Shown: positions 1 to 64,000 of the stretch, in pieces
How positions within the stretch are numbered: position 1 is the stretch's first letter
Layout of the letters: the number at the start of each line of letters is the position of its first letter
Source: Pegea sp. RAD2-039
Lineage: Eukaryota; Chordata; Thaliacea; Salpida; Salpidae
Direction: 5' to 3'
Length of the DNA stretch: 64,000 nt
NCBI GenBank assembly: GCA_034620365.1
Contig: JAQGEQ010000083.1
Location: 124,001-188,000, forward strand
The notes under the pieces: model-generated
Seen by the model: only the letters and a program-made list of their open reading frames with translations
Databases searched by the model: none
Told to the model about the DNA's origin: nothing
Position numbers and translations under genes: made by a program

Positions 1-333
1 ACTAGATAAGAAGCTGAACTAAACGTTTTAGTGTTAAACTGACGTTTTTCTTACAAATTAAATAAATCACTGTTAAAAATCAAGTTTTAAATTAATTTTA
101 CATTTTTTTACTTCGTTTTTATGGCAAATAAGATATCTTATTTATGTAATTACGAAAGTAATTTTTATAAATATCAAAGCATTTATTATCAACAACTTTA
201 AACTATATTTATTTTCTATATTAAAGCTCGATAAAAGTATGAAGATTTCACGTTTAGTACGCCACCTCTTAATATTTTTAAGTTTTAAATTGTGTAAAAT
301 ATTTGATTAGCTAAATACGGATTTGTAATATAG

Positions 334-3300
334 GTACTTATAATCCCTACCAAGGAAAGACTAGCGAATCCGATTGCTTAAAATGTTCAGAGGGTTACTT
401 TTGTTCCGGTACTGGAAACAAAAACTATACAGGTTAATGATTTAATGTATTATTTATAATTAATTTAAACATTTTATAGTTAGTTGCAGACTATTTTTAC
501 TCTGATAATAATTTTTAAAATCTGTAATAAATGATGTATTTGCAACAAACGTGCATCCTATAAATTAAATAACAAAGTAAATTTATTTAAGTTATCTATA
601 AATACTTTATTTTGAACAAAATAAAATACCCAACCACTAGCAGACTTGGTGAAATGTTATATTGTATAAAGGTCAATGTAATGCGGGTTACTATTGTGAC
701 GGTGGAGCAATAAATGCTACTCAACACGACTGTCCGCCCGGTTATTATTGTCCTGAAAATAGTAAAGATGCTAAGCCATGTCAGAATGGTTACTATACTA
801 ATGTAACCAATATGGAAACTTGCTGGCCCTGTCCTGCTGGTTTTTTTTGTGTCGATGCTTCCTCATTACCAATTCCTTGCCCCAAAGGACATTTCTGTCT
901 TGAAAAAACTGGTTATCAGTGGAAAAGATGTCCAAAAGGTATTTAAATTTGGTTTTTAAAGGTCAAAGTTTAGCTGAGCTTGTCAATTTATTCTCTTTTA
1001 TATTTTGAATTTATTTAAAGACCCAATGTACTACTATCATAATTATTAATTTTCTAGGTACATTTAATCCCGTGGAAGGCTCTTCAGAGCTAAATGACTG
1101 TTTGGAGTGCACTTCCGGTCAGTATTGTAACGGAACTGGAATGTCTAGTCCATTTGGTCCTTGTGATCCTGGGTATGATTGTAGAAGTGGAGTTAATACT
1201 CCGAAACCAGACAATATAACAAATACGGTGAAAGCAGTTTTTTAAATAAAATCTACATCTAAAAAAATCCGATAAATCTTTTATCTCTAAGATTCCACTG
1301 TTGGTTATTTTCATGTTTCTTTTTACAATTTTAATGATCTACTTTTCAATTACCTTTAAAGGGCAATGGAGGGCCTTGTGAAGCTGGGTATATATGTACT
1401 AATGGATTAGCTGAACAATGTCCACCTGGTAGCTTTTCAAGTAAACAACAACAGGCTATTTGTGAATTGTGTCCTCCAGGTCAGTTTCTGCAACTATTTT
1501 AGTTTGATATTATTTTAGTATTTTCGGGTAGGATCATATTGTGATGGATCTTCATCGATTCCAGTTGAATGTCAACCTGGTTACTTCTGCCCAGAAGGAA
1601 CAAAGTATGCTGACCAATACCCTTGCCCTCCTGGAACGTACAACAATGAAACAGGTGATGAATTTTAAATGAGAAAACTTCTTAATTTTGTATTGCTTAT
1701 TTATAAATTATACTAATCAACTGTAATGAGGTATGCACATTAAATTTGCTTTAGTTGGATGGATATAAGAAACTTGTTAAATGATATATTGAAAAAAGAA
1801 GAATTTTAACTGTTTGTATAAGCTGTACTATAAATAATATTATCTTTAAAGGCCAACAAGATGAGCAATCAGGCTGTACAGCTTGTCCAGGTGGGGTATA
1901 CTGTCCTGGAGAAGGTAATAAAACGCCAAAAGACTTATGTGATGAAGGTTATTACTGTACAAGCTCTGCTATCAGCTCAAAACCCCATACTTTCGGAAGT
2001 ACTAACGCTACATTCACGTTAGTAACCTGAAACTTAAAATGATAAATTTCATACTTTTTCGTTTAGTTACAAATCTGTATTCTACAGAAATGAAACATGT
2101 ACTACCGCATTTGATTGCGTTTGTCCAGCTCTGATCGATACGACTGGTGGTATATGCCAACCAGGTAAGTAATCATAGAATAATATAATCTGTACAAGCA
2201 ACAAATTCTAACAACATTTTTTTACTAAGTTTGAAGATAAGAATTTAGATTTATTTGTCAATATCTTTACAATGTATTTTCAATTTTAAATGTTACCTTT
2301 TATTTAGGGCTTGATCTACTACATTGAGTTAAAAACTTGTTATATAATTGCTTTATCTTTTAGGTTATTTCTGTCCGAGAGGTTCATCTAAACCTCTACA
2401 ATGTACTGAAGGAATGTATTGTCCCGATATTGGGGCATCAAATCCATTGGCAAACTGTTCAGCCGGATATTTTTGTAATAGGGGAAGGTATATTTTAGAG
2501 TCGTTTTAACTACAAGACATAATTTAAAATGGTTTATACTTAATTATCTTACCTGACATTGTAGCAATAGTTTGTGTAAAATTACGTGTTAAAAATACTT
2601 TGTATCTGTACATATACCACAGTATCTTTCTTCAATTAACTTTGTATTTAATAAACTTATAAAATATCATAAGTTATTTATAAAATTTTGTTATAGAAAT
2701 TAGGTTCATTTATTATTGTGTAGAGTAAAGCTCTCGACCACGAAGCATAATGTTTTCACAATTTTTTTTCAGTACTGTTGCGAACCAAAACAAATGTCCA
2801 CCAGGACATTATTGTCCATCAGGGTCGAAAGTAAAATGTCCTCCAGGCTCATATTCACCCAGTTATGGAAATAAGAGGAGAGATGATTGTCTTGATTGTA
2901 AAGCAGGAATGTTTTGTGAAGGTAACTTGATTATTACAAACACGTGGCATATTTCACCACCAAATAATTTTGATGTTATTTTTGAAGGTTACGGGAACAC
3001 AAAACCAACTGGTAATTGCAGCTTGGGATACTATTGTCCGGGTAGTAACACAAATCCAGAACCGGACACATATTGTGAAAAACATCATAAATGTCCAGAA
3101 GGCTCAGTGAACCAGACAGTTTGTGAAGCAGGTACATACCAGGATCAAAACAGGAGAGGTTCATGCATTTCATGTGAAGCTGGTAAACTGTGTGATCCTT
3201 ATGATGGTGAGTACAAATACACATTTGAAGTTGATTTAAGAGTTGAGTTTTTAGGTAACTTGGAGCCCGAGCCCTGTCCCAAAGGCCATTTTTGTCTTGA

Positions 3301-6300
3301 AAGAACTCCAATAGCACAACCATGCCCTGGAGGAACTTATCGAAATGAATATAACGGAGCATCTGAAGATGATTGCATGCCATGCGACGGAGGTAAAGAA
3401 CTTTTCTTTAAGTTTTAATTTAGTTCATCTAAACTACAACGATATCTGGGTTGTAACTTACTAAATTGTTTCTAGGTTACTTTTGTCGAGGGGGTGAGTC
3501 TTCGCCCTCTGGTCCATGTGACCCTGGCTTCTATTGCACCGGTGGTTCAAATGTTTCGAATCCGAAGCAAAATGAGTTTGACGGTAATTAAATAGTTCAA
3601 ATCTTATTAATATTTAAGTTTATAATCTTAAAGCCATTTTGTTATTATGAAAAATTACAAAATTTCAACAACTTTTGTTATCCAGAAGTACCAAAAGGAA
3701 ACGGCATTTGTCCTGCAGGATACTATTGCAAAAACGCCACAATCGACCCCTATCCATGTCCACCTGGTAAATACTTGGACAGTATTAGAAATGACGAGCC
3801 TTCTGATTGCAAGGATTGTCCGCCTGGCAAATTTTGCCCTCTTCCCGGGATGAGTGATGTCAACACAGCTTCTAACTGCTCTGAAGGGTGAACTTGATGA
3901 CTAATTTAGCAATTTTCGAAATTAGTTTTACTTTTTGTTCAGATATGTTTGCTATGGAGGGTCTTTTGAAAGTCAGCCCAATGATGAAACAGGAGAACCA
4001 TGTCCAAAAGGCTATTACTGTCCCTCTGGAACAAGCCTCCCTAAGGGCTGCCCACCTGGGACGTATGCACCTAATCTACAAATGAGTAAATGTAGAGATT
4101 GTGATTTTGGTTTCATGTGCCCTTTAGAAAACATGACCAATGCGGTACTATGTAAAGAAGGTATATGTACTAACTTGATGTTTGATGGACAACTAATTAG
4201 TTGATTCGAAGGGTTTTATTGTCCTGGGGGAAGTGTTTTAGGTGAGCCATGTCCTGTTGGCACTTACAATCCTACAACAGGCGCTGGAGATAACTCTTCT
4301 TGTCTTTCTTGTCCCCCTGGTGAATTTTGTTCAGAGGAAGGAGCAAACTCATCAAAAGGTGATTTAAAATCAAAATAAGACCCAAACTTTTCCTTAGAAT
4401 GAATTTTGACAATTTTTTATAAAGATAAATGTGAAGCTGGTTACTGGTGTGAAGGAAAAAGCTCATCTGCAACTCCAGGAGAAAATCCATTTAATAATAA
4501 TGGACCTTGTCCTGTGGGACGATACTGTGAAAAGGGAACTAAGAGTCCAGCTTTGTGTCCAGCTGGTACCTTACGTAATGTCACAGGAGCTAAATCAGTA
4601 GATGATTGTCAACCTTGCACTCCAGTTAGTTAAGTTTCAATTTTTTCATTTGATTTTTTCATATTTGTGTTTGGAAATTTATTATTTTAAAATAATACTT
4701 ACACTATTGTTATTTCAATTAATTCTTCTTTTATTTTAGGGGTACTACTGTGAGACGCCAGGAATTAGCGTTGCAACTGCCAAATGTTTACCTCGCTACT
4801 ATTGTCCTGGTAATGACTCTAATACTGACCCGACTCAATATAGTTGCCCTATTGGTTATTTCTGTGAAGAAGGTTCAATTAAACCTACACCTTGTGATGC
4901 AGGTATATTGCTACTAATCTCTTCATAATACCAGTGCATAAACTGATTATTTAATATAGCAACAGCTTAATCATTTTTTGAGTGTAAAAATGAACAGTAA
5001 TGTTGCAGTACCTTCACAGCTATCAAAATCTAGCAAAAAGTTAAACCAAATTTTTAATAGGTTTCTACCAGCCCGATATAGAACAATTTGAATGCATCGA
5101 ATGTCGAGCGGGATATTATTGTCAAGACTTCGAATCAGGAGATAGTAAAAAGTGTCCACCTTACTCTTATTGTCCTCCAGGTTAAGACGTTTTTTTAGAT
5201 TGAATAATTCTTAAAATAAATTCTACCTAAACTGACTAGGAAGTGTGAACCCAACAACTTGTCCCAATGGGACTTATACTAGTGATGATACTTATGGACT
5301 TGAAGATCCCGGTCAATGCACTAATTGTATTACAGGAAAGTACTGTACTGGCGGAAAAATCCAAGTGAGTCTAGTTCATCAAATATATTGCTTAGCAAAT
5401 GGTGTCTTGAAAGTTTAAATACTTCATTATAAGATACCTTCTCTACAATTTAGTAACATTTATTTTGGGGTTTAGAAAACTGTAATCTATTTCAAAAAAG
5501 ATATGCTTTTACATTTGGATTGAATGTTTATACAAAATTAATTGTTGAAAAAAAAAACGGTATAATTGATTTCAAGCCAATTTAATGTATATAAACCTTT
5601 TCTTTGATGATGTTAAATATTTTCAAACGTGTCATTAGGATGATTGTGCTGCTGGATTCTTCTGTCTTTCACGATCGCCTGCTCCAACATCAAGTGAAGA
5701 TTTCCTAGATGTAACATCTTGTTCAGCTGAAGCTACTTGTGCTGGTCGTTGTCCGGCGGGTTTTTATTGTCTTAAAGGAGAAATAGATCCCAAGGCATGT
5801 CCAGAAAATACAATACGTGAAACACCGGGTAAATTAAAGCAACTTTAAAAACGATTTTTTCCTAGTTTTACTGATTGTTGCAACAACAAAACGAAAAAAT
5901 TTCAATTTTAGAAATTATTTAATCCACGTTTTGAAAACACTTTTTAAATAAATGGTTTTCTAGGAGCAAGCAAATTAGAAGACTGTAGCTATTGCCCTAT
6001 AGGAAAATGGTGTCGTGCCGGTGACCCTTTACCTAAGCCATGTCCCGTTGGTTACTATTGTAGCTCTATGAATAGTAGCGATTGCAACCAAAAGGCTGGA
6101 CCTCAACCATGCCCTATATACACTTTCAGAAATATAACAGGTTTGTTGTTACGTTAACAAAAGGCTTCAAACAATTTATCATAAAATTGTTGCTTTTGAG
6201 CTAAACTAGAAATACTATTTCTCTAAATTTCAATGGCATACAGGAGGAGAAAAAAAAGATGATTGCTATCCATGCCCAGCAGGCTACTGGTGTAATGAAA

Positions 6301-8140
6301 CAGGAATATCTGATTATTCCAAATCTTCATGTGCTTTAGGATACTACTGTACTGGAGGTATAGAGTAAAATGAATGAATACTTCAAAATTATTACTTAAA
6401 TATTATCTTAATTGTAAAATCAGGCGGTCAGCCCCCAACAGAATGCCCAGCAGGTACTTTTAGAGACACACCTGGTGCTACTTCCTCAGATGACTGCCCT
6501 GATTGCACCGCTGGTTTTTATTGTCCCGATCCGTCAATAACAGGTGATAGTTATAAATTTTCTGAATGTTAGACTAAATCAATTGCTCTTAGGATTTCCT
6601 AACATTCATGGAGTACCTTGTGATATCGGATATGAATGTCCAACCGGATCAATAGCTCAAATACCCTGTGTCGAAGGATACTATTGTCCAGCACAGACAG
6701 GTTCAGCGATTGAGTGTCCACCAGGTTAATTACAATCTTTAAATTCTGACTACAAATCTTTAGAGCTTTTCTTTAATGAAATCTTGCATTTTTTTATGAT
6801 TCAGGTTATTCGTGTATCAATGCTTCGTCAGTTCCTGTAAAATGTCAGTATCCCTACTACTGTCCAGGAGGCACTGGTCAGCCCCTAAGTTGTGATGTTG
6901 GGTATCAGCCGCTCAATATATCAGACTCTGATCTGCGAGACACGCTTGAGAAGTCATGTATGAAATGTCCGGTTGGATCTTATCGAAACTCTTCAGAAGA
7001 GAACAAGTGCTTACCTTGCCCGCCTGGATACTTTTGTCCGGAAGGTGTGAAAAATCTCCACTAATTCGTACTTGTTTTAATATTTTTTAAATTTTAATTA
7101 CTATTTATGTTTATAAAATTGTTTGGTAAATACTCCAAAATAAGAATAAATTGAGTATACTTTTGCTTTTTTAATACTAGTAATGTAATATAAAGTAATA
7201 TTGAATGTTACAAAGTGAGGATATTTATAATTATTTAAAGTTGAGCAAATCAAAATCGATCACAAGATGTATGAAAATTTATCAGTTTCTCGAAACTATT
7301 GTACGATGTAAAGAAGAATCAACTGAAAATTCATATTTTTTACTTTAATTGATTATTTAAATCTCATCAAATAATTTTATGACATAACTAGAGTTGGATG
7401 AAATGAATCATTCAGAAGTATTTCTAATGAGCAACATTTCGATATTAGGAACAGATAATTATCAGGAGTATCCGTGTCCTATTGGCAACTATTGTCCAGA
7501 AGGAGGTATAACTGAAGATGGAGGAGTCACTGGAGCCCCTATTCCATGTCCAAAGGGTACATTTGGAACTGCAGTTGGATCAGTTTCTAGTATATGTCAA
7601 CCATGCCCACGTGGTACATACAATAACCTGATTGGCCAAACTCACTGCTTTCAATGTGGAAGCTCAGCAAATTCAAAGAAAGGCTCTAGTGAATGTGATT
7701 GTATTGGTAAGAATTTTGATTTGTTGATAATTTTATGGGTTGATGTATTTTGGGTTTGTAGGTAATAACAGAGCATTTCAACCTAGTGATGGAGCATGTG
7801 TTTGTAAGTCAGGATATATTTACTACGATGAGGTTGATCGTTTGAGATCAGAAGGTGATTATATCTCTAATATCAAACTGAAATCATAATAAGTTGTGTT
7901 TCAGGCAATTCACTCTACAGTTGCGAGATGTCTGTTGATGATCGATGTGATAGTGAACAAGCAAGAAGGGCAAGTGATCGATCTTGTATTCTTCCCGATG
8001 AGTATTCTTGCGATTCGGCCTGTCCTTACTCTGCTACAGGAGGCAAATTTGATGTAGATAGAGGAATTTGTTTATGTAATGAAGTAACTTTTCCGGAAGA
8101 TATTGATTGCTCTGCTGGTTGCAACACAGTCAGTGAAAAA
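334..8140 (+). other. GCC2/GCC3 cysteine-rich repeat array (28 exons)
   Basis: Exons: 334-432, 672-938, 1058-1227, 1362-1479, 1532-1654, 1852-2018, 2067-2164, 2364-2487, 2773-2921, 2988-3206, 3255-3392, 3476-3583, 3686-3887, 3943-4160, 4212-4358, 4425-4624, 4740-4902, 5061-5180, 5240-5364, 5639-5828, 5964-6140, 6244-6357, 6424-6543, 6593-6724, 6805-7044, 7449-7706, 7762-7854, 7905-8140. The translation repeats CPxGxYC / GYYCPxG followed by a DCxxC-type pair, the pattern of the tyrosine-kinase ephrin-receptor-like GCC2/GCC3 family. Most introns interrupt codons in phase 1, so many exons are symmetrical 1-1 units. The array is extracellular if the TM topology is right. The donor of the last exon is a weak choice (GTTGATAAG at 8141), taken because it keeps frame into 8442. 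Confidence 0.85.
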
Positions 8141-11100
8141 GTTGATAAGTATTGTTAATAACTGGCAAATATTTGTTTTAAAATTGGTTTGCGACCTTCA
8201 ATTTGAAGTTTACTTTTAAATAGTGAAAGTTCTATATTTTTACAAAACAACAATAAAAGTCTCAAAGGTCTCGAAAAAAGCTGTTACAAAATATTTGAAT
8301 TAAAATAATTATAAATTATAAAAAAATAATAAATATATAAATTTAACTTTGAAGTAACTTAATTTTAACAAGAAAGTTTACAAATAATATTTCATTGTGA
8401 GCAAAGTTTTCAACTTGATTTATAAATTTAATTTTTAACAGATGACAACAACTTTAGATGAAGATACTGGAGTCTTAAGTCTGACTACCAGCTTTGATAA
8501 TTCAACTTCTATATTTGATGTAAAAGATGTATATGGACCTGTTAATAAAATCAAATCAGATATAAACACATATCTCGTCCAATCAAGTAATAGTTTTGTA
8601 AAATTTTTCAATTAAAACTTTTGATTTATTAATTGTTTGGATATTATCGCAAAATTGCTATTTAGGTGAATATGGCTTTTTTGCAACTTTTCCAACTTCG
8701 TATAAGACTATTTCTTCATTCTTAAACGGAACACTTAGTGAAAATATTGATAAGCAAATTTCAAAAACAAGACGCAAAAGATTTATTCTTACTGAAACAG
8801 AAGATACGCCAAATTACCACGAAGGAACAGTCTATTTCGGTAGAAGGTAATTGAATTGAAATAAAATTAACTAACAAATGGTAGAAATTACTTACTTTTT
8901 AAATACTTAACTAAAGGAACTAAAGAATTATCTATTTTTGTAACCTTTAGCACTAAGTGATAAAAAACCATGATCAAAACGAACTACATACGTCCTTCAA
9001 ACGAAAAATTAAGTTTCCGTTTTTAAACTGTTTTGCAGACTTCTACAAACTGTGGATGCAACTTCTGCAATAACAAATGCAACAACAGTAAGCTTTACAG
9101 AAAGTACAGATATACCAGATAATACAATCAACGTCGAAATCGGTGTAGAAAATCCTGTTATTTGCTTACAGGTATAATTACTAGAATTTACAAAACTAGT
9201 TGTAATAGTATGAAACTACCTTCTAATTTATAAAAGTTTCAAATTTTATTTTTGCATAAACAATTTTGTAATGCAAAAATAAATCAGAATTAATTGAAAA
9301 CATTTTATATCTAACTTTCATACAGTTAAATGAAATGATTCTTTTTGGAGTTAACATTAATCAACTCCATAGGAATTTGAGTAATTACCCGGTTTACCTG
9401 AGAAATCATTTGTATAACACGAATGAAAACTTTGACTATGGTGCTTTTAGGTAAAAATCATTTTGGGAAAAAACTTTTTTTTTGCTAATAGGTTCTATGT
9501 TTAGTAAGTTTTGAATAATTAGCATCAACATGTAGTACTAAATCATGATTTAAAAGTTTAGTATAAACATATTTTACTTTTATAGTTTAAAAAAACGACA
9601 ATGAATTTTAACAAGTTAACCGTTGACTTATGATTTTTTTAGGCAATTACAAGATCAAATACTTAAATCTAAATTTCCTGTCAGTAAGTTTGCGCATATC
9701 TTCATCACATCAGGAATTTACGTTTTCGTTGATGCACAAGATAATGAAAGAGAAATGATAGTGAACGTTCTACCAGACGGTAATTCATTTCAAGTTTCAT
9801 TTGTTTACAGTTTGAATTATTCACAAAACATGCTTGACAAACTTTAAGATTTTTTTGGTCAGATATTGCAATATTAAATTTAAGATCGAAAAATATTTTG
9901 AAAATTTTTTTTTTGGATATTTTAGGCCAAGAATGTCCAGATTCTAGAATTGAGGCTCGAACATCATCTGGCCTTTCAAAAGTTGGTGTTTACAAGCTTG
10001 AACCACAAAATTTGAAACCAGATTATATTTTGATATCAGGTAAAGTGATTTTTGGATATAATTAAACTTAAATAAATGTTTTTTAATTTTAAGTGATTCT
10101 GAGTATTTTTGGATTTTCCGCAATTGTTCTTTTTACTGGAATTGTTGTATGGAGACCAGTAGATGCTGGAATATACCCAATGCGAAAATGGCTCCCACAA
10201 TACCGCGCTTTGGGAGAAGAATATTATCCACCATATAAATCGACTGATAAAGATGATATAAATAAAAAGTTAATTTAGGAGGTTAACTGTAAAATACTTA
10301 CCAAAATGGATTATTTTTCTTTTAGACATAATATAAATGCTGTTCGAGGAGTGGCTGAAGGTGCTGAAAAACCGCCATTGCCAGGTATTTTAAGTTTGTA
10401 ATTTTTATTTTGATTAATTTATTAAGGTCTTTAGGACCAGGTGAAGTTAAAATCAACCCAATTTTCAATTAAACACAAATGTTTTTGGTTTTATATATCA
10501 TTTTGAGTTACTCTTTCCACTAGATGAAGGAAATATATTGGAAAACTTTAATGTAAGAACACTTTACGACAAATTAGAAGATCAGAATTTACATATTGGC
10601 TCTCAACTAAGTCATCATCAGAACAGTTTATGTAAATTTTATGAAAAAATAAACAAAGAAACTGAAGAATTAAAGGTATTAACTAAATACTTATATAAAT
10701 ACAGTTTTCAATAATAACTATGATAATCATAATTTGTATTTAATGACTTATTGATGCCTTGTTTAATTGCAGAATTTGTTAAACAACTTAGATATGAATA
10801 AGTTTAAAGATTTATCAATGAATAATGCAACTATATCTGAGGAAAACCAGAAATCTATACCACAAAACTTTAATCTGACTGGTATTTACTTAAAAACTTT
10901 TAGTTTGTTTACTTTCGTATACAATTTCTATCGAATTTTCTCCGTTTAGATGGAATATCGCAACAGCAGCAGCAATTATTGGCATCATTAGAAGTTCTAA
11001 TTGATAAACTCAACAGGGGAAAGGTTTGTTAAATGAAACTTTAAATTTTAATCTTTAAATTTTATACTGTGTCAAATGGCTACTTTAAACAAGAGAACAA

Positions 11101-14100
11101 AGCTGAACTGATTATTTTAGGTGATACTATCAGAAGAAGTTATTGAAGATGCTAGAAAACAGCTAGAAGGAAAACTGTGCAAAAATAGTTCTACCAATGC
11201 AGTAGAAATACATGAAGTACTTGATTTGTTTAATTATTAAAGTTTTTGTTAACTAGTGCTAGTATTTGTTTCACTTAATAACAATTGCAACTTGTTTTTT
11301 AAGTAGGTTGCTTACGTATGCTATTAAACTTACTAAAATTATTTATTAGAATTACAAATATATTTTTTCAAGTCAGCTGTTCAAGATCCAATTTTCTTAA
11401 ATTCTTGACTATATAAAAAGACATAACTTCAATTTTACAGGAAACTTCAGCTGAAACAAAAACTTTTTCAAAAATGATTCAAAACGAAAATGCAATACTC
11501 GAAAAAGAATTGGTTTCAAATGAAAGTGAAGAGATTTGCAAATTACTTCAAAAACATTATGAAGAACGCAAGGAAGTCATCATTGCTCATCAAGAAAAAC
11601 TGGAATTTAATTTAAAGGAAAACTTAAATGAAGAAGACGTCAGTGCATTTTTATTTATAGAACATGACAATATTTACTTGTCGAAAGAAAACCTTCAATG
11701 GTTTTGCTGTTTTGACATTTTTTTAAATTAGTAAAACACTGGGTGAAATTTTAGGCGGAAAAAGTGATCGCTACCCATGAGAAAGAACTGGAAAACTCTT
11801 TGGAGGCTTTGGAAAAACAGCGCTCTCTACAAATGAAAGAACTTAAAAACCAACTTGCAGCCAAACGACGACAAAAACAACTCAAATTGAAAACAGAAAA
11901 TAGAAATAAATCTTCAGGTTAATATTAGAAAATTTCAGATAAATCTAATGCCGGGAAAAATTTGATATTTTCTTTATTTTTAAAGAAGATTATAAAGATT
12001 TGAATGCAATTGAAAAGGATGTAGAATCAGCTTTATTGGATGAAAGTAATTTAATTCTCAAAAAAGAAAATAGAAGCAATTCATCTGAAACTGGAGTTGA
12101 ATCACTTCAAAGCAATTTAGTAAGAAAAATTTAAAACAAATTTTGCTGCAATTGATATATATATAAAATAATGATTTTTTTTATCAGATCAGCTTACTAC
12201 AAAGCAAAGAAATTCCGAAGGACATCCGTGATAAAATCATTAAAAGCATTATCGATCAAGATCGAAAAATCAATGAGACAATAAATGTCAAACGGGATAC
12301 ACAGGTAAATTTTCGACAAAAACGTTTCGATTTTTCATTAAATTGACTTCTGAGTGTTTAGATAAGTAAAATGAGGGAGCAAATAGCAAGAAAAAAACAA
12401 AAGAGACTTCAAAAGTTGATCGAGAACCAAGAAGAAAAGAATCAAAATTCATCAGTGAGTTATTAAAAGTTGATAAGTTTTATTTGTTAAAACAATTACA
12501 GTTTAAAAATGTTAAATTTTAAAAATATTCCACAAAAATCTTTCTGAAGTAATTGATGATGACTTAAACATGAAAAGCGCATTTGGGAATTTTATTGAAT
12601 GTCTCTTTTTTATAAAAGCTCTTTTAGAATTTTTATTTTCAACAAAATTACTCGTTTAATCTACCAGGTTATTCTTGATGAAAAACTACTAAAAGAGCAA
12701 GAAAAAGAGCGTGAAATCCTGGAAGCGAAGTTAGATGAAGAAGAAAAAATATCAACAATGCAATTGACGGCATTATTCAATCAACAAAAAATTGATGCTG
12801 CAGTAGCAAATCATGAGAATGAAATCTTAAAAGTAAATTAAAAGCTTTTTAGTAAGAAATAAAAAAAATTCAAATTTATTCAACTCTTAATTAGCTATCA
12901 GGTGAATATAAGCAAGATAGTGCAGCTCAACAGGAAATCTTGGAACATTATCAGAAACAAATGAAACTTATAAATGAACAGAATTCAAATAATTTGCAAA
13001 AACAAAGAGAAAAAATGAAGGTAGGAAATGGTTTCTGCTTCATATTTACAAATTATTAATAAGTATGGAACGTTTATTATTAAACAATTCTAAGACTGCT
13101 CATATTTCTCCATTTTTGGTTACTTATGCATGATATTAAAATAAAGTGTGCTTTATATCCAGACAAAACTTTTAGCTAGAGTTCTAAAACGAAACCTGCA
13201 AATTCAAGATGTCTCAAAAGAACAAAAGAGTGTGAATGACAGTCCTCTAACCAAACATTTCATCAACAATCAAGCTGAAGAGAACCATCTTCATAATTTA
13301 AAGGGTTCATCAGATAAACACTCCGAAGTCAAGGTTGATAGTTAATTTAATCAACTTTATATTTATATAGACAATTAAACTTTTAACAAAAAGACAATTT
13401 TGTTTAAACTAAAAAAGTATTTTCGTTGGTGACTTTTGAGCACATCTTTTATGTGCCAGGCGCTACTACGAGAACACCAACGTCAACTAGCTTCAAGCAA
13501 AAAGCAACATTTGATTGAGGTCGAATGTTTACAAGAAGATTTAGATAAAAGTGAAAGAATGTCAGAAATGTCTCTTAAAAAGAAATTCGAAGATGAATTA
13601 AGGTTGAAAACTCGTGAGCTAAATTCGAAACATAAAGCAGAAGAAGCATCTCGAAATGATATGAATAAAGATGAAGCTCAAATAGTGAGAAGACTTTCTA
13701 AATGATTTTTATTGTTTTTAAAATTCTTTTTTGAAGCTTTTTGCAGCTCACGAACAAGAATTGGAGTTTTTAGAGGAAAGTTTAAGAAAAGACTACGAAA
13801 AACAAAGAACAATTTTAAAAGAAAAGCTATTTTCAAAGAGAAAACGCAAAATTGAAGAGTTACATAACCGGCAACAAGTTGAGAAACAGCGTGAACTGCT
13901 TGGCCAGCAAAAAGAAGTTTCTGAAATCGAAACTAAAGTTGTAAGCTGATTAAATTATTTTCTACAAAAAATTACCTTAATTATCTTTGATCTTAGCAAA
14001 CTTTTATCATATTGCTAAATATCTGACTTGGTTATAAAAAGACAAAACAAATAAACATTCCAAAAAAGAAAGAAGCTGCATGTATTTTATTAAAATATTC

Positions 14101-17100
14101 GTGTCTTAAATAATAAAAAAACTTATTAATTATTTAATAATCTGTGATTATTAATTATTATTTGTAAATAGAAAAAAGAAACAGAAAACCAGGAAATAAT
14201 GGAACAAATTAAAATATTTGGAAACAATGAAAGTGAACTGATTATTCAAAACGTTCTTCAGCAACGTCAAATTCAAGTGAAATTTACTCGTTTATAGATT
14301 AAGTTGATATTTGCTTTTATTCTTAAATTTTAATACTTTGTAGAAATGAAATCAACCATATACTGTAAAATACTTTTCAAAACATTAATTTTCTACTTCA
14401 TTTTTTCAATAAAATGTACTTTTCAGGAACTACATAATCTAACAAAAGAATTTGAATTGAAGAAAAATTTACAAATTGAAGAAGAAAAGCAAAGTTTACT
14501 AGAGAAACAAAAAATTGAAAAGTCGAACTTAGTAAGATTTAGATGGTTTTTCTTAAGATATGAAAAATTAAAATTAAATGTCATATTTATGTACTTTTTT
14601 TTAAATTTTATGCAAATAATTGAGTTGTTTTAACATAATTCCAGCTTGCTAAGCATCAAAATGAGTTATTACAACTAGAAGGACTTAGTGGTGAAGAATA
14701 TTTGAAGAAAAAAAGCGAACTTGACTCAAAAAATAAAGATGATTTGAGGTAGTCTTTAATAATTCAACATTTATGTTTTATCGTATATCTGTCTTAAAGT
14801 CGACTTGAAAAGCGTCAACAAAAAGCAATAGACAACTTAAGTGACGACATCAATAATCGTTCTGCCTTAGATTTTGCACGAGCAAAATTGAAACTCAAAG
14901 AAAAGCATTACAAAGTATATTTTATTATCTAAACGCTTATGTAATTTTGTATTCTTAAAATCTATAATATTTTGTATATAGATATAAGGATGTTATACAA
15001 TCTTAAAAAATAAAGTTTGAATAAAAGACTTTTATTTTATGACTTCTTACTCTAAACATTTGATTAAAATAAAATTGAATTAGTTATACAAGCTTCTTAG
15101 CATATGTTATTTTAAAAATAATGACATATGTTCGATTTTAGCCAAAAAGAAGTTCTTTGTTCTTTATTAGTAATAAATTTAATAACTTTAAATCCAATTT
15201 ATTTACGACTTAATAGGAGTTCACTGATTCAATTAAGAAATTCAGTGCAGGAAGTATGGATAAAAATCAATTACAGCATACTGATGAGGAAATTAAGAAA
15301 ATTAACGCAAAAAAACAAGAACTTGAAATTGTTAGTTTTCTATTTTAACTTGTTTTCCTTAGTGCATAATAAATCGGTCCTCCTCATAAGAAGTTCTTTT
15401 TATTAAGTAACCATTTGTTTTAGAAAAAGCTATTTTTAATTAAAGAAAAAAACAGATTTAGTTTATATATTATCAGATTAAGACTTAGCTGAAAGCACAA
15501 GATTGCTTTTAATGCATATTTCCAACTTGTTTTCAAAACTTTCACTTTTTTGTTGTTCTATTATGATATAAATTAATATTTCTTCATATTTTTATTTCTA
15601 TACAGCAACGTGAAGAAGAAGAGAGAAAGTTTGCTGTCGAAAAACTGAAGTTAGAAAAAGAAGAAGAAAAAAAACTCAAAAAAGCATTACAAGATTTCGA
15701 AATAGAACTCCAAGATGAAAGTGAAAAGGAAAGAAAGAAAAGCGAAGAAGTTGTTGCTCTATTGATAAAACGAAGAGAAAAACTCATAAAAGTAAAATAT
15801 TGTCAGCTAGATAACTTATGTAACATGTTTGTTTTAAAATATACTCTGATAAACTAACCTTTGATTTGAATTTAATTATATACAAAATCAGTTGAAACAG
15901 CCCAGCAAAATTAAGTATTTAAGTATATTTGTAGTATCAATATTGGAAGTAAAACATATTTACCTTGAGACTTTCAAACTTTTATTAAAGGATTAAATCT
16001 TAAAAATAAATTTTAAAATAACTCCATTTTAAGTTGTAATGAAATGTTCTACCTAGGAAAAACAAAACGTCATTGAATTAGATATCAAACGAGCAGCTGC
16101 TGCAGGGGCTAGCGAAGAAGAACAGAAAAGAATATTAGAACAAGTAAGATAGAATATTCAAACACAAAAATTTCAATTTAATTGCTGAAATATCAGTACA
16201 AGATTGAAAAATTATGTTCCCTAACTATTGTCAGTAATATTACTTTGGTAAGGTAACTTATGTAATTTCAGCATAATAAAGATGTAAAGTTGATTGAAAA
16301 CAAACTAGATCAAGAGCGGATGAGAGTTCGATCTCAGCTGGAAGAACGATTGAAAGAACGCAAGTTGAAGCGGTTGATGGTTTGAAACCCAAAGACACTA
16401 TCAACAGATTTATTAAATTTTTAAGTTTTCAGATTAAGAAAAATGAACTGGAAGTTAAACGTGGATCGAATTTAGAAGTCTTCGAAAATGAATGCCGAAA
16501 TAAGATGAATAAGATTCATGAAAAAGAAGTAATCTAATTAAATTTATTTACTTTGAAAATCAATTTTTAACATTTTGATAAATTTTGTTGGAGTAAAAAG
16601 GTTTTCACAACTTCCCCATTGGATCTTTCATTTAAATGAAAATTGTAAAAAATACTCGATTAGATTATCAAATTCTATAACTAGTATTTTTAAAACAATT
16701 TTTGTCCACAAAAAGAATTTTTACATCTAGTAATATTGTATCAGGTTTTGTTGTAGAACACATTTTTGTTTGTCATAATCAGTTTTAAAACGATGTGAGC
16801 TCCAATTTAAACATATTTACCAAAGCAATATATTCAATCAAAGATTAGTTTGTATATGAAGCCTTACATGAAGCTAAAAAATCATTTTTCTCTACAGTCA
16901 TCTTTTATACAAAGCTACTTTTGAAAATACAAATTGTAAATTGTTCAATTCATTTAAACTTAAGCAATACATTTTCGGATCAAACAAATTTTTTGCAACA
17001 ATGTACTCTAAACCAAATTTTCTAAAAATCAGTTTGTGTGAATCAACAATCTAAATTTGTGAGAATGTGTATTTGCGGGAAGTGCTCTCTTCAGGCACTC

Positions 17101-20100
17101 TCGTTCGCATTTATTGAAATAAATAAGTAAAATAGTTTTTCGATAATTTAGATCATTTTTATATCTTTGGTGTACAACTATACAAATTTGAATCTATTTA
17201 GATCGAAATTTTAGAAGATATGAATAAAGTTGTTGATGTTCCAGTAATCAAAAGCTCTGCTAAACACTTATCTTTAAAAAAATCATCAAAAAATATAAAG
17301 CAAATTGTACCAGGTAGTTAACAGATTTATTTTAATTCAGTAAAATCTTTTATCTATCAATGTTATCTATTCTTTAGAAAATATAATTTTCGAAACTGTA
17401 CAAAAAGCTTCACCAGTTACAAAGAACAACAAATCAAAGGATTCAGTCAAAAGATCATCTGAGACCATTAAAGATACTATAAGGTTTACTATCAATTTTA
17501 TAAATTCTATATACAAAGAAATATTAAACAAATTTCCTGTGTTTATTCAACATATAGTCTTGTATAAAATAATAGTTTCATAACTTTAACCAAAGCTTAT
17601 TATTTTTAGTGAAGACCATTTACATAACATGTTACAATCTTCTCCATTATATGAAACATTGCAAGAAGTCTGCTACTATTTAAAACACGGAGCAAAATCT
17701 TTTGGAGCAAGTACTTCAATATATGCAGACTTAGGTAAAGAATTCTTCGACCTCAAAATTTTTGTCATCACAAGAATAAAGTCTGAATTATTAATGAACA
17801 CAACTTTTTGTGTTTTAATAAGATTTTAGCTTATATTTTAGCAAATACTAAATCTTATGCTATACATAAAAGCAAACTATCTTATATATTTTTTCAGTAT
17901 GTTTCTAATCACTAATAAGTTAAAAAAAAGATTAATATTAAGTAACAAGCAAGTAATAAAACAAGTTATAATTGTTATGGATAATTGATTATATAGATAA
18001 GGAAACTTCCGATAAAGAATTGATACCAACTCCTCTTGGTAGTTTGAGTGTAAAAGAGTTAGTTGCTTACAAATTTGCTGTGTTCATACTTTCACTACTT
18101 CGAAACAAAAGACCCTCTCATCCGCCTGTGAGCTTATTAGTTGCTTCTTCAATACCAATACAAAGTAGTCCTGCAAAAAGCAATCCATTTTCAGGATCTT
18201 TCAGGTTAGAAAGGTTTTAATTTTTCTGGAATAATTGAATCTGTTTCTATAAAAATTAGATTCCAAATTGCAGCTTCATTAAAAAAATTTCAGTAATTTA
18301 TTGCTTAGTTATTTTTAAAGCTTGTTTCATGTATCTTGCTTTTACTTGATAGAAAATAAACTTATTTTAAAATTGTTTACTAAATACAAAACCAGTATTG
18401 TTTATGAATCATAGTTTTGATGGAGGAAATGGAATACTATACATCAGAAGATCTCGACTTACCGACGAGTCAATCGGAAAACTTTGTTTGCTCGTCATTC
18501 ATTCAATTGCTCACGTTACTGTCGGAGATCTAAATGATGAGTTCAACCCTCAATTTATGAATGAGTTTTATCATTGTCTCGCTATCCTAAGCGATGAACT
18601 ATTCTTTGCAAGAACAACTAAAAACCACAAAGAAAAAGATGGTGAAATTTTGATAAATATTGTAGCTGTTTACACAGTTTTAAATAAGTCTAGAAAACCA
18701 CCTTACAAAAAATAGTTACTATTTTGTAAATTATGTAAGATATTTAGACTATTGCTGAATAAATGAGAGAAAATAAGTTTAAATTTTTCAACCAAAAGTA
18801 CTTTAACATAATCATGTTAATGAAACTTGAAAATAGCCAGATTTTTTAAGCTCACTGCATAGCAGAATAAAAGTTATCGATTTTTTGAAAGTACAAAAAA
18901 ATGAAACTAATTTTGAGAAAAATTAAATTTGAAGTAAATTCTGAAATACAATAAGGATGTAGGTAAGAATAAAAACGCTTTGTTATTAGAAATATGTTTC
19001 ATAAAAATCCTTCCAATAATAATAGAATGAAATATTCAATAGTTTATAACATGTGAAAAACTGTTACGTAGAAGGAAATATGACTGACGCAGCAAATAGC
19101 ATCATTGACGCTAAAACAAGCTCCCCAGGCTTGATGTCTCGTGATCTTATTAACAAAAAAGCAAATGTGTTCGAAAGGTCAATCGCTGGCGAATTAGCCA
19201 ACAAGTATTTGACAAAAACTGTGAAACCGGATGTAAGTTCGTTTAATGTTATCTTATCTTTTTCTTAAGTTTTACAGAATTCTTTCGAAAATTAACTATC
19301 AATTGATAGTTTCATAAATGATTTGTAATATTCCCTTACTTTTTTAATAAGAACAGTTATTGTAGAGTGTAAACATTCTTTTTTCAATACTAATTACAAA
19401 ACGTCAAAACATTAGAGGCTCTAACATATTTTTCAAATACCAATTAAGTTTTGTCAGTAATCTAACTTATTGGATAAATTTTAATAACTATGGTTAGTTT
19501 ACATTAATATTATAACATTATCCTCAAAAAACTTATTTTTTTATTAAAAATATTGAGCATCTACTGAGTACAAAATAAGATAAGAAATAAATCTGTTGTG
19601 AAGTATGATAGGAGAATGTTAATTGAATTGTTGACTAAATTTTCCTGAAATGTAACTTTTTGTTAGTTCACGTTAAGCGAGAAGTTGTTGTTTACTTTGT
19701 ATTTTAATCATTTATCAGATGATAGAGAAAGGAATTGATAACTCTGTCAATAATGAGGCCTTTATCAAGCAAATCAATCAAAGGTAATAAATTATTCATT
19801 CTTCTTACATTAAATCGAACCATATTTTGCCTACCTTTGCTGTATTTTCAAGTCACAAAGTCACCATTCAGAGCTTTATTTTATACTTTATTCATAATAA
19901 ATTTTAACTTATTGTTTTTATATACAACAGACACCCAAGTCTTATAGGAGATGCAGCTGATCTCAACTTCCGAGATCAAGTCAACATCGAGTTTGTTGAG
20001 CTGGCTCGTGAAGCAAGCCATTTAAGTAAGTCAGCAAGCACCTCGAATAGCTCAACAATCGAAAAGAGTCGATTACAAAATCGTCTGAGAGACGTTCAAA

Positions 20101-20340
20101 TCAAACTTTCAAATCTACAAGAGAGGTAATTTAAATTTTGTATAAAAGTAAATAGATAGAAATAAATGATTGTTAAAAGGCAAACTTGATGAATTTGAAA
20201 AATATATATATAGACTTTTTAAGAATAAAGTTTTACTTTTATGGAAAAATTAAAACTTAATAACTTTACGAAACTTATTTTTCAGGCTGGGAACTAGTTT
20301 ATCACAAAACGATGTTTCAAGTAAATATAAAAAAGCCTAA
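334..20340 (+). CDS. Giant single-pass membrane protein: GCC2/GCC3 cysteine-rich ectodomain, TM helix, long cytoplasmic coiled coil (5' end missing)
   Basis: I join about 68 exons in one continuous frame, giving roughly 3,300 residues; the first exons lie before the window. The order is: cysteine-rich GCC2/GCC3 repeats (exons 334-432 to 7905-8140), a cysteine-poor segment (8442-10039), a transmembrane helix (in exon 10094-10268), coiled coil (10524-17313), an unassigned globular-looking region (17610-18641) and a tail ending at TAA 20338-20340. Splice phases agree across the TM boundary (10039/10094, 10268/10326, 10384/10524), so ectodomain and coiled coil appear to belong to one protein. The last four exons (19072-19232, 19719-19783, 19931-20125, 20286-20340) keep frame through a non-ideal donor at 18642 and could instead be a separate small gene. 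GCC2/GCC3 repeats occur in large animal surface proteins; the function of this one is unknown. A role as a receptor or adhesion protein linked to the cytoskeleton is inference only. Confidence 0.8.
8442..10039 (+). other. Cysteine-poor juxtamembrane ectodomain with furin-type RRKR site
   Basis: Exons 8442-8586, 8666-8846, 9039-9171, 9326-9450, 9643-9779 and 9926-10039 encode about 280 residues with few cysteines. They contain several N-x-S/T sequons and a beta-rich-looking stretch (FITSGIYVFVD). Codons 8770-8781 read RRKR followed by F, a good proprotein-convertase consensus between the cysteine-rich array and the membrane. No domain family is recognised. Confidence 0.65.
10094..10268 (+). 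other. Transmembrane-helix exon
   Basis: The exon opens with about 20 hydrophobic residues (VILSIFGFSAIVLFTGIVVW), followed by Arg and a basic/aromatic stretch (MRKWLPQYRALGEEYYPPYK). The hydrophobic segment followed by basic residues fits a type I topology with the cysteine array outside. The exon splices in frame to 9926-10039 upstream and 10326-10384 downstream. Confidence 0.8.
10524..17313 (+). other. Cytoplasmic coiled-coil region (24 exons)
   Basis: Exons: 10524-10675, 10773-10881, 10950-11023, 11121-11216, 11441-11638, 11755-11917, 11986-12119, 12188-12304, 12362-12454, 12668-12832, 12895-13020, 13163-13333, 13460-13684, 13737-13940, 14172-14276, 14427-14531, 14645-14748, 14800-14914, 15217-15330, 15606-15791, 16057-16143, 16272-16379, 16433-16528, 17202-17313. 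The translation is dominated by Glu, Lys, Gln, Leu and Arg in heptad-like spacing (for example HEQELEFLEESLRKDYEKQR) with almost no Pro or Cys. It predicts a long rod of nearly 1,000 residues. At 12895 I chose the upstream acceptor because the alternative at 12902 runs into a stop. The large intron 16529-17201 carries a short dispersed repeat. Confidence 0.75.
17092..17132 (+). repeat. Short dispersed repeat, copy A
   Basis: Copy A lies in a large intron of the giant gene and aligns with 30325-30365 (33/41 identical). Just upstream, AGTGC at 17081 and GCACT at 17095 could form a small hairpin. Confidence 0.45.
17610..18641 (+). other. C-terminal region of unknown family
   Basis: Exons 17378-17483, 17610-17734, 17997-18204 (or ending at 18164) and 18396-18641 encode a non-coiled-coil, globular-looking segment. 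Motifs visible are LSVKELVAYKFAVFILSLL, FDGGNGILYIRRSRLTDES and a hydrophobic helix LLVIHSIAHVTVGDLNDEFN. I do not recognise a named domain. Frame across intron 18205-18395 fails with the obvious donor (phase 2 into an exon that needs phase 1). A donor at 18165 restores it, or a small exon is missing. Confidence 0.55.
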
Positions 20341-21702
20341 AAGATAAAATCTACATAGAAATCATATATAAAATATTATTTAATTTGTGTCAACCTTTTT
20401 CATAATTCATCTGATTTTTTGCTTTGATTTTTGCCACTTTTGTAAAATAATTAAATCATTTTTATTCCACTTCTTATAATCCACTGTTATATTTTCTCTT
20501 TAGAAGCACTTGAACTTTTCAGTTACCATTTCTATATATTATGAAAATATCGATGTAATGTGATTATAATTTGTTTTTATTTGCATATTATAAATTTATG
20601 TATATGCTGAAGTAATAAAACTTGCACAGGAAGAAATGTGGTTGTAAACAAATCTTCTCAAATCTGTTAATTATTAAAACATTAAATTGATGTACAAATC
20701 ATAAAAAATATTTAGCGCTGAGATTTTGAGCTGGAATTACTTTAGCAATTAGATGAGTCACAAACATTAATATGAAATTAGTGATATCTCGCTCACAGTA
20801 TAAATACAATTTGAAAAATAAATCAAACAATGTTTGTGTTTTCTTGAAGAACGCAGTCCTAATGAAAAAAATTGTTTTAGTTTCTTTTTCTTTTGTACGC
20901 GTGTCATTTTGAAAATAACAAAATATCGATTTTTCAATCACTGAGATTTGAAACGCAATTTATATGCGCAACAAATGGAATCAGTTCAGTTAGTATAAGA
21001 TGAACATTTACTGAACAATTACAGCTAGTGTTCAGTTGAGTGAGGAAAAGAAGTACCAAATCAAAATAGCCTAGTTTAAGCCCAGAGTTGACTAAAACTC
21101 CAGCAGATTTGTATTTATTATTAACAGTTTTTAAAACTATTTAAGAATAACCAAGTAAAGTTAACTAAAATGTTACAATTTAAGCTTTAACAAAATTTGA
21201 TGCTTATAAGATTAAGAAGGTTTGAAAATCTTGTGTTTATTTGAATTTTTCGATCTCAACAACAAATTTAATATTGCTTCTATAAAATCAAATGTTGATT
21301 TCAATTTAGTTGGAATTTTATAGCAAATAAAAATGCAGAAAGATTAAATCTCTCAGACATCAGAATGTACTTGCTGCTCAGTAATTAAGGTTTTTCAGTT
21401 TGTTTTAGTTTGTTTTAGTGCCTTATAAAGCAAATTTAATTTTTGGTGGCAATAGCTTCTTCTAAGAAATAACAAACGTAAAACTTATAAATAATTAATT
21501 GAAAATAGCAAAGCGTTTTTCCTTGTAGAAGGTTTAAGCTTAACTATAAAATATCTCAAACAAGCCAAGTTAGTCATTCTTTTATCAACAGCACAAATTT
21601 ATGAGTCTTAATCACTGTAGATACTGAATAAAAGAATTAAAGGGATTCTTTAAAATTATAACATTATTTTGCTTTGTCAGGTTTAACAAGCTTGTTTATA
21701 AA
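20341..21702. other. 3' UTR and intergenic
   Basis: This holds the 3' UTR of the giant gene and about 1 kb of AT-rich sequence without coding signal. A splice-acceptor-like pyrimidine tract ending in CAG at 21680 lies 22 nt before the start codon of the next gene. Confidence 0.6.
20614..20619 (+). other. Poly(A) signal of the giant gene
   Basis: A canonical AATAAA lies 274 nt after the predicted TAA at 20338-20340, in otherwise non-coding AT-rich sequence, consistent with the 3' end of the gene. Confidence 0.5.
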
Positions 21703-24700
21703 ATGAATATCAGAAACAGCTGTTTTATATTTGGAGTTTTCTTCTTTATCAACAAAGGTTTGTATTAAGACTTCTTCATTTGACATCTGCTTTCAGTTTA
21801 CATTTCATTTAGCGTACCGCAAAGTAAATAAATATTGAAAGACATTAAAACATCCGAAATAAATCTCTTAGAAATATCACTTAGCATTTTTTTACATTTT
21901 CAATCAGTACCTTTGGCATAATATATCGATTTATTTATTGAAATTATCAGTAGCTTATATTTAACTTAAATGTAATTTGAATAATCTATGCAATGAAAAA
22001 TGATCAATGTCATCTCAGCAAGTAATCCAAGCATATTTTGCAATTAAAATGAAACTCAATGATTCTATAAGTCACTGTGGTCGGTTTCAAGTTTGTTGAA
22101 TTCAAAGATGACTTTTTAATTGAGATACGTTATCAAAAATATTTAATGATTTCTTCCACAGGTTGTTTTGGAGCTTCCTTGAGATCTCTAACTAAGGATG
22201 TATCAGCCTCTAAATCCAAAGATGCTGCTGATGATAAGGTATTTATGAATTTTCTAAACTTTCACTCGTGTTTCATTTCAAACAAAATATTTTAATTTTA
22301 CTCTGTAATAGTTTTCTCAAAAGTTAATTTTTTTCATAGGTCAGTTGATTTATAAAAAAGGATAATTATGATATTCATATTATATTCATCAACCTGTTTA
22401 TTCTCATAAAATAAAAATATATTTGTTACATTAGCTTAAATATCTTTTTATTTTTCTAATCTGTCCAATGCATTTAAAGGTATAGTTTTATTATAGATAT
22501 GTTTAAAGATTTCATAAAGTAAAATGTATTAAAACCAGAAAACACTGGATATGTTTGATTGAACTTTAGATTTTATAGAAATAAAGAAAAATAAAACTCA
22601 TTAGTTTAAGCAAACTAACCTTTATTAATAATGCATGTCATTAGAGAGAGAAAATCCATAAAAGTCTAAATGTCAGGTTGCATGACGTTGTCATCAAAAC
22701 TCGACTTTCAAGAAATATTTTAAATTTATAGTTAACTGATTTACAGTAAACTAAAACTGCTTTATATAAATGTGTAAATAGCTCCAAAAAAGATTATAAA
22801 AATACTTACACCTTGTTTTAAAATGTTTTTAAAATATATTGAGTCGATAGTTTTCTTTATTATATTAATTTAGTTCAAAATTTTTCCTGCAAGATAATAT
22901 TCTAATCTATAAATTTCATCAAAATAGTAAGTTAAACAAATAAAAATTCTTAAAAAAGGGTTTTTAAATATGTTTTCTGAAAAATATATATAAACATAAT
23001 ATATTATCTGAAAGTTTTAAATCTCAAATTATTTGTAAGGATTAATTTTCTTCTTTTTTATATCCATTTTTACTAAAATATAAACTTTCAGCTACATTTG
23101 AAATGATTTTGATGGATAATACGTACATCAAATATGTTTAATCTTTGAAATACAAAAATATTTTGTAATGATGTAGTCGCTTTCATTGGCATTTTACTAA
23201 CTCATATACAAAGTTCCTCTAATAAATATTAATTATATTTTATGTTTTAATATCATACAAATTGTGTTTTTCTATGTTTGAAACATGATTCAAACCATAT
23301 ACAAGATTTTTTTGTTTGATGAAGGTTGTAGTTGATCACATGACAAATAAGATTTTGATTTGAGGTTATTATCAACAAAATAGTCACAACATTAACAAAA
23401 TATATGAAGATTTACTTTGAAAGTTCTAACATTTCATTCCTAGACACTATCTTGTATTTTGGAGTTGGTCAATGTAATCGCTTCACCGTCTGAAAATTTG
23501 TTGTCCCCTGATTGTGAAAAGCTGATGACATCTATGAAACAAACAAATGAATTAAAGCTTCAAGGTAAAAGTTGATTAAGATAAATGGTTTAAAAAAATG
23601 TTTACTAAATTCCAATTTTTCATAATCATAGTATTTTGGCTGTCTTCAATCTATCAGTCATTCGCATGTTTTTAAGAATATTCTTAATTCCAAAAAAAAG
23701 GTTTAAACTTTTTCATGTTAGATGTTTTAGAACCTGAAGACCTCACTGAAGAGTTAAACTCGTTAATTATGAATAATTTGCCTCAGCATCACTATTCCTC
23801 AAAGTACGCCCGAGCAAGAAATGAAGATGAGAATGAAGATGATAAAAATGAAGTTACATATTACGGAAGTAAATTCACAAGATTCATCTTCATCTCATCA
23901 TCATCTTAATTATGATGTTAATTCTTACAGGAAAACTTCCTAACCATTTCAACTCTGCTCTTAAACATTTAGTAAATGGAAACATTGGTAGTGATGATAT
24001 TGCTGCCGACTCTGATTTCACTGATTTACTGGATGAACCAAATATGCGATTTGGTGAACCTTTCGTAACAGCACTTAAAGGTTTTAAGGATAAGTTTCTT
24101 ATAGTTCCTATCAACATTGACAAACAAGTCCCATTGGTGAAACCTGACAACGATGAAAATGATGATATTATGCAAATGCTACCTAATACTCAGGGTTAGT
24201 TCAATTCCTAGCAGAACTATTTAACTAAAATGAATCTTTTAGCATTTTTGTGTAAATTATAAATATTTCAAAATTTGGTATTGTTTTCTAAGATGAAATT
24301 TGCTAAAATAAATTTTAAGATATATAGAAAAGAGTTTTGTTGATAAATACATACTTTCATGAACAAAAACGTATAAAAAAAGTTTTTAAGCAAAATGAAA
24401 CCATAATATTAGATTATAAAACCTTTACAGACTGCATACGTCAATTATTATGTCTTTGTAAAAGTAGTTACTTGTAAGAAATTCAACAACTTAATTACCA
24501 GGTATGCACATTTTATTTAGATGCAAAAGATTTTGGAGAGCTTCCTAACTTTGAGAGACTCTCAGAACACCTCGCTCAAGCAGAAGATGGAAATGATGAC
24601 TACTTTGAGGAAAGAAGATCTGACGACGATGGTTTGACGGATAACAATCAAATTGATATATCAGATATTTGGGCGGACCCTAACCTACTAGAATCGAAAA

Positions 24701-24879
24701 AGGTTTTCATTTAAAAAATCACTTTTATTTAATTCATTAATTTGAATAGTAAAAAGAATTGAACCTTTGTAAGTAAACGAAATGTTTCATAGATGGAATC
24801 AAATGAAGAATCTATTTACAAAATTGAAATGGATTTGAAAAAGTTGAATAGCGATCTAGAGGGACTAAAAGGTCAATAA
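21703..24879 (+). CDS. Chromogranin A/B-like acidic secretory prohormone (granin)
   Basis: Seven exons join in frame: 21703-21757, 22162-22238, 23444-23564, 23722-23868, 23931-24194, 24521-24702, 24793-24879 (310 residues). Exon 1 encodes a signal peptide (Met, Arg, then a CFIFGVFFFI core). Exon 3 encodes a Cys-ILELVNVIASPSE...LLSPD-Cys loop with 19 residues between the cysteines. Vertebrate chromogranins have a similar loop near the N terminus (C-I-V/I-E-V..., 20 residues between cysteines). The rest is rich in Asp and Glu (NEDENEDDKNE, DNDENDD, RRSDDDG) with dibasic sites at the exon 4/5 junction (Gly-Arg-Lys), RR and KK. The last exon encodes a short amphipathic helix (IEMDLKKLNSDLEGL) reminiscent of the chromogranin C terminus. 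Known role of the family: cargo of dense-core secretory granules and peptide precursor. Family assignment rests on motif pattern, not a database search. Confidence 0.7.
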
Positions 24880-26395
24880 GATTGATAAATTATCAGAAAT
24901 CTATCAATAAAATTGTATAAATTGGGATTTTCCATTTTGAGTGTACTGCACATTATGTGAAGTTTTTCTTTAAGTGTTTATAACAGATAATTTTGTATAA
25001 ATTTTGCTGTTACTACTTTATAGTTCAAGCTTTTGGTTTTAAATTTACTTTCTTAACACTTTATAACTTTGCTTATAAGAACAAAGAACCCTCGAAAGTT
25101 TTTGATAAATCTAATTTTATATATTTCTCCTATTTGTGATAATTTTATATTCAAATCGTGGTATGCGAAAATGATTGACTTTAATAATATTTCATTACAT
25201 ATCAGCTTTAACATTTGTCTTCATATCACTCAATATAAACTTTAAAATGAGATAAAATAATTGTAACTTTTTTGTAGCGCTTTATGTGTTCTTCACAATG
25301 TTTTATTATCACAGTTTGTACATATAGAATTCAGTTGTTTCTAAATAAATATTGTACGAGCTTACATTCAAGAAAAAATGCCTTTGATAAGTTTTAATTT
25401 TTAAATAATTTCAATTTTGGATGAATTCATATGTTTTTAGCTTTCACCAAAAAGTTAACCAATACTGTTATAAATCTCTATAGTAATATTGTTTTGGAAA
25501 ACATTGCACTTAATTTAATCAGAAAATGATTATAAAGAATAAAATTTAATCAGCAAGAAAGTTAAAAAAATGTTGCAGCTACAACCGATGCACTTTTTTG
25601 AAAGCATGGTATTGACTTTTGAAACAAATTAGAAAATGGATTTGATATAAATTTTCTTTTTTAATTATATAACAAATTCAAATTGTAGAATAATTTCTAA
25701 ACCAAACGTTTATACAAATAAGTTTATTGGTATCAAAAAAATGACATTGCAATACATAATGAAATCCGAAAGAAAAATTATTTAGGGTTTCTCTTTTTCT
25801 TTAAAGTTTTTCTTCTCTCTCCTTCTCAGCTCCTTGAGGAAAGCGCCATTCATATCTACAGCCACAATTATTATTTCAAATTATGATTATGTAAAGAAAT
25901 AGAAAAGTCTTAAACTCTTTTGAATTCTTTTAAAATTTATTTTATTGATTTATCCGTTTAAAAGCAGAAGAATCTTTAAATCAAATGTTAGCCAGCTTTT
26001 TTTATCAAATAATTCTGAAAATTTTAATCGTTAAGTGACTGAAGCACTAGACTAAATTCATGAAAAAATGAAATAACTAAATTTGTCAGTTACCAGTCAG
26101 GCTTTTCTCAAACAAGACTTTCTTTTATCAACTGAAATAATTAAGCGCTGATTACTTTGTATTGCTTCTATCAAAGGAAATTTGTAGAAAGTTTTTTTAA
26201 GTTAATAAACAATGAAAAAGTTAAAAATATCCTAAAGGTTAATTTTTCATTCACGGCTAGTTCATATCAATTATTGATAAATTTCTTCATAGTTACTGAT
26301 TAAATAAAAATGTGCTTCTTATTATTTTGATAATAGTTTGTAAACTATTTGAAGTTTCAGGTAAAAACCCATCGAAATAATATATATTGGTAATA
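24880..26395. other. 3' UTR and intergenic
   Basis: AT-rich non-coding sequence; nothing beyond the candidate poly(A) signal at 25344 and an acceptor-like TTTCAG ending at 26360, 35 nt before the next ATG. Confidence 0.6.
25344..25349 (+). other. Poly(A) signal, granin-like gene
   Basis: AATAAA lies 465 nt after the TAA of the granin-like gene. It is a candidate only, since AT-rich sequence makes chance matches common. Confidence 0.35.
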
Positions 26396-28973
26396 ATGAT
26401 AAAACTAAGATATAAGTTATTCTATATTGTTCTATTTGTTGCTATCATCTTATATATAAGTTTATGGAAAATTAACCTAGGTGTACACAGTTACTATTCC
26501 GAACTTTCAATAAAGAAAAATCAACTTGATAGTGGTGATAATACTGAAGAAAGTCATTTCAACTTAGTAAGTTTTCTATTCTTACTTAGATTTTTAATCT
26601 ATATTGAAATATATGAAAGTTGATAACGAGTTGTATTGCCTAAATCATTTCTATGAAAGAAAAAATACAAAATGTTATGTTATTTTCATTTGATAAAATA
26701 ATCTAATGTTGAAAAAAGTGAACCTATAATAATTTCTCAAATAAAACCTCTCATATTTGTAATGTTAATAGATGGGTTGCAGAAGAGAACTGGTAGAGCT
26801 TGCAATAGTTTCTGTGTTATATCATAAATCTTTTAATTATAACATTCGATTCTTTCTTGCATAATACATTATGTCAATTTGTTGACGCAGCAAAAGTTAG
26901 GTAATCCATGTAGCATTGCAAATCCAGAACAAATAGCGTTTCAAGATCAAAGTGAACACTAATTTTATTTACATGCAGTTTATATCTGTCAAATACTAAT
27001 GTTTATTAGTTTACTAAAACAAAAAACTTTTTTAGCATAATATGTATTCCTTACATATCTATTAAAAACCTATAAAGGGTTTAGTATATATTTGCTTTTT
27101 ATTACATCTTTATTACATTTATTACTAATTATTACAGCTTTCAGAGAGTAGTTTTATTATATCGTTATGATAAACTAAAAGAAATTTTTTTGAAAAGTAA
27201 TAACATATTTTGATAAATTGAAAGTAATCATTTATACCTTTCCATTTACTCATTAAATATTTAAATTAAATATTTACTTATTCCTCTTCTTATTAAAGTT
27301 TCTTACATTTTCAAAATCACAATTTCGTTTATTTATCAAAACTTCAGCTGTAATATGAAAATTATCGCGTAGTAAAATTTGATGAAGTAATAACTTTTTA
27401 CTCAACTATCATTTTATTTTAAATTAGTTTTTTTCAATCATTGCCAAGTAAATTATTTATATTTTATACCATATTGTTTCTTTAAAGTATTCAAAAGAAG
27501 CAGAATCGACAACAAATATAATCAAAGATAACTCAAATAAAAGCTCAACTAGTACTCAAGGAGTGATACTTTTCTCGTCTATGCGATCAGGCTCTACATT
27601 TATAGGAGAATTATTAAACCAATTTCCGAAAGTAAGCAGTAAAATTTGATAATTAGTTGTTGGTACGCAGTGGATGAAGTGTCTTTTTAATAGATTTTTT
27701 ATCTTTTTGAACCTTTACACCCCTTTGGTTGGAATATTTTACAAACAGATGAAAGAATGGATTTACTCCAAAATATTATGAGCTGTAACTTTGAGAAAGT
27801 TAAAGAGCAGTATAAAAACATAGTAAGCTAATGCGCTTCGATTTCATGTTAAAAATAAATGAGTCATCAGTACTGACTATCTTCGTAAGCTCTTTATAAA
27901 ACATGGTGCAATCGGATGTAGTATATGTATATAAAAAAATCTTATAACTTGATTAACTTATAATGACTAGTTGTAAAATTTATTCATACAAGAAATACAT
28001 TAACAATTTTTGAATAATGTTTTTGTGTTGTAAAAATTTGTATCTTAGTTTTTGTCCCTTTAACTACTTTGATAGTTTTTAATAATCTACCTTCAACTAT
28101 TGGTTACTCACTTTTAGATTAAAAATCTCGCTCTTAATGACTCTTCTGCCAAATGTGGATCTGACAACATTTGTTTCAAATATAAGAGCAAGTTTTTACA
28201 TCGAGATACAAATTTGTGCGATTTACCGAAAGCAACTTCCATCTTACATATGAAATGCCAAGTACCCTTTGAATCTGATCAGTTGAATTTAGCCTGCAAA
28301 CAAAGTCTTTTTCCTGCTGTGAAAGTAATTTTCTTTTTAATTTTAATTTATACAAAATTTAGAGCAAAATCAAAACTTTTTAATATAATTTTGTGGGTTA
28401 AATAGATAAAAATTTTATTAATTCAACACTTATTGCTGACAGATTATAGCTGAACCATTTGTCGAGTCCCTAGAAAAGTTTAGAAAAGATCTTCTTGGAG
28501 TTATTCGAATTATATATTTAGTGCGTGATCCCCGTGCTATTATCAGTTCTCAAAAGTTACTATTTGATGATTATGATATTATAAAACAAGCCAAAAGAAA
28601 TTGTGATTTAATGAGAAGGAATGTGGATTACATTAATTCAACGAGTCCTAACAACTACCTGTTGTTACGTTATGAAGATGCAAGTTCTACTCCGTACGAT
28701 GCTGCTAGTCGTGTTTACACTTTCTTAGGTATCACATTAATTCCTGAAGAAGTAAATGATTGGATAAAACTGAACACAGATTTTGACGGATATGATTCTT
28801 TTGGAACAATGAAGAAATCTAAAAAACATATTTCAAACTGGGTGCATGTATTGACGTTTGACGAAATTTTCATGATACAGACTATATGTAAAGATGTATT
28901 ACTGAAACTTGATTACATCGTTTTTCAAAATGAAACAGAATTACACAATAAAAATATGGGTACGTTTGTATAG
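26396..28973 (+). CDS. Golgi carbohydrate sulfotransferase (CHST1/3-type)
   Basis: Five exons in frame (26396-26566, 27488-27631, 27694-27822, 28118-28324, 28443-28973) give 393 residues, a usual length for the family. Residues about 5-25 form a signal anchor (LFYIVLFVAIILYISLW), giving type II Golgi topology. The PAPS 5'-phosphosulfate loop is SSMRSGSTF in exon 2, followed by FYLFEPLHP in exon 3. The 3'-phosphate site is YLVRDPRAIISSQ in exon 5, and YLLLRYED follows as in other family members. Such enzymes move sulfate from PAPS to GlcNAc, Gal or GalNAc on glycans and proteoglycans; the acceptor sugar cannot be told from this sequence. Exon 4 carries several cysteines (KCGSDNICF, LCDLP, MKCQ) likely forming lumenal disulfides. 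All four introns are phase 0. Confidence 0.88.
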
Positions 28974-30324
28974 ATATTACTAGTACTAAAAAGAGTGTAT
29001 TTTTAAAATAAGCTAACATAAATGTTAAGATATCTTAATGCATAATGGTAAGCTCATAAAAACTGTTATTGATTTTTAAATGAAACATAAAATTTCATCA
29101 TTGTTTAACCTGATAACAACTATAAAACAACAATGTATGGGAAAAATTGATATTTAAAACTTTTTATAATCAAACTTTATGCAGAATATGCCTCATTATG
29201 TAGAAATTATTAAGTATAAAAATGAAAAATTATCAAAAAATCTGTGATATCTATACATAAATTATCTTTATTTAAAAGTTGAATTTTATATTTTACTTTT
29301 TATAGAGATATATATTGTACTTTTAGAATGTCGATGTGTCTATGTTTTATCTACTAAATTGTTCATTCGACTTTTTTCATAAAACTGTTATAGCAGCATT
29401 TTATAAAGATTTTATTTGTATCTTCAATAAGTTATCTTCAAATTAAAAAAAAAGTATCAAAGTGGTTTCAAATACTTTATAGCCGCACATTTTTACTAAA
29501 ACTTAAATGAAAATCGACAAAGATTTATCTTTTTTTACTTTTACTTAATTAGAAACTAATAGCTAGTTAACTTGGTTTGAAAGTTTTACGACTGTATAGT
29601 ATCCTATATAGTATATGTATCATTATTGATTTGGGGACTTTATACAAGCAAAAGAATATAAAGTTAACTACGTCTCTTGTTAAGAAACTTTTTTAACTAC
29701 TTTATGTATTTGATCTTATTTCTAAGACACAGGTTTCTGTGAATGATATCAATCTCGTACTCAGTATAAGCTCCTATACAAGATTTCATAAAATTATTGG
29801 TCAAAGTAAAAAACTAAAATTACTTTAAAACTAAATAGTCTTGTGCTTATTTGATAACATAGCAATTGGAATACATTTATTTTAAAATTAACTTAATATT
29901 TGTGGTATGACAGTAAAGTATTTTGCTGCTGACCTAAATGTCATTCTCATATATACCGTTGTTATTCAGTAATAAGCTGTGTAATAGGAGTAGCGTATAT
30001 CGTTAGTAAACTTATCGTTGTTGTTAGTCGACTTATTAATATGAATAAAGCTCGATATAACGAGTCGTTATCATTACAATATTCTTATGGAATGTGACAA
30101 ATATTGAAAGATTTCCTGAAGAAAGGTTATATGCTTGTTAACTGCATGTCAAGAACTTACATCTACAGAATGACTACTACATTAAATAATTACCAGTTTT
30201 ATGCAAAACAAGTCCTTTCAAATAGGATTTTATAGAAAACTTGGGTTTCATATAAATTATAAATTCTATGTTTCCAACTTAATTATATATAAAAGGTATT
30301 ATTTATGAAAATGTATGTTAGCGA

Positions 30325-30365
30325 GAGGCACCCTCCTTTGCGTTTATTGTTATAAATAAATAAAA
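30325..30365 (+). repeat. Short dispersed repeat, copy B
   Basis: This 41-bp segment matches 17092-17132 at 33 of 41 positions without gaps. The shared core is GGCAC..CTC..T..GC.TTTATTG followed by an (A)TAAATAA-type tail, which resembles the 3' end of a retroposed element. No target-site duplication was identified. Confidence 0.45.
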
Positions 30366-30630
30366 GTTCTTAATAAAATCTACAATTTATGTAATCTTTA
30401 AGCCATAGTCAACTGTAAAATTTGCATCAGCTAAATATCAATTGTAGCTTTTACATCAATACACATCAACAGGTCTCACCGATAAGTTTAGTCACCATGT
30501 TATGTCTTGTTAAAAAGAAATCTTACTTTCAAAAGTTTGTTAAGCTCAAAAATTCGAATATAAAATGGTGCAAAACTAAATTAATTTATTTAAATATTTT
30601 CTAAAGATAAAATAGTTGATTTCAAATAAG

Positions 30631-30636
30631 TTTATT
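30631..30636 (-). other. Poly(A) signal of TRUB2
   Basis: TTTATT on the plus strand reads AATAAA on the minus strand, about 30 nt after the TRUB2 stop, implying a very short 3' UTR. Confidence 0.5.
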
Positions 30637-30665
30637 CTTTAAGAAATAAAACTAAGAAGTTAATT

Positions 30666-32552
30666 TTATGAATGACCAGATGTTCTTTCTTCTAACAATT
30701 GTAAATCAGTTTCATTTGAAAGGTTTTGAGGTAGTTGAAGTAAACTACTAGGACGACGATGTCTTCTGAATCTGCTTTTTTCATCTTGAATCAGTATTTG
30801 GTCATAATAGTTTATAGATTGAATGACTCTGTTTAAATTTCCAAGTTTGAAGCTTATTAAAGTTTGAGGATGTGATGAAAGGAAAATTCCATCACTACTT
30901 CTATGTACGCTTGTACAAACTGCCTTTGAATATAACCTTTCTCCAATATGATGAATGAGTGCTCTTAAGGCCTCACATGATTCATGAAGACAAACAATAT
31001 CTGAAAAAAATAATTACTGATAAAACTAATAGTAAAAAACAATTGAAGTTTGACAGTCAAACTTATAAAATCTATTTTCTTGAAATTTAGCTAAAATAAA
31101 TTTGAAATAAAATACCTACCTAAAGCAAATTCTGGTGGATTAAACTCAGTAAGTTTAATGTCTAAAAACATTGGTCCAAGAAATTGTTTAGGTCGAAGAA
31201 GACCTTTACAAGCCAATTCATAGGCTCGCTGACCAGATAAGTCAATATTTGCAGCTCTATTTAATGAGAAGTTTTTAATAAATTTTGTCAAAAAATTATA
31301 TTTTTTGATCATTACTATTTTAACCAGATCATAAAAAAACAAAATTCATGTTATAACTTACTCTAACATAGAGTTTCTATGAGAACCTTGTATCAATGAT
31401 ATAACTTTAATTAAATTTGTAGATTTAATATGATTCCAAGTTGCTCTACTCAAAACTTTCCCCTCTGGTGAGTAAGTTGTTGTTTCAAGACCTAGTCTTC
31501 CTCTAACTCGATATGTTCTTGGCATACTTTGATTTGAAATCATCGATAAAAGCCGAGCACCTTTAGCCTGGAGTCCAACTACTATAAATTGGAAACTGTA
31601 ATTTAGTTTTGGCCTTTCAGCATTTTTAACAAGTTGAAAATTGAATTATGCTGAGTGGTATGCTGATATTTTACAAAAAAATTGAAACTTTGAAATCATG
31701 AGCCAAGAGATCAAATTTATTTAGAAGAATTAGAAAATTTAAAACATTTAGTAATTTTTAAATGTTTTAACATCTTGATAATATATTTAAACATATACAA
31801 TATGCAAGTCTGTTTGAAAAAAATGATAATTTTTTATAATAATAATAATATAATAATTTATACTTTGAACATAAAAGTAATTAGTTTTGATTTTTATTTA
31901 AACCAATTAAGCTTCAAATTAATATAAAGATCAAAAACACAATTTGATGTATTTAATGCAGATTGATTTTGAAAAATTTTATAAAACTAAAAAGTAAAAT
32001 ATAAATACTTTGGACTCCAGATGCTTCATAATCTAAAACATGTCCGTAGCTCCAAGAAAGATCGTTTTCACTAAAACGAGGTCCTTGGACTAAAATTAGA
32101 AACAAACTTTAATAGTTTATTTAAATTATAAAAGAATTAAAATTCATCAGAAGTTTATAAACAAAGTAATATTGAGATACAAACCTAGAGGGTGATCAAA
32201 TAAGTCAACAGCATTTGTTGGTACAAGTTGTGATTGATTTTCTAACTCAGTGTCATGAAAATTGTTAAGAATTCTATCAACAGCATATGAAAGGTCATTT
32301 TTTTCTATGTCTTTTAGTTTTTTGAATTCTACCATGCATTTTATAGGTCTCTGTTCAAGTCCATTTAAACCTAAAAATTTACTATAGTTTTTTAAAAAGT
32401 AAATGAAAGTTAAAGAAGATTATAATAATTGTCTAACCATTGATAAGTTGAGCTGTCATTTGATCACTTAAGCTCTTCTTAGAAAGATAAGGAGGCTTAT
32501 ACACAGCAAAAACACCAGCTAATTTTCTGAATACTGTTGAAGCACTCGCCAT
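30666..32552 (-). CDS. TRUB2: TRUB2-like pseudouridine synthase (mitochondrial)
   Basis: Six exons on the minus strand, in transcript order 32438-32552, 32185-32370, 32009-32089, 31362-31581, 31120-31256, 30666-31000, give 357 residues (human about 331). The N terminus reads LAGVFAVYKPPYLSKKSL, as in TRUB2. GHVLDYEASGVQIVGL carries the TruB catalytic motif G-x-L-D-x-x-A-S-G-V with the nucleophilic Asp. YRVRGRLG, ISLIQGSHRNS and FNPPEFALG follow in family order. TRUB2 modifies uridines in mitochondrial mRNA/rRNA and takes part in mitochondrial RNA granules. The last exon adds a basic stretch (RFRRHRRPSSL) before the end. Its ATG is 517 bp from the 3' end of CHMP2B, which is on the same strand. 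An acceptor-like TTTCAAG lies 19 nt before the ATG. Confidence 0.92.
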
Positions 32553-33068
32553 TTTATAGAGTTACAGATTGCTTGAAATAAACAATGAAATTAGGAAATG
32601 AATAAGTATTTCAAAAAGAGATAAGCTATTCTAATTCATTTCTAAATAACAAACTTTAGATGGTTACAAATAAATCAAAATCTTAGAGACAGAAGGCAAA
32701 ATTAAATAAAGACTCTTTACAAGTTTTTATCAAAATTAAGAATATATCATTTAGAAAAAATGAATTAACCTCAAATGTATATAATTATCAATAAAATTAA
32801 TTCTTATTGTAAAAGTTATAGAAAATAAAATGAAGGATTACTGGATATAAAAATACATCCAATAACAAATTTGTTCAAATGAAGAATAAATTAAGAAATA
32901 AAAGTCAAAAACAACTGATTTCAAAAAAAGCTCACAAATAATGCAAGATAGCATGAAGAACAAATGTTATTACAAACTGTTATTCAAAAATATTTTATTT
33001 ATTTATTAATTGTTAAAACAGAAAAGAAACCATTTATACAAAAAGTAAGAAAGTGTTGATAAGGAAGG

Positions 33069-33710
33069 TTAGTCTAATGCACGTAATGAATTCAGCTTTG
33101 CCTCAATATCATCAACTTCTTTATCAGCTTGAGATGTCCCAGCTAGTTTACTATTAGGTACAGAAAGGTTATTCATTTTTCCAGTTATCTCAATACCAAT
33201 TTCTCCTAAGACTTGGTTAACAATAGCATCTTGTTCTTCCTCATCGCCAGACTCATCAAAGATATCTTCCATAGCATCATTCATCATTTCTTCAGTCATA
33301 TCCATTTTAGCATTTTCTCTTTGAAACTGTTGCATTGTTTGAGCCAATTTTTTAGTATCCATTTGTTTATTCACTTTAGCCATAGTCTTAGATGTCTTAC
33401 CCATGGCATTTGCCATTTTCATATTTGCGTTCATTGATTTAGCTTGAAGACTAATTGAACCAACTGTAGCACTAGTATTATATGATCGGTTTTTCTGCTT
33501 TCTTAGATTAACTAACTGTTTAGCCAATACAGCACAAGCTTGTTTATTCCCAGTCTTAGCAGCTTTTTTGATTTCTAGCTGAAGTTTTTTTTCTTCCTGA
33601 TCCATCTTATTTCTATCTCTTTCTAGTTCTCTTTTCACTTTTCTTAACTCCCTGTCTTGCTCCTTTACAAGCTGGTCGCTAGTTTTCTTTTTACCAAAAA
33701 TACCAGACAT
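33069..33710 (-). CDS. CHMP2B: ESCRT-III subunit CHMP2B
   Basis: A single uninterrupted frame of 213 residues, the same length as human CHMP2B. The basic N-terminal half (QDRELRKVKRELERDR, KQLVNLRKQKNRS) binds membrane in this family. The middle MEMTEEM-type segment appears as MDMTEEMMNDAMEDIFD, then an acidic linker GDEEEQDAIVNQVLGEIGIEI. The C-terminal VDDIEAKLNSLRALD matches the MIT-interacting helix position that recruits VPS4. CHMP2B polymerises with other ESCRT-III proteins in endosome budding, abscission and membrane repair. The absence of introns is unusual beside intron-rich neighbours and could reflect retroposition, but the full-length frame argues that the gene works. A minus-strand AATAAA lies about 65-75 bp downstream. 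Confidence 0.96.
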   Translation of the reverse strand: MSGIFGKKKTSDQLVKEQDRELRKVKRELERDRNKMDQEEKKLQLEIKKAAKTGNKQACAVLAKQLVNLRKQKNRSYNTSATVGSISLQAKSMNANMKMANAMGKTSKTMAKVNKQMDTKKLAQTMQQFQRENAKMDMTEEMMNDAMEDIFDESGDEEEQDAIVNQVLGEIGIEITGKMNNLSVPNSKLAGTSQADKEVDDIEAKLNSLRALD

Positions 33711-39897
<6,187 letters not shown>

Positions 39898-42800
39898 ATG
39901 AAAGCTACAGGAACAAAAACAGTTTTTGGAGAAAACATAACAAATTCAAAACCAAATCACTACGAAAATGGTGTACAAGTGAACAAAAATGGTTTGTTAT
40001 ATTAATTCTACTTAAATTGAATAATTTTATTTATGTTTTTAAAAACCATGCTGAAATATCTTCATGGATTAAGGTTTCAAAAATATAATCTTCAGACGTT
40101 TTGAATTATTCATGGTGACCTGAAACTTCCTTAATTAGGCTATAAATCGGTCTTTTCATAATTTATCAACTAATGATTTTTAGCTTGTGTAATTATATGT
40201 TTTACATCTATACATGATGTATCTTTATATATATATACAGAAACTCTTGAATAATGAATATAATTCATAATCAGGCATCATCTTGCTACTCATTAGTTTA
40301 TTTTATCCTATACCATTCAAGTTTTGATAAACATTTTCAGTTTTTATAATTAATCATTTTTGATTACTTGTTTAAAATGTTTAAAAAAAGGTTTTTTATT
40401 TAATTTAGTTGGTATTTGAGCTCAATAATTAACTCTATTCAATAGAAAAATGAAATGAAACTTAACCAATAAACATGTTTGGAATAATCATTCAAGTTGT
40501 CAAAATATTATCCATAACTCCCATAATTTTAATTTGTTTGTTTATATTTTAGATCAACAACCCAGTGTTATAGAGAGTTCCATTCCTTTTATGTCAACTT
40601 CCTCATCTACTTCAAGTATGAACAGTCAAAGTATAAAATGGAAAACTCGTTACAGAGAAAGGTAAACAGTTTTTTTTATTACGTATATACTAATTAGTAT
40701 CACATCTAATTTTAATAACTAGCATTAAACAAATATATAACGTAATCTATTATAATATTAGTAATGGTTACTTAAAGTGGTTTATTTATTTGTTTTACAT
40801 TTTCCTTATTTTTCTAAGAAATCAATCCGAAAATGAAAAGAAGAAAGGAAATAAATTTATCCGAGGAGTTTTGAATCGAGGAAGGTAAAAATATTTTATA
40901 GATCAAAGATTTTATAGATTGTTCATTCCCTCTCACAAAGTAACATTTGGAAGAATAATTAGTGATTGTATTCAACTTAAAGTTGGCTGATGTTTCAGTT
41001 TAGTTGTCTAACTTGTTATTAAAATCATATAAAAGTACCTTTAAAAAGGGTGCTTTACTGTATGCTGCTTGAAAAGTATGTTTTAGAAGAATTGTTTCTG
41101 TGTTATCAGCTTCTTAAATGACTGAAAAGAAATTGTTGGTATGCGAAAGCTCACTTAAATGTTTAACATTCTTTGGATATTTCTAAGGCTTGAAAGCAAG
41201 GTCGATTAAAAACATTAAAGCATCAAAAAATTCATTTGTTGACAAGTGCTCGGTTGAAGAGATGGCAGAAAAAAAAATTTCTGATTAAATAAAGAAAATT
41301 GAACTTTTTTATAATAACTTTTTCATATGCAACTTATTAACTTTGTGAAAGTTTACTTTTAGTTAGATTTTCAAGTAAGTTAGCTAACAAAATATCATCA
41401 AAGAACTTGAAAGCTTTCAATTGACTAGATTTTCTTTATAAACGAAAAAGTTTACTTCAAAATTTTAAGATGCTTATTATAAATCTTGTAAAGCATATAC
41501 TAAGCTGCTTACTAATAAAAGTAAGACTCATTAATTCAATCCAAGCACATAAGATTAATTTTTTCTATAGAACTCTTAGGAGGAATATCAGACATAAAAA
41601 TGTTGAAAACAATGAAAAGCGTGGACGAAGGTTATTAACAATGACTAATGATCAACGTTTAAGGATGTGCATACTTCGTGAAATCGTAGAAACAGAAAAA
41701 GATTATGTTGAACTATTAAGTTACATTTCCGAGGTAATTTCAATATATTCTATTGTATCAAGATCCATCAATTGTTTCTTTATAAATTATTCATTTAGTT
41801 TAATTGTTAAAATGCTATGTATGTTTAGCAAATAAGAGGTAAGATAATTGCTCAATCCAACCATTAGAAATGTCCTACCTTATAAGTCAGAGTCTAGCCT
41901 AAAAGTAATTTTTAATTGTTATTTATTAATCGAAATAAATATTACTTAACCAATAACAATTTTCAAAAAATATATATACCAACTTTGAAAATTAATTTCT
42001 ACAGTCATAATAGTTAATTACAGTCACATTAAGTTGATAAAAAGTATGATTTTTAAATGTGGTATAATAAAAACTATTTTTAGATATCTTTCATATTTAA
42101 TTTGATTACAGAATATCAAACCAGATTTACATAAAATCGCGCATCAAGGTATAAGTCCAATTTGTACGAAATCATGTGTCAATCAATTTCTTGGGAATAT
42201 TGATGAAGTTCATTTAGTTCACAAGAAGTTTCTTGAACAGCTTCAAGCCTGTACTAGTCCTTTTCCTTTTCACACTAACTTAATTGGAAAAGTTTTTCTT
42301 CAATTTGTAAGTTTATTTTTTTAATAAAATGGGTTAGTGACTGAAAAGTATATTTTGCTTCAAACATAGAACTAAATGTCAACTTCCATTTATTTATAAT
42401 ATTAGATACAAATTTGTTTCTAGATTTCAGATTTATTCGAGGCTTATAATTTATTCATGCCGTTTTGTTTTACAAAGTTTTTAATCTCATCAAAAGTTAT
42501 GTTGAGATGAAATTAAAACTATATTTTTAAAAGATTTCTTATTTATTTTCAGAAAGATGAGTTTCAATTATATGACACTTATTGCGTCAACTTCGCAATT
42601 GCTCAAAAAATTAGTTATGAATTGGAAAAAGATCCAGCGTTGAAAAAGCTAATTGAAGTTTGTTGCATTTACTTTTAAAATTTATAAAAAAATAGAATAG
42701 TTAACTTTAAAGAAACAACAATTTGGAATTACTTGAATTCAAATATAAATTCAGTCGATTGAAATTTTTTAGAATTCTTTATTTTGGAAAACAACGTCAG

Positions 42801-45800
42801 AAGATAGGCTATTTTTGAAAATCACTTAAACTATTTAGGGTACGCTGACAACTTATAAATGTAATAATATAAAAAATAATCTTTAATTTACATAGGTTTT
42901 GATTCATATTTAAAGACTATTTGATTTTGTATGGAATCTTATATCACATACTTAATTTGTAAGTTAGTTTGAGATTCGATGATTTAAGCTTATTAATTCT
43001 TAATTCATTTTAACTAGTTAAGCAACATTTAATTTAAATAGCCTAATCAGTAGTTAAATTAAAAAAGAAAATCATTTAAGAAATATGTTTTTGTTTAATT
43101 AGTGTAGACATTATCATTAACTAAAATACATTTCTTAAAAACAGTATTTAGTTGAATTTGGTATAAAAGTTATCCAAAATTACTTAAAGTAGAATTCAGT
43201 AAAAGCATAAATTAAAAGGAATAAATATAAGATTAGCAGGAGTTTAATCAGATCAGATGTCAATATTTCTCAATGTCTTGTATCATTTAATCCATTGCAA
43301 TTTTTCATTGAACAAATTTTGTAAGATGTGATGCTTTTTCAGTTTTCATATTATTTCAAGTTTTTGCTTCTATATTTACTTTTTGTAATTTTGTAGATGA
43401 TCTGACAACTTATCCTATTTTAACCGAATTTTAGTTTTTAGATAAGTCTACAAAATCGAACTTATTCATTTTTGCTCAGTTAAAAAAAATTAAAAAATTT
43501 ATAAGAGCTGAATTAACTCCAAATTAATTTTCTCAAGGATTTTACTTCTCATATCTATTAGACTTTTTTGAGCTGACTTTCAGTAAAATGATTATTACTT
43601 AGATATTCGAAATATTAGAGTATTGTAAAAATTATATAATATGATAGAAATGGAAGTCAGAATCAGCAACCAAATCTCGTAGCTATGTTAGATTGGAAGG
43701 ATTTATCATTTCGCCAGTTCAACGTCTTTGCAAATATCCTCTACTTCTTAGAGAGTTAATTAAAAGAACTCCACAATATCACGCAGATTTCAATGATACT
43801 ACAGAAGCTTTAAAGGTAAATTCAAATTTTTCAAACTACTTAGTTTTATAAATTAGTAAGCAACGATAAATTACTAAAATTTAAAGTACAGTAAAACTTG
43901 ATAATACAATTCCATTATAGAACTTTTAGGACACATGGAATAAACTTATATAATTAAATAGTAACCAATGATGATAACGTTTAAGTACTTTTTGAATCAA
44001 TAAAAATAAGCTTTACATTTGTTTTGTTTAATTTATAAACTGACTAAGTATGAAATCTACAAAGATTCATTTGTAAAAATTGTTTTCTATAGAACATTTA
44101 TACAAACTTTTTCAGCAAATGCACGACGTGACAGCGTCTGTGAATGAAAGTGAAAAAAAGGCAATTATTGTTCAAGCAGTTCGTGACTTGGAAAATGTAT
44201 ATGACAACTGGGAAAGGTCAGAGGTAAAAAAGCTTCTCAAAATGTGCTTAACGAACTTCAATTAATTAGAAATATGAGCTTTCTCTATTTGCATACTTTT
44301 TACTATTCTTATAGAATTTCAACTTGAATTTATATTGATGAGTGTACTTGCGAGGAATAATTAATGCTATTAATCAAACATTTAGAACAAATAAATTATG
44401 AAATGCAGAAATTATTTCTGATGAAAAACGTCGAAATAAAATGTAAAACTTCATCAAACATAAGCATTTATATGTATAATTATTAATGATTGAACAATAA
44501 AAAACCAAATATTGTTGCTGAAATGGCAGTTTTAATTTTTCAAGTAATTTTCCAAACAACTAGTTTCATCGATCAAATGAAATAGTAAATACAAACTTTA
44601 TAAATCTGACTTTAAATAGTCCATAAAAAGTTGTGAGTCAGCCAAGCTAATTTAAAAAGCCCATATTTATTTTATATAATGTCCACGTAGAATTTGAGCA
44701 AGAGTGGATTTCTAACGAAACGAGGAGGACTCACAAATAGTTCTTGGAACATTCGGTGGTTTACGTTGATCGGTTTTAAACTTTCATACTACAATGAGCC
44801 AGCAGATTTGAAGCCTCTTGGTATTGTTGATCTTACTTCATATGTTTCATTAAATGAGGATTCTGAGAAGGAAAGCGGAAGATCTTTTTGTTTCAGGTTT
44901 ATTTTTATTATATAAATATTTTAAATGAATATGTTTTAAAATAGAAACAAGATGTTCAGACACTTTCTTATTTTTTATCAGTTTTTAAAACCATATACTT
45001 TTAGTAAAGATATAGAATTTCAAATACCGATTAGAAATAGATAATTTTTATATACTTTACAATATGATCATTTAGTATCACGAGTCAATTATGCAAAGCT
45101 CTAACTACAAGGAGTTAGTCATAGCCGTATTATATTTTAATATATCGATATTATATATTAGTAATTATTCAGCATCCAGTTTTAAAAAACAGTTGATTTT
45201 TTACTCAAATAGTTTATCATGACATATGATAAATTAATTATTTCTAAATATTGTTTTCATCGTATTGTTAAAGTTTTAGCGACTTAAAAAATGTTTTGGT
45301 TTCTCTCATAGCTTAAAAAAAGCTTCTTGGCCCAACTGCTGATAAAACTTTAATAAATTATACGCCTTTTATATTATTAAAATGATATGGATGTTATTTT
45401 TAGCAGATTTTTTACTCTTGTTATTTATAGTATTGTACTTAAACAACTATTTAAATAGTTAAAACAATTTATTCAGCATAAATATGAAAAACAAGAGTCA
45501 TTACATGTATGCAACAAATGATGATGACAAACGTGAATGGCTGGATATAATACGATGGAAAATTCGATGTATTGAAAGGTAAGCTAATTCATAGTGAAGA
45601 TTTAGTACTTTTTAATTATTGCAACAATTTAAGGAATTTTCTTCAAACAATTTTAAAGTTTTTTCTTCACAATTGAAGATATATTATTTTTGTTAAGTCA
45701 TATGACTTTTATACAAGAAAGCTTGTTCATCTTGTCACAATAGAAACTTTAAATTAATATATTATTTGCAAAATCCTAGAGAAATACATTTTTAAATGAC

Positions 45801-46302
45801 ATTTTTATCATCTTTGATTTAATTGATTATTTTGTTTAATATTTGTAAATAATTTTTTGAAAATCCACTATAAGGAGGATTTTTTAAGATTAATTAAAGA
45901 CACATTACATTTCTCATAATTATATAAAAAAAACTTGAGTTAACTGTTTGCAAGCTTAATTGCATATAAATTCGTCAATGTTTTATGTCTAAGATGAAAA
46001 TTATCGAGAAGTTACTTTTCAATTTATTTCTACCTAGGTCCCGAGAACAATCTCATAAACCCATGGAAACAATGGCGTTTTCTGCATTTGCTTCAATAAT
46101 GCGCCCTAGGGCAAGTCTTCATCAGACTATTTACAAACCAAAAATAACAGATCAAGAAAGACAAACTAAAAGCGCGCCTTCAACACCTCAAAGAACTTTC
46201 AGTTTCTTACGGCGTACTTTGCGACGAAAAAAAAGTTACAATATTCAAAGACGCGATCCTGTAGACGCTGATTGTCCAGCAACAGAAACATTCTCTACTT
46301 GA
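39898..46302 (+). CDS. DH-PH Rho guanine nucleotide exchange factor
   Basis: Eleven exons in frame (39898-39991, 40553-40661, 40819-40884, 41571-41733, 42112-42306, 42553-42657, 43648-43815, 44116-44223, 44691-44896, 45477-45578, 46038-46302) give 526 residues. The DH domain spans about residues 125-335. Conserved region 1 is CILREIVETEKDYVELL, CR2 falls around HLVHKKFLEQL, and CR3 is EGFIISPVQRLCKYPLLLREL. The PH domain (about 340-440) starts SGFLTKRGG and ends in the C-terminal helix REWLDIIRWKI with its conserved Trp. DH domains load GTP onto Rho-family GTPases; PH directs membrane binding. The DH segment (VFLQFKDEFQLYDTYC) recalls P-Rex type GEFs, but the DEP and PDZ domains of P-Rex are absent, so no symbol is given. 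The tail is basic and Ser-rich (SFLRRTLRRKKSYNIQRR). Confidence 0.85.
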
Positions 46303-46636
46303 AAGTTTCCATCACCAAATAACCTGTTGCGAATGTTTCAAAAAAAAATTTGTTTATTTCCACTGCCATGATATAGTTACAACTTCAAAGAACAACTTTT
46401 GAAAGACATATCGATCTATACTACAAAGAAAAAACTAACATGAGTAAAACTGATGGTAAAAATGTAAATAAAAACACTTTAAGTTACTTTCAAATATTAC
46501 TTCTTAATTTACTTACAATTGTTTTTTACGTTGTTTAAAAAGGCACTATATACTTAAAAGATATTAGAATTTTTTAATATGTTTTGCTTTTCAATTCACT
46601 TTCATCAATTTTAAATCTAGTGATCTTAAAAAGTTC

Positions 46637-46642
46637 AATAAA
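46637..46642 (+). other. Poly(A) signal of RhoGEF
   Basis: AATAAA 335 nt after the TGA of the RhoGEF, and only about 70 bp before the opposite-strand signal of SF3A2. Confidence 0.5.
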
Positions 46643-46714
46643 ATGATTTCACTATCAACTATTTGCTGGTTATTTGAGGCTGCTACGACACGATGATTAG
46701 ATCTATTTATTTAC

Positions 46715-46720
46715 TTTATT
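46715..46720 (-). other. Poly(A) signal of SF3A2
   Basis: Plus-strand TTTATT (AATAAA on minus) lies about 140 nt after the SF3A2 stop. It is convergent with the RhoGEF signal. Confidence 0.5.
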
Positions 46721-46860
46721 CACAATTTGAACAGAAAAACAATTTGATATATCAACTAAAATGTTCAAATAGGAAAAAGTTAGGAAATAGATGACAAATT
46801 TATACATCAACTTGAAAAGTGAAAACTCTTTCACATATTTCTAACAAACTTCTTTCTACA

Positions 46861-49026
46861 TCAGGTTTCATCAGATGGTAACATAGGAGGAGGGGGAGGG
46901 ACACCTTGGGGTGGGCCGCCCATAAAGTTACCATTCTGAGACATACCCATAGGTGGAGGACCAGATATTTGGTTACCCATCATTGGTGGTGGACCCATAG
47001 ACGGCATACCACGTTGACCACCATAGTTCTGACCAAAATTCATCTGTTGTTGCATCATTGGAGGTCCTGGGGCCATCGGTGGAGCAGAGCCACTAGGTGG
47101 CAGGTTACCATCATATGAGTCGGCAAAGTTACCTCCTCCATTAGCTTCTACACTGTAACCCATAGTAGGTAGCGATGAAGCATTTGCATCATTATCATCT
47201 CCTTGAGAAGGCATAGGGAGCGGGGGCATCACATCCATTGGCATGGGTGGGGGTCTCAACTCCAATTTAAAGTGAAATTGTAAAAAAAACTGAAAACAAA
47301 TGTTGGAAACTTTCAATAAAATTATTAAATTATAAATTGAACCTGTTTAGTATTGGGGTTCCAATAAGTCCAAAATTTTCCGTCAGCTTTATCGATCTCT
47401 CTACTAGGGACCTGAAACACAAAAAATCAGCATTTGAAGAAATCATTTCAGCTTTGAAGACACAAATGATTATAATCAGATGATGCTCTTGGCTAAATAC
47501 CTTAAAAGAAATAGTTTCATAAGGCTCAGCAGCAAATAAAAGATATTGCCATTTCCTATCTGGAGGTTCTACTCGTTGTTCATAAGCAGACATGAAACGA
47601 TGACGGGGTTGCAGAGTTTCCACAATTTCAGGATAGTCCACTTGAAAAAGTAAACTTTGCTGACCAGTTTCTGGTATCCTCTGTTTCGTTACTAAAAATC
47701 AATTTTAGTTTCAAAAATATTTGTTAAATGAAATCCAAAAGAAGTTTATAAATCAAAAAGTATTAGAAAAGTTTGCAACAAGAAAATTATCACAAACCTT
47801 TATATCCTGGTCTTCCAATTTTAATAAACTGCTTCAACTCTACAGCAGGTTTCAAAGGAGCAGGTTGGATAGGTTGTTCCTTTGCATCTCGCGCAGCACG
47901 CTTAGCTAGATTAGATTGATGCTTTTTACCTTGAGTATGTGCTAAGTAACTTCCCTGTCAAAATTAATAAATATTAAATTAACTAAATTAGAATTGTTAT
48001 CTGAATATTTTATTAGAAATTATGTATTTCTTCCAAATCAAATAGTAGAAAGTCCCAAAAGAGAACGCTGTTAGAAATACTATACATATTCCCTTTTAAC
48101 TGATAGGAGATTTTAAATTTTTCAACATAGATTGGACTATTCCACTAAGTTTACATTATTTTGCCCATGGTATCTTTCCTAAAGTTTTTTCAAAAGGTCA
48201 CATTTTGGATGTCTTATTTTGTAAAACCCTAGTACTTAACAAACCAATCTTCTGTTCAGTAAATCCTCCCTTCTCTTCCACATGTGATCATTATGTTATT
48301 TCTTTTGTAGTACAATTCAATTTAAGTGCTTCTAGTGGTAATATGATATATTCTAACTTCTGTAGAGCCAACTTTAAAAATATTTAAACCTATCTATGAT
48401 CTACTAATCTCTAGTCTCTCTATGACAATTTCATCAAAATTCTGACTTATTATATTTAAGTTTGTTCCACTAAAAACTCCCTCCTATCCCAACAGCATTA
48501 AAACTGCACTTCTAAATAAGTAAACCTTAAATATCACTAGGTACATTTTTAAGCATTTAAAAAAATAAAAATTAAATCTAAAGTATAAATTTTTGTTTAA
48601 GGATTATCATATATAAAAATTAATGAGTTTTAAAATATACTCAACTAATAAACTTGTTTTCAAATATATTCTTAACATCAACTTACCTCATTATTATGTA
48701 AAGTTAAACACAATTTACATTCATACGATCCCAAATGATTTTTCATAAAGTAAGGATCCTGTAATAAAGAAGTTTAAATTAAGGTAGCTCAATTAAATCT
48801 GGATAAAACTAGATTATAATTTTTCTATTTAGATTTTGATTTATTACAAATTTAATAAAATTAATAAATCTTTTTTCATCAGGTAATTTAAATAATTTAC
48901 TTTATTAAGATCAATTGTTTCTAAAGCAAGTTGACGAAGTCTTTCACGTCTATCTCTATTTGCTTCTGAAGCTGAAGCCACGCCTCCAGATCCAGTCTTA
49001 CCACCAGCACGATGTTGAAAATCCAT
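46861..49026 (-). CDS. SF3A2: Splicing factor 3A subunit 2 (SF3A66)
   Basis: Six minus-strand exons (48901-49026, 48687-48758, 47798-47954, 47501-47691, 47343-47411, 46861-47289) give 347 residues. The start MDFQHRAGGKTGSGGVAS and the matrin-type C2H2 zinc finger (YECKLCLTLHNNEGSYLAHT with QGKKH) are nearly invariant in animals. DYPEIVETLQPRHRFMSAYE and FWTYWNPNTKQFFLQFHFK follow. The C terminus is rich in Pro, Met and Gly, as in the family, but shorter than in vertebrates, whose repeats bring the protein to about 464 residues. SF3A2 is part of the U2 snRNP SF3a complex and helps U2 bind the branch site. An acceptor-like TTTGTTTAG lies 14 nt before the ATG. Confidence 0.97.
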
Positions 49027-50449
49027 TTTTAATTGACTAACTAAACAAATATAAAATATCTCTAAAAATATCAGATCTATAAGGCAAAACACAAGAGCTA
49101 TAATAACTTTCATTATAAACTTATTATGGAATGATAATTGAAACAATTACCAAATTTAATTATAGTGCTTAAGGATGTTTTTCATCACATCATTAGATAT
49201 TGTAGATAATGAATTAGTTGCCAAGGGATTCAAATATTATAGTAAAATATTTGAAATATATAATTTGGCAAAAATTATATTTGGTAATCATAAAAATAAT
49301 TAATCATAATGATAAAATGATTTATAAAACAAATTTATAAATAAACCTTTTCTATAAAATCACAAAAACCATAATAAATTGAAATAAAAAGTAATACATT
49401 AATAAAATATATTTATTATTAAACATTAGAGCATATCATAAAAAGTAAATTTAATGTTAAGTTATCTAAAAATAATTTTATAGAATATCCCTTAAGCTTT
49501 AGGTTATATAAATTTAAATAAATTAAAAAAAAAAAACTTTACAAAATCAGAAGCTTTGATTAAGTGTGTTATGAGTTTATGAATACAACAAATAGAAAAT
49601 AAAAATTATTTATTTACTTTTTAAACATCAATTTTAATTTATTAGAGAATTTAGTTTGAGGAAAACATATAAACTTTTAAAGTAATAATTATAGAATTTA
49701 TAAAACACTTAGATTGTATACACAACTTTTTTTAATAATAAAATATATTCTATACTATCGACTCAGAAAATAATTTCCCACAAAAAGTAATAAGTTACTA
49801 CTATCCTGGGAAAATACTAAATATATAATAATAATGCAACTGAAATATATTCATTAAATAACAAAAATGCTCAATGTGAGAATCTCGATATTGATAAAAT
49901 ACTTTTTTCATTTATTGCAATGAAACTGAATATCAGTAAAATAACATGGCCGATTTTATCTATGACCAAGAAAAATTTAAAAGTTTTTGAACAAAAGTTT
50001 CTTTTATAGATGATAATTTAAATAAAGGAGATAATTTGATTTTATCAAAACTTCTTTTTTAAATTTACTAGTTCTTAAAACTTTGTTTCTAAATTTAATT
50101 CCAAATAATAAGTAAACTAAAACTCAGTCTGTTGAATTTATATTTTATTTTAGGTAGTCCGTACCTCTCTAAAGTAATCTCTATCACTGCCTATAGGTTT
50201 TGTTTTGGCTTAAATTAGTGCGCTAAAAATTTTACAGTTAAGATACTAATTTAGATGATGTAGGATTTTTTCAGATTGCTTTTTTCAAACTAAATCGGTG
50301 ATACGAAAATTAAGGTCTATGGAGCGCTACCGAATTAGTTAGGATTTGAAAATAAATACTTTTTACATTCAGTTAATCTCTTTATCTTGTTGCTAGTACT
50401 AAAGTATTTCTAAGTGTATATTTCATACTCTCTGTAAGAAGCACAGAAG

Positions 50450-50640
50450 TTGGCTATTAGGTGGTTAAGTCGACGAATTCATTGTACTCTGTATCTGTGA
50501 ATCCAATCCCACCTCGTCGTTGAAAAGCGCGCTATAAGGGCCTATTTGTGGTATGACCGTTCTCGGCTGAGGCAGACTTTATTATTACTTGTAGTATAAT
50601 AGCAAGCCAACATCGAGCGTGGAAAGTATCTTTTCCAACT
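50450..50640 (+). mobile_element. Degenerate tRNA-derived SINE-like element
   Basis: A tRNA-like head begins GGCTATTAGGTGGTTAAG (A-box-like) and continues to GTGAATCCAATCCCACCTCG, about 50 nt later, resembling a degraded B box plus acceptor-side sequence of a GTGG..CCCACC tRNA. It is followed by GAAAAGCGCGCTATAAG, a body motif often seen after tRNA heads of SINEs. Local GC is well above the background. Flanking duplications and the 3' end are not clear, and there are no other obvious copies in the window. Confidence 0.45.
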
Positions 50641-51771
50641 TAGGAAACAGCTCTTAAAGTAAAAGCCAGACGAAAAATCTTGATTAAAAATAGAACTTGT
50701 TGAAAATAAAATTTGGGTAGAAGTCCTAGCTCAATGGGACGTGTCACCTCAGTGCACGCAGCTTGCCACTATAACCAAAGTCAAAGACGCTTGCACAAGA
50801 GAAGTATGATAGCCAATATACACCTTAAACAGTCTGAAAGTAGTTGGAAAACGATGAAACTGGCTGATAGAAGATGACATTATTCGTTTGCCTCAACTTT
50901 TGATTGTAGGTAGCCTACGAGTGTAAATTCTCTTCTCCGATAAAATGAAGATGTCAGCAACTGCAAGCAAAAAAATAAAATATGATTCTTATTAGAGAAT
51001 ATTTACAATTTACAAGTTGATTTTGATAAGTGATTTGATACGAAGCAGAGTTTAAGACAACCTCATTTCAAACAGAAGCTTCTATCACATTGTTAGAAGG
51101 ACATACAGCTTGTCAGACCAAAATTGATTACAACTATAATCTAATTAAGTTAATATAGAAATCTTGGCTGAAGAAAAATAGTTTTGTTACCCAATGGAGA
51201 AAGATTGTGGATAAGAAATTGACGAATTACAGTTTATATAATATTCATGAAATGAGCAAACTACAAGACATTATTGCAATTAGTCAAAGTTTAGAAATCT
51301 AATAATAGCGACATTGTCAAAGTTTAAAGACCCAGTCTTTTACATAAAAACTGTAAGACAGAAAAAATTAGTTTACAAATTGTGGTAAGCAATGTTTAGC
51401 TCAGTACTTTTCTAGTGAGCTACTGTACAACTGGTTTTTGTAATTTTCTTAAATAATCCTCAGTTAAGCGATAAAAAGCATCCTTAATTGAAAAAGTTCA
51501 TCAGTCACGTGACTTTTTAAAGTGATTAGATTTAATAGCAATTTTTAATTTGTTTTCCAAAATCAAGTTGAAACAGAAAAATATTTTCTTTTATATAGAA
51601 TATGTAATCTGTTCTATTTTTATAGGATATTTATTTATATAACAAAAATATTACTTAAAAATTATTTCGACCTCCCTAAAAACTTTTTAATTAATAATAA
51701 ACTTTATTATGACTGATTTTCTATCTGCTTCACAAAATGATGTAACAAAATAATCAGTTTGTGAAAATTAG

Positions 51772-51777
51772 TTTATT
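51772..51777 (-). other. Poly(A) signal of XRN2
   Basis: Plus-strand TTTATT reads AATAAA on the minus strand, about 120 nt after the XRN2 stop. Confidence 0.45.
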
Positions 51778-51893
51778 ATACGAACAAATTTTAATAGTCT
51801 AATCTTATTCCAAAAAATTTACCCCAAAAAAAGTTGTGGATTTCGTGATGTTTTGAAAGCGTTTGGAAACTTATTTATCTCTTTTTTTTCTTC

Positions 51894-54800
51894 TTAATAA
51901 CTTCCATAACGTGAGTAATAGCCTCTATTGCCCTGTAAAGATACAAAATATGAAAGTGACAAACTTATTTATTAAATACTCGTAAAAAAGTTCTGAAAAA
52001 GATTTTATTAGAAAATATCTTACTCGAGAAGCATGTCTCGGTCTAGGACCTTCACGATTTGATGGTCCACGTGGCTGATAATGATTAGGACGTTGAAGGG
52101 GCGAAAAATGATGACCTTGATGATGATAGCTTTCATTTGATGGATAGCGAGGTTGTTGGTTGTGAGGTTGATGATGAGAATGCCGAGGTAGATGGTGGTT
52201 GAGATGTCTATTTGTAAATAATTTTAGAATAATAGAAAAAAATGGATGGAAATTGAAGTAACCTGTGTCCGGAAGAGGATAGAGAAGCACTTTGCTGTCT
52301 GTTAGCATTGAAACCGATTCTAGGAGTCCATTGTGATCTTCCTCTTCCTCTGCCTCTATGGTTAGATCTCAAATCTTCTGGCTTTATTTGCCTTGGTGGG
52401 AATCTACAACAAAATCAGGTATTATTAAAAGTGTTTAGGACAAGATGACAGGAAACGTGATGAAAAAATCACTATTTCAAATATTTTTTTGGAAACTTCA
52501 AACATACTTAGCTCCAGGAAGTAATTTCGCTTGAAATATGTGATCTTTGGGGTAGAAAGGATCCTTAAACTTCATACTGAGAACCTTATTACCACTCACA
52601 TCTTGTAATCCTTTTAAAGGTGAAATGAGATGCCTAAAAACCACTTTTATTAATCTCTTGTAAAATCTTACATTTCTGGCTTACTTGGCGTTGATGTCGC
52701 ATTTTTCGTCTTTCCAAACTTTCCCTGCCATACCATAAGCTAATGACGGATTAATATCAGCTGCATCTTCAAGACTGCTAGGTGGATTTCCATCTTCATA
52801 TAAACCACTGAAGAAAGCATGCATTGGGTGCTTAGGACCAACAAAGATATAATCATTTCCAGTTCGATTTCGTACAGCTACAAATTAATAGTTTTATTAA
52901 ATATTCATTAAAAAATAAATTTTATTGAAACGATTACTTTTAATAAGTAACTGATTTTTATACATCTAAATTTTGTCGTAAATATATTTTGAACTTACTT
53001 TCAATCTCAGTTAAGTCAGGGTAGACTTGTTGTAAGGTTGAAACCATTCTCTCTTCATCTACAAATGGTAACAGTGCAACTCCTTGCCATGCGTATTTTT
53101 TACCATTCAAGTCTATTTTAAAATCTTCTGGATAAAAATCAATAATTGGAGAATTCTGATAAAGAAAAAATCTGCAATTTTAGTGACAGTACAAATTATT
53201 AAACATAAATCAAATAGAAATGAATAAAATCATAAAAAGTTGATGCTTACTGGATCACTCATCAAATTTCTCCATGTTATTGGCAGGAATTGACCGCTAG
53301 CAGCTGGGAAGACACACATTAGCTGTTCAAGAGGATTTTTAGGGACAGTGTCAGAAGGAAATCCAACATCCACATTATCTAAATCAACAAAGTCTGACGC
53401 AAAGGGGGCATAATGGAAAGGATAAAACCATTTCCACGAAGCACAACCTGTCAGAGTAGATTTTCTATTATTTCTTTGAATATGTATATGAATTGAAGTA
53501 ATTTGACTTTAAATAAATTAGAAAAGTAGGATTGAAGTACCTTGATAGTAATACGCCAGTACCCAACACAAACCCTGAACATAACAACTTACAACTGTAC
53601 GACGAAATTGATAATCCTGAAAAAGAAGTTTGTCGAGTTTCAGATTTGAACGAATAAAAAGTTGTTGGATTTCAAACCTTCATAGAGACATCAAATTTGG
53701 TTCTAAAATATCTCTCCTTCCAACCATCTTCCCAAAGTCTGACATCATCATCTGGCTCATCATCATCAACCGCTTCACGCTACAAAAGATGAAGATTTAA
53801 AGATGTTTCAAGAATAAAAATAGTTAGAGTTAACTCTACAGAAGTTGCTAATATCTCGACAATCCTTCTAACAACAAACTAGCCTCCTTACCTTTCGCTT
53901 ATTACTCGAATCACTTGACGTCGTCGACGTCGACGAGACGCTCTTGGCGTCTTTAGAGGGCTTCTTACGTAACATAGCAACTAACGATGCTGCAGCATCC
54001 TGACAATTCAAAAACATCTCTTTCTTAGACTTTTAAACTTCAAAAGCTTAGATAATGAAAAGTAATTGAACTTTTTTTACCATATTCTTCAAGTCACGTG
54101 ACCTCATTTCAGCCGCCGCTTGACGTACGTTGGAAAATCTGGTGTTATTCCTATAAGCACCTCCAAGTGGTGCAGGAGCAAGTATACCATCAGGAATAAA
54201 GGCTGGTCTGTCGTTATGTTGTCTTCTTTTCATCGATTTCTAAGATTAAAGACATCAAATTTCAGATAATCTTCATCTTTATATCTTACTTGACGCTCTC
54301 GGTAATTAACATCATTCTGTCTTCTTTTACGGAAGATTTCGTCTTCCATTCTACCAATTGATGTCATGATTAGTTCAACGCGTGGCAAGTTGATCTTTCC
54401 ATTAGTGGTCAAGTAGCCCTGTCATAAGTCCAATATAACTAATAGTCAGTTATATCATGCAACTTACTCCAGTTTTATACACAACATCTTTGTAGATATT
54501 GACAAGCTTGTCGATAGCTCCTTCTCTGATCTCAAGTGATGGAAGATGAGGAAGAAAGTCATTTCCGACGAAGAAACACATCATAACCCAATCATCGATG
54601 ATGTTTTCAAAGTCGTATTCAAATGGAAGATTAGGCATCGTCATTTCATATCCGATGTACTTTTAATAAAACAAATATCAGTTTATTTATCTTTTATAGA
54701 TTTTCAAATCTTACTTCTCTGATAGTACAGATTCGGATGAATATATAAGAAGTTTCATTTTTGCAAACAGAAGAGGGTCCTTCATCATTTTCATCACGAG

Positions 54801-56880
54801 GTAATCCCTGGCAGTCTGTCATCTCATGACCATATTGGCCACAAATCCCACATGGTCTGGGTGCATTTGGTTTAAATTCTTCTCGGATAATAGTAAAGTT
54901 AGGTTCATGAGTTGCTAAACCTACATTGCAAGTTGAATAGTTACCAATTGAGGTGACATTAAACATCAGCAACATCTTACCGAGCATTATCAAGTCAGCA
55001 TCAGCGCCACATATGCAATGATGGGTGTTTGGATCATGATCAGGTTGACCTCTTTGTTTTCTTATAAAATCCATTATCTTGTGTTCACCTTCACCGGGTA
55101 CATTGGCATCAGAAAGAATCACCTAAATTTTATTTCATAATTAAATTGAAAAATAATCATCATTAGCCTATAAGTTATTTCTGTGTCTTATGACAAGGGG
55201 CTTTCTGAATCTAGAACCTTATTTATGATTATCTTCAAATACCCAATAGACTTATATATAAACAAAAAGCTTCAAATACTTCAATATTGCTCCATCCAGG
55301 ATCAGAATTCAGTCTTTGATTTATATAAAAACGAAGACAATCCGCCAACCGAAACATAAAACCTGTTCCCTGTGATCAGACATGTTTACAAACGATTAAA
55401 AGCAGTTTTGAATCAAAACTTACAGGAGTGATACAATTGCTATCAAACTTTTCCACTGTAGGGTCTAAAGGAGGAAGCTTGCAGCCCTTTTGGAGTAATT
55501 CTGCTCTTATTTCAGCTTTTATTTGTGACTGTTCACTTTAAAAAAATATTTTGTTTGATAAAATATGAAATATAATTATAAATATAAAAGTCTAAAAGTT
55601 GAAATACTTTATCAGTTTAATGTAACTATTTCATTTGAAAGTTAAATAATCAAGACTCCTAATCGCCTGAGGCAACTACTATACAAATGTTAAACTAGTA
55701 AAATAGTGTGCAGAGTTGGAATTGATATCAGATTTTACAATTTACTTAAAGTTTTAAACTAACGTTCCATCTTTAGCAGCTCTGAACCTTCTTGATCTTT
55801 GCTGATTCATCTTTGCACGTGGAGCCTAAAGTAAACAAGGAATACATTAGCTACCAATAGTTTTAAAGTTTATTTTGATCATAAAACCAATAATTTGTTT
55901 CGAAATATCCACAGAATAAAATTGATAGCAGTTTAAAAAATACATTTTTTTCATAAAAGTGTCAACTGTATGTGGATGATAACACAATTTTCAATAATTA
56001 ATAAAGAATTTATTTAATTTTTATAAACACAAAATGTTATATTAAAATGATGAAATGAACTGATATATTTATAAGAGTAAGACCTCCTTTTCACCAAAAT
56101 GAGACAGTTTTAATGGTTAAATACAACAAATTTAATTACCACTCCATCAATTGCCATATAAAGTAATCTTCGAGGTCGAACAATCCCAAAAATTCGATCA
56201 ATGGCTTCAAATATTGCCAACATAATCTCAACTTCATTTTTTGGTGCAGGTCTTTAAAGCATAAATTTAATAGATTTATATTCATTATATATACAAGTAT
56301 TCACCAGATAAAAAATTAACTATAACTTTAAATATATATATTATGTTTTCTAATGTTTTTACATTACTGATATTGAACTGTCGTATTTGAGACCTTTTCT
56401 TTATTTCTCTGGAGTCATGTTATGTTTTAGTTGCTATAAAAGCTATATAATTTCTTGTTTACCGCTATGAGTTATTTTATAAATAATTTATAAATCTAAA
56501 TTTATGTATAAGGTTATTTAAACCATATACATACCTATCTTCAGGATGTGAGCAGGGGTGAATAATTCCATTCATATCAAGGTAAAGATTATCAAATTCT
56601 ATATCATTAGGATTTGGTTTGGATGTATCCACAGGTATTTTGACACCATCAATGGTTCTTGCCTGAAATTATCAGGAATAATATTTAACAAATGAATGAA
56701 GAAACAGATTGAATTTAACACATTGCTAAAATTTACAATTAATTTAGAACTTAAGGAAATTGATTAATTTGTGAAAAATTAAACTCAATATGAATTTGTA
56801 TTTACTTTTTCTTCATTACATCCAATTACAATAGATGTATATTTTCTACTAAGCCAGCGAAAAAACGCTGGTACTCCCAT
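51894..56880 (-). CDS. XRN2: 5'-3' exoribonuclease 2
   Basis: Twenty-one minus-strand exons join in frame to 909 residues (human 950): 56806-56880, 56535-56662, 56140-56251, 55764-55825, 55424-55535, 55280-55369, 54981-55122, 54715-54920, 54468-54659, 54290-54418, 54081-54239, 53892-53999, 53678-53779, 53541-53616, 53251-53447, 52999-53155, 52685-52877, 52508-52633, 52263-52403, 52024-52207, 51894-51932. It starts [14 protein letters not shown]. The acidic active-site motifs are [40 protein letters not shown] and [21 protein letters not shown] zinc knuckle, [14 protein letters not shown], is typical of XRN2 rather than XRN1. The C terminus is Arg/Gly- and His-rich. XRN2 is the nuclear exonuclease that degrades the downstream RNA in transcription termination and trims rRNA/snoRNA. 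Intron 54921-54980 is only 60 nt. Confidence 0.97.
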
Positions 56881-59536
56881 AATAAAAATAAACCAAAAAC
56901 TTTATAAGATTTTAAAAAATAAAATCTAAAAACTGATAAAAAAATTCATAGTACAACAATATAAATAAATTATGATTAATATTTCTTTTAATGTTATCTA
57001 TAAAATTATAAAATTAACAACAAAATCAATTACAAAAATCATCATAAGCCATTCTAAGATACTTTGTACAAAAATAATGCTTACAAAGAGCATGTAAAAC
57101 CCAAATTGAACAACGTTGAAACAATGGATTTTATACGGATTCGTACAAACCAAAAACATATTTGGCTTTTTTAATCAGTTATTCCTATAAATTAGCAAAA
57201 AATAAAATAGAAATAATTAAATTATTTTAAATATTTAATAATTTTAGCAAAAATTACAATCATATGTAAAATGAATATTATACAAGATAAGTAAGATTTA
57301 AAGTTTTTCTTCATTTACTTAAATTAGGTTTTACGTTTAATGTTCTACTTTCCTTAAAAAGTTCATGTAATATTTAGTTTTTTTATCAATAGCTCTACTT
57401 TATAATTAAGAGAAAATTGTGGCAAACTTTGATTTCAGGAAAATGAGTGGACAAAAAAACTAGTTTAATCCTAATTCTGCCAAAACGTCCACATACAATT
57501 ACAAAATATAAAGCGTTGACTGAATTTACATTGTTACTCAGCAACCATACCGATAAAAATACTAAATAAAAGTAAAGATTTAGGTTTAAAATTATATTAA
57601 TATTAGAAAACTTTCTGTAGTTTGAGCTTTCTAAATCGAGATAAGATATTGATCACACTTTTCTTTGCCTCCCAGAGTGAATCAGATACTATTACTACAA
57701 GAAATTTTATCAGTACTTAAAGCTGAGAACCAAAATTTGATTTTAATTGTAAGCAGAGAAGTCTAGCTCTTAAAGTATCTCTTTTCGAAGGCATGAGGTC
57801 TAAATAGATTTTAGCATCATATTCAAGATGTTATAACTAAACGCTAAACGTCATACTATATTAATTTGCTATAGCTGTATAAGTTCAAAAAGAATAATCA
57901 AGTATAGATAGAAAGACATGTATTAAAACACATTTTTGATAATCATCTAAAGATTTATTGTGCTCTAGACTCAACATCTCTACATTGACCTCTTAATTCC
58001 ATCAAAAATAAGAAAGTTGTTACACTTTAGAATAGTTTTTAAAAATCAACTCTACTATTTGGTAAAAAAGAATCATCTATTTTTTCAATTTAAAAGATTC
58101 GATATTTTAGCAAAAACTTTTGTTAACCTTTGTAATGCTTAAAAAATTTAAATATTTAAAAAGGACTATTTTTTCATATTGTAACTGTGTTTTTATTTAA
58201 TGGATTTAAATTGCCTGTTTTGTTTCTGCGATCTGAGAATTATTTAAATCGAAATTACTCGAACTATATACTTAAAAAATAGATAATATTTCATATTATA
58301 ATTAATCTATGTATTTTGCCTGAGTATAAAAGTAAACAAAGCTGGTTTTTGAATAAACAAATTACTGCCTTTTGTAAGGTTACATTAATTTTTGCTGAAT
58401 GATTAGATAATGCAGCTGTTTACAATAACTAAATGATACTAATGTTTGATATATAAAAATGTGATCAAAATAATTCAACTAACTGTGATTAGATACCATT
58501 GAAACATTTTTTTAAATACGATAAAATATCATGTAGCAAACTAAACCCTAAAATCTATTTATCAAATGAGCTTGTTTAGATAAAATGTTTAAAAGCTTAT
58601 CTAATTAATGCTTTATTAGTACAAATGGGATTTTTATTTTGATTACCAAACTAAAATCATCATTATATTACATTTATTATTAAAATGCTTCAGAAAAATT
58701 ATTAATTAACAATTTATCTAAACAGTAAAAAGTTATTTTTTAAATTAAGTTAATCGATTACTTTAAAAATGTGTATAGTAGAGCATTTTGGCAATATTTA
58801 ACTGTTCATTAACTAATACTCACAATAATTTACCGCGATAAAAAGATTTCTGTCGAGTTAACACGTTTTTTTCGTAGTATTTGTCAATATAATAATTAAT
58901 GTTAAATTAATTATGAATACATTAGATAAATATCTCATTATTAATCATTAATAATGATTTAAAAACAGTTATTAAAAGCAAAAAAATAAATTGTCTTATA
59001 ATTTAAATAATCTTTTCGAGTAAATTAACAAAATTAAAACGATTTACTTTTATCGACTTATTTTTATATATTTCTATCATTTTTATTTATTCTATAATAA
59101 TCTTTGTAATTGAATACCTTTTAAATTGGTACATAAAATAATTAAAAGTTTTCGTATACCATAATAAAAAACTTTTTCTATCATTTATTGGATAAAATAA
59201 TTTTTTTAGAATGTATAACCCAAGAATATCCAATTTACTGAATAACAAAGCAGCCTTCATTTGTGAAAAACAAAAACTGGTTACTTTAGTCTATAAATGT
59301 AAGGAAAGAAAAGCGGAAAATATTTTGCGAAAAAAGAGAATTAGATTCTCTCGTTTTATTGAGTTCAATTTAAGCTGTTGTTTTAAACCTGTGAATTATC
59401 TTGAAAAGGTGTTTTAAAGCTTTTATTACTTATTTTTAACTCGTATTGAGACTAATTTAGTGCTAAATCGAAAGCTTTTGATTTTTAATAAGTTAATTAA
59501 TATTTTTTTTCAGTTGATTTTTACTCGTTTTTCAAA
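56881..59536. other. Intergenic between divergent XRN2 and SLC49A3-like gene
   Basis: Very AT-rich; probably contains both promoters, though no TATA or initiator can be singled out. A 68-codon frame at 59211-59417 begins with ATG but resembles nothing and is followed by stops. It may be part of a 5' leader, since a TTTTTTTTCAG acceptor ends at 59513, 23 nt before the ATG at 59537. Confidence 0.55.
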
Positions 59537-62500
59537 ATGTCAGAAAAATCTGGTGAAAAAGTCGTTAAAACATCTAATCATGACTGCAAAGAAATTTCAA
59601 ACTGTTCAGAAATTGAACCTGAAGTTAAATTCACACCTGATTCATCCAGATGGTATATATTGCTGGTTCTTTCATTGTTACTTTTCTCCACATCCATGTC
59701 AAGAATGGCTTGTAGTCCAGTTTCATATATCAGCGCAACGTTTTACGAAGTCAAGGTAAGTCAATAGTTAATACAAGAAAAATCTAAATTTTCTTAACTA
59801 TCAAAAACTATAAACAAAAAATCAACTTTGTTTACACAAAATTTTGTATGAGTAATTTGTCAATGCTTTTGTTGCAACTTGCGTAAATATCATTTTATAT
59901 TTCTACTATCAACCAGAAGTGTTTTTAACTTTTGTTTAAGTGAAACTTTAAACAAATCGCTCCACATTAAGATTAGTTTGTAACTTTTTATCTTTAAAAC
60001 CTTTTATAAACAAGTGATACTACTTTTAGTATATGTATACTATTTTCCAAATAATTATTTAGTGAGTAAATATTTGGTTAATAACTTCGTGTTAGTAAAT
60101 GGACGTAAACATTTTCTCAAATGTCTGCTAAATGCATTGAATATTTTTAATAAAGTCTTGTGAAGATATGCTCCAAATGTCTGACTTATTTTGTGGTATA
60201 TTTCAAAGTATGCTTTGGGTTTACAAAATTTACATAATAATAATATACTACAATTAAATAATTATTTCTCTTATTAAGTTAATTATAGTATTAAAAAAAT
60301 ACTTTATCTATTTATTTTATTCAACACATAGCCACAAGTAACAGATTCTACAACTCTTATAGCAAATAAAAACAAAACAATATGACCGGAATGATAATGG
60401 AAAGGTCTTCTTAAGTATCACAACTTAGATAATTTTTATTAAAAAAAGTAGAAACGCTTCATAGAAATAAATAAAATAAAAGTTGTGAATTAAAAAGTTA
60501 TTACGACAAACTGACAGCACTTGTTAGGGAACTTACTTAAATCTTTAATCTTTAATTTAAATAATAAAAAAATTACAAGAAAGTTATTGAAATTGATTGG
60601 GTCGAGAAGAATTTCTCAAACTGTGGTTACCTAATTAATAAGCTGATACCTCACTTGCTTTATTAAAGTTGTTGAGTGGGTCAATTTCGAATGACAACCA
60701 CTGGGGTATACCTTTAGAGAATTTATTGAAGCTAAGACGATACAAACCATCATTGATTTTAGATGGTAAACCGAGATCGGGAAAAGGTGTTGACATTGAA
60801 GAGATGTTATATTAAGCTTATAGAGACGATCTTTGTATGAAAAAAAAAACGTTTCTAGTAAAGGATCTTTGAACGATTCAAGCTTTTTAATTTTTTTCAA
60901 GATGAAGACTACTTACGAAAGAGTTGGGAAGACAATAGACTTTTGAAAGTTTAAGTTGAAAGCCTTATAAAGACCACTGAGATATAAATTTCTATTTTCT
61001 ATTCTTGCATGGATGAGCAGGAATTTAAGTTAAGTTTAATAGATTTATAGAATTTGCGCGATGAACCACTGCTACAAGTTTTTCTTTCCCTCTAATCGGG
61101 CCACTTATAAACTTCGATTTCATTTTGCTAACACTAGCCATTGTAACTTGCTTTATAGAAGTTTTGAACTTTATGTTAGGAGCTGCTTTTATTATATTTA
61201 CTTTAAATGGTTTACAGCAAACCAACCCGAAATAATTCATTTAAAGATTGGATTTATTTTTAAATGACTGCGCACTTATGCAGCATAAAAACTGTCTTTT
61301 GAATTATCTAATAAATACTATAGCCACAAAAATACTTGTGGTTGTTATTTAAGTAGCTTACAGTTTTGTAATATTTATTTTAGGTTCAACAAAGTTTACT
61401 TTCAAGTTTTAAAATTTCACCAAATCTTCTGTGTAAACAGGCAAAACGTTATTTACAAATTATATTGATTTGTAAGCGACTATAAAAACAAAAGATTATG
61501 TATGAGGTTTTATGATATAAATGTCTTGACTTGTTTCGTGAATCCGTTAGCGAGAAGTCTTCGAGTATAGAACGTAATCGTGTTGAAGAAAATTGTGAAG
61601 AAAAGCGTAAGCATAGTTGTTAAAAATCAAAAATTTAAGCACAGCTATAGTTCCAAAAATAATTTTTTTTGTCGTACAACACCACTCTCAATGAATAAGA
61701 AGAAGAATACCAAAATATTTATTGTATTCAAAAACTTTATTTGAAAAAGGCTTAAACAAAATCTTTATTTAGGCTACAGCTGGATTTATATAAATATTTG
61801 GATTGAATTGTAATTTAATTGATGTTTATTTAAAACTTTCTGGTTTAAATACAATAAAAGTCATTTTTACGACAAATTGATTATCTTGTTCTCCTAGTGG
61901 GTCTCAATATTTTTATTGTATCTGATTTTACCTTTCGGCTACAAATGTTACAAACTTCTTTATAAAATTTTTGTTTACTGGACAAAATAAGGAATTATAA
62001 CTATGTAAAAAAATTATTCATTCTTCAAAACTTCGATTTTTTATCGGCTAAAAAATGTTGATCTGTAAGCTTCTTATCTCAACATCTATCGCCTTGTGAT
62101 ATCATATTGACAAAATGTATTCTAAATTTGTTTTAGGTCCAGACTGTCAACTGGTTTGCAATTACATATATGATTGTTGGGTTTCCTTGTGGTATACTTA
62201 CACCATGGGTTATATTAAACAGAGGTCTTCGATTTACAATAATTTCTTCATCTTGGCTTGGTCTGATTGGAGGTGTATTACGAGTTTTAAGTGCTATTGA
62301 TGGAATTGATCAAGCTTTTAGGCTGATTTTAATATTTACAGGTTGATATTCGTTTGAAAATATTTAATGGTGGTTTTAGTAAAAATAAAAGTTGGTAAAA
62401 CGATAATTAAAAACTTTTATATATAATAGGTCATATTTTTTCTGGAGTGGCTCAATCTTTCCTGTTGTTTACTCCAAGTGTGTTAGCTGCTTCTTGGTTT

Positions 62501-63936
62501 AATGAAAAACAAAGAACTTTGGCAAATTCTATTGCTTCTATTTCTAATCCACTCGGAGTTTTGGTTGCATTTAATTCTTCTCCATTTTTATTAAAAACTC
62601 CTGATGACATGATGCTCTTACACATAGTCAACTTATGTCCTATAGGTATGATAAACAATTTAGATATGATAATTTATAGCACGTAAAAAGTGTATTCAAC
62701 ATCACAATATAACAATTAGCTACGATGAAAATAAATATTGATGCTTATAGTAACAAGAGTGTTTCTCTATAAAGTAGCAACAAATTAGCTAATCCATAAC
62801 GAGATTTTATCCACAAAAGTTAAATTTCAGTATCAAAAATTTTATGATTTGCAATTAGAGTTTTATAAATATGTTTAATTTTATTTTTTATTATAGTAAA
62901 ACTCTGAAATCATTTATTGTTACTTTTCAATTTCAAAACTTCAAATTTTGTTTAAGAATTGCTCTTAATTACTATAAACAGTTACACATAATGAGAACTA
63001 ATTAACTAACTATCTTTACATCTGTCTTCAATTAACAGTGGTTATCCCCAAGATTTTAGCAACATAAATTTGTCAGGAAAGTTTCTATTGTTGTGATAGA
63101 AATAAAGTTGTAATTATTTGATTTACAAATCTTTTTAAATCATAAAGAAATTTGAAATACAAAATGTAAAAACTATATTTAAGCTTTGGGAACACTCCTT
63201 GCGACTATTGGAATCCGAAGAAGTGAACCTAGAGTAGCTCCATCGGCAAGTGCTGAAAGAGGAAGTTTACCTTTAAAAAAAAGCCTAAAAAAAGTTTTAA
63301 CGAACAAGTCAGTTAACTGGTGACAACCAATAAGTCGTTTGAATTAATCTTTTGTCTTTTTTAAAGAAAATTTTGGCTCCTATCTTTTTGCTTAGGTGGA
63401 TCAATGGGAACTTTTACAATATTAACAGCTTTACTTGAACAAATATTATGTCCTTGGGGCTATTCTAGCTCTTTTGCTGGTTTATGTGGTACATGTCTGA
63501 TTGCTTCTGGGGTGTTAGGGGCTGCAATTATTGGAGCATTAGCTGATCGTATCAAAGTGTTTGCCACTATTTTTAAGATTATATATTTACTTTCACTTGC
63601 TGCATTCGGAGTGCTAGTATTCATTCAGGTATGCTGCTTTTATATTAAAAAAACTTCTTATATATTTCACAAAGAAGAAATTTAAAAAAATAATTAATTT
63701 TAGAATCATGAAAACGCTGAAGCAATCATTATAACTAGCTGCTGTTTGATGGGCTTCTTTGGTATTCCTTTACTTCCACTTGGTAACGAACTAGGTGTTG
63801 AGATCACTTTTCCAGTAAATCCTTCCATCAGCTCGGGAATATTATTTCTTGCTGGACAAATAAAAGGAATGATATTATTTCCAACTCTACGAGAAGCAAG
63901 TGTTCCTTTGACTCAGCAGCAGCTCAATGTTTCAGT
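59537..63936 (+). CDS. MFS transporter, SLC49A3/MFSD7-like (3' end missing)
   Basis: Exons 59537-59755, 62137-62341, 62430-62645, 63184 to about 63319, 63367-63628 and 63704-63936; a GTGAGT donor at 63937 leads out of the window. TM1 follows SRWYILLVLSLLLF. VQTVNWFAITYMIVGFPCG and RLILIFTGHIFSGVAQSF match MFSD7 order. SWFNEKQRTLANSIASISNPLG is the conserved loop/TM5, and LLEQILCPWGYSSSFAGLCG with GALADRIKVF in the second half is a close fit to SLC49A3. Relatives in SLC49 include the FLVCR choline/heme transporters; the substrate of SLC49A3 is not settled. The junction between exons 4 and 5 is a problem: the only GT that keeps frame (63320) would create TGA across the splice. That may reflect a sequence error, a non-canonical intron or a defective allele. 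The large first intron (2.4 kb) contains an antisense coding-like fragment. Confidence 0.85.
60635..60900 (-). pseudogene. Antisense coding-like fragment in intron 1 of the transporter gene
   Basis: On the minus strand, a frame from 60796 to 60635 reads DLGLPSKINDGLYRLSFNKF followed by SKGIPQWLSFEIDP. The G-I/L-P-x-W-L-x-F-D/E pattern recalls cadherin-like (CADG) domains of dystroglycan/sarcoglycan-type proteins. Upstream, another frame (60900 to about 60800) reads FKDPLL...YKDRLYKLNITS and would connect only through a frameshift. A GTAAGT-like donor (GTAAGTAGTC on the minus strand) sits near 60905-60915. It looks like a decayed gene copy or an exon of an undetected gene; the family call is weak. 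Confidence 0.3.
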
Positions 63937-64000
63937 GTGAGTGAAAAACTTAGTTAAAGAAGTTCAAAAGTTTAAAAATCAATTCAAATAATCAATTATG

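Follow-up and report, generated by a model that had tools for sequence, protein, structure and literature searches.

Chromogranins serve as standard markers of vertebrate neuroendocrine granules, belong to their cargo and give rise to several peptides. To our knowledge they are known mainly from vertebrates and their pre-vertebrate history is poorly documented; a search of the open-licence literature (titles and the beginnings of abstracts, most subscription journals lying outside its coverage) showed no chromogranin gene reported from a tunicate or from amphioxus. Tunicates are the sister group of vertebrates. Does a 64,000-nucleotide stretch of the salp Pegea sp. RAD2-039 (the window), in which an initial annotation proposed a chromogranin A/B-like granin gene at 21703-24879 on the plus strand, hold such a gene?

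The host lineage was established from an XRN2 gene about 27 kb downstream of the granin gene (51928-56900, minus strand), with many short exons and a zinc-knuckle-like segment. Its product, joined by eye from pieces of the window, is identical at 73% of positions to that of Phallusia mammillata, 73% to Ciona intestinalis, 70% each to Clavelina and Styela, and 65% to Ciona savignyi. Among the best 120 of 7,608 matches, the top match is a JGI protein (94%) and the named non-tunicates reach at most 62%. The genome had been described as non-vertebrate-looking, and among the named matches listed XRN2 is indeed nearest to tunicates. We reject vertebrate contamination as the source of the granin gene on account of this tunicate neighbour. 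A search of the same genome for COX1 as a barcode gave no match. Human XRN2 and CHGB presumably lie on one chromosome arm (20p11 and 20p12), only a hint, from one gene, of a shared ancestral XRN2-CHGB linkage.

Several other genes are visible in the window. A long run of exon-like ORFs at 653-8155 (plus strand) encodes cysteine-rich TNFR/ephrin-receptor-like repeats (Pfam Ephrin_rec_like, 1.6e-7 at 7388-7765; TNFR_c6, 4.1e-5 at 2729-3418) and, judged by eye, may form one very large gene with further ORFs of that strand, one near 10.1 kb that looks membrane-spanning and others, reaching to about 20.1 kb, that look like coiled coils. An intronless 219-codon Snf7 ORF at 33069-33728 (minus strand; Pfam 1.7e-41; CHMP2-like by eye) stands among intron-rich neighbours and is possibly a retrogene. 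A sulfotransferase, a RhoGEF-PH protein and an MFS transporter, the last of which we take to resemble SLC49A3, are found among 28440-28973, 41425-46302 and 62137-63937 (plus strand), and SF3A2 is located at 46864-47957 (minus strand).

The seven predicted exons at 21703-24879 (plus strand) join in frame into a protein of 310 amino acids with a pI of 4.41. All introns are bounded by GT..AG and their phases are 1,0,1,1,1,0. The terminal stop is the only one in the coding frame of the spliced CDS, the other five frames holding 11-48 stops, and at the local stop frequency 310 open codons would arise by chance with a probability of 5e-12. The gene region is 26% GC, with a GC fraction of 0.356 in exons vs 0.229 in introns, and an AATAAA polyadenylation signal (24906-24911) starts 27 bases beyond the end of the stop codon. 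The exon model originally proposed thus agrees with the open frame, the GT-AG introns, the GC contrast and the signal after the stop.

Exon 1 (21703-21757, ending in phase 1) contains the start codon and the hydrophobic core of a putative signal peptide, MNIRNSCFIFGVFFFINK, and exon 2 (22162-22238, phase 0) the putative end of the signal peptide and a short N-terminal segment. The most hydrophobic 10-mer in the region, CFIFGVFFFI at residues 7-16, has a Kyte-Doolittle mean of 2.93. Exon 1, which is a prediction, is short and 27% GC with a Phe-rich hydrophobic run; it is the least certain exon, because AT-rich DNA can yield a Phe/Ile-rich run by chance. An acceptor-like CTTTGTCAG is seen at 21672-21680 (plus strand), 22 bases before the granin start codon, and could mark a 5′UTR exon or a spliced-leader acceptor. 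Trans-splicing affects many ascidian genes, and for this reason the site may be a spliced-leader site.

Exon 3 (23444-23564, phase 1) carries a two-cysteine loop and the segment that follows it, and exon 4 (23722-23868, phase 1) begins the acidic body, where EDLTEELNSLI was aligned with YEDELSEVL of CHGA. The acidic body continues through exon 5 (23931-24194, phase 1) and exon 6 (24521-24702, phase 0), which includes RR253 and whose last residues are the dibasic KK281-282 (24697-24702), a putative cleavage site directly before the C-terminal exon. Exon 7 (24793-24879) encodes the C-terminal peptide MESNEESIYKIEMDLKKLNSDLEGLKGQ and the stop codon. A search of the species' own genome with the protein (E ≤ 1; assembly of 105.7 Mb in 387 contigs) gave seven matches, all of them the gene's own seven exons, and at this sensitivity the gene is apparently single-copy. 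The same genome contains six matches to the proprotein-convertase P-domain on four contigs (C76, C42, C20 and C3), one of them in a 695-codon open frame.

The protein has cysteines at positions 7, 20, 48 and 68, the last two of which (23453-23515, plus strand) enclose 19 residues in a loop near the N-terminus, C-ILELV...SPD-C. Chromogranins A and B have a loop of about 20 residues that starts C-I-[VI]-E, and the C-I-L-E-L..D-C of the window protein, read correctly at the outset, fits this form; the mammalian CHGA sequences have 20 residues. The strict PROSITE granin patterns, in the form we take them to have, find no exact match in the protein. As also first noted, the body is acidic with dibasic sites: the 310 residues include 63 D+E and 33 K+R, with dibasic sites at four places (RK134, RR253, KK281 and KK298), fewer than the 8-10 of CHGA given in an excerpt of PMC12074958.

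We searched protein and profile databases with the spliced product. At E ≤ 10 it matched no Pfam family, Granin (PF01271) remaining below its cut-off, and no entry in NCBIfam or PDB; none of 1,081 candidate proteins from nr, UniRef and metagenome sets reached E ≤ 10, and nothing was found in viral contigs. Bovine CHGA, as a query sequence 99% identical to a database record, scored 422.9 bits against the Pfam Granin profile and recovered 642 proteins at E ≤ 0.1. The best 120 of these 642 form our CHGA comparison set; all have the Granin domain and those with a named organism are mammals, while the other 522 may include non-vertebrate chromogranins. Queries of the salp genome with the whole of bovine CHGA, with exons 3-4 and with the last exon gave no match and missed the window locus as well, and the Pfam Granin and 7B2 profiles gave none, nor did the controls; these empty results are uninformative. 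We treat the Granin miss as a limit of profile detection that carries no weight as a defining biological feature. The fast-evolving CHGB illustrates that profile searches can miss such genes: it is second in a list of fast-evolving genes between zebrafish and coelacanth (Ka 0.98), according to the part of PMC5787515 consulted.

Pairwise comparison with composition-preserving shuffles gave a different picture at the two ends of the protein. Under Smith-Waterman alignment the N-terminal segment scores 57 against bovine CHGA (0/5,000 shuffles as good) and 50 against a provisional human CHGB sequence (21/5,000). Exon 3 scores 50 against CHGA exons 3-4, equalled in 9/50,000 shuffles, along an alignment that runs through the loop into the next segment, and against the same target the exon-3 ORF ranks first among 1,833 window ORFs (46; next 37). 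The loop itself is no independent evidence, because the gene was singled out by it. For the C-terminal 32 residues the score is 41 against CHGA (7/5,000 shuffles as good) and 25 against the provisional CHGB sequence, not significant at 1,714/5,000 shuffles. The C-terminus, compared initially with that of CgB, is thus chromogranin-like, but the resemblance is to CHGA rather than to CHGB.

The C-terminal match lies at the very end of the protein. The last 23 residues align ungapped and flush with the C-terminus of CHGA (score 34.1; 8/23 identical to the consensus) in a comparison with the 112 of the 120 CHGA records whose end has the usual form. This score was reached by 0/100,000 shuffles and by 4/1,000,000 in a larger run, and by only one of the 24,147 six-frame 23-mers of the window, the segment itself. 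Whole-protein identity to 18 mammalian CHGA sequences is 18-22%. An excerpt of PMC8201018 describes CgA and CgB as alike in having a disulfide loop close to one terminus and in the homology of their C-terminal sequence; the window protein has such a C-terminal segment at its end. HMMs of mammalian CHGA exons, which were built from 14 and 10 sequences and proved too narrow, gave 3.3 bits for the exon-3 ORF (6/1,294 listed window ORFs higher, 10/5,000 shuffles as high) and 5.5 bits for the exon-7 ORF (0/1,181 higher, 1/5,000 shuffles as high). Against the whole protein they scored −0.6 and −0.9 bits, values reached by 137/5,000 and 144/5,000 shuffles (about 3%). Profile similarity beyond acidity, on which the first reading had been made to depend, divides: the standard profiles find none, whereas the shuffles reject mere composition at both ends. 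Taken alone, the sequence provides moderate evidence for homology with CHGA.

Gene structure offers a further comparison, and here we used the exon junctions of annotated mammalian CHGA isoforms (aberrant or alternative proteins, not gene sequences), which give intron phases of 1,0,1,1,1,1,0 for CHGA. A read-through of intron 1 (Q-GERARG, record P0078) fits phase 1. VMKC is kept in four records in which exon 3 follows a different upstream sequence or opens the record, and P0089 starts with V; both fit phase 0 before exon 3. The GT inserted between LRG and DER in P0074 and P0099 fits phase 1 alone, and the in-frame skip of DER..LALQ in P0008 makes the following intron phase 1 as well. In isoforms that skip exon 6, the residue after QAELK/QAEPK is G, whereas longer records from related species have E there, consistent with phase 1 on both sides. 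After RRPE, the records P0085, P0008 and P0037 run on with V, E and R, as fits phase 0, and three partial records stop at RRPE.

The phases of the window gene (1,0,1,1,1,0) follow the order so deduced for CHGA with one phase-1 intron fewer, which answers the intron-phase comparison proposed with the initial annotation. Under two assumed sets of phase frequencies, the probability of this exact string is 0.0014-0.0016, and that of the CHGA string with any one phase deleted is 0.0055. The missing phase-1 intron is not assignable, since beyond the loop the alignment becomes ambiguous; exon 3 of the window gene may be a fusion of CHGA exons 3 and 4. In both genes the first loop cysteine lies three codons into the loop exon, and the last intron is in phase 0 before a terminal coding exon of 28 codons in the window gene and 27 in CHGA. 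Excerpts of PMC12074958 place most of the signal peptide of human CHGA in exon I, the loop cysteines in exon III and the C-terminus in exon VIII, and these excerpts and the isoform junctions both agree with the CHGA layout given in the initial annotation, with the loop in the third coding exon. The window gene has its loop in exon 3, its C-terminus in the last exon and a predicted signal-peptide exon 1.

Could these resemblances have arisen by convergence, in a tunicate-specific acidic secreted protein such as a neuropeptide precursor or a tunic or matrix protein? Features such as acidity, a loop between two cysteines and an amphipathic helix at the C-terminus evolve easily, no database search by profile or protein recognises the product, dibasic sites are few, and about 3% of shuffles reach the whole-protein HMM scores. 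Shuffles seldom match either end, however (4/1,000,000 and 9/50,000), and convergence does not predict intron phases and exon borders that agree with those deduced for CHGA. We reject convergence on these two grounds, the end-shuffle tests and the CHGA-like phases and borders, and consider it improbable. The acidity and dibasic sites are common to granins, so the gene might instead belong to another member of the group outside the CHGA/CHGB branch (secretogranin II, VGF or other). The consulted text of PMC8201018 notes that SCG2 has, about 120 residues before its end, a sequence weakly corresponding to the C-terminal segment, and describes SCG2 as without the disulfide loop and without the homologous C-terminal domain; the window gene has both, with its C-terminal segment forming the very end of the protein, which makes such membership very unlikely. 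A pseudogene derived from a chromogranin, or a model that is wrong in part, from which no granule protein is made, exon 1 being the likeliest error as a short, AT-rich and Phe-rich exon, is hardly to be expected of 310 open codons in seven exons with GT-AG borders throughout, no frame break and no second copy found.

We therefore regard this apparently single-copy gene as very probably the tunicate orthologue of the gene ancestral to vertebrate CHGA and CHGB, because both ends match CHGA beyond composition and the phases follow the CHGA order, and because the seven-exon model is open, the host is a tunicate, proprotein-convertase P-domains occur on four contigs and the gene is found once. The reading as a chromogranin A/B-like granin gene, with which the analysis began, is borne out by the shuffle tests at both ends and the intron phases, and the results support a new CHGA/CHGB family member, highly diverged and from outside the vertebrates.

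Judged by its homology and anatomy, the product is best understood as a granule cargo that would also act as a condensing protein and peptide precursor. The predicted signal peptide would direct the protein into the ER; for sorting to the regulated secretory pathway it would rely on the closed Cys48-Cys68 loop and the stretch that follows. Its acidic body would bind calcium and, in the low-pH Golgi and immature granule, would aggregate and so help to condense dense-core granule cargo, and prohormone convertases would cleave at RK134, RR253 and KK281. A cut at KK281 would free a 28-residue C-terminal peptide at what we take to be the position of vertebrate serpinin, and its release could proceed as it does in vertebrates because the KK that ends exon 6 matches the place of an RR in CHGA. 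Serpinin is assigned to CHGA exons VII and VIII in the part of PMC12074958 consulted.

The ancestor of tunicates and vertebrates probably had a single chromogranin with the loop, the following segment and an excisable serpinin-like C-terminal peptide, of which CHGA and CHGB would be later duplicates. If so, chromogranins originated before vertebrates, chromogranin cargo predates neural-crest chromaffin cells, and more non-vertebrate chromogranins may sit undetected below the profile threshold. The tunicate gene helps to separate ancestral parts (loop, following segment and C-terminal peptide) from possible later additions (catestatin, pancreastatin and WE-14), and would allow knockdown to be aimed at a single gene in an animal whose nervous system is very small.

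Among known granins, secretogranin V/7B2 is likewise a granin-group neuroendocrine protein that has a non-vertebrate orthologue, reported from sea urchin in the consulted part of PMC6209648; it differs in that the window protein matched no Pfam family. CHGB shares the two-cysteine loop near the N-terminus, the acidic body and the C-terminal segment, but the C-terminal similarity to its provisional sequence is not significant, and human CHGB has 677 residues (in an excerpt of PMC8201018) vs 310 in the window protein. CHGA differs from the window protein in length (449 residues in the bovine protein vs 310), in a loop of 20 rather than 19 residues and in having eight rather than seven coding exons. 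The part of CHGA that presumably holds catestatin, pancreastatin and WE-14, as we place them on the alignment, is mostly a gap. The likeness to CHGA extends from a predicted signal-peptide exon 1, a short second exon and a loop exon starting at Cys minus 3, through the segment after the loop, which aligns with ERILSILRHQNLLKELQD of CHGA, and the acidic body, to a dibasic site before the terminal exon (KK adjacent to it in the window gene, RR plus two residues in CHGA), a terminal exon in phase 0 and a flush C-terminus.
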